In this document: in pieces, positions 1 to 57,474 of the stretch | Position numbering within the stretch: position 1 is the stretch's first letter | Layout of the letters: each line of letters begins with the position of its first letter | NCBI GenBank assembly: GCA_019240395.1 | Contig: JAFAYM010000038.1 | Span: 1-57,474, forward strand | DNA length: 57,474 nucleotides | Origin: Acidisphaera sp. | Lineage (GTDB): Bacteria; Pseudomonadota; Alphaproteobacteria; Acetobacterales; Acetobacteraceae | Direction of reading: 5' to 3' | Notes under the pieces: model-generated | Seen by the model: the letters and a program-made list of their open reading frames with translations, nothing else | Told to the model about the DNA's origin: nothing | Databases searched by the model: none | Program-made: the position numbers and the translations under genes

Positions 1-531
1 TCCTCGGCCGGGCAGCTCGAAATGGAGATGCTGCGGCAGGCGACGAAAGGAACCTACCGTCACGTGCCCTATGACGGCGGCAATCCCGCGGTGATCGCGG
101 CCGTGGCAGGCGAGACGCCGGTGGTCGGCTGCCTGCTCGTCGAAGCCGGTGACATGATCCGGGCCAAGCGTCTGGTGCCGCTCGCCGCGATTTCGGACAA
201 GCCGGTGCCGCTCGCCGGATACGGCGACATCCCGCCGGTGACGCAATGGATACCGGGCATGGCGGCGCCGCTGAACTATTTCGGCATCTGGCTGCCGAAG
301 GACGCGCCGGCGGAAATCAGCGCCACGATGACCCAGGTCTGGCACGACCGGATCGCGAGCTCGAAGGTGCTGCAGGATTACGCGAGCCGCCGGGCCGCGC
401 TGTTCACCCCGCTCGACGGCGCGCAGGCGCATGACGAGGCGATGAAGCTGGTGCGCCAGGCAGCGTGGCTCTACTACGACGGCGGCAAGGCGAAAGTCTC
501 GCCCGACAGTCTCGGCATCGGCCGCGCCTGA
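1..531 (+). CDS. Tripartite tricarboxylate transporter substrate-binding protein (TctC/Bug family), 5' truncated
   Basis: The reading frame is open from base 1, so this is the C-terminal ~176 residues of a protein that normally has about 320. It reads like the second lobe of a Bug/TctC periplasmic binding protein: a YDGGNPAVIAAVAGE stretch (the usual 'GGgp ai.allgGev' segment), then a run matching 'lLaVts.kR...lPdvPT..E', here degenerated to LAAISDKPVPLAGYGDIPPV, and a terminal region with W/G-rich residues. It captures a carboxylate-type ligand in the periplasm for the membrane subunits encoded 12 bp downstream. The ligand cannot be deduced. The signal peptide and true start lie outside the window. 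Family confidence is high because of the following TctB and TctA genes. Confidence 0.85.
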   Translation, partial: SSAGQLEMEMLRQATKGTYRHVPYDGGNPAVIAAVAGETPVVGCLLVEAGDMIRAKRLVPLAAISDKPVPLAGYGDIPPVTQWIPGMAAPLNYFGIWLPKDAPAEISATMTQVWHDRIASSKVLQDYASRRAALFTPLDGAQAHDEAMKLVRQAAWLYYDGGKAKVSPDSLGIGRA

Positions 532-543
532 CCGCGGCGCCGG

Positions 544-1062
544 ATGTCGCACTCCGCCGACAGCCCGCCGCCGAGCCCGGGCACCGACCTTGCGGTCGCC
601 GCCGGCTTTCTCGTCTTCGGCCTGGCGGTGGTCGCGGCATCGGCTGCTATGCCGACCTTCACCGACCAGGGCACGCCGGCTTACGTGGCGCCGGGGCTGG
701 TGCCGGCGTTCCACGGCACGGTCATTGGCCTGCTGTCGCTGGTGCTGGCGACGCGCTCGATACTCCGCGGTGCCTTCCGCCCGGCGGCGCCGGCCGGCGG
801 AGCGGAGCGTCGGGCCATTCTGCGCATTGCCGTCGCCTCGGTGCTGACGGTCGCCTTCTCCGGCTTCATGGTCGGACGGCTGCCGTTCTGGGCGGCGGCG
901 GCGATTTTCGTCTTCGTGTTCATCCTGGCATTCGAATGGCGGCCCGGCCTTGCCGCATCGGTGCTGGCGCGCATCGCCGGCATTGCCCTGGCAATCGGGC
1001 TGGTCACGGGCTGGGGCATCACCTTGCTGTTCGAGCACGTGTTCCTCATCCGCATGCCCTGA
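544..1062 (+). CDS. TctB-family small membrane subunit of a tripartite tricarboxylate transporter
   Basis: 172 residues with about four hydrophobic segments (near residues 15-36, 55-70, 95-125 and 135-160), the layout of the poorly conserved TctB subunit. It lies 12 bp after the binding-protein gene and 3 bp before the TctA gene, so the three are surely one transcription and assembly unit. It sits in the inner membrane and supports TctA in ion-driven uptake of the bound ligand. Sequence conservation in this family is low, so the call rests on size, hydrophobicity and position between tctC-like and tctA-like genes. Confidence 0.85.
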   Translation: MSHSADSPPPSPGTDLAVAAGFLVFGLAVVAASAAMPTFTDQGTPAYVAPGLVPAFHGTVIGLLSLVLATRSILRGAFRPAAPAGGAERRAILRIAVASVLTVAFSGFMVGRLPFWAAAAIFVFVFILAFEWRPGLAASVLARIAGIALAIGLVTGWGITLLFEHVFLIRMP

Positions 1063-1065
1063 CCG

Positions 1066-2586
1066 ATGCTCCAGAACCTGTCCATGCTCGGCGGCCAGCT
1101 GGCGGATCAGGCGAGCCTGATGACGCTGTTCAACGTGCTCTGGGCGACGTTTGCCGGCATCGTCGTGGGATCGCTGCCGGGTCTCACCGCCACACTTGGC
1201 GTGGCGCTGATGACCAGCCTGACGTTCAGCTTGGCGCCGAACCAGGCGATCCAGGTGCTGATCTGCGTCTATGTCGGCGCGATCTATGGCGGCAGCCGTA
1301 GCGCCATCCTGCTCAACATCCCCGGCACCCCGGCCAGTGCGGCGAGCACGCTCGACGGCTTTCCGCTGGCGCGCCAGGGCTTGGCCGGCCGTGCCATGGG
1401 CATCAGCACGACGGGGAGCTGGCTCGGCACGCTGTGCGGCACTTTGGTGATGGCGTCGCTGGCGCCGTTCCTGGCGCAGTTCGCGCTCTCCTTCGGCTCC
1501 TACGAGCTGTTCTGGGTGGCGGTGTTCGGCATCGTCATCTCCGGCACGCTGGCCGGCGGCGATCCGCTGAAGGGCTACATGGTCGGCTTTCTCGGCCTGT
1601 TCATTTCCACGATCGGCCAGGACGCGCAGCACGCCTATCCGCGCTTCGCCTTCGGTAATTCCGATCTGGCGGGCGGCATTGGCCTGCTGCCGGCGCTGGT
1701 CGGTGCCTTCGGGCTTGCCGAAGTGCTGACGGCGATGGGACGGCCGCAGGTGAAGGGTGTCATCACCAAGGTGGGATCGGTGCTGCCGCGCCCGGCAGAC
1801 GTGGCCCGCTACTGGCGCACCATCCTGCGGTCGGGATTGATCGGCACCTTCACCGGAACCCTGCCCGGCCTCGGCGAGGAGACGGCCGCTTTCGCCGCCT
1901 ATGCCGCCGCCAGGCGCGGCAGCCGCGAACGCGAGAAATTCGGCAATGGCAGCATCGAGGGGCTGATCGCAGCGGAAACCGGCGAGAGCGCCTGCGTCCC
2001 CGGCGCGATGATCCCGGTGCTGACGCTCGCGGTGCCGGGCTCGGCGCCGGCGGCGGTGCTGATGGCGGCCATGTTCATCCACGGTCTCAATCCGGGGCCG
2101 ATGCTGCTGGTGACGACGCCGGAATACCTCTATCGCGTGGTCGCCATGCTGATGATGGCTGACATGGCCAAGCTGTTCTACGGCTTCTTCCTGGTGCGCC
2201 CGCTGCTGCTGATCCTGCGCGTTCCGCGCGAGCGGCTGATGCCGGTGATCGTCCTGCTCTGCACCATCGGTGCCTACGCGACGACGGCGCGGGTGTTCAA
2301 CATCTGGGTGATGCTGGTGTTCGGGCTGCTCGGCATGCTGCTGCGGCGCTGGAAGTTCCCGATGGCGCCGATGATTCTCGGCATGGTGCTGGGCGAGCTG
2401 CTCGACAAGAATTTGCTGCGCGGCCTCACGATATCGGACGGCAGCATCCTGCCCTTCTTCACGCGGCCGATCTGCATCGTGCTGGCGTGTCTGACGCTCG
2501 CGTCGGTGGTGTTCTCCATCCCCGGCGTCTCGGCCTGGCTGCGCCGCCGGCTGCGGCCGGGCGCGCAGCGGACCGCGATCGGCTGA
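1066..2586 (+). CDS. tctA: TctA-family large permease subunit of a tripartite tricarboxylate transporter
   Basis: 506 residues, the normal TctA length, with about a dozen membrane segments. Two internal repeats carry the family signature: GSLPGLTATLGVALM near residue 40 and GTLPGLGEETAAFAAY near residue 265. The ESACVPGAMIPVLTLAVPGS segment near 310 and the PGPML motif near 345 are also typical. It forms the transport path for the substrate delivered by the TctC-like protein. The stop codon overlaps the ATG of the TetR gene (TGATG), so the regulator is translationally coupled. Uptake substrate is unknown; the neighbouring aldolase and epimerase suggest a sugar acid or similar carboxylate. Confidence 0.95.
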   Translation: MLQNLSMLGGQLADQASLMTLFNVLWATFAGIVVGSLPGLTATLGVALMTSLTFSLAPNQAIQVLICVYVGAIYGGSRSAILLNIPGTPASAASTLDGFPLARQGLAGRAMGISTTGSWLGTLCGTLVMASLAPFLAQFALSFGSYELFWVAVFGIVISGTLAGGDPLKGYMVGFLGLFISTIGQDAQHAYPRFAFGNSDLAGGIGLLPALVGAFGLAEVLTAMGRPQVKGVITKVGSVLPRPADVARYWRTILRSGLIGTFTGTLPGLGEETAAFAAYAAARRGSREREKFGNGSIEGLIAAETGESACVPGAMIPVLTLAVPGSAPAAVLMAAMFIHGLNPGPMLLVTTPEYLYRVVAMLMMADMAKLFYGFFLVRPLLLILRVPRERLMPVIVLLCTIGAYATTARVFNIWVMLVFGLLGMLLRRWKFPMAPMILGMVLGELLDKNLLRGLTISDGSILPFFTRPICIVLACLTLASVVFSIPGVSAWLRRRLRPGAQRTAIG

Positions 2587-3242
2587 TGGGCGAGCGCCGG
2601 CGGGACGCGAAGACCTCGCGCCAGGCGCTGCTGGCGGCCGGCCGCGCCGTGTTCGCGGCCAAGGGTTTTGCCGGCTCGCGCGTCGAGGCGATCGCCCGGC
2701 GCGCCGGCCTCAATAAGCAGCTCGTCTATCATTATTTCGGCAGCAAGGACGGGCTGTACCAGGCGGTGCTGGAGCAGGCCTACGCCGACATAAGGGCGCG
2801 CGAGCAGGCCCTTGTCCTGGCCGACCTGCCGCCCGAGCTTGCGTTGCGGGAACTCGTGCTGTTCAGTTTCGACTATCTCCGGGACCATCCGCACTTCATC
2901 GCGCTGCTGAACGACGAGAACCTGTGCGGCGCGCAGCATGTGCGCCGCTCGCGCGAGCTGACTGACATGCATGCGCCGCTGATCGCGCTGATCGACCGCA
3001 CGCTGCGCGCCGGCGCCGCCGGCGGCTGCTTCCGGCACGATATCGATCCGCTGCAGCTCTACATCTCCATTGCCGCCCTGCCGTATTTCTATTTTTCCAA
3101 CACGGCCACGCTCTCCGCCATCTTCCGTCGGGACCTGCGCGCGCCGGCCGAGATCGCAGCCCGGCGGCGCCATGTCCTCGAGTTCGTCATGGCGGCGGTG
3201 CGGTCGGAGCGGCAAGCCGCGGTGCAAGAGCGCGCTGCATGA
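2586..3242 (+). CDS. TetR/AcrR-family transcriptional regulator
   Basis: 218 residues. The N-terminal helix-turn-helix domain (about residues 10-60) is unmistakable: [15 protein letters not shown], then [19 protein letters not shown] and [13 protein letters not shown]. The C-terminal half is an all-helical ligand-binding region. I start it at the ATG that overlaps the tctA stop (TGATG); an in-frame start 99 bp upstream would lie inside tctA and is unlikely. The stop overlaps the next ATG (ATGA). Being embedded in the transporter/enzyme operon, it probably controls this operon in response to the substrate. The operator was not identified. Confidence 0.92.
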
Positions 3243-4291
3243 CCGGGAGAGCGATGCGCATGTCGTCCGACCCCCTGCCCGCCCGCCTTGCCGATGAAGC
3301 GGCGCTCGATGCGCTGATGGCGACGCCCGACCCGGCGCTGGTGGCCGAGATGGCGGCGCTGGAGGGCGACATCCTCATCCTCGGCGTCGGCGGCAAGATG
3401 GGCCCGACCTTGGCTCGCCTGGCGCGCAACGCCGCTCCCGACAGGCGCGTCATCGGCGTTGCCCGCTTCAGCGCGCCCGGCCTGCGCGAGGCGCTGCAGC
3501 GTGACGGCATCGAGACGATCGCCGCCGACCTGCTCGACCGCGACGCGGTGCAGCGGCTGCCGCGCGTACGCAACGTGCTCTATCTCGCGGGATTCAAGTT
3601 CGGCGCTTCCGGCGATCCGGCGATCACCTGGGCGATGAACGTGCATGCGCCGGCGCTGGCTGCCGAAGCCTTTCGAGACTCGCGCATCGTCGCCTTCTCG
3701 ACGGGGTGCGTCTATCCCTTCGCGCCGGTGTCGCAGGGCGGCTCGACCGAAGACACGCCGCTCGACCCGCCCGGCGAGTACGCCGTGACCTGCGTCGGGC
3801 GCGAGCGGATGTTTGCCTATTTCTCGCGCCTGCATGGGACGCCCGGACGCCTGTTCCGGCTGAATTACGCCATCGACCTGCGCTACGGCGTGCTGCACGA
3901 CATCGCCCGCAAGGTACGCGACGGCACCGATCTCGACGTGACGACGGGGCATGTCAACGTGATCTGGCAGGGCGACGCCTGCGCCCAGGCATTGCGCTGC
4001 CTCGGCCATTGCACCACGCCGACCAGCCCGCTCAATGTCAGCGGGCCGGAGACGCTGTCGGTGCGGTGGCTGGCCGGCGAGTTCGGCCGGCGGCTCGGGC
4101 GGGTGCCGGCGATCACCGGCACGGAGGCGCCGACGGCGTGGCTGACCAACACCGCCGCCGCCAACCTGCTGTTCGGCTATCCCCGCGTGCCGCTCGCGGC
4201 GATGCTGGACTGGGTGGCGGATTGGGTGGCGAACGACCGGCCCAGCCTGAACAAGCCGACCAAGTTCGAGGTGCGCAGTGGCGCCTACTGA
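3239..4291 (+). CDS. NAD-dependent epimerase/dehydratase family protein
   Basis: 350 residues, extended SDR-type Rossmann enzyme. After ~45 leader residues comes the beta strand [20 protein letters not shown] with a glycine-rich NAD(P) loop. Further on come an FSTGCVYPF segment (the catalytic Ser/Thr region of sugar epimerases) and [12 protein letters not shown], in which the usual YxxxK appears altered to YAVTCVGRE. This means the classical Tyr-x-x-x-Lys is not clearly present, an oddity worth noting. The first ATG overlaps the TetR stop; ATGs 15 and 21 bp downstream are alternatives. Homologous proteins commonly neighbour dihydrodipicolinate-synthase-like genes, as here. It probably acts on the carbohydrate-like compound imported by the TctABC system; the exact reaction is unknown. 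Confidence 0.85.
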
Positions 4292-5072
4292 GCGCGTCAT
4301 CCTCTCCGCGGCTGAGATCCCGCAGGCGCTCGCGCTGTCCGATGAGGCCGGCTGGAACCAGTCCGCGGAGGATTGGGCGGTGTTCGTCAGGCATGGCAAG
4401 GTGCTTGGCCTGCTCGCGCAGGGACGGCTGGCGGCGACCGCCGCGGTGCTGCCCTATGGCGAGGCGTTCGGCTGGATCTCCATGGTTCTGGTCACCGCCG
4501 GGTGCCGCCGACGCGGCTACGCACGCGAGCTGATGACGGCGTGCATCGCCCGGCTGCGCGAGACGGGCCGCGTCGCGTTCCTGGATGCGACGCCGGCGGG
4601 TGCGGCGGTCTATGCGGCATTCGGCTTCCGCGCGCTTTGTGGGATGCAGCGCTGGGCGGGCAACGGCACCGGCCGGGCGACGCCGAGCCGTGCCGAAGTG
4701 GCTGACATCGACGCGCCGGCGTTCGGCGCCGATCGCCGCTTCCTGCTGGACAGCTTCCTCGGCCGGCCAGGCAGCGCGGCCTACGCAGCCGACGGCGGCT
4801 GCGTGCTGCTGCGGCCCGGGCGCCATGCCATGCAGATCGGACCGCTGGTGGCCGACACCACGAGCGCCCCGATGCTGCTGGACAGCGCCATCGCGGCGGC
4901 GCACGGACCGGTGGTGATCGACCTGCTGGAAAGCGGTGCCGCGCTGGAACCCTGGCTCGAGGCGCGCGGCTTTACGCCGCAGCGGCGGTTCCTGCGCATG
5001 GCGCTCGGTGCCGCCTCGATGCCCGGCGATCCGGCGCGCCTGCTGGTCGCGGCCGGCCCGGAATTCGGCTGA
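4278..5072 (+). CDS. GNAT-family N-acetyltransferase
   Basis: 264 residues from a GTG that overlaps the epimerase gene by 14 bp. The N-terminal ~135 residues are a GNAT fold: [22 protein letters not shown] is strand 4, followed by the acetyl-CoA pyrophosphate loop [12 protein letters not shown], then [18 protein letters not shown]. The C-terminal ~120 residues form the second domain seen in two-domain GNAT proteins of the YitI type (Acetyltransf_18-like). The acceptor is unknown. Translational overlap with the epimerase implies a common pathway, perhaps acetylation of an amine intermediate or a detoxification role. Confidence 0.88.
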
Positions 5073-5084
5073 AAGGAATTGGCC

Positions 5085-6143
5085 ATGGGCTTGCACCGCT
5101 CTGCTCTGCCCGCACCGGTGATCGACACGCTGCGCGGCGGCACCGTCATCCCGGCGCACCCGCTGGCACTCGATGCACGGCGACGGCTCGATCCGCGCCG
5201 GCAGCGGGCGCTCACCCGCTATTATCTCGATGCCGGCGCCGGCGGCCTGGCGGTCGGCGTGCATACCACGCAATTCGCCATCCGCCAGGCCGGGTTGTAC
5301 GAGCCGGTGCTGCAGAGCGCCGCGCAGACCGCGGCGGAATGGGCCGACCGGCCGATCGTGCTGATCGCCGGCCTCTGCGGCACGACTGCGCAGGCGATCG
5401 CCGAGGCGCGCTGTGCCGTCGGCTTCGGCTACCATGCCGGGCTGCTCAGTCTCGCAGCGATGCGCGACGCGGACGAGGACGCGCTGATCGCGCATTGCGC
5501 GGCGGTCGCCCAGGAAATCCCGCTGGTCGGCTTCTACCTGCAGCCGGCGGTGGGCGGGCTGCTGCTCAGCGCGCATTTCTGGGCGCGGTTCGCGGCGATC
5601 GACAATGTCATTGCGATCAAGGTCGCGCCGTTCAACCGCTATCGCACGCTCGACGTGATCCGCGGCGTGGTGGAGGCCGGCGCCGAGGAGCGCGTGGCGC
5701 TCTACACCGGCAATGACGACCACATCGTGCTCGACCTGCTGGTGCCGAGTGTCGTGATGCGTGAGGCACGGCCGGTGACGGTGCGGTTTCGCGGCGGCCT
5801 GCTCGGGCATTGGTCGGTCTGGGTGCAGAGCGCGGTGGCGCTGCTGGAGCGCTGCCGGGCGGCGGAGGGCACGGTGCCGGCAGAGCTGCTGGCGCTCGAC
5901 AGCCGCGTCACCGATTGCAACGCGGCGTTCTTCGACGTGGCAAATGGCTTTCGCGGCTGCATCGCCGGCTGCCACGAGGTGCTGCGGCGGCAGGGTTTGC
6001 TGGAGGGCATCTGGTGCCTCGATACGGAGGAGGGTCTCAGCCCCGGGCAGTTCGAGGAGATCGACCGGGTGTGCCGCGAGCACGCCGATCTTGCGGATGA
6101 TGCGTTCGTTCAGGCGAATTTGGCGCGGTGGCTGGATAAGTAA
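5085..6143 (+). CDS. Dihydrodipicolinate synthase family aldolase/lyase
   Basis: 352 residues, somewhat longer than typical DapA-family enzymes (~300). The TIM-barrel hallmarks are present: VIPAHPLALDARRRLDPRRQ at the N-terminus, GAGGLAVGVHTTQF (the usual 'G..Gl...Gt.GE' position), LVGFYLQPAVGG carrying the YNxP-type tyrosine (Y151), and VIAIKVAPFNRY with the Schiff-base lysine (K179). I chose the ATG at 5085 because AAGGA lies seven bases upstream; a TTG two codons earlier is possible. It likely performs aldol/retro-aldol or decarboxylation chemistry on a keto-acid derived from the imported substrate. It is not the lysine-biosynthesis enzyme, judging from its divergence and catabolic context. 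Confidence 0.85.
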   Translation: MGLHRSALPAPVIDTLRGGTVIPAHPLALDARRRLDPRRQRALTRYYLDAGAGGLAVGVHTTQFAIRQAGLYEPVLQSAAQTAAEWADRPIVLIAGLCGTTAQAIAEARCAVGFGYHAGLLSLAAMRDADEDALIAHCAAVAQEIPLVGFYLQPAVGGLLLSAHFWARFAAIDNVIAIKVAPFNRYRTLDVIRGVVEAGAEERVALYTGNDDHIVLDLLVPSVVMREARPVTVRFRGGLLGHWSVWVQSAVALLERCRAAEGTVPAELLALDSRVTDCNAAFFDVANGFRGCIAGCHEVLRRQGLLEGIWCLDTEEGLSPGQFEEIDRVCREHADLADDAFVQANLARWLDK

Positions 6144-6278
6144 GGCGAGGGGCTCTGCCCAGCTCTGAAGCATGGGACCCCGCTGGGGTCCGTCGAACCC
6201 AGACCCCATGATTTTAAGGAACGGTTTCCAAAGGCATTGCCTTTGGTGGGGGTCGAGGGGGCAAAGCCCTCTCGCCTT
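6142..6278. repeat. Palindromic intergenic repeat, family II, full-length copy A between two convergent stop codons
   Basis: The whole gap between convergent genes is one palindromic element. Its ends are imperfect inverted repeats: AAGGCGAGGGGCTCTGCC at 6142 on the + strand, and AAGGCGAGAGGGCTTTGCC read on the - strand from 6278. Inside are smaller hairpins: GGACCCC/GGGGTCC at 6175-6191, CAAAGGC/GCCTTTG near 6229-6245, and GAGGGGGC/GCCCTCTC near 6255-6273. The TAA of the upstream gene overlaps its left end and the TAG of the - strand gene directly abuts its right end. Half-size relatives are at 16034-16099 and 31984-32041. It probably also acts as a bidirectional terminator. Confidence 0.8.
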
Positions 6279-7343
6279 CTATACTTCAAGTCGTGTCAAG
6301 TTCTCCGGGGAAGCCGGAATCTCCCCCCGCTCCACCCGCTTCACCACCGCCGTCAGCGCCGCATTCGTCGGCGCCTTGATGCCGACCCGCGCACCCTGCT
6401 CGACGATGAAGCCATTGATGTAATCGATCTCGGTGCGGCGCCCCTTCAGCATGTCCTGCCCCATCGATGGGCGCTGCAAGTCGCTGCGCGCCGCGGAATT
6501 GCTGCCGGCCAGCATCGCCGCCTCGATCTCGCCGAGCGCCCGCTCGTCGCCTTCGGCGGCCCGCGCCAGACGCTCGGGATCGTGGTTGCCGATCTTCTCG
6601 AGCACGTAGCCGAGTGCCTGGCCGACGCGCACGCCCTCGCCGCCGAGCCGGATCGCAAATCGCCGGATCGTCTCGTCGCGATCGCCGTCATTGCCGGCGA
6701 GCCCGGTGCACGCCGACACCCCGTTGCGCATGCCGTTCACGCACAGTTTCGACCAGCGCTCGCCCCACAGATTGGTGGTGACCTTGACACTGTCGATCGT
6801 CGCGATCATCGCCGCCACCTCCTCGGCCCGCTTGGTGATGCGGCCGTGGACCTCGCCCACCCGGAAGACGGTATGGGCGGCACCGCCCTTCGGCACCGTG
6901 CGCCGGATGCGCCCGGCTTCGTAGAGATCGACGGAAATGCGCGCGGCGATGCAGCCGAGCGTCCTGCCCCAGCCGACGATGCCGGCGATGCGCTCTTCGT
7001 TCATGCAGTTCTGCAGCGACACGACATAACCGCCCGCCGCGAGATAGGGGCGGATCAGCATCGTCGCCCATTCCGTGTCGTAGGATTTGACGCAGACGAA
7101 GGCGATGTCGATCGGAGGCTGCTTGGAGAGGCTTTGCACGTCGGTGAGATGCATCGTGTTCACCTGCACCGTGCAGCGCTCCTCCGGGGTGACACCCTCG
7201 ATGGCGAGGCCGTTGGCGCGGATCGCCTCGACATGCGCCGGCCACGGATCGATCAGGGTCACGTCGTAGCCTTCGCGCGCGAGGTGGCCACCGACATAGC
7301 CGCCCACCGCGCCCGCGCCGACAAAGGCAATTCGCTGGCCCAT
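6279..7343 (-). CDS. 2-dehydropantoate 2-reductase (ketopantoate reductase) family protein
   Basis: 354 residues, slightly longer than canonical PanE (~300). The N-terminal NAD(P) loop is GAGAVGGYVGGHLAREGYDV at residues ~8-27. Middle landmarks are CVKSYDTEWA, the CVKa.dt segment of the family with its conserved lysine, and VVSLQNCMNE (LqNG-like, with Gly replaced by Cys). WSKLCVNGMRNGVSACTG corresponds to the W.Kl..N...N..sal motif. It belongs to a - strand operon with the SDR gene 29 bp upstream and fumC before that. The catabolic neighbourhood suggests reduction of a 2-keto acid other than ketopantoate, but a true pantothenate role cannot be excluded. Confidence 0.88.
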   Translation of the reverse strand: MGQRIAFVGAGAVGGYVGGHLAREGYDVTLIDPWPAHVEAIRANGLAIEGVTPEERCTVQVNTMHLTDVQSLSKQPPIDIAFVCVKSYDTEWATMLIRPYLAAGGYVVSLQNCMNEERIAGIVGWGRTLGCIAARISVDLYEAGRIRRTVPKGGAAHTVFRVGEVHGRITKRAEEVAAMIATIDSVKVTTNLWGERWSKLCVNGMRNGVSACTGLAGNDGDRDETIRRFAIRLGGEGVRVGQALGYVLEKIGNHDPERLARAAEGDERALGEIEAAMLAGSNSAARSDLQRPSMGQDMLKGRRTEIDYINGFIVEQGARVGIKAPTNAALTAVVKRVERGEIPASPENLTRLEV

Positions 7344-7372
7344 GATCGCTTTCCCTGTTTCCTTGAACTCGC

Positions 7373-8128
7373 TCAGCGCCCGCCGGAAACCGGCAGCAGC
7401 GCGCCGGTCACGTACGAGGCCTCGTCCGACAGCAGCCAGAGCACCACCGTCGCCACCTCCGCGGCGGTGCCGGGCCGACCCAGCGGCACCCCCGCGGAGA
7501 GCCGCACCACCCGGTCGGGCGCCCCGGCTTTTGCGTGCAACGGGGTGTCGATCAGCCCCGGATTGACGGCGTTGACGCGGATGCCGCGCGGCGCCAGCTC
7601 GCGGGCCGCGCCGAGCGTGAGCGTGTCGACCGCGCCCTTCGACGCGGCGTAGTGCACCCACTCGCCGGCACCGCCGAGGCCGGAGGCGCGCGAGGAGACA
7701 TTGACGATGGCCCCACCGGCGCCGCCGAGGTCGGTCGCCATGCGCAGCACCGCCTCGCGCGTCGCCAGGAAAACGCCGCGCACGTTGACGCCCATGACCT
7801 CGTCGATGATTTCCGAGGTGATGCGATCCACCGTCGCGAAGGGGCCGGTGATGCCGGCATTGTTGACCAGGGCGCTGATCGGGCCGAGCGCGCTCTCGGC
7901 CTGCCGGAAGAGCCGGACCACGTCGTCCTCGTTGCCGGCGTCCGCCTTGACGGCGATTGCCCGGCCGCCGGCGGCTTCGATTTCGCCGACCAGCGCCTGC
8001 GCCGGCTCCGCCGCATGGCCGTAGGAGAGGCACACGGCGTAGCCGCGCGACGCGGCGAGACGTGCAATCTCGGCGCCGATACCCTGGCTGCCCCCGGTGA
8101 CGATCAGGACCGGCTGCTTGGTCGCCAT
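7373..8128 (-). CDS. Short-chain dehydrogenase/reductase (SDR) family oxidoreductase
   Basis: 251 residues, classical SDR. TGGSQGIGAEIA at residues 11-22 is the cofactor loop, LVNNAGITG is the NNAG motif, NVSSRASGLGGAGEWVHYAASKG contributes the catalytic Ser and YxxxK, and NPGLIDTPLH follows the expected PG motif. A strong ribosome site (GAGGAGGAGG) precedes the ATG. It oxidises or reduces a hydroxyl/keto group of an unknown metabolite with NAD(P). It sits in operon with fumC upstream (38 bp) and the ketopantoate-reductase-like gene downstream (29 bp), so all three redox/hydratase steps may serve the same route, perhaps the one fed by the TctABC importer across the palindromic element. Confidence 0.93.
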   Translation of the reverse strand: MATKQPVLIVTGGSQGIGAEIARLAASRGYAVCLSYGHAAEPAQALVGEIEAAGGRAIAVKADAGNEDDVVRLFRQAESALGPISALVNNAGITGPFATVDRITSEIIDEVMGVNVRGVFLATREAVLRMATDLGGAGGAIVNVSSRASGLGGAGEWVHYAASKGAVDTLTLGAARELAPRGIRVNAVNPGLIDTPLHAKAGAPDRVVRLSAGVPLGRPGTAAEVATVVLWLLSDEASYVTGALLPVSGGR

Positions 8129-8166
8129 GGCGTAGCCTCCTCCTCATCGAGCGAGCGATGTCCGTA

Positions 8167-9621
8167 TCAGCTGCCCGCGACGCCGTGGCCGACCATCTTC
8201 TTCGGATCGACGACCGCATCGAAGCGCGCCGCATCGATGTAGCCGGTCTTCAGCGCCGCCTCCTTCAATGTGGTCCCCTCGGCATTGGCGATATGCGCGA
8301 TCTCCGCCGCGCGGTCATAGCCGATCACCGGGCTGAGCGCGGTCACCAGCATCAGCGACCGGTTGACCATTTCGGAGACATGCGCCTCGTTCACCACGGC
8401 GCCCTCGATGGTGTGCAGGCGCAGCTTCTCGCTGCAATCGCCGAGGATTCGCGCGGAATGCAGGAAATTGTTGATGACCAGCGGACGCATCACGTTCAGC
8501 TCGAAATTGCCCTGGCTGCCGGCGAAGGCGACGGCGTTGTCCTCACCGATCACCTGGATGCAGACCATCATCATGGCCTCGCACTCCGTCGGGTTGACCT
8601 TGCCCGGCATTATCGAGGAGCCCGGCTCGTTTTCCGGCAGGCTGAGCTCGCCGAGGCCGCAGCGCGGGCCGGAGGCCAGCCAGCGTATGTCGTTGGCGAT
8701 CTTGATGAGCGCCACCGCGATCCCGCGCAGCGCCGCCATTCCCGCCACGAGGGCGTCGAGCGAGCCCTGGGCGGCGAATTTGTTCGGTGCGGTGATAAAG
8801 GGCTTGCCGGTCATCTCGGCGATCTTCGCCGCGATCGCCTGGCCGAAGCCGGGCGGCGCGGTCACGCCGGTGCCGACGGCGGTGCCGCCCGCCGCCAGCT
8901 CCAGCAGCGCCGGGCGGCTGCGCCGCACGCCGGCGATCGCGTCACGCAGCTGGTGGGCGTAGCCCGACCATTCCTGCCCCACGGTGAGGGGAACCGCGTC
9001 CTGCAGATGGGTGCGGCCGATCTTGACGATGCCCGACCAGGCCTGCGCCTTGGCCTCGATCGCCGCGGTGAGCGCCTCGACTTCCGGCAGCAGGTGGCCG
9101 TCGATCTCCTGCACCGCCGCGATGTGCATCGCCGTCGGGAAGGTGTCGTTGGAGGACTGGCACATGTTGACGTCGTCGTTCGGGTGCACCGGCTGCTTGC
9201 TGCCGAGCCTGCCGCCGAGCAGCTGGACGGCGCGATTGGCGATCACCTCGTTGACGTTCATGTTGGACTGCGTGCCCGAGCCGGTCTGCCAGACATAGAG
9301 CGGGAAGTGCGCATCGAGGCGGCCGTCGATGACCTCGTCGGCGGCGGTGCAGATCGCCCGGGCCTTCCACTCCGGCAGCCGCCCGTCGCCGCCGTTGACC
9401 AGGGCGGCGGCCTTCTTGACGATGCCGTAGGCGTGGTAGACGGGCTTCGGCATGCGGTCGTCGCCGATTGCGAAGTGCACCAGGCTGCGCTGCGTCTGCG
9501 CCCCCCAGTATCGGTCGGCCGGGACCTCGATGGCGCCCATGGAATCCGTCTCGACACGGCTGCCGGTGGCGTCGATCCCGATCGGCACGTCGCGCTGCGT
9601 GTACTCCCGTTCCTCTGCCAT
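8167..9621 (-). CDS. fumC: Class II fumarate hydratase
   Basis: 484 residues, a soluble homotetrameric aspartase/fumarase superfamily enzyme interconverting fumarate and malate. Landmarks: SMGAIEVPADRYWGAQTQRS at the start, TGSGTQSNMNVNEVIANRA, VHPNDDVNMCQSSNDTFPTA (the S/NDT region) and GSSIMPGKVNPTE, the superfamily signature on the catalytic serine loop. I start it at the ATG with GGAGGGAGGG eight bases upstream; an in-frame start 54 bp further up lacks such a site. It is first in a three-gene - strand unit with SDR and ketopantoate-reductase-like genes, an unusual partnership for a TCA enzyme. Aspartase is a less likely alternative. Confidence 0.93.
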   Translation of the reverse strand: MAEEREYTQRDVPIGIDATGSRVETDSMGAIEVPADRYWGAQTQRSLVHFAIGDDRMPKPVYHAYGIVKKAAALVNGGDGRLPEWKARAICTAADEVIDGRLDAHFPLYVWQTGSGTQSNMNVNEVIANRAVQLLGGRLGSKQPVHPNDDVNMCQSSNDTFPTAMHIAAVQEIDGHLLPEVEALTAAIEAKAQAWSGIVKIGRTHLQDAVPLTVGQEWSGYAHQLRDAIAGVRRSRPALLELAAGGTAVGTGVTAPPGFGQAIAAKIAEMTGKPFITAPNKFAAQGSLDALVAGMAALRGIAVALIKIANDIRWLASGPRCGLGELSLPENEPGSSIMPGKVNPTECEAMMMVCIQVIGEDNAVAFAGSQGNFELNVMRPLVINNFLHSARILGDCSEKLRLHTIEGAVVNEAHVSEMVNRSLMLVTALSPVIGYDRAAEIAHIANAEGTTLKEAALKTGYIDAARFDAVVDPKKMVGHGVAGS

Positions 9622-9748
9622 CCGATCCCTCCCTCCGTTCCGCCCGAAGGTCGTCCCGGCCGGCGGGTGACGCAAGAGCGCAACGGCAAGGGCCGGGTGG
9701 AGCGGCGGGCTGCAACCCGTTGCGCCGAACTGCCTTCTAGCAGCGCGG

Positions 9749-9769
9749 GGGTTGCAACGATTGCAACCC
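9749..9769. promoter_or_regulatory. Perfect 9-bp inverted repeat upstream of fumC and tRNA-Val
   Basis: GGGTTGCAA - CGA - TTGCAACCC is a perfect dyad about 130 bp upstream of the fumC ATG and 27 bp before the tRNA gene. A related partial site (CTGCAACCCGTTGC) lies near 9710-9724. The close spacing and short spacer look like an operator rather than a terminator, because no T-run follows. Which regulator binds is unknown. Confidence 0.45.
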
Positions 9770-9796
9770 GACCGTAGGAAGCCGGGGTTGCGGGAT

Positions 9797-9871
9797 GGGT
9801 GCGTAGCTCAGCGGGAGAGCATCGCCTTCACACGGCGGGGGTCGCAGGTTCAATCCCTGCCGCACCCACCA
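9797..9871 (+). tRNA. tRNA-Val (anticodon CAC)
   Basis: A full cloverleaf can be drawn by hand. The acceptor stem GGGTGCG pairs with CGCACCC (9861-9867), the D-arm is GCTC-AGCGGGA-GAGC, and the anticodon stem CGCC/GGCG encloses loop TTCACAC with CAC at 34-36. The T-arm is GCAGG-TTCAATC-CCTGC, then discriminator A, and CCA is encoded in the DNA (9869-9871). The entericidin-like gene begins 41 bp downstream. No duplicated tRNA 3' end or integrase is seen, so there is no evidence that it serves as an attachment site. Confidence 0.96.
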
Positions 9872-9912
9872 TCCACAGTCACAGCTCACATCAGAGTTCA
9901 GGGAGACTAAAG

Positions 9913-10065
9913 ATGAACAAGGTTTTCGCCGCTGCGCTTGCAGCGCTCGCGCTGATCGGCTCCGCCTCGCTGCTCACGGCGTGCAACACGGTGGCCGGAG
10001 CGGGGCAGGATGTCTCGGCCGCCGGCCACGCAGTCAGCACGACTGCGGACAAGGCGAAGCCCTGA
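9913..10065 (+). CDS. Entericidin A/B-family small lipoprotein
   Basis: 50 residues: MNKVFAAALAALALIGSASL then LTAC, a lipobox with Cys at about residue 23. The short mature part, NTVAGAGQDVSAAGHAVST, is the classic 'NT..G.G.Dv...G..i' entericidin pattern. It is probably an outer-membrane or periplasm-facing lipoprotein. In enterobacteria EcnA/EcnB are an antidote/bactericidal pair under starvation control, but most proteobacteria carry a lone member like this one whose role is unknown. The ATG follows GGGAGACTAAAG. A strong hairpin terminator follows 27 bp after the stop. It may share transcription with the tRNA just upstream. Confidence 0.88.
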   Translation: MNKVFAAALAALALIGSASLLTACNTVAGAGQDVSAAGHAVSTTADKAKP

Positions 10066-10092
10066 ACCAAGGACGCCGGGAGCTGGCTGGGG

Positions 10093-10128
10093 AAGGTCCA
10101 GGGCGGGTGCCCTGGACCTTTGTCTTTT
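10093..10128 (+). terminator. Rho-independent terminator after the entericidin-like gene
   Basis: A perfect 12-bp stem, AAGGTCCAGGGC / GCCCTGGACCTT, closes over a GGGT loop and is followed by TGTCTTTT. It ends the tRNA-Val/entericidin transcription unit and insulates the downstream glycosidase gene. Confidence 0.88.
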
Positions 10129-10240
10129 CAGAATAGTACCGCGTTCGTGATCTCTTGCTGGAAGCTCAAAAGTAAGATTTGGATCGCAGCATGGTCTTTC
10201 TCGCAGGGGCAGAGAAGCCCCTCATGTGAGGAGCAGAGCC

Positions 10241-11503
10241 ATGCTAGGAAACTTCGAACGCGAGCGCTACAAGAGGGACGCGGCTTCCGATCTCGCGGCC
10301 GACGCTCAGGAGCTCGCCGAGGCCGACGAGCCCAGTCCTTTCGCCACTCCCACCCGTCGCAGCTTCTTTGGTGTCGCCGGGCAGGCGGTCGGGGCGCTGG
10401 GCGTCATGGGCCTGGGCGCGAAGAGCTTCGAGCTGATCCATCGGGCGGTGCCGACCGTCGCCGCGACGCCGCGGGCGACCCCCAGCGTCGTGCGGCCGCC
10501 GCATTTCGCCACGCTCAGCCCGGCCGATGCCCGCGAATGGCAGATTTTCAAGCGCCGGTTCCTGCTGGCTGACGGCCGGATCGTCGACACCGGCAACAAC
10601 TCGGAATCCCATACCGAGGGCCAGGGCTGGGGCATGCTGTTCGCCGTCGATTTCGACGATCGGGACACCTTCACCCGAATCTACGATTGGACCGAGCGCA
10701 CCCTCAGCCGCCCCAGCGACTCGCTGCACAGCTGGCGCTATCAGCCCGGCAGCCCCAACCCGGTCTCCGACCCCAACAACGCGACCGACGGAGACATCTT
10801 CATCGCCTGGGCGCTTTGGCGCGCTGCCTATCGCTGGGGCGAGCCGCGCTACGCCGAAGCCGCCCACAGGATGGCGGACGACATCCTTGGCCTGCTGGTG
10901 CGCCGGGCGGGGCCGCGGACCGTGCTGCTGCCCGGGGCCAATGGCTTCACCTCTTCCGACTCGATCGAGGTCAACCCGTCCTATTACGCGTTCGAGGCGC
11001 TCGAAGAACTCTCGCAAGCCTCCCCGAGCCCGGTCTGGGATGCGCTGGAACGCGATGGAGTGGCCATGCTGTCGGAAGGTCGGTTCGGCCGCTGGCGGCT
11101 GCCGCCGGACTGGCTGAGCGTGTCGCGGCGCGACGGATCGCTTCAACCGGCACCGGGACGGCCGGTCCGCTTCTCCTACGATGCGATCCGGGTGCCGCTC
11201 TACATGTCATGGGCACACGTGCTGCCCAACGATCTGGATCGGTCCTTCGCCTCGTACGCCGATAGCGGAACGATGCCGGCGTGGGTCGATCTGCGCAGCG
11301 GCGCGACCGCCCCCTATGCGGCATCGCCCGGCATGCGGGCGATCGCGCAGGTTTCCACCGATCACGGCGATGCGCCGCTGCCCCAGGGATTTCCCTCCCT
11401 GCATACCGCCGCGACCGACTATTATTCCGGGGCGCTCACCCTGCTATCCCGGGTGGCATGGCGGGAGATGCACACGCCGCCGACCAGCCAGGTGATGTCC
11501 TGA
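10241..11503 (+). CDS. Glycosyl hydrolase family 8 (endoglucanase/BcsZ-like), predicted Tat-exported
   Basis: 420 residues. An unusually long ~38-residue leader precedes TRRSFFGVAGQAVGALGVMG (residues 38-57), a twin-arginine signal. The GH8 domain starts near residue 95. SESHTEGQGWGML carries the presumed general-acid Glu (E126), ATDGDIFIAWAL (181-192) is the family signature and NPSYYAFEA follows. It should cleave beta-1,4-glucan such as cellulose or a related exopolysaccharide in the periplasm. I chose the ATG at 10241 because GAGGAGCAG lies just upstream; a GTG five codons earlier is possible. No bcs cellulose-synthase genes are in the window, so it is an isolated copy. The TATAAT-poor 110-bp leader after the preceding terminator must hold its promoter. 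Confidence 0.9.
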   Translation: MLGNFERERYKRDAASDLAADAQELAEADEPSPFATPTRRSFFGVAGQAVGALGVMGLGAKSFELIHRAVPTVAATPRATPSVVRPPHFATLSPADAREWQIFKRRFLLADGRIVDTGNNSESHTEGQGWGMLFAVDFDDRDTFTRIYDWTERTLSRPSDSLHSWRYQPGSPNPVSDPNNATDGDIFIAWALWRAAYRWGEPRYAEAAHRMADDILGLLVRRAGPRTVLLPGANGFTSSDSIEVNPSYYAFEALEELSQASPSPVWDALERDGVAMLSEGRFGRWRLPPDWLSVSRRDGSLQPAPGRPVRFSYDAIRVPLYMSWAHVLPNDLDRSFASYADSGTMPAWVDLRSGATAPYAASPGMRAIAQVSTDHGDAPLPQGFPSLHTAATDYYSGALTLLSRVAWREMHTPPTSQVMS

Positions 11504-11564
11504 TCGCCGAGCGAGGGGCTAGCCGCGGCAGCGTCACGGGCGCTCCGCGGAAGCCTCGCCTGTC

Positions 11565-11668
11565 AGAGCGTGGTGACTTCTAACAGACGAAGTCATCACG
11601 CTCTAACTGGTTGGTTCGAGAGCGTGATTCAGACTTGCGGTAGCTCCGCCTTCGGTCATCACGCCCTA
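11565..11668 (-). repeat. Palindromic repeat family I, copy 1 (reverse orientation)
   Basis: Two consecutive hairpins. AGAGCGTGGTGACTTC (11565-11580) pairs with GAAGTCATCACGCTCT (11589-11604), and AGAGCGTGAT (11619-11628) pairs with ATCACGCCCT (11658-11667). A linker CTCTAACTGGTTGGTTCGAG joins them. The reverse complement matches 44895-45000 along its length. The TAG stop of the Gfo/Idh/MocA gene (11666-11668) overlaps the end of the repeat, just as the other copy overlaps a TAG stop. Confidence 0.85.
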
Positions 11669-12691
11669 GGCAAGGACAGGTTGCGGGCGGCCGGTCTGCG
11701 CGGCTTGCAGAAGCGCATCGATCAGCCGGTGCACGCGTAGAACCTCGCTGCCGCTGGCGGCCGGATCGCGTCCCTGCTCGATGGCGTCGAGGAAATCGCC
11801 GAGCAAAGCGCGATGCGTGTCGTGCGGGAAATCCATCGGGTCCGCCCCGGTGCCGCCGCCGCCGGTCTGCGGACGCAGTTCGGTGACGCGCCCGTCGTGG
11901 CCGTGCACGACCAGGTCGACGCCTGAGAGACTGGCCGTGGCCCGATCGCCGATCAGGTCGATCCGCTCGGGAAAGCCGGGGAAGGCCGCCGTGGTCGCCT
12001 CGATGGTGCCGAAGGCGCCACCGGCGAAGCGGGCCGCGGCGCAGACCAGGTCTTCCGTCTCCATGCGGTGCACCGCGCTGGTCGTGGCATAGCCCGTCAC
12101 CTCCGTCACCGGCCCGGCGAGGCTCTGCAGGAGGTCGAGTGTGTGGATGCCCTGGGTCAGCAGCACGCCGCCGCCGTCGCGCGCCAGGGTGCCGCGCCCG
12201 GGTTCGTCGTAGTAGCTCTGCGGACGCCACAGCCGGATGCCGGTCGAGGCGGCGATCAGGGCGCCGAGCTCGCCGGCCCGCAGCATCGCCGCGAGCCGCA
12301 GGGCGGATGGGCGGAACCGATGCTGCAGCACCACACCGAGCGTGACCCGCGCCTCGCGGCAGGCGGAAACCAGGGCTTCGGCGCGCGGGGTGGTGATTTC
12401 CAGGGGCTTTTCCAGCAGCACGTGCTTGCCGGCTGCCGCGCACCGCCGAACCAGATCCAGGTGCGTCGCCGGCGGCGTCAGGATGGCCACCGCACCCACC
12501 GAGGCATCGGACAGGATTGCCTCCAGGTTCGCCGCCTGGGGAAACGGAAATCTCGCGGCGAAGGCGGCGCGGCGCTCGGCGCTGGGGCTCCACGCATACG
12601 CGACCTGCACCCGGTCGGCGAGGTCGAGCAGCGACTTCGCGTGCGGCGTCACCGCCATGCCGAGGCCGATCAGGGCGATACGATGCCTCAT
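11666..12691 (-). CDS. Gfo/Idh/MocA-family NAD(P)-dependent oxidoreductase
   Basis: 341 residues. The N-terminal Rossmann domain is RIALIGLGMAVTPHAKSLLD. The AILTPPATHLDLVRRCAAAG and HVLLEKPLEITT segments carry the conserved EKP motif (catalytic Lys). The C-terminal alpha/beta domain includes DGGGVLLTQGIHTLDLLQ, where GgG...t.giH.iD is typical. Such enzymes oxidise or reduce sugars, inositols or imines. I chose the ATG giving MRHRIALIGLG; longer frames only add basic linker residues. It is the last gene of the - strand cluster beginning at 16013, 40 bp after the M20 peptidase. Its TAG is the first triplet of the family I repeat. Confidence 0.92.
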   Translation of the reverse strand: MRHRIALIGLGMAVTPHAKSLLDLADRVQVAYAWSPSAERRAAFAARFPFPQAANLEAILSDASVGAVAILTPPATHLDLVRRCAAAGKHVLLEKPLEITTPRAEALVSACREARVTLGVVLQHRFRPSALRLAAMLRAGELGALIAASTGIRLWRPQSYYDEPGRGTLARDGGGVLLTQGIHTLDLLQSLAGPVTEVTGYATTSAVHRMETEDLVCAAARFAGGAFGTIEATTAAFPGFPERIDLIGDRATASLSGVDLVVHGHDGRVTELRPQTGGGGTGADPMDFPHDTHRALLGDFLDAIEQGRDPAASGSEVLRVHRLIDALLQAAQTGRPQPVLA

Positions 12692-12731
12692 ATGCGGGTG
12701 CAGTCGCCCGGCCAGAGTCGTCCCGGTGCCG

Positions 12732-14132
12732 TCAAGCGGCGGTCGGAACCGTCGGCGCGCTGCCTGGCTCGCCGAGGTCCCACCACAGCCCGGCAAATCC
12801 GGCGATCGCCTCGCGCGCCGGCGCGATCAACAGATGTTCGTCCGGCCCGTGCTGGCCGCAGCTGGCATAACTGTGCGGCACCCAGACCAGGGCGACATCG
12901 AGCGTATCGGCGAACACGTCGCCGGGCAGCCCGCCGGACGAATTCGGGATCACCTGCACCGGCCGGCCGAGCGTGCGCTCCAGGCTCGCCGCGGTCCAGC
13001 GCACCCAGGGATGCGCCGGGTCGGTGCGGCTGGCACGCATGCGCACGCCGGAATTTTCGATGCGCACTTCGGAGAAGCCTGCTGCGTCGAGGTGACGGCG
13101 CAGCGCCGGCGCGAACACCGCCGGATCGGTGTCGACGGTGTAGCGGATCTGGCAATGCGCCCTGGCGTCCGGCGCCACCGCATTAACCGGATTCTCCGGC
13201 CGGCCGGACACCATCGCCAGCACGATCAAGCCGTTCCAGCCGAAAATCTTCTCCGCCGAACTCAGGCCGGGCTCGCCCCATTCCGGGTCGATCACCGCGC
13301 CATCCCCGCCGCTCACCACGCACCCGTTCAGCACGGCAGCGACGCTCTCCGGCACGGCGGCAGGCAGCCAGCCCGGCACCAGGATGCGGCCGTGCCGGTC
13401 GCAGATCGCGGCAATGGCATGCGCCAGCACCACCGCCGGATCGGCGATGAGCCCGCCCCAATGGCCGGAATGCACGCCGCCGGGCCGCAACGTCACGATC
13501 AGGTCGAAATGGAACGTGCCGCGCGTGCCGGTGGCGATGGTCGGCGTCTCCGGCGCCACGCGCGGGCCGTCGCTGCCGATCAGCACGTCGGCCGCCAGAG
13601 CGGATCGCTGAGCCGCAACGAACTCGCGCAAGCCCGGTGAGCCGCGCTCCTCCGAGGTCTCGAGCACCAGCTTGAAATTGAAACCGAGCCGGCCACGCTC
13701 CGCCAGCACCGCCTCGAGTGCCGACAGGTTCAGCGCGTGCTGGCCCTTGTTGTCGGCGGTGCCGCGGCCGTACCAACGGCCGTCCTGCTCGACAAGCGTC
13801 CAGGGCGAGAGACCGGGCCGCCATTGCTCGTCCAGCCCCCGCACCGTGTCGCCGTGGCCGTAGCTGAGGACGGTCGGGAGGCCGGGGCCTTCGAAGCGCT
13901 CCGCCACCAGGATCGGACCGCCGGCGGCGACCGGGTTCGCGTGCACCGCGACGGCGCAGCCCAGGCGCGTCAGCCAGGGACGCATCGCCTCCTCGAGATA
14001 GCGCGCCAGATCACCCGCGTAGGCGGGATCCTGCGAGGTGCTGGGGATCGCGACCAGCGCCGCCAGCCGATCGCGAAAGCCACTGTCGAAGAACGCCAGG
14101 GCTCGGGAGATGGCGGCCTCTCGCGTGCTCAT
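12732..14132 (-). CDS. M20-family metallopeptidase (dipeptidase/deacetylase type)
   Basis: 466 residues with all metal ligands of the M20 family. YGHGDTV carries the first His and bridging-site Asp, GRGTADNKGQ the bridging Asp, and ETSEERGSPG the general-base/metal Glu pair. CGQHGPDEHL near the C-terminus carries the last His. The dimerisation insert begins around GGVHSGHWGG. This layout (~465 residues, VPHSYASCGQHGPDEHL ending) is the dipeptidase/CNDP-like branch rather than DapE. Substrates may be dipeptides, N-acyl amino acids or carbamoyl compounds. It is 9 bp downstream of the Rossmann-like gene and thus in the same operon. Confidence 0.93.
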   Translation of the reverse strand: MSTREAAISRALAFFDSGFRDRLAALVAIPSTSQDPAYAGDLARYLEEAMRPWLTRLGCAVAVHANPVAAGGPILVAERFEGPGLPTVLSYGHGDTVRGLDEQWRPGLSPWTLVEQDGRWYGRGTADNKGQHALNLSALEAVLAERGRLGFNFKLVLETSEERGSPGLREFVAAQRSALAADVLIGSDGPRVAPETPTIATGTRGTFHFDLIVTLRPGGVHSGHWGGLIADPAVVLAHAIAAICDRHGRILVPGWLPAAVPESVAAVLNGCVVSGGDGAVIDPEWGEPGLSSAEKIFGWNGLIVLAMVSGRPENPVNAVAPDARAHCQIRYTVDTDPAVFAPALRRHLDAAGFSEVRIENSGVRMRASRTDPAHPWVRWTAASLERTLGRPVQVIPNSSGGLPGDVFADTLDVALVWVPHSYASCGQHGPDEHLLIAPAREAIAGFAGLWWDLGEPGSAPTVPTAA

Positions 14133-14141
14133 CGCCGCGCG

Positions 14142-14741
14142 TCACCGCTTCCGATAGACAATCAGGGTCTTGAAGTCGGCGGCGCGCTCTACGTCGCAGT
14201 CTCTCTCCCAGCTTTCGAGGACCTCCCTCACCCGGGAGTCGGCACGTTCGAACGCGGAGGAGTTGGCATAGAACAGGATGTGGCCGCCGCGCCTGGTTTG
14301 CCGGGTGAGCAGCGTGGCGAGTTCCAGGTCGGTGTGAGCGCCATAGGCGTCATTCTTGGCGGTGCGGAATTCGCAGAGATGAAAGAGTGTCACGACGTCG
14401 AACTGCGGCAACAGAGCATCATTGATGAGATAGATGTCGCCGAACACGGCCGTGTAGTACCGGTGAACGTCCGGCCGCTCCATGATCAGGGACTCGTATG
14501 CAGAATACTCCTCCACCGACGCGGTTATCCCGAGGACCGCATTGCGTCGCGTCGGTCTCGCGTTCTCGATGCCGACGAGATGATGCACCCCCGTGCCGAA
14601 ATGGAAAACGGCAGCGTCGCTGACCGCTTGACTGTCGATCCATTCGAGCAGGTGGATGTCGCAGGGGCACTGGGCTTCATCCAGCTCCCAGGTCTGCTCC
14701 CAAACGTTCAACTTTGAGTGGTGTGCCATTCTTCTTTCCAT
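14142..14741 (-). CDS. Unrecognised protein, possibly methyltransferase-like Rossmann fold
   Basis: 199 residues from the ATG at 14741 (195 from the ATG at 14729, which has GGAAAGAAG close by). I do not recognise the family. Features resembling a class I methyltransferase are visible: VFHFGTGVHHLVGIE could be the motif I glycine-rich strand-loop, FDVVTLFHLCEF resembles motif IV after the acidic strand, and a terminal RGGHILFYANS could be the post-IV strand. An alternative is a nucleotide-diphospho-sugar or other Rossmann-like fold. There is no signal peptide or membrane segment. It sits between the 2-helix membrane protein (23 bp) and the M20 peptidase (9 bp), implying a shared role. Function unknown. 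Confidence 0.7.
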   Translation of the reverse strand: MERRMAHHSKLNVWEQTWELDEAQCPCDIHLLEWIDSQAVSDAAVFHFGTGVHHLVGIENARPTRRNAVLGITASVEEYSAYESLIMERPDVHRYYTAVFGDIYLINDALLPQFDVVTLFHLCEFRTAKNDAYGAHTDLELATLLTRQTRRGGHILFYANSSAFERADSRVREVLESWERDCDVERAADFKTLIVYRKR

Positions 14742-14764
14742 GATTGGCCGGCCAGCTTCCGGTG

Positions 14765-14962
14765 TCAGAGGTCTGCGAGGCGCACCCAGAGACCGATGCC
14801 GCCGGCCACGAGCAGGCCCAGGGCGACGACGAACAGACCCGGAGTCTTTCCCGCGATCTCGCCCGCGACCAACAGCCACAGGATGAAGACACCGACGGAA
14901 ATTGCCAGCCCGCCGACCAGGGAGGCCATGCTGCGCCTGGCCGGAGGGGAACGGCCGGTCAT
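14765..14962 (-). CDS. Small two-helix membrane protein, hypothetical
   Basis: 65 residues. After a basic N-terminus (MTGRSPPARRSMASL) come two hydrophobic helices, about residues 14-36 (VGGLAISVGVFILWLLVAG) and 42-60 (GLFVVALGLLVAGGIGLWV). The ATG overlaps the stop of the fatty acid hydroxylase gene as ATGA, so translation is coupled. It is likely a partner or anchor of the membrane-bound hydroxylase. No family recognised. Confidence 0.72.
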   Translation of the reverse strand: MTGRSPPARRSMASLVGGLAISVGVFILWLLVAGEIAGKTPGLFVVALGLLVAGGIGLWVRLADL

Positions 14963-15711
14963 GCCCGGGCGAGCGGCCGGTCTGCGGAGGCCCGGGTTTT
15001 CTTCAGGTCCTTGCGCACGAATTTCGTGCTGTAGCCGTTGAACAGATGACCGAGCAGGCCCCGATCGAGGTCGCTGGTGCCGAACACCCAGTCGGCGATG
15101 GGATAGGTCAGGTTCATGTTGCAGTCCATCATGATCGCCGTGTCGTGGTGGGCGATGTGATGGCGCCGGATCGTGTTGACGAACGGAATCCGGCGGACGA
15201 TCCGGTCGTCCTTGACGTGGCAGCACCAGTGGAAGAACTCGTAATTCAGATAGACCGCCGCTGTCGTACAGATCAGCAGCCACGCGGCGTTGCTCGACCA
15301 GACGGCGTCGACGAGCGCGGCGCCGATCGCCGACATCGCTATGAAGGTGATCAGCGCATAGGGCGGGAAGAATACGATGCGGTAGTCGCGCGTGTCATCG
15401 AGTGTCGGCTCCTGAGCGGTGAAGAACTGGTGGTGCGCCAGCGTATGGCGCCGATAGATGCCCATCAGCCCGCGTCGCGGCCGGTGCATGATCTGCGCGT
15501 GCAGGAACCACTCGAACAGGTTGCACCCGAGGAACGCCACCGGGATGACGCACCATTCCCGCCAGCTCGGCGCATTCACCTGCCGGGCAGCATACCAGAT
15601 GGTGGCGCCGCCGATGGCATAGATCAGCAGCACGTGCGCCGGCCCGTTGTAGAGGCGCGCGATCTGGGCCCGATAAGCCTCGCGGAACGCGGCTTGGCGC
15701 GGCGTCATCAT
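14959..15711 (-). CDS. Fatty acid hydroxylase / sterol desaturase superfamily membrane protein
   Basis: 250 residues, integral membrane di-iron enzyme. The histidine clusters that ligate the di-iron centre are HAQIMH, HTLAHH, HWCCH and HHIAHH, interspersed with helices such as AHVLLIYAIGGATIWYA and AWLLICTTAAVYLNYEFF. Enzymes of this superfamily hydroxylate or desaturate acyl chains, sterols, hopanoids, carotenoids or sphingolipids using O2. Start at ATGATG with GGGAG five bases upstream. It follows the DUF6166 gene by 11 bp and is translationally coupled to the 2-helix protein. The lipid substrate cannot be told from sequence alone. Confidence 0.9.
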   Translation of the reverse strand: MMTPRQAAFREAYRAQIARLYNGPAHVLLIYAIGGATIWYAARQVNAPSWREWCVIPVAFLGCNLFEWFLHAQIMHRPRRGLMGIYRRHTLAHHQFFTAQEPTLDDTRDYRIVFFPPYALITFIAMSAIGAALVDAVWSSNAAWLLICTTAAVYLNYEFFHWCCHVKDDRIVRRIPFVNTIRRHHIAHHDTAIMMDCNMNLTYPIADWVFGTSDLDRGLLGHLFNGYSTKFVRKDLKKTRASADRPLARA

Positions 15712-15722
15712 GGCAGCTCTCC

Positions 15723-16013
15723 CTATAATGCGCTCACCGCTGCGTCGATATCCTCCGACGTCAGGCGCCAGGCGTTGTCGAGATAGGCGACGACCTCGCG
15801 CATGAACGTCTCGGACAAGGCAAGCGCCTTGGCGTCGTCGCCGAAATGGTCGGCCAGCAGCGCCAGCGCAAGCTGCTGCGGCCCCGGGCCGGCATAGGTC
15901 CACTCGAAACCGGCAGGCGAGAAGGCGTGCAGATCGAGCCGCGGCGCCAGCGGCCTGCCATCGACCGTCACCAGAGCCCCTTTCAGGGTGCGTTCCCCCT
16001 CATAGAGCTTCAT
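15723..16013 (-). CDS. DUF6166-family small protein
   Basis: 96 residues: MKLYEGERTLKGALVTVDG, then FEWTYAGPGPQQLALALLAD and a C-terminal helical part ending WRLTSEDIDAAVSAL. The 'GFEWgYgGsGPaQLALAlL' core is the hallmark of DUF6166, a family of unknown function. No signal peptide or membrane span. The ATG is preceded by GGAGGCGGG. It is the first gene of the - strand run reaching to 11666, with the hydroxylase 11 bp downstream. The family I/II repeat-rich divergent region towards bamD lies upstream. Confidence 0.8.
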   Translation of the reverse strand: MKLYEGERTLKGALVTVDGRPLAPRLDLHAFSPAGFEWTYAGPGPQQLALALLADHFGDDAKALALSETFMREVVAYLDNAWRLTSEDIDAAVSAL

Positions 16014-16033
16014 CCCGCCTCCCCTTTCGTGAA

Positions 16034-16099
16034 GGGGTTTGGGGCATTGCCCCAATGGGGTGCCACCCGTCAAGGCAGGGGCAAAGCCCCCTGGCCTTC
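16034..16099. repeat. Palindromic repeat family II, half-size copy B
   Basis: Read on the - strand it runs AAGGCC-AGGGGGCTTTGCCCCTG... to GGGGCAATGCCCC, aligning with half of the element at 6142-6278 and with the copy at 31984-32041. Visible stems are GGGGC/GCCCC around ATT (16041-16053) and AGGGGC/GCCCCCT around AAA (16077-16092). Unlike the other copies it lies upstream of two divergent genes (DUF6166 and bamD), within the shared promoter region. Confidence 0.65.
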
Positions 16100-16152
16100 G
16101 ACTCGGCCTTGGTATATCCGGCAAGCCATCGGATGCTATCGGTGAACCCGCC

Positions 16153-17001
16153 ATGATCGTCCTGCGTCCCCCGGCCCGGGCCTGCGCCGCACTCCTGCTG
16201 CTGTCCGCCTGCTCCTCCTGGAACGGCGATCCGGAATCGCTCAAGAAGCAGACCGACTACAGCAAGATCTCGCCCGAGCAGATCTACAGCCACGGCGTGG
16301 ACGCGCTGCACGGGCATCGCTACTCCGTCGCGGCCGACCAGTTCGACGCCGTGCAGCAGAACTACCCCTATTCCGCCTGGGCGGTGAACGCCCAGCTGAT
16401 GGAAGGCTACAGCGACTACCTCCAGAACAAATACACCGACGCCATCGGTGCGCTGGACCGCTTCATCCAGCTGCATCCGACGCATCGCGACGTTGCCTAT
16501 GCCTATTACCTCCGCGCCCTCTGCTTCTACGAGCAGATCGCCGACATCCAGCGCGACCAGAAGGGCACGCAGGAGGCGATGGCGGCGCTGCAGGAGGTGG
16601 TGAACCGTTTCCCCGACAGCGCCTACGCCCGTGACGCCAGGCTGAAGATCGACCTCTGCAACGACCATCTCGCGGGCAAGGAGATGGAGGTCGGCCGCTG
16701 GTACGAGCACCAGCACCTCTACGCCGCCGCGATCGGCCGCTTCCAGCGGGTGGTGGATGACTTCCAGACCACCAACCACGTCCCCGAGGCACTGCACCGG
16801 CTGACCGAGATCTACCTGATCCTCGGGATGACCGACGAGGCCAAGCGGACCGCCGCCGTGCTCGGCCACAACTACCCCGGCAGCCGCTGGTACGAGGACA
16901 GCTGGAATCAGCTGATCGCCGACGGCGCGGTGAAGGGAAAGATCGTCGGGGAAGCCGACAACGGCGGCTTCTTCTCGCGCAATTTCGGCTGGATCTTCTG
17001 A
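16153..17001 (+). CDS. bamD: Outer membrane protein assembly factor BamD (ComL) lipoprotein
   Basis: 282 residues. Signal peptide ending in lipobox LSAC (Cys at about residue 19), then repeated TPR helices. PEQIYSHGVDALHGHRYSVA, FDAVQQNYPYSAWA, YLRALCFYEQIADIQRDQ and EVVNRFPDSAYARDARLK are characteristic of BamD (the 'YfiO' type), ending with NYPGSRWYEDSW. It is an essential component of the BAM complex that inserts beta-barrel proteins in the outer membrane. It starts at the ATG giving the lipoprotein signal; a longer frame has no signal. recN follows after 22 bp, the usual alphaproteobacterial order. Confidence 0.95.
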   Translation: MIVLRPPARACAALLLLSACSSWNGDPESLKKQTDYSKISPEQIYSHGVDALHGHRYSVAADQFDAVQQNYPYSAWAVNAQLMEGYSDYLQNKYTDAIGALDRFIQLHPTHRDVAYAYYLRALCFYEQIADIQRDQKGTQEAMAALQEVVNRFPDSAYARDARLKIDLCNDHLAGKEMEVGRWYEHQHLYAAAIGRFQRVVDDFQTTNHVPEALHRLTEIYLILGMTDEAKRTAAVLGHNYPGSRWYEDSWNQLIADGAVKGKIVGEADNGGFFSRNFGWIF

Positions 17002-17023
17002 CCGGGCGCACGCCCCGGCCGCC

Positions 17024-18721
17024 ATGCTGACCGCGCTGTCGATTCGCGACGTCGTGCTGATCGGGCGGCTTGATCTCCACTTCGGCCCCGGGCTGACGGT
17101 GCTGACCGGCGAGACCGGCGCCGGCAAATCGATCCTGCTGGACGGCCTCGGCCTGGCGCTCGGCGCGCGCGCCGATGCGGGGCTGGTGCGGGCCGGCGCG
17201 GCGCAGGCCACGGCGGTTGCCTGCTTCTCGCCGCCGGCCGGCCATCCCGTGCTGGCGCTGCTCGCCGAGCAGGGGCTGGACGGCGAGGAGGATCTGGTGC
17301 TGCGCCGGGTGCTCACCGCCGACGGCCGCTCGCGCGCCTTCGTCAACGACCAGCCGGTGGCGGTCGCCCTGCTGCGGCGGGCCGGCGCGCTGCTCGTCGA
17401 GGTGCAGGGCCAGCACGAGCAGATGGGCCTCGCCGACCCGGCCACCCAGACCGCGCTGCTCGACGCCTACGGCGTGCCACCCGCCCTGGGCGGCGAAACC
17501 GCGGGAAGCTGGCGCAGCTGGCGCGAGACGGAGGCGGCGCTGCTGGGCGCGCGCGAGGCGATCGAGGCGGCCGAGCGCGAGGAGGACTGGCTGCGCCACG
17601 CCGTCGAGGAGCTCGACGCTCTCGCCCCCGAGGACGGCGAGGAGGATCGCCTCGCCGCCGAGCGCCACCGCCTGCAGCAGGCCGAGCGCGGCGCCGAGGC
17701 GATCGCCGCCGCCTGTGCCGAGCTGGCGCCGCGCGACCGCCGCGGCCCCGGCCCGGCGGCGGCGCTGCGGGCCGCCGCCCGCACCCTGCAGCGCCTGGTC
17801 CCGCGCGAGCCTTCTCGTGCCGATCCGCCGGAAACCAGTCCGGCAGGGACCGCGCTCGCGGCGATCGAGCGTGCCGAGGAAGCGCTGTCCGAGGCCGAGA
17901 CCCTGCTGAGCCGCCTCGCCGAGGAGGCCGCCGCCGATCCGCGCCGGCTGGAGCAGGCCGAGGAGCGCCTGTTCGCCCTGCGCGCCGCGGCGCGCAAGCA
18001 CGGCGTCGCCGTGGTCGAGCTTCCGGCGCTGCTGGCCAGCCTGCGCGGGCGACTCGCCGCGCTGGAGACCGGGGCGGCCGCGGTGGTAGCGCTGGAGGCG
18101 GCGGCGGCCCAGGCGCGCGGTGCCTACATCGCGGCGGCGGCTAAACTGCGCGAAAGCCGCCGTGCCGCCGGCGCCCGGCTGGAGCGCGCGGTCGGGCGCG
18201 AGCTGGCGCCGCTCCGCCTCGACAAGGCGCGCTTCCTCTGCGAAGTGGCTCCGTTGGAGGAGGCCGAGTGGGGGCCGCGTGGCACCGACGCGGTCCGCTT
18301 CCTGATCACCACCAATCCCGGCCAGGAGCCCGGCCCGCTGAGCCGGATCGCATCCGGCGGCGAGCTTTCCCGGCTCATGCTGGCGCTGAAGGTCGTGCTG
18401 GCGAGCGGCTCGCCGGTGCCCACCCTGGTGTTCGACGAAGTGGATTCCGGCGTCGGAGGAGCGACCGCCGCGGCGGTCGGCGAAAGGCTGGCGCGCGTCG
18501 CCGGGCGGCTGCAAGTGCTGGTCGTCACGCACAGCCCGCAGGTCGCGGCGCGCGGCACGGCGCATCTGCGCGTCGTCAAGCAGGCGACGCGCGGCCGAGC
18601 CTCCACCGCAGTGGAACCGCTCGACGCTCCGGCTCGGCGCGAGGAGATCGCCCGTATGTTGGCCGGCGAGCGGATCACCGAAGCCGCGCGCGCGGCCGCC
18701 GACAGCCTGCTCGCGAGCTGA
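17024..18721 (+). CDS. recN: DNA repair protein RecN
   Basis: 565 residues, SMC-like ATPase. N-terminal LSIRDVVLIGRLDLHFGPGL and Walker A GETGAGKS (about residues 29-36); a long alanine/glutamate/arginine-rich coiled coil from ~160 to ~390; then the ABC-type signature ASGGELSRLMLALK and Walker B TLVFDEVDSGVGG, followed by VVTHSPQVAA. It acts in recombinational repair of double-strand breaks. Only 22 bp follow bamD, so they are cotranscribed. A hairpin terminator begins right at the stop. The expected downstream partner ligA is displaced by a - strand tannase gene. Confidence 0.96.
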   Translation: MLTALSIRDVVLIGRLDLHFGPGLTVLTGETGAGKSILLDGLGLALGARADAGLVRAGAAQATAVACFSPPAGHPVLALLAEQGLDGEEDLVLRRVLTADGRSRAFVNDQPVAVALLRRAGALLVEVQGQHEQMGLADPATQTALLDAYGVPPALGGETAGSWRSWRETEAALLGAREAIEAAEREEDWLRHAVEELDALAPEDGEEDRLAAERHRLQQAERGAEAIAAACAELAPRDRRGPGPAAALRAAARTLQRLVPREPSRADPPETSPAGTALAAIERAEEALSEAETLLSRLAEEAAADPRRLEQAEERLFALRAAARKHGVAVVELPALLASLRGRLAALETGAAAVVALEAAAAQARGAYIAAAAKLRESRRAAGARLERAVGRELAPLRLDKARFLCEVAPLEEAEWGPRGTDAVRFLITTNPGQEPGPLSRIASGGELSRLMLALKVVLASGSPVPTLVFDEVDSGVGGATAAAVGERLARVAGRLQVLVVTHSPQVAARGTAHLRVVKQATRGRASTAVEPLDAPARREEIARMLAGERITEAARAAADSLLAS

Positions 18722-18752
18722 GAGCGGGGCAGGCGCTCCGCCTGCCCCGCTC
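18722..18752. terminator. Strong hairpin between convergent recN and tannase genes
   Basis: GAGCGGGGCAGGCG pairs perfectly with CGCCTGCCCCGCTC over a CTC loop, a 14-bp stem placed between the recN stop and the - strand tannase stop 8 bp away. There is no T-tract, so it may stop transcription only partly or act in both directions as an attenuating structure. Confidence 0.6.
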
Positions 18753-18759
18753 CGTCCCG

Positions 18760-20595
18760 CTACGGCGACCCGTTGGGATAGGAGTTGATGCCCAGGATCG
18801 GCGGCCCGTTATTGTCCGGCTCGTCGGCCGCGCAGGAGAAGCTCGCGGCGCTCGTCTGATCGCCCGAGCCCTTGTAGACGGCCATCTGCGGATACGGGCA
18901 GAGCGGCCGGCTGAAGGCGACACCCTGGCTCGGCGTGTCGTTATTGTACTTGGTGGCGACGATTTCGGTCGGTGCGATGCCCTGGGTCACCCAGGCGTCC
19001 AGCGCGTCGACCATGTCATTGGTCCGGTTCGTCCCGTCGGGCTGGCCGACGCCGCCGAACACGTTGGCACCCGGGCCCCCGGCGCAATGGTTCATGCCGG
19101 GAACCATGAACAGGCGAGCGAATTTTTGCGTGTCCTTCAGCGCTGCGTCATTCACCTCCAGAGCCAGGATCCGGGCGATCAGGCGTTGTGCACTGAGATA
19201 CCTGCTCCCGCCGGTCAGGAAGCTCTGTTCGAGCAGCGGCCCGAAGGCGAATGGCAGGCCATGGGCCTGGGCGTTGTGCTCGATGATGCCGGCGTAGAGA
19301 TCGATGCTGAACTGCGAGGCGACGAACGGATCGGCCCAGCCGTGATACATAATGATCTTGCCGCCGGCCTGCCGGAATGGCTCGAGGTTGGTGTTGTTGG
19401 CGTCGAGGATCTCCTCGGCGGTCTGCCCGGCGAACACCTTGTCGTTGGTCAGCGCGACGTCGGTGCCGAAATTGAAGTTGGCGAAGTTGTAGTTCGGATC
19501 GTCGAAGATGCCGTTCACGAAGAAGGAGTCCGAGCTGCCGCCGGGAACCGTGCCGCCGACCAGCACCTGCCGCCAGAACGTCTCGCTGCCGACGGCGAGG
19601 CCAGGAGCGATCTTCTGCCCGGTGATCGTGTCGTAGGGTCCCTGCCAGATCGCCTTGACGTCCGCCACCTGGGTCGCGGTGAGGCAGGTGCTCGGGTCCT
19701 GACCGGTCGCGCATTGCAGGACGGCCGGATTGAAGTGGCAGTCGCGCGGGTCGGTCAGGAACTTGTCGGTGGAGAGGCCGCCGTCCTGGCCGGCGCATTG
19801 CGCCAGCACCGCGTTGGTGACGAGATTGAGCTGCGTCTGCGGCAGCGGCGTGCCGCCGGCATCGGAATGCAGGCCGACCCAGACCTCGAGGAACATCTGT
19901 CCCGTCCAGTCGGATGCCGGGTCGCCGCCGATGATGCCGTCATAGTCGGTGGGATAACGCTGGGCCTCCATCTGGGCGTGATGGCCGCCTTGCGAGCAGC
20001 CCACGAAATAGGAGTGCTGCGGCGCGCGCCCATAGAACGCATCGACGATCTGCTTGGCGTCTACCGTGGTGACGTGCTGCGCGCGGTAGCCGAAGTCGAT
20101 CACCGAATAGGGGTTCTGCGAAAACGTCCAGTTGCTGCCGGTATGGCCGTTGTCGTTGGCCATGGTGGCGTAGTTGCGCTGCACCGCGTCGACCATGGCG
20201 CTATAGGAGATCGAGCCCGCCGAGCCGCCCGAGCCTTCGCCTCGGAACTTGCCGTTCCAGGTGCCGGCGGGCGGCAGCCAGACCTCGAAATGGATGCCCG
20301 AGCTGCCGGTCGGCGTGGCGACTGCCTGCACGCGGCAGAACGGCACGGAGACGGGCGCCCCGCTCGCCGGCTCGCCGGGATAGAGGAAGGGCGGGGTGAC
20401 CGCGGCCGAAGAGGTGATCGTGACATTGGGCAGCATCAGCTGCGCCAGATTGCTGCACGACACGGCCGCCGATGCCGGGCGGGCGCCGAAGGCGGCGGCT
20501 GCCAGCACGCATCCCGCGGCCGGCAAGGCGAGTCGCATCTTCCTGTCGCGTCTGCCCGCAGCCCGGGGCATCCCCCGCACTCTGGTCCTGGACAT
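18760..20595 (-). CDS. Tannase/feruloyl esterase family secreted hydrolase
   Basis: 611 residues. A basic N-terminus followed by MRLALPAAGCVLAAAAFG...PASA is a Sec-type signal. In the mature protein, FVGCSQGGHHAQMEAQRYP is the nucleophile elbow with the catalytic serine, GIIGGDPASDW follows, YHGWADPFV carries the catalytic Asp and PGMNHCAGG the catalytic His. Many cysteines fit the family's disulfides. Such enzymes release gallate or ferulate from plant esters, or hydrolyse MHET-like aromatic esters. The ATG has GGGAG six bases upstream. The gene is alone on the - strand between recN and ligA, suggesting insertion into a conserved housekeeping block. Confidence 0.93.
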   Translation of the reverse strand: MSRTRVRGMPRAAGRRDRKMRLALPAAGCVLAAAAFGARPASAAVSCSNLAQLMLPNVTITSSAAVTPPFLYPGEPASGAPVSVPFCRVQAVATPTGSSGIHFEVWLPPAGTWNGKFRGEGSGGSAGSISYSAMVDAVQRNYATMANDNGHTGSNWTFSQNPYSVIDFGYRAQHVTTVDAKQIVDAFYGRAPQHSYFVGCSQGGHHAQMEAQRYPTDYDGIIGGDPASDWTGQMFLEVWVGLHSDAGGTPLPQTQLNLVTNAVLAQCAGQDGGLSTDKFLTDPRDCHFNPAVLQCATGQDPSTCLTATQVADVKAIWQGPYDTITGQKIAPGLAVGSETFWRQVLVGGTVPGGSSDSFFVNGIFDDPNYNFANFNFGTDVALTNDKVFAGQTAEEILDANNTNLEPFRQAGGKIIMYHGWADPFVASQFSIDLYAGIIEHNAQAHGLPFAFGPLLEQSFLTGGSRYLSAQRLIARILALEVNDAALKDTQKFARLFMVPGMNHCAGGPGANVFGGVGQPDGTNRTNDMVDALDAWVTQGIAPTEIVATKYNNDTPSQGVAFSRPLCPYPQMAVYKGSGDQTSAASFSCAADEPDNNGPPILGINSYPNGSP

Positions 20596-23044
<2,449 letters not shown>

Positions 23045-23056
23045 AGGACCTGCCGG

Positions 23057-23440
23057 CTAGACGACGTAGCCGGGGCTCAATGCCGCTTCGGCGTTCCGTC
23101 GGGAGCCGCGCTGCTGGGGCGGCCGCCACTCCGGCTCGGCGACGCCGCTGTCGAGCGCGTCGAGCAGCGCCAGCAGATCCGACGCCTTGGCCAGCGCCTC
23201 GCCGTCTTCGGTGACCAGGTGAAACCCGTCTTCCCGCAGCAGCAGAAGCATGCGCTCCCACGCCCGACGGCGTTGGGCAGGCTCCAGCACCATGGCGCCG
23301 ATGCCGCATTCGGCCGTGGCCGGCAACCAGCGCAGCGCGTGCTCGGCGCACCACACCGAGAAGGCCCGCAATTCAGCCCCGTCCAGCATCACGAGGTCCC
23401 CCAGCCGAGCTTCGAGTCGGCGATGGAAATAGTCGCACAC
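23057..23440 (-). CDS. Hypothetical protein
   Basis: 127 residues from a GTG; an ATG at 23389 with GGGGGA seven bases upstream gives a 110-residue version and may be the true start. No family recognised. The middle is helical (AQRRRAWERMLLLLREDGF, SDLLALLDALDSG) and it has two cysteines and four tryptophans. No signal peptide or membrane segment. It ends 12 bp from the ligA stop in convergent orientation. Composition fits the surrounding coding DNA, which supports it being real. Confidence 0.6.
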   Translation of the reverse strand: MCDYFHRRLEARLGDLVMLDGAELRAFSVWCAEHALRWLPATAECGIGAMVLEPAQRRRAWERMLLLLREDGFHLVTEDGEALAKASDLLALLDALDSGVAEPEWRPPQQRGSRRNAEAALSPGYVV

Positions 23441-23546
23441 GGGGAAGCCAGATCAGTTAACGCGGCGGCGTTTCCGACTGACGCTTTCGTGCAGGGTATG
23501 ACCACTCGGTAAATCTTCATGCCTGCTGGCAGAACAAAGCAGAATC

Positions 23547-25361
23547 TCAGTCAGCGAGACATACGGAAGCCAGCCACGCCCGTACGGGCTCGTCCAACTG
23601 CGGCGCAACCTCCTCCATCACGCGCCGGTGATACGCGTCGAGCCACGCGGTTTCCGCCTGCGTCAACCGCTCTCGCGCAATCAGCCGTGGCTCGAAGGGG
23701 GCCAGGCTCAGCGTCTCGAAACAGAGGAACGGCTTGACCGCGCCGGCCAGCTCGCGGCGGCGTACCAGCAGCAGGTTCTCGAGCCGGATGCCGTAGTTCT
23801 CGGGCAGGTAATAGCCGGGCTCGTTGGACAGGATCATCCCTTCCGCGAGGGGCACCGGTGCCGCCGCGCGCGACAGCGCCGCCGGTCCCTCATGCACGCC
23901 GAGATAGCTGCCGACCCCGTGACCGGTGCCGTGATCGTAGTCCAGGCCGGCGTCCCACAGGGCGCGGCGGGCGAATGCCTCGATATGCGGGCCGGCGACC
24001 CCGGACGGAAACGCCAGGGTGGCAATTGCGATATGCCCCTTCAGCACCCTCGTATAGCGCTCGCGCAGCTCGTCGGGCGGCTCCGACGGACCGGTCCAGA
24101 CGGTGCGGGTGATGTCGGTGGTGCCCTCCGGATACTGGCCGCCCGAATCGATGAGGTAGACCTCGTCGGCGCGGATCGGCCGGTTGCTCGCCTCGGTCAC
24201 GCGATAATGGATGATCGCGCCGTGCTCGCCGGCGCCGGAGATGGCGGAGAAGCTTTCGCCGCGAAAGCCGGGCACCTCCTGGCGGAAGGCGAGCAGCCGC
24301 GCCGCCGCGGAGAGCTCGGTCTCGCCCCCGCGCGGCCCGGATTGCGCGAGGAAGTGCAGGAACCGGCATACCGCGACGGCGTCGCGGGCCTGCGCCGTGC
24401 GGGCTCCCTGCTGCTCTGTCGGGTTCTTGCAGGCTTTCGGCAGCAGACACGGATCGGCTCCGCCGACGACCTCCGCTCCGGCCCGGCGCAACGTCTGATC
24501 GAACCATACCGGCGAGCCGCCCGGATCGACCTGCACCCGCTTGCCCGAGAGCCCGGCCAGCGTTTCGGGCAGGTGCGAGGGTTCATGGCAGGCCACTTCG
24601 TTGGCGAGCCATGCGCGGGTCTCCGCGGACAGTTTCGCGCCGGCCATGAACAGCTGCACCAAGCCGTCGGCCTGCACCAGGGCGAACCCCAGAGCGTAGG
24701 GCGTGTAGGGAATGTCTGCGCCGCGGATATTGAGCAGCCAAGCGATCGATGACGGATCGCTCAGCACCGCGGCGTCCGCTTTCGCCGCGCGCAGGGCGGC
24801 CGCGATCTGCCCCCGCTTCTCCGCCGAGCTCAGCCCTGCGTAATTCAGTGGATGCGGCTCGGCCGGAGCCAGCGGGGGCGCCGGACGCTCCCGCCAGATC
24901 GCGTCGATCGGGTTGGCGATCGGCATCATCGTCACGCCGCTGTAGCGGGCGAGCCCGTCGGCGCTGATCAGCCAGGGGTCGTAGCCGATCCGTGCTCCCG
25001 CCGGTGCATGTTCGGCGAGCCAGACTGCCGGCGGCTCCTCGACGGCGTGCCGCCGCTCCCACAGGGCGGGGTCGGTCTGCGCTGCCGCCTGCAGGGTGTA
25101 TCGGCCGTCGGTGAACAGCACGGCCCGGTCGGCGAGCACGATGGCGAGGCCGGCGCTGCCGGTGAAGCCGGTCAGCCAGGCCAGCCGCTCGGCGCAGGCC
25201 GGCACGTATTCGCCGAGGTGCTCGTCGGCGTGCGGCACCAGGCAGCCCTCCAGTCCCTGGCGCGTCAGCTCGGCCCGCAGCGCGGACAGCCGCGAGGCAC
25301 TCACGCCGGGGACTTTAACACGAAATTCATAGCTTGCCTCCGGTTCATGCAGATAGAGCAT
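23547..25361 (-). CDS. pepP: Aminopeptidase P family (M24B) Xaa-Pro peptidase
   Basis: 604 residues, the three-domain form of aminopeptidase P. The N-terminal creatinase-like domain has LRAELTRQGLEGCLVPHADEH and WLTGFTGSAGLAIV. A second similar domain follows (ILSDPSSIAWLLNIRGADIP type, here AAVLSDPSSIAWLL). The catalytic pita-bread domain has the metal ligands YLIDSGGQYPEGTTDITRT (two Asp), DHGTGHGVGSYLGVHEGP (His), ILSNEPGYY (Glu) and GIRLENLLLV (Glu). It removes N-terminal residues preceding proline from peptides in the cytoplasm. A start nearer VSASRLSALRAEL is possible because the first ~18 residues look nonconserved. Confidence 0.94.
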   Translation of the reverse strand: MLYLHEPEASYEFRVKVPGVSASRLSALRAELTRQGLEGCLVPHADEHLGEYVPACAERLAWLTGFTGSAGLAIVLADRAVLFTDGRYTLQAAAQTDPALWERRHAVEEPPAVWLAEHAPAGARIGYDPWLISADGLARYSGVTMMPIANPIDAIWRERPAPPLAPAEPHPLNYAGLSSAEKRGQIAAALRAAKADAAVLSDPSSIAWLLNIRGADIPYTPYALGFALVQADGLVQLFMAGAKLSAETRAWLANEVACHEPSHLPETLAGLSGKRVQVDPGGSPVWFDQTLRRAGAEVVGGADPCLLPKACKNPTEQQGARTAQARDAVAVCRFLHFLAQSGPRGGETELSAAARLLAFRQEVPGFRGESFSAISGAGEHGAIIHYRVTEASNRPIRADEVYLIDSGGQYPEGTTDITRTVWTGPSEPPDELRERYTRVLKGHIAIATLAFPSGVAGPHIEAFARRALWDAGLDYDHGTGHGVGSYLGVHEGPAALSRAAAPVPLAEGMILSNEPGYYLPENYGIRLENLLLVRRRELAGAVKPFLCFETLSLAPFEPRLIARERLTQAETAWLDAYHRRVMEEVAPQLDEPVRAWLASVCLAD

Positions 25362-25442
25362 GGCTGGCGCATGGTCTTGGCGCGTCTCCTCCGCGCCGTC
25401 GGGCGCATATTCCGGGCAACGCCAAACCGAGGACAGAGTGAC

Positions 25443-25649
25443 ATGAGTGCCCAGTTTGCCAAGCCGGAGATCAGCATCGGAAGCGGCTCGAACCGAGCCG
25501 GCGAGGCAGTGCTCCGGTTCGTCGAGTACATCAGGGACTGGCCGCGCCGGCGCGCCGTGCTCAATGAACTCAACATGCTTTCCGATCGTGAGCTGGCCGA
25601 TATCGGCCTCAGCCGGGCGCAGGTTCCGTACGTATTTGAGCGCCGCTGA
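25443..25649 (+). CDS. DUF1127 small protein
   Basis: 68 residues. The C-terminal 45 residues match the YjiS/DUF1127 pattern: VEYIRDWPRRRAVLNELNML, then SDRELADIGLSRAQV, i.e. 'W..r.r.r.eL..Ls DreLaDiGlsR.di'. In alphaproteobacteria members are short arginine-rich proteins implicated in RNA turnover and phosphate/carbon adaptation. The N-terminal ~22 residues are a polar extension. It is divergently transcribed from the aminopeptidase P gene and ends 3 bp before the convergent Hint-protein stop. The ATG lies after GAGGACAGAGTGAC. Confidence 0.88.
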   Translation: MSAQFAKPEISIGSGSNRAGEAVLRFVEYIRDWPRRRAVLNELNMLSDRELADIGLSRAQVPYVFERR

Positions 25650-25652
25650 GCA

Positions 25653-28052
25653 TCACGCCCGCTGACCCCGGCGGGCTTGCGGCAGAGCCCTCGCCTGTCT
25701 TTCGACGGCTGCGCGGGCGACGAGCCGCCGCCGTGTGCGATCGACAGCCCTGCCCGCCAGCACCAGCGGGGCACAGCCATCGGCGTTACGCGGCGAAGCG
25801 AGGTCCGGGTGCAACGCGTCGGTGAACTGCGCGCGGTTGCCGGTGTCGAGATAGCTTTCCACCGCTAGCCCCTCGGCCACCAGCAGGTCGTGGCGGGCCA
25901 GCTCGACGTGGAAGTAGATCACCTCCCCCCGGTCCTCCCGCGTGATCGAGATGCCGTTGAGCAGCTGCTGAACGGGGATGAGCACGCCCTCGGCGGCCAC
26001 CGCGTGGTCGGGCGAGAGCAGCAGGTCTCGGTGCGGCCGGCCCTCGCCGAAGGCGTGCGCGCGGATGCGGATCGGCAGGACGCGTTCCGGCTGGCGATGC
26101 CGGCGGCAGTCGAGCCGGCGGCGGCCGATCCAGGCGATCGGGGTGGGCACGCCGGCGGCGGTGATCGCGGTGTCCTCGGCGCGGAGCGCCTCCACCGGCA
26201 CCTCGCCGCGGGCGGTAAGGATGCGGCTGCCCGCGAGGAAGCACGGCAGGGCGGTGGTCAGGAAGTCGGTCCCGCCGCCCGGGTCGGCCATGGTGTGGAA
26301 CGAGGCCGCGGTGTAGCCGCCATTGAGCGTCAGCGCCGCATAGGAGGCCCCGTTCTCCTTGACCGTCAGCGTGCCGCCGGTTGAGTTGCCGGAATAGCCG
26401 AAGGTGAGCCCGGAAAGCGGCGCGTCGATGAGCTCGATGGTCTCGCCGGAGACGAAACCGCTGATCCCGGCGGCAAAGTCGAGTGCGTTGCCGATGGCCA
26501 GTTCGCCCGACGCGGCGGTGAACTCAACCAATTCGTCGGAGAGCGCCGCGCCTTGCAGGATCGCCTCGGCGCCGCCGGCGATGACGACGGCCCCGGCATC
26601 ACCGGTGCCCGCGGCAAGCGGCGTGTCGACCTGCAGCGTCGTGCCGCCGCCGACCCGGATCGTCCCGTCATTGACCAGGCTGGTGTGGGTGGCCACGGTT
26701 CCCGACAGGGTCCAGGTCGCGCCGGGATCCACGGTCGTGGTGGCGAAATCGGAGAACGCGCTCCCAAGCCCGGAGAGTGTGCCGGTGCCGACGGCGAGCT
26801 CCAGCCGGCCGCCACCGCCCTGCGCGGCGCCGATGAAGCTGGCGCCCGGCTTGACCACGAGCAGGTCGTTGCTGGCGAACAGCGACACGGCGGTCCCGCC
26901 GCTGCCGGCGATGGTGCCGGCGTTGGTCAGCGTGATCGACGGGGCGTAGATCGTGTTGTTGGCGGTGACGTCACGGCCGTAAACGCCGACGATCCCCTGG
27001 ATGAGCCCGTAATTGGCGATGGTGGCGGCGACGCTCTCGACGAACACGCCATAGGTGGCGCCGGAGATCACGGCGCCGCTGCTGCCGACGGTGCCGTTGG
27101 TCAGCATGGCATCAGCGAGCAGCACGACGCCGTGGGTGGTCCCGCTGACGGTGCCGAGGTTGCTCATCGCGCCGCTCAGGGTGGGCGTGCCGGAGAGCGG
27201 ACCATCGTAGAGCAGCGCGCCGTAGCCGCCGGCGATCGTGCCGCCCGCGCCGTTGCCGATGCTGCCCCCGGCCACCAGCTGGACTCCGACTTTATCGCCG
27301 CTGATGCTTCCGGCGTTGGCGACGCTGCCGGCAGCGCCGAGGACCAGCACGCCGCTGTAGCTGCCGGTGATCGATGCCGCGACGCTGTTGGCGACGGAGC
27401 CGCCCTCCAGCAGCTCGACGCCGTCGCGCAAGCCGCCGGCGATGGTGCCCGCATTGATGACGCTGGCCAGGCCGCCGACCGCGCCGACGCCGTAGGCCCC
27501 GGTGATCGCCGCTCCCGCCGCGTTGGTGACGGTGCCGGCGTAGATCTCCACGCCGAGCCCGGCGGTCTGGCCGCCGGCGATCGAGCCGAAATTGGTGACC
27601 GAGCCCGGCCCCGAGTAGATCGACACGCCGAGGAAGCCGCCGCTGATCAGGGCGCCGCCCTGGCCGTTGAGCACGCTGCCGCCGCCCTTGAGAAAGATTG
27701 CCTTCCCCGCGCTCTCGATCGAGCCGTAATTGCTCACGGCGGCAGCCACCGGGGCATAGACGCCGAGCGTGGTCGCCGAGATCAGCCCTGCCGCAGAGCC
27801 GCTCGCACCGTCGGTGAGCACGCCGCCGACGGCCAGCTCGACACCGACGCCGACCGGACCGGTGGAGGCGACGGTTCCCAGCACGTGGATGGTCCAGGGG
27901 TAGGTGCCGGCGCCGAGAATGCCGGTACCGTTCGCGGCGCTCGTGCCGTTGGCGATCGTCACCAGGCCGGTCAAGGTCGCCGGGTTCTGGGTGGTCGGAT
28001 TGGTCAGGGTGAGGCCGGCGTTGTAGGTGCCGGCGTAGGTCACTCCCGGCAT
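25653..28052 (-). CDS. Large repetitive beta-helix-like protein with C-terminal Hint (Hedgehog/intein) domain
   Basis: 799 residues. About residues 80-400 are degenerate ~40-residue repeats of the form 'v.N.G.I.G....gv.l..gg.vtN...a.I.G', rich in Gly/Ala/Asn/Thr, as in adhesin/autotransporter beta-helices. Residues ~480-600 resemble the C-terminal cap of such surface proteins (GETIELIDAPLSGLTFGY). At Cys604 begins a Hint_2 domain: CFLAGSRILTARGEVPVEAL, LSPDHAVAAEGVLIPVQQLLNG and YFHVELARHDLLVAEGL...SYLDTGNR. Hint domains self-cleave at this Cys. I see no N-terminal signal peptide and no C-terminal barrel, so the export route is unclear. It may be a secreted, self-processing surface protein. 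Confidence 0.85.
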   Translation of the reverse strand: MPGVTYAGTYNAGLTLTNPTTQNPATLTGLVTIANGTSAANGTGILGAGTYPWTIHVLGTVASTGPVGVGVELAVGGVLTDGASGSAAGLISATTLGVYAPVAAAVSNYGSIESAGKAIFLKGGGSVLNGQGGALISGGFLGVSIYSGPGSVTNFGSIAGGQTAGLGVEIYAGTVTNAAGAAITGAYGVGAVGGLASVINAGTIAGGLRDGVELLEGGSVANSVAASITGSYSGVLVLGAAGSVANAGSISGDKVGVQLVAGGSIGNGAGGTIAGGYGALLYDGPLSGTPTLSGAMSNLGTVSGTTHGVVLLADAMLTNGTVGSSGAVISGATYGVFVESVAATIANYGLIQGIVGVYGRDVTANNTIYAPSITLTNAGTIAGSGGTAVSLFASNDLLVVKPGASFIGAAQGGGGRLELAVGTGTLSGLGSAFSDFATTTVDPGATWTLSGTVATHTSLVNDGTIRVGGGTTLQVDTPLAAGTGDAGAVVIAGGAEAILQGAALSDELVEFTAASGELAIGNALDFAAGISGFVSGETIELIDAPLSGLTFGYSGNSTGGTLTVKENGASYAALTLNGGYTAASFHTMADPGGGTDFLTTALPCFLAGSRILTARGEVPVEALRAEDTAITAAGVPTPIAWIGRRRLDCRRHRQPERVLPIRIRAHAFGEGRPHRDLLLSPDHAVAAEGVLIPVQQLLNGISITREDRGEVIYFHVELARHDLLVAEGLAVESYLDTGNRAQFTDALHPDLASPRNADGCAPLVLAGRAVDRTRRRLVARAAVERQARALPQARRGQRA

Positions 28053-28217
28053 GGCGCCCCTCTCCGCAAGGCGTTCCGCTTGCGTCGGAACAGGTGCACC
28101 GTAGAAGCAGGGGCGGCGCCACGCAAGCAGTGGTTGATAATTGGTGAACGCATTACGCGCTGTGGTTAAACAAACCCGCAATTGACAGGGCCGAAGCGCA
28201 GGACGAAGGATCGCCCC
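28053..28217. promoter_or_regulatory. Divergent promoter region between the Hint protein and MmgE/PrpD genes
   Basis: A 165-bp gap with a clear dip in GC around 28130-28185 (TTGATAATTGG, GTGGTTAAACAAACC), unlike anything in the flanking coding DNA. Promoters for both divergent genes are expected here. A possible + strand -35-like TTGGTG at 28141 has only a weak -10-like match downstream, so exact elements are not assigned. Confidence 0.4.
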
Positions 28218-29600
28218 ATGCCCACCGTGGTCGAGACGCTGGCGCAGTACGCCGTGGCGGAGCAGGGCGGGCTCTTGCCGGAAGCGGTGCGGCACCACGC
28301 GCGGCGGGCGCTGGTCGACTGGTTCGCGGCCCTGCTGCCGGGGTCCCTGTTGGCTCCGGCGACCCTGCTGGCCGCCGCCCTGGCCGACGAGTTCGGGGCG
28401 GCGGGCGCCACCGTCTATGCCGGCGGGCAGCGCGCTCCGTTGCGGACGGCCGCGCTGATCAACGCCACGGCCTCCCATACCGTCGAGTTCGACGACATCT
28501 TCCGCGACGCGGTCTATCACCCGGGGTGCCCGGTGATCGGCGCCGCTCTGGCGGCAGCGCAGGCACGGCGGCTCGATGGGGACGCGCTGCTGCGGGCCGT
28601 GGTGGTGGGCTATGAGGTCTCGACGCGTATCGGCGTCGCGGTGCAGCCCTCGCATTATCGTTTCTGGCACACCACGGGAACCGTCGGCACGTTCGGCGCT
28701 GCGGCGGCGGTCGCCACGGCGCTGCGGCTCGAGGCGCCGGCGATGGCGCACGCACTGGCCACTGCGGGCACCTTCGCCGCCGCGCTGCAGCAGGCGTTCC
28801 GCTCGGATGCGATGTCCAAGCCGCTGCACGCCGGCCACGCCGCGGAAGCGGGGGCGCTGGCGGCCCTGGCGGCCGGCCGGGGCGTTACCGGCGCGCTCGA
28901 CGTGCTGGAGGGCGAAGCCGGATTCGGGGCGGCGATGAGCCAGGGGGCGGATTGGCGCCGCGCCGTCGACGGGCTCGGCAGCCGCTACAATATCGCGGCC
29001 ATGACCTTCAAGAACCACGGCTGCTGCGGGCACAGCTTCGCTGCCATCGACGCGGTGCTGGCGATGCAGCGCGAGCATGGCCTCACCCCCGACGACATCG
29101 CCGGCATCACCGTCGGCACGTATCGTCCGGCGGTGGAGGTGACCGACCGCCATGTCGTGGCAACGCCGTTCGAAGGCCGGTTCAGCACGCCATTCACGGT
29201 GGCGAGCGCGCTGGTGCATGGCAGCGTGCGGCTGGATGCGGTGACGCCGGAGCGGCTCGCCGATCCGTACGTGCAGGCGCTGATGCGGCGGGTGCGGATG
29301 GTCGTCGACCCGCGTTGCGACGCTGATTTTCCGGCCAGGCGGTCCGCGCTCGTCGAGATCGAGACCCGCGACGGGCGCCGCCTGAACCACTACCAGGCGA
29401 CCCGCAAGGGCGATCCCGACGCACCGCTGAGCGACGCCGAACTTTCGGACAAGTTCTTCGAGCTGACGACGCCGGTGATCGGGCGCGCGGCCGCCGAGCG
29501 GCTGCTGACGACGCTCTGGTCGATCGACGGCAAATCCGCCGGCGAGCTTGGCGCGTTGCATTTCGGCGTGACGCCGGCGGCCGAGGGGCGCGCCGCCTGA
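28218..29600 (+). CDS. MmgE/PrpD family protein
   Basis: 460 residues from the ATG preceded by GAAGGA; a TTG 12 codons earlier is less likely. Family features: [16 protein letters not shown] near the N-terminus, [28 protein letters not shown] (the HtlDfDDt...HPg motif with conserved DD and HPG), [39 protein letters not shown] and [15 protein letters not shown] (the K.yp.c..tH position). Members dehydrate 2-methylcitrate or isomerise/decarboxylate related acids such as cis-aconitate. Here no prp genes accompany it, so the substrate is open. NAD synthetase follows 16 bp downstream. Confidence 0.92.
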
Positions 29601-29616
29601 GCGCCCGGAGGCGATC

Positions 29617-31692
29617 ATGACGTTCCGCTCGCTTTACCGCCACGGCTTCGCCCGGGTCGCCGCCTGCACCACGCCGACGAGCCTCGCCGACCCGGCGGCG
29701 AATGCCGAGGCGACGCTGGCGCTCGCTCGGGAGGGCAGCGACCGCGGCGCCGCTCTCGCGGTATTTCCCGAGCTCGGCATTTCGGGGTACGCCATCGATG
29801 ATTTGCGCCAGCAGGATGCGCTGCTGGACGCGGTCGAGCAGGCGGTGCTCGACCTGGCAACGGGTTCCGAGGATCTGCACCCGCTGATGCTGGTCGGCGC
29901 GCCGCTGCGCCAGGGCGACCGGATTTTCAACGCCGCGATCGCCCTGCATCGCGGGCGCATCCTCGGCGCTGTTCCGAAAATCCACCTGCCCAATTACCGG
30001 GAATTCTACGAACGCCGGCAGTTCGCCTCAGGCGAGGGAATACGTGGCGAGACGATCCGCATCGGCCCGCATGTCGTACCGTTCGGCACCGACCTGCTGT
30101 TTGCCGCGGAAGACCTGCCGGGGCTCGTCGTGCACGCTGAGATCTGCGAGGATTTCTGGGTGCCGATCCCGCCGAGCGCGGAGGCGGCGCTGGCCGGCGC
30201 CCTGGTGCTCGCCAATCTTTCCGCCAGCAACATCACCGTCGGCAAGGCGGAGACCCGCCGGCTGCTGTGCCAGTCGCAATCCGCCCGCTGTCTCGCGGCC
30301 TATCTCTACGCCGCGGCCGGCACGGGAGAGTCCACCACCGACCTGGCGTGGGATGGCCAGACCTCGATCTTCGAGAACGGCGTGGCGCTGGCGGAGACCG
30401 AGCGTTTCCCCGCGCACGCGCAGTTCGCGCTCGCCGACATCGACCTCGACCTGCTGCGCCAGGAACGGTCGCGGATGGGCACGTTCGACGACAACCGCCG
30501 CGGCCACCTCGCCGCGTCCGGCTTTCGCACGATCGGCTTTCGCCTCGATCCGCCGATGCACGATCTCGGGCTGCGGCGGCGCGTCGCGCGCTTCCCTTTC
30601 GTGCCCGCCGATCCGCAGCGCCTCGAGCAGGATTGCTATGAGGCCTACAACATCCAGGTCGCCGGATTGGTGCAGCGCCTGCGCGCGGTGGGGATCGAAC
30701 GGGTCGTCATCGGCGTCTCCGGCGGGCTCGATTCGACCCAGGCGCTGATCGTCGCCGCGAAGGCCTTCGATCTGCTGGGCCTGCCGCGCAGTGGCATCCT
30801 GGGCTACACGATGCCCGGCTTCGCGACCAGCGACCGCACCAAGGAGAATGCGCTGCGGCTGATGGGCGCGCTCGATGTGTCACATGCCGAGCTCGATATC
30901 CGGCCGGCGGCCAGGCGCATGCTGCAGGACCTCGAGCATCCCTTCGCCCGCGGCGAGGCGGTGTACGACGTGACGTTCGAGAATGTGCAGGCCGGGCTAC
31001 GGACCGACTATCTGTTCCGGCTGGCCAACCATCACGACGGCATCGTGCTTGGCACCGGCGACCTTTCAGAGCTGGCGCTGGGCTGGTGCACCTATGGCGT
31101 CGGGGACCAGATGTCGCATTACAACGTCAATGCCGGGGTGCCGAAGACGCTGATCCAGCATTTGATCCGCTGGGTGATCGGCTCCCGGCAATTCGCGCCG
31201 GAGGTGCTGGAGACGCTGGACGCGATCCTCGCCACCGAGATTTCACCCGAGCTGGTGCCGGGTGCCTCGCCGCAAAGCACGGAAGCGAAGATCGGGCCGT
31301 ACGCGCTGCAGGATTTCAACCTCTATCACCTGCTGCGGTTCGGCTTCCGACCCTCGAAGGTGGCGTTCCTGGCGATGCACGCCTGGGGCGATCCCGAGAG
31401 CGGGGACTGGCCGCCCGGGCTGCCGGTCGCGCAACGGCGCTCCTACGATCTGCCGGAAATCCGGAGGTGGCTGGAAGTGTTCCTGCGCCGGTTCTTCGGG
31501 TTCAGCCAGTTCAAGCGTTCGGCGGTGCCGAACGGGCCGAAGGTCGCTGCCGGCGGGTCACTCTCCCCGCGTGGGGATTGGCGTGCGCCCTCCGATGGAA
31601 ATGCGCGGGTGTGGTTGGAGGAGTTGGCGCGGAACGTGCCTGCCGATGAAGGCCCTCCAGCAAGGGCGGAGCGGGTTACTGAGCCAGGTTGA
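29617..31692 (+). CDS. nadE: Glutamine-dependent NAD(+) synthase
   Basis: 691 residues, the long two-domain type. The N-terminal nitrilase-like glutaminase domain has its triad in FPELGISGY (E52), VPKIHLPNY (K121) and HAEICEDFW (C177), releasing ammonia from glutamine. The C-terminal synthetase has the ATP pyrophosphatase loop SGGLDST (starting at about residue 368) and [16 protein letters not shown]. It converts deamido-NAD to NAD in the last step of NAD biosynthesis. It is 16 bp after the MmgE/PrpD gene and has GGAG before the ATG. Its last 17 bp overlap the convergent cupin gene. Confidence 0.96.
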
Positions 31693-31966
31693 ATTCGACC
31701 AGGATGGTGTCGGAGGTGAATTCGGCGCTGTGCCAGGCATTCGGCGCGAAGCGGATGGCGGTGCCGGGACGCAGGGGCACGCTGCCGGCTTCGCATTGAA
31801 GCTCCGCAGCGCCGCTCAGCACGTAGAGGAACTGCTCGTGCGGGTGGCTGTGCCGGGTGGCGACATGCCCGGCCTTCACGTGGATCTGCCGCATACTTGC
31901 ACCCGAGCCCGGCAACTCGGGGCTCGTCCCGGACGCATCCCACTGCGCAGTCGCCACCGTCTCCAT
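31676..31966 (-). CDS. Small cupin-domain protein
   Basis: 96 residues, a single cupin barrel. Motif 1 is [20 protein letters not shown], with the His-x-His and Glu metal ligands, and motif 2 is [17 protein letters not shown], with the later His. It probably binds a metal and either senses or isomerises a small molecule. It is the last gene of the ten-gene amide operon, 13 bp after the nitrilase-family gene, and its stop overlaps nadE in antisense by 17 bp. The reaction is unknown. Confidence 0.88.
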
Positions 31967-31979
31967 CGCGCCCTCCCTT

Positions 31980-32882
31980 CTACGTAACGGGTTGCAAGGG
32001 CATTGCCCTTGCCGGGGTCGAGGGGCGGAGCCCCTCGCCTTGCCTTGCCTGATAAAACTCAGGCCGCCGATCGTTCAGCACGTGGTTGAAAGCATTGAGC
32101 TGCCGCGTCCGGCGAGCCTCTGTCGGATCGAAGCTGGCTAGCAGAATCTCCTCCTGATCCGCTGAAGCCGGTCCGGCCAGAGGCCACCCCGTAGGCGCCA
32201 CGATCAAGCTGCGCCCAAGGAAGGGTTGCCCGCGTTCGGTGCCGATCCGGTCGGCCGCTGCGATGAACACGGAATTGGAATGCGCCGCCGCCATCACCAG
32301 GATGTTGGCCATGGCATCGCGCTGCGCCGGCTGCGCCGGCATCGGCACCCAGTTGGTCGGCACGCAGACGATATCGGCGTCCTGCAGGCCGCACATCCGC
32401 CAGCTCTCGGGGAACCATCCGTCGTAGCAGATCAGCACGCCGACGCGGCCGAACGGCAGATCGAAAATCGGGAAACCGAGATCGCCCGGCGTGAAGAAGC
32501 GGTTCTCCTGATCCCAGAGGTGCATCTTGCGATAGGTGCCGAGCGGACCTTGCGGACCGATCAGCACGGCGCCGTTGAAGAGCCCGTCCCCGGCGCGTTC
32601 GCAGAGCCCGGCGACGATGTGCAGATCGCGCCGTGCGGCGATCTCCGCCCAGGCCTGCACCGAGGGACCGCTGGTGGCATCCTCGGCGAGGTCGCGCGCC
32701 TCCTCGGCGGTCTCGAAGACGTAGCCCGAGTTGCACAATTCGGGGAGCACGATGAGGCGCGCGCCGCGATCGGCGGCGATGCCGATGAACTCCAGGCTGC
32801 GTCGCACATTTTCCTCGACCGCGCCGATGCGCGGCTCCATCTGGATGCAGGCGACGGTCAGCTGCGTGTCAGGCGGCGTCAT
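31980..32882 (-). CDS. Carbon-nitrogen hydrolase (nitrilase superfamily amidohydrolase)
   Basis: 300 residues with the full Glu-Lys-Cys triad: VLPELCNSGY (E48), YRKMHLWD (K119) and LICYDGWFPE (C152). The RKMHLWD...F.PGD stretch points to aliphatic amidase/N-carbamoyl-amide type enzymes rather than true nitrilases. It should hydrolyse an amide, ureide or carbamoyl bond, releasing ammonia and an acid. The ATG lies inside the end of the amidase gene (14-bp overlap); an ATG 24 bp upstream is possible. The last ~20 residues (after RRPEFYQARQ) are encoded by a family II repeat, so the natural C-terminus has been replaced or extended by it. Confidence 0.92.
   Translation of the reverse strand: MTPPDTQLTVACIQMEPRIGAVEENVRRSLEFIGIAADRGARLIVLPELCNSGYVFETAEEARDLAEDATSGPSVQAWAEIAARRDLHIVAGLCERAGDGLFNGAVLIGPQGPLGTYRKMHLWDQENRFFTPGDLGFPIFDLPFGRVGVLICYDGWFPESWRMCGLQDADIVCVPTNWVPMPAQPAQRDAMANILVMAAAHSNSVFIAAADRIGTERGQPFLGRSLIVAPTGWPLAGPASADQEEILLASFDPTEARRTRQLNAFNHVLNDRRPEFYQARQGEGLRPSTPARAMPLQPVT
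31984..32041. repeat. Palindromic repeat family II, copy C, read as coding sequence
   Basis: On the - strand it runs AAGGCGAGGGGCTCCGCCCC-TCGACCCC-...-AAGGGCAATGCCCTT-GCAACCCGTTAC and aligns almost base for base with half of the element at 6223-6278. Hairpins GAGGGGC/GCCCCTC and AAGGGCA/TGCCCTT are visible. Most of it is translated as the C-terminal tail of the nitrilase-family protein, whose TAG follows at its edge (31980-31982). Confidence 0.8.
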
Positions 32883-34278
32883 TCGGGTGCCGGTCCTTCC
32901 AGTCATGCGCGGCTTCGTAGGCGTGCGCGGCGCGCAGCACCGTGGCCTCGTCGAACGGCTTGGCGGCGATCTGCAGCCCGATCGGCAGGCCCGCCTCATC
33001 GAAGCCGCAGGGCAGGGTTATCGCCGGCAGTCCCGTCAGGTTATAAGGATAGGTGAGCCGCCAGGTCGCGGCCAGCGCGCTCTCCTCGCCCCCGGCAATT
33101 TCGACCTTGGCCTGGCCGATGCGCGGCGCGGTGACCGGCTCAGTGGGACCCAGGATGACGTCGGCCTTGTCGAAGACGCGCCGGAACTCCTGCATCAGCA
33201 CGGTGCGCAGCTGCTCGGCCTTCAGGAGATCGGGGCCGGTCACGAACCGCCCGAGCTGCACCAATGTCCGCACATCCTGCGTGTAGTGCGCCACCCTGCC
33301 GGCGCGCAGCGACACGTCGTGATACGCCGTCGAGGAGGAGAGCTCGATGGCGAAGATGGCGCCCAGCCCGTATTGCAAGTTGGGCAGCTGGACGTCGTGC
33401 ACGACCGCGCCCGCCCTGGCGTACCAGGCGATCGCCTGCTCCACCGCAGCCTCCACCGAGGCATGGTTGCGGCCGAAGAAGTGGTTGCGCACCACGGCGA
33501 CGCGCAGGCCGCGCACGCCCTGATGCAACACCGCCCCGTAGTCGGGCACCGCGTGGTCGCGGCTGCCGGGATCGGCCGGATCATAGCCCGCGAGCACCTG
33601 CAGCAGGATCGCCGCGTCGGCGACGCTGCGGGTCAGCGGTCCGGCGTGATCGAGCGACCAGCTGTGCGGCACGATGCCGGCGCGGCTGATGCGCCCGAAG
33701 CTCGGCTTCAGCCCGACCGTGCCGCACAGGCTGGCGGGGATGCGGATCGAGCCGCCGGTGTCCGAGCCCATTGCCGCCGGGCACAATCCCGCGGCAACCG
33801 CCGCTCCCGAGCCGCCGCTGGAGCCGCCGGGGATACGTTCCGTGTCCCAGGGATTGCGGGTCGGCGGGGTGATGGTTCCCCAGGCGAATTCATGGGTGCG
33901 GGTCTTGCCGACGAGGATGGCCCCGGCGGCGCGCAGGCGCGCGGCGACGGCGGAATCGGTGCGCGGGAAGGCGACACCCGGCGCGGTGCTGCCGGCCGTG
34001 GTCGGCATGTCGGCGGTGAGGTAGTTGTCCTTGATGCCGACGGGGATGCCGTGCAACGGCCCGCGCCAGGTGCCGGTGCGGATTTCCTGCTCGGCGCGCC
34101 GCGCCTGCTCCAGCGGCTCCGGCGCCAGGCAGATGAAGCTTTGCAGCACCGGATCGATGCGCGCGATGCGCTCGAGCAGGCTTTCCATGAGCGCGACTGG
34201 CGAGAGACGGCTGGCCCGGACCTCCGCCGACAGCGTCTCGATGGTGGCGAAGCCGAGATCAGGGCGCATCGTCGCCAT
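32869..34278 (-). CDS. Amidase signature-family amidase
   Basis: 469 residues with the amidase-signature triad: GIPVGIKDNYLT (K83), PGGSSGGSGAAVAAGL (cis-Ser S153) and GSDTGGSIRIPASLCG (nucleophile S177). It hydrolyses a C-N amide bond in the cytoplasm. Homologs include AtzE/biuret-type amidases and GatA. GatA is unlikely because no gatB is near and the gene sits in a transporter operon. It starts inside the end of the small upstream gene (20-bp overlap) and overlaps the nitrilase-family gene by 14 bp, so all three are translationally coupled. It is the main candidate enzyme for breaking down the transported amide compound. Confidence 0.94.
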   Translation of the reverse strand: MATMRPDLGFATIETLSAEVRASRLSPVALMESLLERIARIDPVLQSFICLAPEPLEQARRAEQEIRTGTWRGPLHGIPVGIKDNYLTADMPTTAGSTAPGVAFPRTDSAVAARLRAAGAILVGKTRTHEFAWGTITPPTRNPWDTERIPGGSSGGSGAAVAAGLCPAAMGSDTGGSIRIPASLCGTVGLKPSFGRISRAGIVPHSWSLDHAGPLTRSVADAAILLQVLAGYDPADPGSRDHAVPDYGAVLHQGVRGLRVAVVRNHFFGRNHASVEAAVEQAIAWYARAGAVVHDVQLPNLQYGLGAIFAIELSSSTAYHDVSLRAGRVAHYTQDVRTLVQLGRFVTGPDLLKAEQLRTVLMQEFRRVFDKADVILGPTEPVTAPRIGQAKVEIAGGEESALAATWRLTYPYNLTGLPAITLPCGFDEAGLPIGLQIAAKPFDEATVLRAAHAYEAAHDWKDRHPNDAA

Positions 34279-34444
34279 CCCGGTAGGCGAGCAGCGGATC
34301 GTACACCACGGCGGGATGGATGTCGGTCAGATCGAGGGTGCGCAGCCGGCGGATTTCGCGATGCATGGTCTCATAGGCCAGCAGCATCGCCCGCATCGTC
34401 TCGTCCGGCAGCTCGATGCCGAGAATGTCGCGCAACCGGTCCAT
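34259..34444 (-). CDS. Very small GatC/AtzG-like protein, putative amidase partner
   Basis: 61 residues, too small to be noticed easily but bracketed on both sides by translational overlaps: TGATG with the DUF1028 gene and a 20-bp overlap with the amidase. The sequence begins MDRLRDILGIELPDETMRAM and ends IHPAVVYDPLLAYRDGDDAP. An N-terminal helix pair followed by a short proline-containing tail with acidic residues recalls GatC and AtzG, the small subunits that stabilise GatA-type amidases. Similarity is by architecture and context rather than by strong motif, so the subunit role is an inference. Confidence 0.72.
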   Translation of the reverse strand: MDRLRDILGIELPDETMRAMLLAYETMHREIRRLRTLDLTDIHPAVVYDPLLAYRDGDDAP

Positions 34445-35178
34445 CACGCAGTCCCCCCGCCGCCGGGACGGTAGGGCGGCGGGGTGAGCAGCAGCGCGGT
34501 GACGCCCTCCGGCGCCGCAAGCGCCGGCTGCCCCCGCTTCGGCATGCCCGCCAGGAATGGCCGCACCTGGGCGAGGAAGATGCTCCAGATCCGGCGCAGC
34601 TCGGCGACGGGATGGCGATGCTCGTCGACGCGCAGATCGACCCAGGGATAGTCCTCGGTGTCGTGCACCAGCAGCGCGGCGGATTGCTTGCCGCGCTTGT
34701 CTCCGCCGACCGCCTGCCCGGCCTCCAGCGCCAGCAGCAGGCGTTCGGCGAGCTCGGCGGCGGCGCTGCCCAGGAAGGCGGCTTGCATGGCGTCGAGCAC
34801 CTCCGGTCCGGTCAGCATGTTGCCCTGGATGGCGTAGTCGGGCCCGGTATGATGGCCAAACCACGGCGTGCAGTTGTTCCCCGACCAGCTTGCCGCCCTG
34901 CCCTGGCAGTCCACCACGCCGATCTGGCGGACATCCCTGGCCTCATCGTCCGCGAGCACGCTGTCCAGCGCCGCCTGGGCGCTCGCGCCGCCGGCCAGCG
35001 CCTCGATCGAGCGGAAGCCGAGATAGGGATTGACCCAGGCCTGGGTGCTGACCGCGCCCACCCCAGGCCGCACATGCGGACAGAGCGAGCCGACGGCGGG
35101 AACCGCGGTGCTGACCGCGACACCGAGCATGCCGGTGCGCGAGCAGCGTGCGGCAATGGAGAAGGTGTTGGCCTGCAT
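34444..35178 (-). CDS. DUF1028 domain protein (Ntn-hydrolase-like fold)
   Basis: 244 residues. The N-terminal MQANTFSIAARCSRTGMLGV and AVSTAVPAVGSLCPHVRPGV are the DUF1028 hallmark ('tfSIva.dp..g..GvavaS...avG...p....gvGavatQ'). AWSGN-like ASWSGNNCTPWFGH and YAIQGNMLTGPEVLDAM follow. The family has an Ntn-hydrolase-like fold, and members often neighbour amino-acid or peptide catabolism genes. Function is not established; hydrolysis of an amide is plausible. The gene is 20 bp after the LivF-type ATPase and overlaps the next tiny gene by one base. Confidence 0.9.
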   Translation of the reverse strand: MQANTFSIAARCSRTGMLGVAVSTAVPAVGSLCPHVRPGVGAVSTQAWVNPYLGFRSIEALAGGASAQAALDSVLADDEARDVRQIGVVDCQGRAASWSGNNCTPWFGHHTGPDYAIQGNMLTGPEVLDAMQAAFLGSAAAELAERLLLALEAGQAVGGDKRGKQSAALLVHDTEDYPWVDLRVDEHRHPVAELRRIWSIFLAQVRPFLAGMPKRGQPALAAPEGVTALLLTPPPYRPGGGGTA

Positions 35179-35198
35179 GCCTGCCTCCGGGTGCGCGG

Positions 35199-35906
35199 TC
35201 AGACCGCGAGATGGTCGTGGATGCGCGCCTCCACGCCGGGCTGAGCGATGAGACCGGTATCGACGATCTCGCCGCGGGTCAGCACGGCGTAGCGCTGAGC
35301 GACCGAGAGCGCGAACTGCACGTTCTGTTCGATCAGCAGAATGCTCAGCTGCGACCCGCTGAGCTCCGACCGCATCACCTCCGCCATCCGCAGGATCACC
35401 GAGGGCTGCAGCCCCTCCGAAATCTCGTCGACCAGCATGAGCCGGGGACGTGACAGCAGGGCGCGGGCCATGATGAGCATCTTCTGCTCGCCGCCGCTGA
35501 GCGTGCCGGCGGCCTGGCGGCGCCGCTTGGCGAGGAAGGGAAAGAAGCCGGCGACCCGGTCCAGCGCCGGCGCGAAGCCGCGATCGCTCCGCAGGCCGAG
35601 GCGCAGGTTTTCCTCGACGCTCAAATCCTGGAAGATCGCCTGGTCCTGCGGGCTGTAGGCGACCGAGCGCGCGGCCAGGCGGTGGGGCGACAGGCCGGTG
35701 GTCGGCGTGCCGTGGATGCGGATGGTGCCGCCATGGGGCGGCAGAAAGCCCATGATGGTCTTCAGCAGCGTGCTCTTGCCCATGCCGTTCTTGCCGAGCA
35801 CGGCCAGCACCTCGCCCTGTTGCAGGCTGAGTGTAATGTCGCGCAGCACCATGGCCTCGCCGTAGCCGCTGGTGAGGTGCTCGATCTGCAGGGCCGCGTC
35901 AGCCAT
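35199..35906 (-). CDS. ABC transporter ATP-binding protein, LivF type
   Basis: 235 residues. Walker A GKNGMGKST, signature LSGGEQKMLIMARALLSRP, Walker B LMLVDEISEGLQP and IEQNVQFAL (H-loop position) are all present. In branched-chain-type ABC importers it pairs with a LivG ATPase, here fused to the LivM permease gene just upstream, which it overlaps by 8 bp. It powers uptake of the ligand bound by the duplicated periplasmic proteins of this operon. Confidence 0.94.
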   Translation of the reverse strand: MADAALQIEHLTSGYGEAMVLRDITLSLQQGEVLAVLGKNGMGKSTLLKTIMGFLPPHGGTIRIHGTPTTGLSPHRLAARSVAYSPQDQAIFQDLSVEENLRLGLRSDRGFAPALDRVAGFFPFLAKRRRQAAGTLSGGEQKMLIMARALLSRPRLMLVDEISEGLQPSVILRMAEVMRSELSGSQLSILLIEQNVQFALSVAQRYAVLTRGEIVDTGLIAQPGVEARIHDHLAV

Positions 35907-37761
35907 CCGAGCCGGGTCCTGCGGCGGCGGGCTCGCCGATCGCCTGCGGCTCGCCGGTGTAGATGGTGCGCACCAGCTCGGAGGTGACGACCTCCTCGAC
36001 GCTGCCGTCCAGCACGATGCGGCCCTGGTGCAGCACGATGATGCGCGAGCTGATCTCGCGCACGAATTCGAGGTCGTGCTCGATCAGGAGGATGCAAAGC
36101 CCGTGCTTCGCCACAAGGTCGACGAGGATGCCGCCGATCAATGTGCGTTCCGGCTTGGTCAGGCCGGCGGTCGGCTCGTCCAACAGCAGCACGCTCGGCT
36201 CCATGGCCAGCACCATGGCGAGTTCCAGTGCCTGCTTGGCGCCGTGGGAGAGGTGGCGGACGGTGGTGCCGAGCTGGGCCACGAGGCCGGTCGCACGGGC
36301 GACCTGCATCGCCGCTTCGGGCAGGTGAATTTCGTCGGCGCGCCGCCAGGGTGACAGCCTCTCCAGACGTGAGCGGGAGACCCGCAGGGATTCCGCCACG
36401 GTCAGCGCATCGAACACGTTCGGCGTCTGGAATTTTCGCCCGAGGCCGAGGCGCACGCAGCGTTCCGGGGGCATGCGGCCGACTTCGCGCCCCTGGATGG
36501 CGATGCGCCCGCGGGTACGCTCCTGCCCGTCGCTGATGCAGCGGATGAGCGTGGTCTTGCCGGCACCGTTCGGCCCGACCAGGCTGACCAGCTCGCCGCG
36601 GCGGCCGGTGAAGGAGATGTCCTCCAGCACATGCAGGCTGCCATAGCTCCGCGCCACGCCGGTGATTTCCACCGCGGCGGGCGCGTGCCCCATCTGCATG
36701 TGGGTCTCGATGTCGTAGGTCGGTGCCTCGGCCAGGCGTGCCGCGGTCGGCTGGATGCGGGACACCCGGGGAAGCAGGCGGCGAACCAGTCCCGCGAGTG
36801 CCGGGCCCAGCCCTTGCGGCATGATGACGATGACGACGATGAACACCGCGCCGACGACGAGCTGCCAGACGAAGGGCAGACTGCCGCTCAGCCAGGCGCT
36901 GACGAAATCGATCAGCACCGCGATGATCGCCGGGCCTATGAGTGTGCCGCGGCCGCCCAGCGCCACCCAGATCACCAGCATGGTGCCGAACTGGAAATCC
37001 CCGAGATCGGGGGCGACGACGTCGGTGTAGGCGGCGTAGGCGTAGCCGGCCAGGGCGGCCACCACCGCCGAGACCACCAGCAGCGCGCCCTTTACCCAGG
37101 AAGTGGAAATGCCGAAATAGCGGCAGCGCTGCTCGTTCTCGCGGATCGAGACCAGCAGCCGGCCGGCATCGCTGCGCACGAAGATCCAGCCGAGCAGGGT
37201 GACCAGGACCAGGGCAACGCCGGCGATACGGAACCAGGCTTCATTCGAAAGATCGAACGTGTCGAAACCGGAAAGCCCGCTGCTGGATCCGGTGAAGTCA
37301 CCGCCCGCGTAGATCACCTGCACGAAGACGATCGACAGCACCAGCGTGACCACGGAGATGTAGAGCGGCGACACGCCCGTGCCGAAAGCCAGCCAGGCGA
37401 TCAGGGCCGCCACCAGCCCGGCCACGACCACGCCGCCGCCGAGCGCCGCGACGGCCACCAGCGGCGTGAAATCGAGGTGGGAAAAAGCCAGGCCGCAGGC
37501 ATAGGCGCCGATCGCAAAGAACGCCGACTGCCCGAACGACAGCACCCCCGTGAAGCCCCAGAGGATGTCCACGGTGACGGCGATGCTGCCGTAGAGGAAG
37601 GAGCGGATCAGGATGTTGACGGAGTAGCGGTCGAGCAGCAGCGGACCGACCGCGACCAGCGCCAGCCCGAGCAAGGTCAGCGCGCCGATGCCGCCGAGCT
37701 CGAGCCGGAAGCGCTCCGAGGGCAGCCGGGCCGGTGCGGCGTCGCGCATCGGCGCGCTCAT
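35899..37761 (-). CDS. Fused LivM permease - LivG ATPase of a branched-chain-type ABC importer
   Basis: 620 residues, one uninterrupted frame. Residues ~20-325 are a LivM permease (GFTGVLSFGQSAFFAIGAYA at 69-88; REN near 207; IGPAIIAVLIDFVSAWL at 275-291). A ~40-residue linker follows. Residues ~363-605 are a LivG ATPase with Walker A GPNGAGKTT (396-404), signature LSHGAKQALELA (504-515), Walker B VLLLDEPTAGL (524-534) and IEHDLEFV. It starts 9 bp after the LivH-type gene and overlaps the LivF-type gene by 8 bp. Fusion fixes one permease per ATPase in the complex. Such fusions are known in this transporter class and the clean frame argues against an artefact. Confidence 0.94.
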   Translation of the reverse strand: MSAPMRDAAPARLPSERFRLELGGIGALTLLGLALVAVGPLLLDRYSVNILIRSFLYGSIAVTVDILWGFTGVLSFGQSAFFAIGAYACGLAFSHLDFTPLVAVAALGGGVVVAGLVAALIAWLAFGTGVSPLYISVVTLVLSIVFVQVIYAGGDFTGSSSGLSGFDTFDLSNEAWFRIAGVALVLVTLLGWIFVRSDAGRLLVSIRENEQRCRYFGISTSWVKGALLVVSAVVAALAGYAYAAYTDVVAPDLGDFQFGTMLVIWVALGGRGTLIGPAIIAVLIDFVSAWLSGSLPFVWQLVVGAVFIVVIVIMPQGLGPALAGLVRRLLPRVSRIQPTAARLAEAPTYDIETHMQMGHAPAAVEITGVARSYGSLHVLEDISFTGRRGELVSLVGPNGAGKTTLIRCISDGQERTRGRIAIQGREVGRMPPERCVRLGLGRKFQTPNVFDALTVAESLRVSRSRLERLSPWRRADEIHLPEAAMQVARATGLVAQLGTTVRHLSHGAKQALELAMVLAMEPSVLLLDEPTAGLTKPERTLIGGILVDLVAKHGLCILLIEHDLEFVREISSRIIVLHQGRIVLDGSVEEVVTSELVRTIYTGEPQAIGEPAAAGPGSDG

Positions 37762-37770
37762 GGCGTCGGC

Positions 37771-38607
37771 TCAGGCACGGGCAAATCCCGCGGGACGGAT
37801 GCGCAGCAGCACGGCCGCGAGAACCACGATGGTCAGCGCGCCGAGCACCGGGCTGCTGTAGGTGCTGACCACGACCTGGGCACCGCCCAGCACCAGCGAG
37901 GCAGCGGCGAGGCTGATCAGCGAAGTGCCGGAGACCATGACCAGCATGAAGGCGTTCAGCAGCCATGGCAGGCCCATCAGCGGATCGATGCTGAGCAGCG
38001 GCGTGATCAGCGCGCCGGCGACCGTGGCAATGCCGGCGCCGACGCTGAACGTGGCGAATCGCACCAGCTCGCTGTTGATGCCGAGGCTCTGGGCGAGCGT
38101 CTCGTTCATGATCACCGCCCGCGCCGCCAGGCCGAGCCGCGTGCCCTGCATCACCACGCCGATCAGTCCGCCGAGCACCAGCGCTACGATCAGCATGATC
38201 AGTCGGTAGAGCGAGTAGCTGGTGCCGAGCAGCGGCACCGCCCCCTGCACCGGGCTCAGCACGAATTGCGTGCTGCGGCCGAAGCCGATGGTGATCAGCT
38301 GGACCACCACGATGCTCAGCCCCCAGGTCGCGAGGATGGCATCGAGCGGGCGGCTGTAGAGCGGGCGGACGATCAGCCGCTCGACAGCTGCGCCGAGCAG
38401 CAGACCGATGACGAGAGCCACCGGTGCTGCGAGCCATGGGCTCCAGTTCAGCTCGGTGACGATCAACGCAGCGTAGCCGCCGAGGGTGAGGAAGCCGCCA
38501 TGCGCGAAGTTGATGATCTTCAGCACGCCGAACACGATCAGCAGCCCGACGGCCACCACGAACAGGATGCCCGCGGTGGTCAGGATGTCGAGCAGCAGAT
38601 CGGTCAT
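37771..38607 (-). CDS. ABC transporter permease, LivH type
   Basis: 278 residues, about eight membrane helices. Near the N-terminus is VLKIINFAHGGFLTLGGYAA, the diagnostic LivH motif ('iiNfAhG.....GAY'). RAVIMNETLAQSLGINSEL contains the cytoplasmic EAA-like loop that contacts the ATPase. It forms the heterodimeric channel with the LivM half of the downstream fusion. It lies 22 bp after the first binding-protein gene and 9 bp before the fusion gene. Confidence 0.93.
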   Translation of the reverse strand: MTDLLLDILTTAGILFVVAVGLLIVFGVLKIINFAHGGFLTLGGYAALIVTELNWSPWLAAPVALVIGLLLGAAVERLIVRPLYSRPLDAILATWGLSIVVVQLITIGFGRSTQFVLSPVQGAVPLLGTSYSLYRLIMLIVALVLGGLIGVVMQGTRLGLAARAVIMNETLAQSLGINSELVRFATFSVGAGIATVAGALITPLLSIDPLMGLPWLLNAFMLVMVSGTSLISLAAASLVLGGAQVVVSTYSSPVLGALTIVVLAAVLLRIRPAGFARA

Positions 38608-38628
38608 CGCCAGGCTCGGCGCGACGCA

Positions 38629-38728
38629 GCTATTTCAGTTTCGGGCATTGGTCGCCGGGATCGACGTTCTTGAAGCTCTGGATCACCTTGACGCTGCCGT
38701 CCTGCTGCACCTGGCCGAGATACATGGT
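38629..38728. repeat. 100-bp perfect direct repeat, downstream copy (3' end of binding protein 1)
   Basis: This stretch is identical base for base to 39938-40037. It encodes the last ~32 residues of both binding proteins (ending DPGDQCPKLK) plus the stop. Identity including third codon positions shows very recent duplication or gene conversion. Confidence 0.92.
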
Positions 38729-39826
38729 CAGCGGCGCATGGTGCTGCTTGTTCATCTGGATCGGGCCGCGCGCGCCGGTGAAGCTGACCGTGGGAAGCGC
38801 CTTCAGCACCTTGTCGGTATCCAGGCTGCCGGCCTTCTCGACCGCTGCCTTGTACAGGTAGACTCCGTCATATTCAGGCTCGGACAGATCGTTCGGCGTC
38901 TTCATCTCACTACCGAACATTTTCTGCAGGCCGGCGATGAACGCCTTGTTCTGCGGATTGTCGAGACTGGTCAGGTAGGATTGCGAGACGTAGACGCCAG
39001 CTGCGTCCGCGCCGATCGCCTTGGCTGTGCCTTCATCGACGCCGAGATTGCCGAACGGCACCTGGATGCCGGATGCCCTGAGCTGCTTGGTCAGCGTCAC
39101 ATTCGGGGCGCCGCCGGCGGTCGAGCTGACCAGCGCATCCGGGTTGGCGGTGCGCAGCTTGCTCAGCACCGGCGTCCAGTCCGATGCGTCCATCGGCAGA
39201 TACTCCTCGCCGATCACCTTCCCGCCATGCGCCTCGATGTATTTGCGGGTGAAGCCGAGCATGCCGCGCCCAAAGGCGTAGTCGCTGCCTACGAGAAAGA
39301 AGGTTTTCGCTGCCTTCTCCTTCTGGAAGTAGTCAATGACGGGCGGCACCTGCTGTTCCGGTACCCAGGCGTCGACGAACAGGTACGGGCTGCACGATCT
39401 TCCCTCATAGGAGGACGTGTAGATGAACGGCACCTTGCCCCGGGCCACGACCGGCAGGCCGGCATTGCGCGCCGCACTGGTTTCCATGGTGATCAGCGCG
39501 TTGACGTTCTGCTGGAAGATGAGCGAATTGAATGCCTTCACGGCGCCATCGGCGCCGCTGCCATCATCGGCAACGTCGAGCTCGACGTGTTTGCCGAGAA
39601 TGCCGCCATGAGCGTTGATTTCGGCAACGGCCAACTGTCCCGCCTGCACGACGGAAGGGGCGACCACACTGTTGGCGCCGCTCAGACCGATCGGCACGCC
39701 GATCTTCACCACGTTCTGCGCCAGTGCCGCGAAGCTGCCCAAGGTCAGCCCCAGCACGGCACCGACCACCAGTGTGCCTCGTGCACGCCGAGCCCGCCGG
39801 TACCACGATTGATCGAGATGTCCCAC
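38630..39826 (-). CDS. Branched-chain/amide-type ABC transporter substrate-binding protein, copy 1
   Basis: 398 residues from a GTG with GGAGG six bases upstream. A signal peptide with a long basic n-region (RRARRARGTLVVGAVLGLTL...ALAQ) precedes a periplasmic binding fold of the Peripla_BP_6/LivJ class. SGANSVVAPSVVQAGQLAVA, LVGSDYAFGRGMLGFTRKY and GEEYLPMDASDW are landmarks; the last two recall the amide/urea-type receptors AmiC and UrtA. It is near-identical to the neighbouring paralog upstream. The ligand is unknown; downstream amidohydrolases suggest an amide, ureide or amino-acid derivative. Confidence 0.92.
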   Translation of the reverse strand: MGHLDQSWYRRARRARGTLVVGAVLGLTLGSFAALAQNVVKIGVPIGLSGANSVVAPSVVQAGQLAVAEINAHGGILGKHVELDVADDGSGADGAVKAFNSLIFQQNVNALITMETSAARNAGLPVVARGKVPFIYTSSYEGRSCSPYLFVDAWVPEQQVPPVIDYFQKEKAAKTFFLVGSDYAFGRGMLGFTRKYIEAHGGKVIGEEYLPMDASDWTPVLSKLRTANPDALVSSTAGGAPNVTLTKQLRASGIQVPFGNLGVDEGTAKAIGADAAGVYVSQSYLTSLDNPQNKAFIAGLQKMFGSEMKTPNDLSEPEYDGVYLYKAAVEKAGSLDTDKVLKALPTVSFTGARGPIQMNKQHHAPLTMYLGQVQQDGSVKVIQSFKNVDPGDQCPKLK

Positions 39827-39937
39827 CTCGGCCTCCTTCGGTCCGAGCCGATGCCTGATCCGAGCCGGCCATCGCTCGCCTCAAAGGCGAGGGTTCGGCA
39901 ATTTCGATGCCAGCCGGCCCGAGATCAACGTTTCCCG

Positions 39938-40037
39938 GCTATTTCAGTTTCGGGCATTGGTCGCCGGGATCGACGTTCTTGAAGCTCTGGATCACCTTGA
40001 CGCTGCCGTCCTGCTGCACCTGGCCGAGATACATGGT
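39938..40037. repeat. 100-bp perfect direct repeat, upstream copy (3' end of binding protein 2)
   Basis: Identical to 38629-38728, see that entry. The tandem arrangement of the two genes makes loss of one copy by recombination possible. Confidence 0.92.
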
Positions 40038-41147
40038 GAGCGGCGCATGGTGCTCCTTGTCCATGGTGATGGTGCCGCGCGGGCCGTCGAAGCTTACCGT
40101 GGGCAGTGCCTTCAGCACCTTCTCGGTGTCCAGGCTGCCGGCCCTCTCGATCGCCGCCTTGTAGAGATAAACGCTGTCATATTCCGGCTCGGACAGGTCG
40201 TTCGGGATCTTGAAGTCGCTGCCGAACATCTTCTGCAGCGCTGCGATGAATGCCTTGTTCTTCGGGTTGTCGAGCGTCGTCAGGTAGGATTGCGAGATGT
40301 AGACCCCGGCCGCATCCGCGCCGATCGCCTTCGCCGTGCCCTCATCCACCGCCAGATTGCCGAACGGAACATCAACGCCGGCGGCGCGAAGCTGCTTGGT
40401 CAAGGTGACATTCGGGGCGCCCCCCGCCGTCGAGCTGATCAGCGCATCGGGGTGTGCGGCGCGCAGCTTGCTGATCACCGAGGTCCAGTCCGAAGCGTCC
40501 ATCGGCAGGTACTCCTCGCCGAGCACGCGGCCGCCATGGGCTTCGATGTATTTGCGGGTGAAGCCGAGCATGCCGCGGCCGAAGGCATAATCACTGCCGA
40601 CGAGATAGAACGTCTTGGCGTTCTTCTCCTTGAGGAAGTAGTCGACGATTGGCGCGACCTGCTGGTCCGGCACCCAGGCGTCGACGAACAGGTAAGGGCT
40701 GCACGACCGTCCCTCGTAATAGGAGGTGTAGATGAACGGCACCTTGCCGCGCGATACCACCGGCAGGCCGGCGTTACGGGCGGCACTGGTTTCCATGGTG
40801 ATGATGGCGTTGGCGTTCTGCTGGAAGAGCAACGCGTTGAACGCCTTGACCGCGCCGTCGGCGCCGCTGCCGTCATCGGCGACGGCGAACTCGACCTGCT
40901 TGCCGAGGATGCCGCCATGAGCGTTGATCTCGGCGACCGCCAGCTGCCCCGCCTGCACGACCGAGGGTGCGACCACACTGTTGGCGCCGCTCAAGCCCAC
41001 GGGGACGCCGATCTTGATGACGGACTGGGCCTGCGCCGTGCCGTATACCGGTGCGGCAAGGCTGAGGATCGTTCCCAGGGCGCGGGCACCACGCCCGAAT
41101 TTCATGCCCGGCTCGTGCCGGTTTCGACGGGTACGCCGCTCGCGCAT
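39939..41147 (-). CDS. Branched-chain/amide-type ABC transporter substrate-binding protein, copy 2
   Basis: 402 residues. It aligns without gaps to copy 1 over the mature protein, with a large majority of residues identical and differences mostly conservative (for example GKHVELDV versus GKQVEFAV). The signal peptide differs more. An ATG 42 bp downstream (MKFGRGARALGTIL) is an alternative start, but the longer n-region matches copy 1 better and GGGGA precedes the first ATG. It is the first gene of the ten-gene operon and should carry the operon promoter in the 192-bp divergent gap before rpiB. Duplication may widen ligand range or increase dosage. Confidence 0.9.
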   Translation of the reverse strand: MRERRTRRNRHEPGMKFGRGARALGTILSLAAPVYGTAQAQSVIKIGVPVGLSGANSVVAPSVVQAGQLAVAEINAHGGILGKQVEFAVADDGSGADGAVKAFNALLFQQNANAIITMETSAARNAGLPVVSRGKVPFIYTSYYEGRSCSPYLFVDAWVPDQQVAPIVDYFLKEKNAKTFYLVGSDYAFGRGMLGFTRKYIEAHGGRVLGEEYLPMDASDWTSVISKLRAAHPDALISSTAGGAPNVTLTKQLRAAGVDVPFGNLAVDEGTAKAIGADAAGVYISQSYLTTLDNPKNKAFIAALQKMFGSDFKIPNDLSEPEYDSVYLYKAAIERAGSLDTEKVLKALPTVSFDGPRGTITMDKEHHAPLTMYLGQVQQDGSVKVIQSFKNVDPGDQCPKLK

Positions 41148-41339
41148 CGCTATCGATCCCCAACTGCCGCGGCGGCGCCGATCGCCACCGCTCCATCGGG
41201 CTTGATTGTTTCCGAAACCCGCGCGCCGTCAATGGCCGGATCGGCAGCACCGGCGCTCTTTCCACCGGGCTCGATACGATTACAATGAACCCCCAACGAT
41301 GCGGCGTCACACTCGCCGAGGCCTGAGGGAGAAGCGTCC

Positions 41340-41786
41340 ATGCGCCTGGTCATCGGTTCCGATCACGCCGGCTTTCCGATGAAGGCCGCCGTGCTCACGC
41401 ATCTGCGAGGCCGCGGTCACGAGGTCATCGACGTCGGCTCGCATGACGACCGCCCCGTCGACTTTCCCGACATCGCCCGCAAGCTCGTCGACATCATCAA
41501 GCGCGGCGAGGCGGCGCGCGGCATCATGGTGTGCGGCACCGGGGTCGGCGCCTCGATCGCCGCAAACAAGGTGCGCGGCATTCGCGCCGCGGTCTGCCAC
41601 GACGTCCATTCCGCGCATCAGAGCGTCGAGCATGACGACGTCAACGTGATGTGCCTCGGCGCGCAGATCGTCGGTCCCTGGCTGGCCTGCGATCTGCTGG
41701 ATGCGTATGTCGGGGCCGAGTTTTCCACCGACGAGGATTGCCGGCGCCGCGTCGCCAAGCTCGGGGAAATGGAGAACCAGGCGTAG
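41340..41786 (+). CDS. rpiB: RpiB/LacA/LacB family sugar-phosphate isomerase
   Basis: 148 residues, normal RpiB length. IGSDHAGFPMKAAVLTHLRGRGHEVIDVG is the N-terminal signature; MVCGTGVGASIAANKVRGIRAAVCHD carries the catalytic Cys and the GTG.G.siaANk motif; HDDVNVMCLGAQIVG completes the pattern. It interconverts aldose and ketose phosphates such as ribose 5-phosphate and ribulose 5-phosphate, or related 4-carbon/6-carbon acids in catabolic operons. Being first in a catabolic operon with MFS, dehydrogenase and lactonase genes (30 bp before the MFS), it may act on an uncommon sugar phosphate rather than in the pentose phosphate pathway. Confidence 0.9.
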   Translation: MRLVIGSDHAGFPMKAAVLTHLRGRGHEVIDVGSHDDRPVDFPDIARKLVDIIKRGEAARGIMVCGTGVGASIAANKVRGIRAAVCHDVHSAHQSVEHDDVNVMCLGAQIVGPWLACDLLDAYVGAEFSTDEDCRRRVAKLGEMENQA

Positions 41787-41816
41787 CGGACCAGGCGGGG
41801 CGCAGGGGAGGAAACG

Positions 41817-43097
41817 ATGGACGCAGCAGTAGTGCCGGCGGCGCGGTGGATGCGGATCATTCCCGCCGCCTTCCTGATGTACACGATCTCTTTTATCGAT
41901 CGGAACAACATCGCCTTCGGCTTCTTCGGCATCCAGAAGGAGCTCGGTTTGGACGCGACCGCGGCCGGGCTCGCCGGCGGCATTTTTTTCTTCGGCTACC
42001 TGTTCCTGCAAATTCCGGGCAGCGTGCTGGCGCAGCGCTGGAGCGCAAAGGCCTTCGTCGCCGTCTCGCTGGTGCTCTGGGGCGTCTGCTCGATGGCGAC
42101 CGCGTTCGTGCATAGCTTGCCGCAGCTGCTGGTGGCCCGCTTCCTGCTCGGCGTCGTGGAAGGCGGGGTGTCGCCGGCGACGATGATCCTGCTGACCAAG
42201 TGGTTCCCGCTGAACGAGCGCGCCCGCGCCAACGGCTACTGGTATCTCTGCATCCCCGTTGCCTCGATCATCACCGCCCCGCTCTCCGGCTGGATTCTCA
42301 CCCACTATGACTGGCGGACGATGTTCCTCATCGAGGGTGCGCCGGCACTGGTCTTCGCGGCGATCTGGTGGTTCGTCATCGACGAAGACCCCAGCCGGGC
42401 GAAGTGGATTTCGCGGGCGGAGCGGAGCTATCTGGAGAGCACCCTTGCGGCGGAGAAGCGGGTGCTGACCAGCGAGGTTCCAAGCCTGCGCGATGCGCTG
42501 GCCAACCACAACGTGATCACCCTGCTGCTGCTGTTCTGCTTCCTGCAGGTCGGCTTCTACGGCTACGGCCTGTGGCTGCCGCGGCTGGTACAGTCGCTCT
42601 CGCACGGCACCATGATGCAGATCGGCTGGATCTCGGCAGTGCCCTGGGCGGCCGCGATGATCGGCTCGATCATCAACTCGACACATGCCGACCGCACCGG
42701 CGAGCACCGCCTGCACATTGCCGTGCCGATCCTTGCCGGAGCCTTGTTCCTGGCCCTCTCGGTGCTGGCCGGACCGGGCCGGCCGGTGCTGGCAATCGCG
42801 GCGCTCAGCATCTGCCTCGGGTTCATCTACTGCTACGCCGTGTTCTGGGCGGCACTCACCGCCTTCGTCGCCGAGGACGTGCTGGCCGTGGCGATGGGCT
42901 CGATCAACGCCATCGGCAATCTCGGTGGGTTCTTCGGCCCGTTCATCGTCGGATTCCTGATCGACCGCACCGGCAATGTCCTGGTCGGCGAGGGTTTTCT
43001 GATCCTTTCCCTGGTGATCTCCGGCAGCCTGGCGTTGCGGCTGCGCGACAGCCCGGCGGTGGCGCGCAGCCGGCTCGCCGCCGTCGGTCGGGCGTAG
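41817..43097 (+). CDS. MFS transporter, anion:cation symporter (ACS) family
   Basis: 426 residues with twelve membrane helices. The start, RIIPAAFLMYTISFIDRNNIAFGFF ('y..af.DR.Ni..A'), is the ACS family hallmark. RFLLGVVEGGVSPATMILLTKWF and ERARANGYWYLCIPVASIITAPLSGWI follow. ACS carriers bring in organic anions such as glucarate, hexuronates, phthalate or tartrate with protons. It stands between rpiB and a 3-hydroxyisobutyrate-dehydrogenase-type gene (4-bp gap), fitting import of a sugar acid. A good ribosome site (GGAGGAAACG) precedes the ATG. Confidence 0.94.
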   Translation: MDAAVVPAARWMRIIPAAFLMYTISFIDRNNIAFGFFGIQKELGLDATAAGLAGGIFFFGYLFLQIPGSVLAQRWSAKAFVAVSLVLWGVCSMATAFVHSLPQLLVARFLLGVVEGGVSPATMILLTKWFPLNERARANGYWYLCIPVASIITAPLSGWILTHYDWRTMFLIEGAPALVFAAIWWFVIDEDPSRAKWISRAERSYLESTLAAEKRVLTSEVPSLRDALANHNVITLLLLFCFLQVGFYGYGLWLPRLVQSLSHGTMMQIGWISAVPWAAAMIGSIINSTHADRTGEHRLHIAVPILAGALFLALSVLAGPGRPVLAIAALSICLGFIYCYAVFWAALTAFVAEDVLAVAMGSINAIGNLGGFFGPFIVGFLIDRTGNVLVGEGFLILSLVISGSLALRLRDSPAVARSRLAAVGRA

Positions 43098-43101
43098 GGC
43101 G

Positions 43102-43986
43102 ATGGGCAATAACCCGCACCTCGGCTTCATCGGCATCGGCCTGATGGGCGCGGCGATGAGCCTGCGGCTGCTCGAGCGCGGCTGGGATCTCACGGTCTGG
43201 AACCGCGAGCCGTCGCGGCTCGCGCCGGTCCTCGCGGCCGGCGCCCGCGCGGCCGGCAGTCCGCGCGAAGTCGCCGAGAGCTGCGAGATCGTGCTGATGT
43301 GCGTACTCCACACCGAGGCGGTGGCGGATTGCGTCTGGGGCGAGGACGGGGTGGCCGCGGCGGCCAGCGGCGCCGGGCTGGTGATCGATCACTCCACCAT
43401 CGATCCCGCGGCGACGCGCGATTTCGCCGCCCGGCTGAAGGGGCGCACCGGGGCGGGCTGGGTCGACGCGCCGGTATCCGGCGGCCCGGTTGCCGCGCGG
43501 GCGGGCAGCCTGACCATCATGCTCGGCGCCGAACCGGAGGACATGGCGCATGCCGCGCCGGTGCTGGCCGACCTCGCCTCGAATGTCACGCGCATGGGCG
43601 GGGTCGGCGCCGGGCAGCTCACCAAGCTGGTCAACCAGGCGATCGTCGGCTCGGGCTTCGTGCTGATGGCCGAGGCGCTGCGCCTGGCCGAGGCGGCCGG
43701 CATCGACGCGGCGGCGATGCCAGGGTGCCTGGCCGGCGGCTTGGCGGACAGCGCGCTGCTCCAGCGCATCTATCCGCAGATGCAGGCCCGTGCCTTCGAT
43801 CCGCCGCTGAGCTACGCCCGTCAGCTGCTGAAGGACATGAAGGCGGTCACCGGCGCCGCCCAGGCGCTCGATCTGACCTTGCCGATGGTCGAGACGGCGT
43901 GCCGGCGCTATGCCGATTATGTCGGGCTGGGGAACGAGCTCGTCGACAGCGCATCCATCATCCGCTTGTATGAGGCGGGAAGCTGA
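43102..43986 (+). CDS. NAD(P)-dependent beta-hydroxyacid dehydrogenase (3-hydroxyisobutyrate dehydrogenase family)
   Basis: 294 residues. GFIGIGLMGAAMSLRLLERG is the Rossmann motif, VIDHSTIDPAATRDFAARLK and WVDAPVSGGPVAARAGSLTIMLG are the substrate-binding DAPVSGG region, and GQLTKLVNQ contains the catalytic lysine (K175). Enzymes of this family act on tartronate semialdehyde, 3-hydroxyisobutyrate or 6-phosphogluconate-like acids. Neighbours suggest a sugar-acid route, e.g. reduction of a semialdehyde to glycerate. The stop overlaps the next ATG (TGATG). Confidence 0.93.
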   Translation: MGNNPHLGFIGIGLMGAAMSLRLLERGWDLTVWNREPSRLAPVLAAGARAAGSPREVAESCEIVLMCVLHTEAVADCVWGEDGVAAAASGAGLVIDHSTIDPAATRDFAARLKGRTGAGWVDAPVSGGPVAARAGSLTIMLGAEPEDMAHAAPVLADLASNVTRMGGVGAGQLTKLVNQAIVGSGFVLMAEALRLAEAAGIDAAAMPGCLAGGLADSALLQRIYPQMQARAFDPPLSYARQLLKDMKAVTGAAQALDLTLPMVETACRRYADYVGLGNELVDSASIIRLYEAGS

Positions 43987-44897
43987 TGGCTCGCGGGGTG
44001 GGCGGGATGATCGACGCGCACCAGCATTTCTGGGATCTCGCCGGGGGCGACTATCCCTGGCTCGCCGGCACCGAGCCGATCCCGTTCCGCTACGGCCGCG
44101 CCGATGCCATCCGCCGCACCTATCTGCCCGCCGACTACCGCCGCGACACCGCCGCCCACGAGGTCAGGGCGACCGTGCACATCGAGGCTCAGTTCGATCC
44201 CGCCCGACCCGTCGAGGAGACGCTGTGGCTGGAGAGCCTGGCGGCGCGCGAGGGACTGCCGACCGCCTGCGTCACCCAGGCTCGGCTCGAGCGTCCGGAG
44301 GTGGAGGAGGTGCTGGCGCAGCAGGCGGCGCGGCCGCTGGTCCGCGGCATCCGTCAAAAGCCGGCGGCGGCGGCGAGCGCCGATGCCGCGCGCCGGGGCG
44401 AGCCGGGGTCCATGGACGACCCGATCTGGCGGCGCGGCTACGCCCTGCTGGAGCGGCACGGTCTCAGCTTCGACCTGCAGACCCCGTGGTGGCACCTGGA
44501 CGCAGCGGCGGCGCTTGCCGGTGATTTTCCGGGCACGCAGATCATCATCAACCACACCGGCCTGCCGGCAGACCGTAGCGCGCCGGCGCTGGCGGCGTGG
44601 CGCGCGGCGCTGGAGCGCGTGGCGGTATCACCGAACGTTGCGCTGAAGATTTCCGGCCTCGGTCTGCCGGACGGGTCATGGAACGCGGTGTCGAACCGGG
44701 CGGTGATCCGCGACGCCATCGCCATCTTCGGCTGGCAGCGCTGCCTGTTCGCCAGCAACTATCCCGTGGACAGCCTGGTCGCCAGCTTCGACGCGATCGC
44801 CGGGCAGTTTCTCGACGCAATCGCCGACCGGCCGGAGGGCGAACAGTGCGCCTTGCTGCACGACAACGCCGTGCGCCTCTATCGGCTGAAGCGCTAG
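43986..44897 (+). CDS. Amidohydrolase family protein (L-fuconolactonase-like)
   Basis: 303 residues. MIDAHQHFWDLAGGDYPWLAG at residues 8-28 is the COG3618 amidohydrolase signature (HxH metal ligands H12, H14). IHIEAQFDPA-like VHIEAQFDPA, IINHTGLP and FASNYPVDSL provide the further His and the C-terminal Asp ligand region. Family members open aldono-lactones such as L-fuconolactone or 2-pyrone/4-sulfomuconolactone. It starts at the ATG overlapping the dehydrogenase stop; the internal ATG seven codons on may be the true one. The TAG stop is the first triplet of the family I repeat. Confidence 0.9.
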   Translation: MARGVGGMIDAHQHFWDLAGGDYPWLAGTEPIPFRYGRADAIRRTYLPADYRRDTAAHEVRATVHIEAQFDPARPVEETLWLESLAAREGLPTACVTQARLERPEVEEVLAQQAARPLVRGIRQKPAAAASADAARRGEPGSMDDPIWRRGYALLERHGLSFDLQTPWWHLDAAAALAGDFPGTQIIINHTGLPADRSAPALAAWRAALERVAVSPNVALKISGLGLPDGSWNAVSNRAVIRDAIAIFGWQRCLFASNYPVDSLVASFDAIAGQFLDAIADRPEGEQCALLHDNAVRLYRLKR

Positions 44898-45000
44898 AGC
44901 GTGATGACCGAAGGTGGAATCACCGCAGGTCTGAATCACGCTCTCAAACCAAACAGTTAGAGCGTGATGACTTCGTCTTTTAGAGTCATCGCGCTCTAAC
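44895..45000 (+). repeat. Palindromic repeat family I, copy 2 (forward orientation)
   Basis: Two hairpins: AGAGCGTGAT (44896-44905) with ATCACGCTCT (44935-44944), and AGAGCGTGATGACT (44959-44972) with AGTCATCGCGCTCT (44984-44997), one mismatch. It aligns with the reverse complement of 11565-11668. The amidohydrolase TAG (44895-44897) forms its left boundary. It divides the amidohydrolase gene from the TRAP binding-protein gene that follows 35 bp later. Confidence 0.85.
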
Positions 45001-45034
45001 GATAGAAGAGCCACGACAGAAAGGGAGGCGAGAC

Positions 45035-46039
45035 ATGCCGATCATCACCCGTCGCGCGCTGGGTCAGGGACTTGCCGCCTTACCAGCCTTGCTCACCCGC
45101 CGCGCCGATGCCGCCGAGTTCAGCTACAAATTCGCCACCAACCAGCCGCCGAGCCACCCGTCCAACGTCCGGGCGCAGCAGGCGATCGACCGCATCCGCG
45201 AGCAGACCGGCGGACGTCTGCAGATCCAGCTCTTCCCCAATAACCAGCTCGGCGGCGATACCGACATGATGAGCCAGCTGCGCAGCGGGGCGATCCAGTT
45301 CTTCCCGCTCTCGGGGCTGATCGTGCAGACCATCGTTCCGGTCGCCGGCGCCAACGGTGTGGGGTTCGCGTTCAAGGACTACGACATGGTCTGGGCGGCG
45401 ATGGATGGCGAGTTCGGCGCCTATATCCGCCGCGCGATGGAGCCGGCCGGGTTCTACACGTTCCCGAAGATCTGGGACAACGGCTTCCGCCAGATCACCG
45501 CCGGCGCCAAGCCGATCGCCCGGCCGGACGATCTCAACGGCTTCAAGATCCGCGTGCCGGTGATGCCGCTGGAGACCTCGCTGTTCGAGAGCTACGGCGC
45601 CTCGCCGACCTCCATCAACATCAAGGAGGCCTATTCGGCGCTGCAGACGCGGCTGGTGGATGGCGAGGAGAATCCGCTCTCCATCATCTACAACTGGAAA
45701 TTCTATGAAGTGCAGAAATACTGCTCACTGACCAGCCACATGTGGGACGGTTTCTGGGTGCTGGCCAACAAGCGGGCCTGGGAGAGGCTGCCGAAGGATG
45801 TGCAGGATGTCGTGTCGAAGAACATCGAGCAGGCGGCGCAGGAGCAGCGTGCCGACATCCGCAAGCTGAACGAGGGATTGCAGAGCGAGCTGGAGAAGCT
45901 CGGCATGACCTTCAACACGCCGGACACCGAGCCGTTCCGCGCCAAGCTGCGCAGTGCCGGGTTCTATGCGAAGTGGCGCGACACCTTCGGCCCGGAGTGC
46001 TGGGGACTGCTGGAGAAATACACCGGCAAGCTCGCCTGA
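45035..46039 (+). CDS. TRAP transporter substrate-binding protein, DctP family
   Basis: 334 residues. The N-terminal MPIITRRALGQGLAALPALL...RADA is a signal peptide with a TRR twin-arginine-like feature. The mature part begins FSYKFATNQPPSHPSNVRAQ, then GGRLQIQLFPNNQLGGDTDM ('GgrieIqvfpnsqLGgd.d'), LNGFKIRVPVMPLETSLFES (the ligand-contacting R/V-P segment) and ALQTRLVDGEENPLSIIYNWKFYEVQK, all typical of DctP. It binds an organic acid (sugar acid, sialic acid-like or dicarboxylate). The membrane subunits follow 15 bp downstream. Confidence 0.94.
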   Translation: MPIITRRALGQGLAALPALLTRRADAAEFSYKFATNQPPSHPSNVRAQQAIDRIREQTGGRLQIQLFPNNQLGGDTDMMSQLRSGAIQFFPLSGLIVQTIVPVAGANGVGFAFKDYDMVWAAMDGEFGAYIRRAMEPAGFYTFPKIWDNGFRQITAGAKPIARPDDLNGFKIRVPVMPLETSLFESYGASPTSINIKEAYSALQTRLVDGEENPLSIIYNWKFYEVQKYCSLTSHMWDGFWVLANKRAWERLPKDVQDVVSKNIEQAAQEQRADIRKLNEGLQSELEKLGMTFNTPDTEPFRAKLRSAGFYAKWRDTFGPECWGLLEKYTGKLA

Positions 46040-46054
46040 CCGGACCGAGCCGGC

Positions 46055-47920
46055 ATGGTCGAGAGCCTACTGCAGGCGGCCTCGCCGCCACCCCGGGCGG
46101 CGGCGCTGGCGCAGCTCGAGCGCACTCTCGCACTGCTCACCGAAATCCCGGCCGCCGGGCTGGTGGTCGCTGAAATCCTGCTGCTCTCCGCCGGCGTCAC
46201 CTCGCGCTACGTCTTTCACCGGCCGCTGGTCTGGTCCGACGAGCTGGCCTCGGCGCTGTTCCTCTGGCTGGCCCTGCTCGGCGCGGTGATCGCGCTGCAG
46301 CGCGGCGAGCACATGCGGCTCACCGTGTTGGTCAATGCCGCGCCGCCCGGCCTGCGCGGCTGGATGGAGGCGCTGGGTTCGGCGATCGTCATCGCCTGCA
46401 TGCTGGCGCTGCTGGCGCCCGCTGAGCAGTATATCGAGGATCAATGGGTGGTGACCACGCCGGCCCTGCAGATTCACGATGGTGTGCGAGTCGCGGCGAT
46501 CCTGCTCGGCGCGGTGCTGATGAGCTGCGTCGCGGTGATCCGGCTGTTCCGTTTTGCAACGCCCGCGCAGGCCGCCGGGGCTGTCATTCTGGTGGCTGCC
46601 GGAGCTGCCGGGCTGTGGGCCGTGCAGGACGTCATCGCGCCCTGGGGCAACATCGACCTGGTTCTGTTCTTCGTCGTGCTGGTCGGCTTCTGCGTCGCCA
46701 TCGGCACCCCGATCGCCTTTGCCTTCGGCGCCGCCACCCTCGCCTATCTGGCCGTCACCACCGACACGCCGCTCTCCACCGTGGTCAACCGGATCGACGA
46801 GGGCATGTCGGAGCTGATCCTGCTCGCCGTGCCCCTGTTCGTCTTTCTCGGCGTGCTGATCGAGATGATGGGGCTGGCACGGGCGCTGGTGAACTTCATG
46901 GTGGCGCTGCTCGGCCATGTCCGCGGCGGGCTCTCCTACGTGCTGCTGGCGGCGATGTATCTCGTCTCCGGCATCTCCGGCTCCAAGGCGGCCGATATGG
47001 CGGCGGTGGCGCCGAGCCTGTTTCCCGACATGCGCCGGCGCGGCGCGCATCCCGGCGAGCTGGTGGCGCAGCTCGCGGCCTCCGGCGCGATGTCGGAGAC
47101 CATTCCGCCGAGCCTCGTGCTGATCACCATCGGCTCGTCCTGCGGCGTCTCCATCGCCGGCCTGTTCACCGGCGGTATGCTACCGGCCGCCGCCGGCGCG
47201 CTGGCGCTGGTCCTGGTCTGCCGCTACCGATCGCGCGGCGATGACCTCCGCGGCGCCAGGCGGGCGCGTTTCGGACACATGCTGCGCACCGGTGCCGTGG
47301 CGGCGCCGGCGCTGGTGCTGCCGTTCCTGATCCGCGCCGCGGTGGTGAAGGGCGTGGCGACGGCGACCGAGGTCTCCACGGTCGGCATCGCCTACACGGT
47401 AGTGGTCGGGTTCCTGGTGTACCGGCAGTTCGATGGGCGCCGGCTCTATCCGATGCTGGTAAGCACCGCGGCGCTCTCCGGCGCAATCCTGCTGATCATC
47501 GGCATGGCGACGGCGATGGCCTGGGCGCTGACGCAGTCCGGCTTCAGCCAGCAGCTCGTCGAGGCGATGATCCACATGCCCGGCGGCAAGGCCGGATTCC
47601 TCGGCGTTTCCATCGTCGTTTTCGCCGTGCTCGGCTCGCTGCTGGAGGGCATCCCGGCGATCGTGCTGTTCGGCCCGCTGCTGTTCCCGGCGGCGCGCGC
47701 CATCGGCGTGAACGATGTGCACTACGCCATGACGGTGGTGCTGGCGATGGGGCTCGGCCTGTTCGCGCCGCCGTTCGGGATCGGCTTCTATTTTTCCTGC
47801 GCCATCGGCGGGGCCACGCCGGACGAGGCGATGGGCCGCGTATGGCCATATCTCGGAGCCTTGCTGCTGGCCGTCATCGCCGTCGCCGCGATTCCCTGGC
47901 TGTCCACCGGATTCCTGTGA
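46055..47920 (+). CDS. Fused TRAP transporter small and large permease subunits (DctQ-DctM)
   Basis: 621 residues. Residues ~25-175 are the DctQ part (RYVFHRPLVWSDELASALFLWLALLGAVIAL, RGEHMRL). Residues ~190-620 are the DctM part (VGFCVAIGTPIAFAFGAATL, the VPLFVFLGVLIEMMGLA segment, SGSKAADMAAVAPSL and IPPSLVLITIGSSCGVSIAGLF). Fusion of Q and M is common in TRAP systems. It uses an ion gradient to import the ligand bound by the upstream protein. The last 133 bp overlap the convergent sulfotransferase-like gene. Confidence 0.93.
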   Translation: MVESLLQAASPPPRAAALAQLERTLALLTEIPAAGLVVAEILLLSAGVTSRYVFHRPLVWSDELASALFLWLALLGAVIALQRGEHMRLTVLVNAAPPGLRGWMEALGSAIVIACMLALLAPAEQYIEDQWVVTTPALQIHDGVRVAAILLGAVLMSCVAVIRLFRFATPAQAAGAVILVAAGAAGLWAVQDVIAPWGNIDLVLFFVVLVGFCVAIGTPIAFAFGAATLAYLAVTTDTPLSTVVNRIDEGMSELILLAVPLFVFLGVLIEMMGLARALVNFMVALLGHVRGGLSYVLLAAMYLVSGISGSKAADMAAVAPSLFPDMRRRGAHPGELVAQLAASGAMSETIPPSLVLITIGSSCGVSIAGLFTGGMLPAAAGALALVLVCRYRSRGDDLRGARRARFGHMLRTGAVAAPALVLPFLIRAAVVKGVATATEVSTVGIAYTVVVGFLVYRQFDGRRLYPMLVSTAALSGAILLIIGMATAMAWALTQSGFSQQLVEAMIHMPGGKAGFLGVSIVVFAVLGSLLEGIPAIVLFGPLLFPAARAIGVNDVHYAMTVVLAMGLGLFAPPFGIGFYFSCAIGGATPDEAMGRVWPYLGALLLAVIAVAAIPWLSTGFL

Positions 47921-48867
47921 AGCGGCACCGCGTTGGAGGCTGCCGCCAACGCTTCTCGGGCGCGCATCTCCGCCAGTTCGGCCTCCGCCGCCTCGCATCG
48001 GGCCTGCAGCGCCGACACTGACGCCGCGGCCTGCTGCAGCGGCCGCATGAGCTGCTCGACACCGACGAAAACCGCGGCCGTCTCGCGCAGAGTTTCACCG
48101 AAGCAGCCGGATGGTGCGGCCTGCAGTATCCGGCGATGCAGCATCCGGCAGAACGCTCCGGATGCCCCTGGTCGATGATCGTCATGCCGCAGGCCGGCGT
48201 CCGCGATCTCAGCGACCAGCTCCTCGAGCGCCGGGTCCGCGGCGTCCCAGGGAAGACCGAGATGCGCGATCAGGCGCGCCGTGTTGTCCTGGGGGGCGGT
48301 GAACCAGCCCTCGTACGGAATGACGCAGACCGGGGCGGCGCCGATGTCTTGTATGGCGTGGGCGTTATAGACGGCCCAGCGATACTCGGCGTCGGCGGCG
48401 TCGATCTCGTCCCGGGCGGCGAGCGAGCGGGCCACTTGTGCGGGCGAGCGCAGGCACAGCACGTAGCTCGGCTCGAGCTCCAATGCGCTACAGACCTCCC
48501 GCCAGAACGGCAACAACCGCGCCGCCCTCGGGTCCTTGAAGCCGAAACGGCGGTGCCGTTGCAGCTGCCCGTCCAGCCAATCGATTGCCTGGTCACGCAC
48601 CGCGCGCACCCGCGGGTCGGCCCACCAGCCCGCCGGCAGGGCCAGCGCGTGGTCAGGGCTGTACCAGTCGCGCCCGAACAGCTGGAGGATGGTGTCGTGG
48701 AACGCGACGATTTCCGGGCGTTCCCAGTGGCCTTTCGCGTTGCTGCCGTCGGATGCGATCTGGCCCGCCATGTCGATGCCCATGACGCTGAGCAGGTGCG
48801 AGCAGAGCGAGGTGCCGCTGCGGTGCATTCCCAGCACCATGGTGATGCGGCGCGGGGCGGCCGACAT
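47788..48867 (-). CDS. Sulfotransferase-like P-loop protein
   Basis: 359 residues. RITMVLGMHRSGTSLCSHLL near the N-terminus is the 5'-PSB loop of PAPS-dependent sulfotransferases, and FGFKDPRAARLLPFWREV and VLCLRSPAQVARSLAARDEI form the 3'-PB (R..RdP..v..S) region. It could sulfate a glycan or lipid using PAPS. A coiled-coil/alanine-rich C-terminal part follows (residues ~265-320). The last ~44 residues (after about NAVPLHRNPVDSQ) lie antisense to the TRAP permease gene and look like read-through rather than conserved protein. It is the third gene of a - strand set with wecB and a glycosyltransferase, starting 4 bp after the latter's stop. Confidence 0.85.
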   Translation of the reverse strand: MSAAPRRITMVLGMHRSGTSLCSHLLSVMGIDMAGQIASDGSNAKGHWERPEIVAFHDTILQLFGRDWYSPDHALALPAGWWADPRVRAVRDQAIDWLDGQLQRHRRFGFKDPRAARLLPFWREVCSALELEPSYVLCLRSPAQVARSLAARDEIDAADAEYRWAVYNAHAIQDIGAAPVCVIPYEGWFTAPQDNTARLIAHLGLPWDAADPALEELVAEIADAGLRHDDHRPGASGAFCRMLHRRILQAAPSGCFGETLRETAAVFVGVEQLMRPLQQAAASVSALQARCEAAEAELAEMRAREALAAASNAVPLHRNPVDSQGIAATAMTASSKAPRYGHTRPIASSGVAPPMAQEK

Positions 48868-48871
48868 CCGG

Positions 48872-51601
48872 CTATTCCCCGAAGCCGGGCTGGTCGCGAT
48901 AGCGGTGCGGCGTCCACGGCCCCCACTTCGCCTCGAAGATCTTGCGATTGCGCTGCATCAGCTCCGCCTTCTCGCCGGCGGCCAGCTTGTCGAACGACGC
49001 GGAGAGATGGTGATGGACGAACACGTCGTCGCAGATCAGCAGACGGTAGCCGGCCTGGCGCGCCCGGCGGCAATAGTCGTCGTCCTCGAAGAAGCCCACG
49101 CTGAAGCTCTCGTCGAGGTAGCCGACGGTTTCGATCACCTCACGCCGGATGGCGACGCAGAAGAAGGCGAGGTTTTCGGTCTCGAAGGTGCAGCGCCGAC
49201 GCCGGGCCGTGAAAGCGGCGCTCGAGGCCGCCATTTCCTGCATGTCGGAGTAGGAAATCACGATCTTCTGCTCGTTGCCGATCATGTTGCTCAGCGGACC
49301 GGTCATGCCGACGCGCGGATCGGCGAGCAGCGGACGGATCAGGTCGCGGATCCAGCCCTTGGTCACGTAGGTGTCGTTGTTCAGGACGACCCGAATCTCG
49401 CCGGTCGCCGCCTTGAGACCGACATTATTGCCGGCAGCGAAGCCGAGATTGCTCGGGTTGCGGACGTGCCGGATCGCATGGTGCTGGCGGCTCATCTCCT
49501 CCAGGTAGGTGCCCGTCGCATCGCTGGAGGCGTTGTCGACGCAGACGATCTCCAGCTCGGGATAATCGGAGAAGGTCAGCAGGCTGGACAGGCACGCCCG
49601 GGTGAAATCCAGGTTGTTGTAGCAGAGGACGACGATGCTCACCGTCGGAAACTGCCGGTCGATGACCGCGGAGAAGGCGGCGGCGCGCGTCGACCAGGAA
49701 TGCCGGGCAGCCCACTCCCGGCGTTGCGCCGCGATCGCGGTACCGTCGTCTTTGAGGGTGCGGTCGTTCTTCACGGAGTCGGTCTTGCGAGAGCCGAGCG
49801 TGGGAGAACCGGAGTTGTGAGAACCAGCCTTGAGATAGCCCGCGATCTTCTTCTCGAACTCGCCCGGCGACCGCGCAATCTGCAGCAGCCCAGCCGGCAC
49901 GCGCCGCAGCTCGGGCATGTCGGTGGCGACGATCGGTTTGCCCGCGCAGAGATACTCGTAGAGCTTTACCGGATTGGTCGCCTTGATCAGATCGACCAGC
50001 TTGAAGGGAATGATGCAGACATCGAAGGAATAGAGATAGTGGGTCAGCTCCGAATACGGTTTTTCCCCGAGAAAGACGATGTTGGCGAGCTTGCGCGCCG
50101 GGGCGACGTCGCATCCCTCGGTGGCGCCGATCAGGATGAAGTGCCACTCCGGATGATTATGGGCGCAGCTGACGACCAGCTCCATGTCGAACCAGTCGGC
50201 GATCGCGCCGTAATAGCCGATGACCGGCCGCGCCGCCGGCACATAGCGGGTCGCCGGAGGCGTCGAGAAATATTCGACCTCGGCACCGTTGCGCACGATC
50301 TCGCAGGGGCGCTGCCGTCTGACGATGTCGGCGAGATACTCGGAGGTGGCGACGACCGCGTCCGCCTCGCGGATGAGCTTGTCCTCGAGCGCCACGACGC
50401 GGGGGGAGACGGCGTTGAAGCCGGCGACGTGGTCGAGGCAGTCGTGGATCAGGACCATGCCGGGCAGCGACATCGCCACCGGGTACCACCCCGGGAACTG
50501 AACGACTCCCACAGGGCTGCGCAGCCTGAGCTCCGAGGCGACGGCGGCCAGCGCCGCAGAAAGTTCCTCGATCTGCCGCTCGTCCTCGATGCCGGCATAG
50601 ATGCTGGGTTCCGGGGGCCGGCAGGTGAGCACGATCTCGAACACGCCCTTGGCAGACTGCGAGCGGATCTTGAAGCGGCCGCCGCTCGGGTCCGGCGCCT
50701 CGAACCTGACGCTCAGATAGAACACCCGGCTGCCGAGTGCCGCCAGCTTTGCCGCCAGATGCTGCGGCCGCTGGGTCCGGAAATGCCAATCGATGATCGA
50801 GAAGAACAGGACGTCATGCGGGCCGCCGGCGGCCGCCAGAGCGGCCGGCAGCAGCGCGCCATAGAGTGCCTCCGGTGAGGGCGGGGGAGCCTCGAGCACC
50901 CGCGCCGGCGCGGGATCGTCAAGCCGGTCGACGAGCAGGGCGAGCGCCCTGCCCTGCGCGCTTAAGTTCTCGGCGATCGCGTTCAGCGCCCGAAGCATGG
51001 TGAATTGCAGGTCCGAGAGCGGCGGTGTCACCTCGGCGAGCCGCTGCTGCGACGGAAAGGCCTGAGCCGACGGCAGAGGCGCCGTGCGCAGGACCCTCGG
51101 ACTGTCCTGCAAGGCGAAGTCGGCGCCTTTCACCCGCGCCGTGATGACGTGCTCCTGGCCGTCGAACAGCTCCAACGGCAGCGCATAGCGAAAAGCGTGA
51201 CAGCCGTCGCCGATGCCGGCCTCCGCCAGGTCGGCGCGGAACAGTTTGGCCGGAATGGCGCCGAGCAGGCGATCGCTGTCGCGAATTTCGACCGTGAGAA
51301 TGCGCGAGGGCGTACGCGCATCATACGCCCAGCCCTCGACGAGGCGGCCGTGGACCGCGTCGAACACGCCGACCAGGCCCTTCTGAGCTTCGGCATCGGG
51401 CGTCGCGTTCGTCTCGGCCTTGTCCGTGCTCGCCGCGCTTGCGGGCGGCTCGATTGCAGCGCGGCCGCGCAGAGCCCGCTTGCCGCGCAGCACCGGCGAG
51501 ACAGTCGTGCGAGGGCCGCTCCCGTTCGCCTTTGCGCGGGCCACCTCTCCGCTCGTGACCTCGGCGCGAGCGCCTTCATGGGCGGACAGGTCGCGCTCCA
51601 T
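48872..51601 (-). CDS. Two-domain glycosyltransferase (GT4-like plus GT2)
   Basis: 909 residues from the ATG overlapping the wecB stop (TGATG). Residues ~1-75 are low-complexity. Residues ~75-170 hold a small beta module (GVFDAVHGRLVEGWAYDA, 'G..d....g.l.GWa.d...p'). The middle (~265-640) is GT4-like: HDVLFFSIIDWHFRTQRPQHLA, CLDHVAGF, VKLYEYLCAGKPIVATD. The C-terminal part (~690-900) is a GT2 glycosyltransferase: VSIVVLCYNNLDFTRACLSS, VCVDNASSDATGTY, VVLNNDTYVTKGW (N-N-D at the DxD position) and FFEDDDYCRRARQAGYRL. It probably adds two sugars in exopolysaccharide or LPS assembly. Confidence 0.9.
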   Translation of the reverse strand: MERDLSAHEGARAEVTSGEVARAKANGSGPRTTVSPVLRGKRALRGRAAIEPPASAASTDKAETNATPDAEAQKGLVGVFDAVHGRLVEGWAYDARTPSRILTVEIRDSDRLLGAIPAKLFRADLAEAGIGDGCHAFRYALPLELFDGQEHVITARVKGADFALQDSPRVLRTAPLPSAQAFPSQQRLAEVTPPLSDLQFTMLRALNAIAENLSAQGRALALLVDRLDDPAPARVLEAPPPSPEALYGALLPAALAAAGGPHDVLFFSIIDWHFRTQRPQHLAAKLAALGSRVFYLSVRFEAPDPSGGRFKIRSQSAKGVFEIVLTCRPPEPSIYAGIEDERQIEELSAALAAVASELRLRSPVGVVQFPGWYPVAMSLPGMVLIHDCLDHVAGFNAVSPRVVALEDKLIREADAVVATSEYLADIVRRQRPCEIVRNGAEVEYFSTPPATRYVPAARPVIGYYGAIADWFDMELVVSCAHNHPEWHFILIGATEGCDVAPARKLANIVFLGEKPYSELTHYLYSFDVCIIPFKLVDLIKATNPVKLYEYLCAGKPIVATDMPELRRVPAGLLQIARSPGEFEKKIAGYLKAGSHNSGSPTLGSRKTDSVKNDRTLKDDGTAIAAQRREWAARHSWSTRAAAFSAVIDRQFPTVSIVVLCYNNLDFTRACLSSLLTFSDYPELEIVCVDNASSDATGTYLEEMSRQHHAIRHVRNPSNLGFAAGNNVGLKAATGEIRVVLNNDTYVTKGWIRDLIRPLLADPRVGMTGPLSNMIGNEQKIVISYSDMQEMAASSAAFTARRRRCTFETENLAFFCVAIRREVIETVGYLDESFSVGFFEDDDYCRRARQAGYRLLICDDVFVHHHLSASFDKLAAGEKAELMQRNRKIFEAKWGPWTPHRYRDQPGFGE

Positions 51602-52731
51602 CACGCGTACGCCGGCTCTGCGGATTGCGGCTCGGCTCGACTGCGGCGCCGCTGCAGCACATCCGCGATGCGCCGCGCTGCCTGGCCATCGCCGTAAGGC
51701 GAGGCGCCGCGCGCCATCGCTGCATAGGCCTGCTTGTCGTCGAGCAGACGCTGCACCTCCTCGACGATCCGGTCGGGGTCGGTGCCGATCAGCCGCGCCA
51801 CGCCTTCGTGCACCGCTTCGGGACGCTCGGTGGTCTCGCGGGTGACCAGCACCGGCTTGCCGAGTGCCGGTGCTTCCTCCTGGATGCCGCCGGAATCGGT
51901 CAGCACGATGTCGGCGCGCTGCATCACGGCGATCATCTCGGGATAGTCGAGGGGCGGGCAGAGGTGGACGCGGGGCACCCCGCCGAGCAGTTCGTGCGCG
52001 GGCCGGCTGACCTGCGGGTTGGGATGCACGGGGTAGATCACCGAGAGGTCGGGATTGCTCGCGACGAGCCGGCGGATCGCCGACAAGACGCCGCGGACCG
52101 GCGCGCCGAAGCTTTCGCGCCGATGCAAGGTCATCAGCAGCACGCGGCCCCCCGGGGCGATGGGGAAAGGCAGCTTGCGGGCCCGCTTCGAGGTCCAGAG
52201 AAGCGCGTCGATCACCGTGTTGCCGGTCATGAAGATGCCGGCAGGATCGGCCCCTTCGCGCAGCAGGTTTGCGCGCGCCGCCCGGGTGGGGGCGAAATTC
52301 ACCGTCGCCACTTTCGCCGCAATGAGGCGATTGAACTCCTCGGGGAAGGGATGCTGCAGATCGCCGGTGCGCAAGCCGGCCTCGACATGGGCAAAGGCGA
52401 CATGCCCGTAGAAGCAGGCCATGGCGGTTGCCATCACCGTCGTGGTGTCGCCCTGTCCGATGACTAGCTCGGGCTGCTCGGCGTGCAGGATGGCGGCGAT
52501 TCGCGGCAGCAGCCTGCCCGTGAGTTCCGGCAGGCCCTGATCGGGACGCATGGCGTCGAGGTCGTGGTCTACGGGAATGCCGAAAAAGCTCAGCAGCGGG
52601 GCGGTCAGGTTCCGGTGCTGGGCGGTGGAGAGGACCGAGACCTGCGCCCAGGGACGAGTGCGGAGCTCCAGGATCACCGGCGCCATCTTGATGACCTCCG
52701 GCCGGGTTCCGACTACGCAGACGATCCGCAT
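51601..52731 (-). CDS. wecB: UDP-N-acetylglucosamine 2-epimerase (non-hydrolysing)
   Basis: 376 residues. The start MRIVCVVGTRPEVIKMAPVI is diagnostic. VIGQGDTTTVMATAMACFY, AHVEAGLRTGDLQHPFPEEFNR and VLTDSGGIQEEAPALGKPVLV complete the family set. It converts UDP-GlcNAc to UDP-ManNAc, the precursor of ManNAc/ManNAcA in surface polysaccharides. I use the ATG giving the conserved start; an upstream GTG adds 15 non-conserved residues. It is the first gene of the wecB-glycosyltransferase-sulfotransferase set, and the AT-rich 160 bp upstream (52732-52891) should hold the promoter. Confidence 0.95.
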   Translation of the reverse strand: MRIVCVVGTRPEVIKMAPVILELRTRPWAQVSVLSTAQHRNLTAPLLSFFGIPVDHDLDAMRPDQGLPELTGRLLPRIAAILHAEQPELVIGQGDTTTVMATAMACFYGHVAFAHVEAGLRTGDLQHPFPEEFNRLIAAKVATVNFAPTRAARANLLREGADPAGIFMTGNTVIDALLWTSKRARKLPFPIAPGGRVLLMTLHRRESFGAPVRGVLSAIRRLVASNPDLSVIYPVHPNPQVSRPAHELLGGVPRVHLCPPLDYPEMIAVMQRADIVLTDSGGIQEEAPALGKPVLVTRETTERPEAVHEGVARLIGTDPDRIVEEVQRLLDDKQAYAAMARGASPYGDGQAARRIADVLQRRRSRAEPQSAEPAYA

Positions 52732-52891
52732 GATGCTCGCGCTGCTCCAGCGAGGTTCAAGCTGCCTCTCAACCAACCTACGAGAGTATTCAGGCAGATT
52801 AAACCCTGGGCTGAATTAATCAACCCTGGCGCGCGTTTATGGAGTGGAACACCTCTGCCCTGGTTCTGAGCGCAGTGTGAGCCTTCACGGG

Positions 52892-53260
52892 CTACCTGTT
52901 CGGATCGAAATCCAGCCAGCGGGCGACGCCGTTGATAGCGGTCTGGCCGAAGCCCATCGATTCGTACCAGTAGGTGTAGGTGGCCCGCCCCTTGTCGGTG
53001 GTGATATCGGCCCGGCAGACATGCCTGCCGTCGCTCAGCGCCGCGTCCGGGCGGAGATTGGCCACCTTGAGCACCGTCACCGGCACCGTCCGGCCGGTCA
53101 GGATGGTGATCGGGTTCTTCTCGATGAGGTTCCGCAGATCCTTGGCCGGGTCGGTGGCGACCCACCAGGAGCGGACGGGGTGATCGCAGGGTGGGGAGCT
53201 GTCCGCGGCTCGGGCGGCGGCCGGCGGGATCAGCAGCACCAGCGCCAGGGCGAGTCGCAT
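52892..53260 (-). CDS. Hypothetical secreted protein
   Basis: 122 residues. MRLALALVLLIPPAAARA followed by ADS is a Sec signal peptide with a probable cleavage after ARA. The mature ~100-residue protein has two cysteines (CDHPVRSWW, VCRADITTD) likely disulfide-linked, and a tryptophan/tyrosine-rich C-terminal half (YTYWYESMGFGQTAINGVARWL). No family recognised. It starts 11 bp downstream of the MlaC stop, so it is probably cotranscribed with the Mla genes and may act at the envelope. Confidence 0.72.
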   Translation of the reverse strand: MRLALALVLLIPPAAARAADSSPPCDHPVRSWWVATDPAKDLRNLIEKNPITILTGRTVPVTVLKVANLRPDAALSDGRHVCRADITTDKGRATYTYWYESMGFGQTAINGVARWLDFDPNR

Positions 53261-53271
53261 GCCGGCGGGTT

Positions 53272-53883
53272 CTAGCCCTGCTGCACGGCCTGGCGTTTCA
53301 GCGCGTCGATCAATGCCTGCACGTTGCCGCCGTGCTGCTGCAGGAAGCTGGTGTAGTCGCTGCGTTCGGTCAGCCGCATGCTCGTGCCCTCGGCCTGCAC
53401 GTCGATGATCTTCGGGGTGCCGCTGCCGGTGCTTACCAGCCAGACGACCTGCAGGGGCGGATTGTTCTGCCGGAGTATTGTCGTCTGCACCGCGGTGTCG
53501 GGGCCCTCGGGGGCGCTTCGGCCGACCGCGAACCGCACCCCTTCGTATTCACCCATCCGGCCGGTGATGCTGTGCGCCAGGGACTGGTGGAACGCCGCGA
53601 TGTACTCCTGCTGTTGCTGGGGAGTGGCGCGCCGCCAGTAGATGCCGAGGCAGAAGCGGGCGAGCCCGTCGACGTCCACGGTCCGATCGATGACCTGCAG
53701 CAATTGCTGGCTGCGCGCCTCCGGCGAGGGCGACTGCGACAGCGCCCGGATGAGCTCCTCGCCGGTTCGCTGGACAAAGGCGGCGGCGGGCGAATCCGGG
53801 GCCTGGGCCTGCGCTGGAAGGCCGAGCCCGGTCAGAACCGCGGCGGTGCCGGCGAGAACCAGGAGCTTGCGTCGTGTCAGCAT
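53272..53883 (-). CDS. mlaC: MlaC-type phospholipid-binding periplasmic protein (Ttg2D/ABC auxiliary family)
   Basis: 203 residues. MLTRRKLLVLAGTAAVLTGL...AQA is a signal peptide with an RR pair that could direct it to Tat. Mature part: FVQRTGEELIRALSQSP, VDGLARFCLGIYWRRATPQQ ('fd...iarf.LG.yWr.at..q') and RIVDV-like KIIDVQAEGTSM ('kI.Dv.veGvSl'), the signature of the Tol_Tol_Ttg2/MlaC family. It ferries phospholipids between MlaA in the outer membrane and the MlaFED complex. It lies 52 bp downstream of mlaA. MlaF, E and D are not in the window. Confidence 0.9.
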   Translation of the reverse strand: MLTRRKLLVLAGTAAVLTGLGLPAQAQAPDSPAAAFVQRTGEELIRALSQSPSPEARSQQLLQVIDRTVDVDGLARFCLGIYWRRATPQQQQEYIAAFHQSLAHSITGRMGEYEGVRFAVGRSAPEGPDTAVQTTILRQNNPPLQVVWLVSTGSGTPKIIDVQAEGTSMRLTERSDYTSFLQQHGGNVQALIDALKRQAVQQG

Positions 53884-53935
53884 GGGATCCGTTCGACAGG
53901 TGATGCCGGGGGTGATGGGCAGCGAGGTGATGCGG

Positions 53936-54733
53936 TCAGCGCGTTCCGGGCTGGGCGGGCGAGGGTGGGAACCAGGCTGGAACCGAGCGCGGCTCGTCGG
54001 TCCTGGCGGCCTCGATCTCGCTGGCGCGGTGCTGGCGGTAGAGGCTGCGGAAGGTGGCATAGGGGTCGAGCGCCGTCTTCTTGATCTGGTCCACCGTATC
54101 GAGCACGCGCTCGCGCTCATCGATGGCGGAGACGCCGTAGCGGGCGTATTTCAGGTCGGTGACGACGGCCCCCTGGCCGATATAGGTGAGCGGATCGAGC
54201 GCGATGTCGACGCCATAGCCGGCGGCGTCGCGCGGATCGGAGGGGCCGAGCACCGGCAGGAAGAGGAACGGGCCGTCCGGCACGCCCCACAGCGCCAGGG
54301 TCGTGCCGAAGGTATTGTCGTGCGCCTGATAGCCGAGACCTGTCGCGACGTCGAACAGCCCGCCGACTCCGGCCGTGCTGTTGATGATGAAGCGCATGAA
54401 CGTGTCACCGGCCCGGCGCGGCTTGGTCTGCATGATGTCGTTGGCCAGCAGCACCGGGCTGGTCAGGTTGGCCAGCGCGTTGTGCACGACATTGCGCACC
54501 GGCCGCGGCACGGCGTAGCGATAGGCCTCCGCCGCCGGCTTCAGGACCACCGCGTCGAGCGCGTTGTTCACCTGATAGAAGAAGCGGTTGGTGGGCTCGA
54601 GCGGGTCATTGGTCTGGCTATAGGCCTCCAGCGCCTCCGGGTCGCTGGCGGGCGGGCGGGCGGCGCAGCCCAGCAGCGGGCCGGCCAGCAGGATGGCAGC
54701 GAGGAAGACCCAAGGGCTCTTGGCGTGCATCAT
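53936..54733 (-). CDS. mlaA: MlaA (VacJ) family outer-membrane lipoprotein
   Basis: 265 residues. Signal peptide with lipobox LLGC (Cys at about residue 23). Then NDPLEPTNRFFYQVNNALDA ('NDPLEp.NR.ifafN..lD'), VRNVVHNALANLTSPVLLAND, RFIINSTAGVGGLFDVATGLG and WGVPDGPFLFLPVLGPS ('wG...GpYlvLPllGPs') are textbook MlaA. It removes misplaced phospholipids from the outer leaflet of the outer membrane and passes them to MlaC. It is divergent from metF; the promoter lies in the 194-bp gap. Confidence 0.94.
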   Translation of the reverse strand: MMHAKSPWVFLAAILLAGPLLGCAARPPASDPEALEAYSQTNDPLEPTNRFFYQVNNALDAVVLKPAAEAYRYAVPRPVRNVVHNALANLTSPVLLANDIMQTKPRRAGDTFMRFIINSTAGVGGLFDVATGLGYQAHDNTFGTTLALWGVPDGPFLFLPVLGPSDPRDAAGYGVDIALDPLTYIGQGAVVTDLKYARYGVSAIDERERVLDTVDQIKKTALDPYATFRSLYRQHRASEIEAARTDEPRSVPAWFPPSPAQPGTR

Positions 54734-54927
54734 GTCCTCGAAAAGCCGTCGAAGCGAAATTCCCAGGGCTTCTTGCCGCAGATAATGGGTGGCGGGTCAA
54801 GACCTGCCGGACCTTCTCCTTGGCCAGCGCGCGATGAACCGTCTCTTGCCCTGGGCAGGTGCCGCCTGTCAAAAGACCACGGACCCAGTGCTCTCCCGAC
54901 GAGTGCCCTTCTGATGATCGCCAACCG

Positions 54928-55911
54928 ATGAACCATCACGTGACGACCCCGCTGGCCACGGCGACCCTGGAACGCTGGCTGACCGGGCCGCGTTTCGCCG
55001 GGCTGCCGGCGCCGGAGACTGCCCATCCCGCGCCGCTGCTGTCTTTCGAATTCTTCCCGCCGAAGACCGAGGCGCTGGAAGCCCAGCTCTGGACCTGCAT
55101 TCGCCGGCTCGAGCCGCTGCAGCCACGCTTCGTCTCCGTCACCTACGGTGCCGGCGGAACCACCCAGGCGCGCACCCACGCCACCGTCACCCGGCTGCTG
55201 CGCGAGACCAGCCTGGTGCCCGCGGCGCACCTGACCTGCGTCGGTGCGACCCGCGAGGCAGTGGATGCGGTCGCTCGCGACTACTGGGCGGCTGGGGTGC
55301 GCCACATCGTGGCGCTGCGCGGCGATGCGCCTCCCGGCTCCCGCTACGAGCCGCATCCCAGTGGCTATTCCTACGCCGCCGAACTGGTGGCCGGCCTGCG
55401 CCGGGTCGCGGATTTCGAGATATCCGTCGCCGCCTATCCGGAAATCCACCCGACGGCGCTGAGCGGCGACCATGACCTCGACAATCTCAAGCGGAAGCTC
55501 GATGCCGGCGCGACGCGCGCCATCACCCAGTATTTCTTCGATAGCACGATCTTTCTGCGCTTCCTCGACAAGTGCCTCGCCGCCGGCATCAGTGCCCCGA
55601 TCGTGCCGGGGATCATGCCGGTCTCCAACTACGCCCAGGCGGCAAAATTCAGCGCCATGTGCGGCGCCAGCGTGCCGTCCTGGCTCGGCCCGCTGTTCGA
55701 GGGCACCGAGGACGACCCGGAGACCCGCCGGATGATCGCCGCCGTCATCGCCGCCGAGCAGGTTCGTCTGCTGCAGGCCAATGGCGTGGACGAGTTCCAT
55801 TTCTACACGCTGAACCGGCCCGACCTGACCTACGCGATCGCCCGCATCCTCGGCGTCAGGCCGGCGGCCCCAGCAGCCGCCGATACAACGGCCGCAGCAG
55901 GAACGGGCTGA
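54928..55911 (+). CDS. metF: 5,10-methylenetetrahydrofolate reductase
   Basis: 327 residues. LLSFEFFPPKTEALEAQLW carries the catalytic Glu, FVSVTYGAGGTTQARTHATV is the signature, HLTCVGATREAVDAVA and IVALRGDAPPG follow, and ITQYFFDSTIFLRFLDKC and HFYTLNRPDLTYAIARILG close the barrel. It is an FAD-dependent cytoplasmic enzyme making 5-methyl-THF for methionine synthesis. I start it at the ATG before NHHVTTPL; an in-frame start 69 bp upstream adds non-conserved residues. Its last 56 bp overlap the convergent transporter gene. Confidence 0.95.
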   Translation: MNHHVTTPLATATLERWLTGPRFAGLPAPETAHPAPLLSFEFFPPKTEALEAQLWTCIRRLEPLQPRFVSVTYGAGGTTQARTHATVTRLLRETSLVPAAHLTCVGATREAVDAVARDYWAAGVRHIVALRGDAPPGSRYEPHPSGYSYAAELVAGLRRVADFEISVAAYPEIHPTALSGDHDLDNLKRKLDAGATRAITQYFFDSTIFLRFLDKCLAAGISAPIVPGIMPVSNYAQAAKFSAMCGASVPSWLGPLFEGTEDDPETRRMIAAVIAAEQVRLLQANGVDEFHFYTLNRPDLTYAIARILGVRPAAPAAADTTAAAGTG

Positions 55912-56806
55912 GATAGAGCGGGAACTGGCAGAGCACGAAAAAGAGGCCGATCCGCGGATCGGCGGCCGCCGGCAGGACTGCCAGATAGACCGCCATGTTG
56001 CGGTTGCCGCCGACCAGGCCGACGGTCGCCGCCTCGCGCGGGCCCATCCAGGAGAAGGCCGTCGCGCTCATCAGGTTGAGCCCAAGGTTGGCGGTGAAGG
56101 CGGCGAGCGTCGCCTCCGCCATCCATAGGGGGGCGCCGGCGATCTGCGCCGCCATGCCGTCCATCACCCCGAGACCGTAGAGCACCAGAAGCCAGACCAC
56201 CGCGCCGTCGATCGCCGCGCCGGCCGGCTCCAGCCGGGCCGGCCCGAGCCGCTGGCGCAGCAGCAGCGAGGCCAGCAGCGGCGCGCCGACGATCACCAGC
56301 AGCCGGCCCATGAAGCCGAACAGCCCGATCGAGAGATCGACATCGATCAGCCCGTAGGCGATCGGCGGCGCGGTCAGTGGCAGCAGTAAGGTGCTCGCCA
56401 GTGTCGCCAGCAGGCTGAGCTCGGGGTCCAGCCCGACCAGCCGGGCAAAAGCCGGGGAAGACGTGACGGTCGCGCCGGTGGCGAACAGCACGGTTCCGGC
56501 GGCGATCGCCGGCTCGAGAGACAGCAGCCGGGTCACGCCGCAGACCAGCACCGGGCTTGCCAGCATCTGGAACGCGACGACCGCCGTCAGCCGCACCGGC
56601 CGGCGCAGGTGGCGGAACGCCGCGGCGATGTCCACGCGCAGCAGCACCAGAGTCATCAGCCCCACCACCATGGGCGTGATCCCCTGCCGGAACGCGTGCG
56701 CCAGGGGCGGCAGCAGCACGCCGGCGAAAATCCCGCAGGCCAGCAGAATCGATCCGCGCCGGGACGAGGCGGCCAGGAAGCCGGCAAGCCAACCCTCCGC
56801 GTTCAT
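55856..56806 (-). CDS. BASS-type (bile acid:sodium symporter/ACR3-like) membrane transporter
   Basis: 316 residues with about ten hydrophobic segments: GSILLACGIFAGVLLPPL, ITPMVVGLMTLVLLRVDI, AGTVLFATGATVTSSPAFARL (the SS.a..kl.g.. crossing region), LLPLTAPPIAYGL and VGLVGGNRNMAVYLAVLPAAA. The two-fold repeat with 'tGatvtssp' and 'GG.RN' loops fits the BASS superfamily, which moves organic anions such as bile-acid-like or keto acids. The substrate is unknown. It overlaps metF antisense by 56 bp. Confidence 0.8.
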   Translation of the reverse strand: MNAEGWLAGFLAASSRRGSILLACGIFAGVLLPPLAHAFRQGITPMVVGLMTLVLLRVDIAAAFRHLRRPVRLTAVVAFQMLASPVLVCGVTRLLSLEPAIAAGTVLFATGATVTSSPAFARLVGLDPELSLLATLASTLLLPLTAPPIAYGLIDVDLSIGLFGFMGRLLVIVGAPLLASLLLRQRLGPARLEPAGAAIDGAVVWLLVLYGLGVMDGMAAQIAGAPLWMAEATLAAFTANLGLNLMSATAFSWMGPREAATVGLVGGNRNMAVYLAVLPAAADPRIGLFFVLCQFPLYLSPFLLRPLYRRLLGPPA

Positions 56807-56913
56807 GCGCAGTCAGCCGTGCCGGCACGCGGGTTGGAGGCGTTCGCCAAGCGTTCTATATCCGCCTCCGTGCTCGCGGCATTCCCGTCCCCCCTCGCCT
56901 TCCCCGGCATGGC

Positions 56914-57474
56914 ATGACCGACTACCTCGCGCGTCTGAATGCGGAGCAGCGCTTGGCCGTCGAGAGCGTGGACGGCCCGGTGCTGGTGCTGGCCGGTGCC
57001 GGCACCGGCAAGACCCGGGTGCTGACCACCCGATTCGCCCACATCCTGCTTACAGGGCGCGCGTACCCCGGCCAGGTGCTGGCGGTCACCTTCACCAACC
57101 GCGCTGCAAGGGAGATGCGCGAACGGATCTCCGCCCTGCTCGGCCGGCCAGCCGAGGGCCTGTGGCTCGGCACGTTCCACGCCCTTTGCGCCCGCATGCT
57201 GCGCCGCCACGCCGAGCTGGTCGGGCTGACTTCGGGCTTCACCATCCTCGACCAGGACGATCAGCTGCGCCTGCTCAAGCAGGTCATGGAGGCGGCGCGG
57301 CTGGACACCAAGCGCTGGGCGCCGCCGGCGCTGATGGCGCTGATCCAGCGCTGGAAGGATCGCGGTCTCACGCCGGCGCGTATCACCCCGGCCGAGGACA
57401 CCGACTTCGCGGCCGGCCGCGCCCGCGAGCTCTATGCCGACTACCAGACCCGGCTGCGAAGCCTCAACACCGCC
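56914..57474 (+). CDS. UvrD/PcrA-type superfamily I DNA helicase, 3' truncated by window end
   Basis: The first 187 residues are inside the window. MTDYLARLNAEQRLAVESVD is the Q-motif region, LVLAGAGTGKTRVLTTRFAH holds Walker A (GAGTGKT), VLAVTFTNRAAREMRERI is motif Ia and LGTFHALCARMLRRHAELVG is motif Ib. It unwinds DNA 3' to 5' in repair and replication. It begins at an ATG in the 107-bp gap after the divergent transporter. pcrA, uvrD or rep cannot be told apart from this part. Confidence 0.93.
   Translation, partial: MTDYLARLNAEQRLAVESVDGPVLVLAGAGTGKTRVLTTRFAHILLTGRAYPGQVLAVTFTNRAAREMRERISALLGRPAEGLWLGTFHALCARMLRRHAELVGLTSGFTILDQDDQLRLLKQVMEAARLDTKRWAPPALMALIQRWKDRGLTPARITPAEDTDFAAGRARELYADYQTRLRSLNTA

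Follow-up and report, generated by a model that had tools for sequence, protein, structure and literature searches.

Ten minus-strand genes at 31676–41147 of the window, by which we mean the whole 57,474-nucleotide stretch of Acidisphaera sp. DNA analysed here, probably form a unit devoted to importing and hydrolysing a small amide other than urea. The imported compound is probably N-acylated or peptide-like and would carry more than one hydrolysable C-N bond; we put the probability of this reading at roughly 0.75. In the proposed scheme, an UrtA/AmiC-type receptor, duplicated in the window, would bind the compound in a pocket distinct from the urea-receptor type and pass it to LivH, LivM-LivG and LivF. 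Inside the cell, a C-N hydrolase and DUF1028, a predicted Ntn-type threonine hydrolase, would make up the degradation core, and an amidase with its AtzG/GatC-like partner would supply a frequent extra step. We infer that these enzymes act on what is imported, how their steps are ordered, and that DUF1028 forms a complex with the AtzG-like protein and the amidase. Such a proteobacterial nitrogen-scavenging system recurs in several families and seems undescribed in the open-access literature searched, where we found no description of an operon with this set of amidase, nitrilase and urea-type importer. It would tie DUF1028, a family without an assigned function, to amide catabolism.

Layout of the operon

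The original prediction of a ten-gene, one-strand operon with small gaps and several overlaps was confirmed by gene calls, made with a purpose-written gene caller and ORF picker, and by Pfam, which supports every part except a 61-residue protein. The operon opens with two periplasmic binding proteins, the UrtA/AmiC-like bp1 (39939–41147; 402 aa; PF13458, 294.7 bits; PF13433, 239.2 bits) and bp2 (38630–39826; 398 aa from a GTG start), which are 83% identical (327/392). The rest of the importer comprises a LivH/UrtB-like permease (37771–38607; PF02653, 107.4 bits), a 620-aa LivM-LivG (UrtC-UrtD-like) permease-ATPase fusion encoded in a single ORF (35899–37761; PF02653 and PF00005), and a LivF/UrtE-like ATPase (35199–35906; PF00005, 105.1 bits). 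There follow the DUF1028 protein (34444–35178; PF06267, 257.1 bits), the 61-residue AtzG/GatC-like protein (34259–34444), an amidase-signature enzyme of 469 aa (32869–34278; PF01425, 396.7 bits), a C-N hydrolase of the nitrilase superfamily (31980–32882; PF00795, 188.1 bits; 300 aa from the likely ATG), and a small cupin (31676–31966; PF07883, 54 bits). All ten lie on the minus strand.

The widest intergenic gap, 112 bp, separates bp1 from bp2. LivMG and LivF overlap by 8 nt, DUF1028 and the small protein by 1 nt (TGATG, with the small-protein ATG within the DUF1028 stop), and the small protein and the amidase by 20 nt. The amidase and the C-N hydrolase overlap by 14 nt, provided that the later C-N hydrolase start holds; this ORF opens at 32999 and has its likely ATG start at 32882. 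Upstream of bp1, also on the minus strand, is a weak sigma-70-like promoter match (41205–41232), a consensus match only; two promoter-like sites were found in 31400–41500, against 0.7 expected.

Linkage in related loci

We scanned GTDB with a DUF1028 alignment and used the best 80 of 529 confirmed loci for all linkage counts, at an identity cut-off of 50%. These 80 are the top-scoring loci and are not independent: six of the 22 that carry the importer are from Methylobacterium, L145 barely differs from L183, and both L132 and L150 seem to be contigs of one genome (G371). Conserved synteny had been named beforehand as a check on the prediction, and it was found. The importer adjoins DUF1028 in 22 of the best 80 of 529 loci; within the same 80, the C-N hydrolase (51–65% identity) is present in 22/22 importer loci versus 0/58 others, and the small protein together with the amidase (at least 50% identity) in 17/22 versus 0/58. 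Because of these counts we regard the gene grouping as more than chance, and they mark the importer, DUF1028 and the C-N hydrolase, often with the amidase and small protein, as a conserved system. The cupin, originally placed in the unit, falls outside this set: none of the best 80 of 529 loci has a homologue at E ≤ 1e-3, and it was rejected as a system member on that ground.

Linkage of the C-N hydrolase is kept even though its position shifts among the 22 importer loci (13 have it ahead of the receptor, seven behind the amidase and two elsewhere), and the enzyme is otherwise rare, being matched at E ≤ 1e-60 in 2/384 further genomes of the class. The LivMG fusion is likewise constant wherever the contig permits reading: a fused ORF of 588–611 aa is seen in 20 of the 22 importer loci among the best 80 of 529, and the other two (L133 and L136) are cut by contig ends. 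The duplicated receptor had been given as a feature of the system. Two such proteins are indeed present in the window, but the 22 importer loci show one close receptor, not two.

AmiC- and AmiR-like genes, known from amide-induced operons, accompany 11/22 importer loci versus 0/58 others in the best 80 of 529 (with AmiC matches required to exceed 38% identity), and AmiR_N and ANTAR domains were confirmed in all three loci tested. As in the aliphatic amidase operon of Pseudomonas, laid out as amiEBCRS, these relatives have both genes beside a nitrilase-superfamily gene. The window's operon differs in that AmiC and AmiR are both missing from its ten genes and from the divergent neighbours examined, and in that its hydrolase scores only 49.5 bits against the 427-bit cut-off of the aliphatic amidase model; the importer, DUF1028 and the AtzG-amidase pair are additions here. 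AmiR_N gave no match in the window's genome, where control searches likewise gave none.

A narrower form of the favoured explanation is peptide or acyl-amino-acid scavenging, in which DUF1028 would trim peptide-like imports as a small peptidase or acylase, and the amidase and C-N hydrolase would free side-chain or terminal amide nitrogen. Its support comes from DUF1028 loci elsewhere. A DppB-like gene, indicating an oligopeptide-type importer, is present in 25 of the 58 loci without this importer (best 80 of 529), an M20 peptidase follows DUF1028 in both loci tested (L131 and L138), and one genome (G268) groups a Dpp importer, three DUF1028 genes, DUF2817, an aminotransferase and an AtzG-amidase pair. 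A similar XRE-cupin regulator also occurs in both Urt-type (L148, L151, L161) and Dpp-type loci (L131, L135, L140). The window importer, however, belongs to the Urt/amide class rather than the oligopeptide class, and the AmiC/AmiR-like regulators of its relatives suggest small amides, so that we consider this narrower version possible but somewhat improbable.

Parts of the set also occur in other combinations. Three genomes from the family to which the window belongs continue differently after the importer-DUF1028 block, with another amidase in G053 and G130 and an FmdA-type amidase in G039; the 15–19 kb examined at these three loci gave no C-N hydrolase or AtzG-like match. Five of the 22 importer loci among the best 80 of 529 lack the amidase, and their genomes offer at best a 42–45% match, or none at E ≤ 1e-95. 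Ancylobacter polymorphus has the importer, DUF1028 and the C-N hydrolase and is without the amidase. The AtzG-amidase pair is also found with an oligopeptide-type importer in G371 (56%) and G268 (about 50%). A C-N hydrolase orthologue stands beside a different Liv importer in G427, whose genome gave no match to DUF1028 at E ≤ 1e-58. Below the 50% cut-off, two of the 58 loci without the importer gave matches: at L155 a Dpp importer is accompanied by an AtzG-amidase pair of 48% identity, and L185 encodes an amidase of 37%. No LivMG match was found at E ≤ 1e-80 in one other member of the genus, whose genome is 72% complete. A plasmid origin was considered and found unsupported; one plasmid record, in Deinococcus deserti, matched DUF1028 at E ≤ 1e-60.

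Importer and receptor pocket

All importer parts are closer to the UrtABCDE urea importer than to LivKHMGF models, while falling below every NCBIfam cut-off of either kind. Against Urt models, the two receptors score 243–251 bits (bp1 251.4; UrtA cut-off 492.75), and the other components reach 187.5/250.3 (UrtB), 171.5/296.2 (UrtC), 197.8/304.1 (UrtD) and 224.6/285.8 bits (UrtE). The corresponding Liv values are 148.5/441 (LivF), 141.8/362 (LivG), 52.1/379 (LivH) and 53–55/477 bits (receptors). If the system imported branched-chain amino acids, and its neighbours were unrelated and close by chance, the Liv-type domain architecture would be accounted for. This is nonetheless extremely improbable, given the linkage of the C-N hydrolase (22/22 versus 0/58, best 80 of 529) and Liv scores far under those of Urt models, for both the receptors (54.5 and 52.8 versus 243 and 251 bits) and LivH (52 versus 188 bits). 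A simple importer of this kind was rejected on the linkage and the Liv scores.

Ranked by score, the second to fourth solved relatives of bp1 are named urea receptors; the first has no named ligand. In a tree, bp2 groups with the receptors of G053 and G130, and bp1 falls outside. We aligned 24 receptors, leaving out L147 and the contig-cut L136 and L144; receptor ends are approximate for G130 and G039. Pocket motifs are common to 24/24. A UrtA study (PMC10392092) reports that S122, Q144, Y190 and N246 bond urea and that W120A fails to bind; 8hic, judging by its title and residue pattern, is presumably the structure from that study. In a phmmer alignment to 8hic, S122 and Y190 are kept and W120, Q144 and N246 are replaced, by Glu, by Tyr, Phe, Ser or Leu, and by Gly, respectively; the changes at W120 and N246 are invariant in the 24 receptors. 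Because the receptor pocket motifs lack these three urea-site residues, urea is an unlikely ligand. Together with the sub-cut-off Urt scores, the pocket residues led us to reject a urea importer, and the fused LivM-LivG is a further difference from UrtABCDE. The receptor motifs METSAARN and STAGGAPN may serve as a sequence marker for an imported nitrogen compound.

The original prediction had read the receptors as amide/urea-like and the operon as a route for uptake and stepwise deamidation. The UrtA/AmiC-like character of the receptors stands, as does the importer and amide-hydrolysis unit, with its 22-locus linkage, AmiC/AmiR in 11 of 22, and Ntn-fold DUF1028; the leaning towards urea or ureides does not, W120, Q144 and N246 being replaced.

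DUF1028, the amidase and their small neighbour

The prediction that both catalytic triads are intact extends to the relatives. In the amidase, K83/S153/S177, which we take to be the Lys-cisSer-Ser triad, is invariant in 18/18 aligned proteins (the window and 17 loci). In the C-N hydrolase, E48/K119/C152, presumably the Glu-Lys-Cys triad of the nitrilase superfamily, is invariant in 23/23; these positions are counted from the Met at 32882 and become E49/K120/C153 in a query that starts one codon early. Amidase relatives at 40–48% identity elsewhere in the class lie in other contexts (old yellow enzyme, F420-type genes, Liv or Dpp importers, as read from sequence) and are uninformative on substrate.

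The 61-residue protein alone gave no Pfam match even at E ≤ 10. Among five relatives from importer or Dpp loci, two match the AtzG-like family, weakly (0.083 and 0.15). A profile of the small protein retrieves GatC first from the PDB (E 0.036), and profile-profile comparison gave 96% against AtzG-like proteins pooled with GatC and 9% against GatC alone. By these sequence comparisons, the protein is probably a remote AtzG/GatC relative. PMC6219798 describes AtzG as forming an obligate heterotetramer with AtzE and places some related clusters near ABC transporters and amidases. In the cyanuric acid operon atzDGEHF, a tiny, non-catalytic, GatC-derived protein likewise directly precedes an amidase-signature enzyme, the 1-carboxybiuret hydrolase AtzE. 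Here, in contrast, DUF1028 precedes the AtzG-like protein, to which it is fused in six relatives, and a C-N hydrolase is added.

This likeness bears on uptake and degradation of urea, a ureide or biuret, with a Urt-like importer and deamination by AtzE-like and C-N hydrolases, as in cyanuric acid or oxalurate catabolism. Besides the importer scores and the AtzG-like partner, the amidase scores of 312–327 bits to AtzE-family models point this way, and biuret hydrolase 6c62 is its first solved relative after six GatA sequences. Yet we consider that reading unlikely. The amidase stays below the AtzE-family cut-offs (TIGR02715, 312.3/425.75; NF006631, 326.8/461 bits), as it does for allophanate hydrolase (210/511.05 bits), and the Urt models are all under cut-off too. 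No AtzH-, AtzD- or AtzF-type protein was recognised among the window's ten (for AtzH and AtzD types, no Pfam family match at E ≤ 0.001), and three urea-site residues reported in PMC10392092 (W120, Q144 and N246) are replaced, two of them invariantly.

DUF1028 fits as a hydrolase because its model has an Ntn fold. The AF2 model (pLDDT 92.1) matched 2imh (7.7e-19) and HslV (1.4e-4) in Foldseek; VIA gave Z 31 to 2imh, Z 16 to taspase1 and Z 11–12 to HslV and the proteasome, and NAAA was matched as well. Residue 5 of the model is the first aligned, and it falls on residue 1 of many proteasome beta chains, which we take to be the catalytic Thr. This candidate nucleophile, T5, is invariant in 40/40 aligned proteins (the window and 39 chosen from the 80 loci, the six fused proteins left out). 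Ntn hydrolases undergo processing that liberates the amino group of the nucleophile. Four residues precede T5 in the window; in 45 of the 77 relatives with a readable start (3/80 being cut or unclear) Thr directly follows the start codon. Ntn hydrolases pair this fold with a Thr, Ser or Cys nucleophile, and DUF1028 models with high confidence as one of them (proteasome-type), with an invariant Thr where the proteasome has Thr1, although a shared fold is no proof of activity. The only solved DUF1028 structure found, 2imh (Silicibacter pomeroyi SPO2555, a hypothetical protein), has the same family and fold (phmmer 1.7e-18) at 29% identity; no paper naming DUF1028, PF06267 or SPO2555 was found in the open-access literature searched. 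The window protein differs from 2imh in its subgroup, whose members extend beyond about residue 200 in a C-terminal tail that often ends PPxRPGGGG.

In some species the AtzG-like part is fused after this tail. DUF1028 and the small protein form a single ORF in six of the 17 loci that have both (among the best 80 of 529), and from these fusions a DUF1028-AtzG-amidase complex is predicted. The AtzG-like protein would dock DUF1028 onto the amidase, and intermediates could therefore pass between the two active sites. Tentatively, and at somewhat less than even odds, we propose that DUF1028, the AtzG/GatC-like scaffold and the amidase form a physical complex, an amidohydrolase with two active sites that goes back to the GatCA half of the transamidosome, and that, counting the C-N hydrolase, three unrelated amide-cleaving folds degrade one compound imported through a pocket of new specificity. 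If true, this would give DUF1028 its first function, and the fusions make its link to amide catabolism directly testable. They are of two kinds, one in a Methylobacterium clade and one in Paraburkholderia, which may be separate events, the branches being unresolved in the DUF1028 tree.

Conservation of the importer–hydrolase operon

All ten genes of the minus-strand operon (31676–41147) lie where the original prediction placed them, closely packed and in part overlapping. Pfam assigns the two receptors (bp1 and bp2) to PF13458/PF13433, the permeases to PF02653, the ATPases to PF00005, DUF1028 to PF06267, the amidase to PF01425, the C-N hydrolase to PF00795, and the cupin to PF07883. The 61-residue protein between DUF1028 and the amidase has no Pfam match at E≤10. 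In NCBIfam, urea-importer (Urt) models lie closest to every importer part (receptors, LivH, LivF, and each half of the LivM-LivG fusion), with all scores below cut-off; Liv models fit these parts more poorly. Downstream, an NAD synthetase with a C-N hydrolase domain (29617–31692, plus strand) ends convergently, overlapping the cupin gene by 17 nt. A divergent cluster beside the operon (41340–47920, plus strand) encodes an RpiB/LacAB isomerase, an MFS transporter, a 3-hydroxyisobutyrate dehydrogenase-like protein, an Amidohydro_2 protein, and a TRAP transporter (DctP and a fused DctQM). It looks like sugar-acid or lactone catabolism, and a link to the operon is not obvious.

A GTDB scan with ten DUF1028 query sequences confirmed at least 529 relatives, and we analysed the best 80 loci. 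These loci lack independence: Methylobacterium is over-represented, and L145 is almost identical to L183. Three others (L132, L150, and L155) are apparently contigs from two sampled genomes (G371 and G268), counted a second time. An Urt-like importer adjoins DUF1028 in 22 of the best 80 (six Methylobacterium, two Ancylobacter, Prosthecomicrobium, two Jiella, Aurantimonas, Paraburkholderia, Jezberella, a SAR116 genome, and seven betaproteobacterial, burkholderial, or unclassified proteobacterial MAGs). All 22 importer loci also encode the C-N hydrolase (51–65% identity), which has no match in the other 58. The small protein and amidase occur at ≥50% identity in 17 of the 22; two of the other 58 carry weaker matches, the pair at 48% in L155 and an amidase at 37% in L185. 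The core is therefore importer, DUF1028, and C-N hydrolase, and the AtzG-amidase pair (small AtzG/GatC-like protein plus amidase-signature enzyme) is a frequent extra. The C-N hydrolase gene precedes the receptor in 13 loci, follows the amidase in seven, and lies elsewhere in two, its linkage kept throughout. LivM-LivG is a single ORF of 588–611 residues in 20 importer loci, the remaining two being cut by contig ends. Where the amidase is missing (five importer loci), the whole genome has no orthologue of it at comparable identity (42–45%, or none at E≤1e-95). A sample drawn from across the class yielded the C-N hydrolase in only 2 of 384 other genomes (E≤1e-60): G427, where a different Liv-type importer and two amidases lie next to it, and G156, where it is on a 3.9 kb contig.

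The grouping of importer and hydrolase genes is real, and the linkage is stronger than a first reading of the DNA could reveal. All ten genes stand as neighbours; the cupin does not stand as a conserved part, having no homologue in the best 80 of at least 529 loci. Within the window's own family, DUF1028 occurs at 72–77% identity in 3 of 149 other genomes sampled (G039, G053, and G130), each with receptor, LivH, LivMG, LivF, and DUF1028 in identical order. The enzyme encoded downstream of this block varies. In G053 and G130 the next enzyme is an amidase-signature protein (400–412 residues, ∼31% identical to the window amidase) that overlaps the end of DUF1028, with no room for a tiny gene between; in G039 it is an acetamidase/formamidase-family protein. 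No C-N hydrolase or small-protein match was found in the 15–19 kb fetched from these genomes. An actinobacterial version is present in Paenarthrobacter (L141, 9998–15500), where the genes after DUF1028 encode a distant receptor, LivH, what appears to be a LivMG fusion (591 residues), and LivF.

In the open-access literature searched, we found no description of this conserved import-and-hydrolysis system. Its importer is Urt-like, its amidase AtzGE-like, and AmiCR-like control genes occur in relatives; DUF1028 and the C-N hydrolase are additions to these kinds. The operon is a variant among known kinds.

Receptor specificity and regulators

The window receptors are 83% identical (327/392). In the receptor tree, bp2 groups with the G053 and G130 receptors (98/97) to the exclusion of bp1; the duplication is therefore not necessarily recent. 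We aligned 24 receptors (two from the window, three from the family, and 19 from the 22 importer loci). All 24 share the motifs METSAARNAGLP, YTSxYEG, GSDYA(F/Y)GRGML, STAGGAPNVT, and DEGTAK; the letters flanking METSAARNAGLP differ, and none has A at or after its final P position. By sequence, the 24 look like one specificity. We placed the UrtA urea-site residues named in PMC10392092 on the receptors via a phmmer alignment to 8hic. Of these positions, S122, Y141, E146, and Y190 are retained, and W120 (to Glu), Q144 (to Tyr, Phe, Ser, or Leu), and N246 (to Gly) are changed. Urea is thus an unlikely ligand. The proposed amide/urea type keeps its Urt-like nearest models, and its leaning towards urea is not supported.

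Amide-inducible operons under AmiC/AmiR control are well established. AmiC-like (49–100% identity) and AmiR-like (38–100%) genes accompany the cluster in 11 of the 22 importer loci and in none of the 58 non-importer loci among the best 80, and by analogy may control these clusters. The pair lies upstream of the first cluster gene in ten loci and downstream of LivF in one (L153); neither gene lies beside the window operon. The AmiC-like protein matches Peripla_BP_5 (410–437 bits) in the three loci where it was tested, and the AmiR-like protein matches AmiR_N and ANTAR above cut-off in the three tested for it. An XRE-cupin regulator replaces the pair in three importer loci (L148, L151, and L161).

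DUF1028 and the small protein

A DUF1028 model built from 40 sequences has a mean pLDDT of 92.1. Foldseek matched it to 2imh (an uncharacterised DUF1028 structure), then to HslV, proteasome subunits, and NAAA (1e-4 to 1e-3). VIA-align, applied to those matches as a second look, gave Z scores of 31 (2imh), 16 (taspase1, circularly permuted), and 11–12 (HslV/proteasome). For many proteasome beta chains, the first aligned pair is model residue 5 with chain residue 1, their catalytic threonine. T5 is invariant (40/40 sequences). Thr directly follows the start codon in 45 of 77 relatives with a readable start, where loss of Met would leave it at the N terminus. In the window protein, exposing it would take cleavage after N4. 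The model suggests that DUF1028 is a hydrolase of the Ntn type.

A profile of 19 small-protein sequences, including the window's, has GatC as its top PDB match (E 0.036). Against a combined profile, made from six AtzG-like proteins and the GatC of this genome, it reaches 96% (E 1.6e-9); against GatC alone it reaches 9%, which is not significant. Among three of the six AtzG-like proteins tested in Pfam, one reaches GatC (1e-4) and AtzG-like (5e-4) just below cut-off, and the other two reach neither. Kinship to AtzG/GatC is therefore likely yet remote. DUF1028 and the small protein form a single ORF (306–322 residues) in 6 of the 17 loci having both, five from Methylobacterium and one from Paraburkholderia rhizosphaerae. 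In a model of one of the Methylobacterium fusions, a low-confidence linker joins the DUF1028 domain to a single long helix. AtzG forms an obligate complex with AtzE, according to PMC6219798. Together with the fusion, this predicts that the small protein would bring DUF1028 to the amidase. The predicted DUF1028-AtzG-amidase complex could be the one categorically new element.

DUF1028 beside oligopeptide-type importers

A DppB-like gene of an oligopeptide-type (Dpp) importer occurs in 25 of the 58 non-importer loci among the best 80 of at least 529. In both loci tested (L131 and L138), the gene after DUF1028 encodes an M20 peptidase. One G268 cluster combines a Dpp importer, three DUF1028 genes, an AtzG-like protein, an amidase (48–50%), a DUF2817 protein, and an aminotransferase; one G371 contig carries the small protein, an amidase (56%), Dpp genes, and DUF1028. 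DUF1028 is thus repeatedly paired with amide- or peptide-type importers, and with the AtzG-amidase pair in two importer settings, which shows that this pair also occurs outside the Urt-type system. These contexts keep a peptide-like substrate alive.

XRE-cupin regulators similar to those of L148, L151, and L161 (46–50% identity) also occur in Dpp-type L131, L135, and L140, which hints at a shared kind of effector. L080 carries three tandem DUF1028 genes (6433–8686) within one Dpp-type cluster. Near the G371 cluster (L079, 3–815 and 787–2139) lie the end of an N,N-dimethylformamidase beta-subunit-like gene (DMFA2_C, 152.8 bits) and, by our own reading, a putative alanine racemase. In Mesorhizobium (L138, 8966–15161), DUF1028 and the M20 peptidase lie near F420 biosynthesis genes (F420_ligase and CofD) and what we read as a luciferase-type protein.
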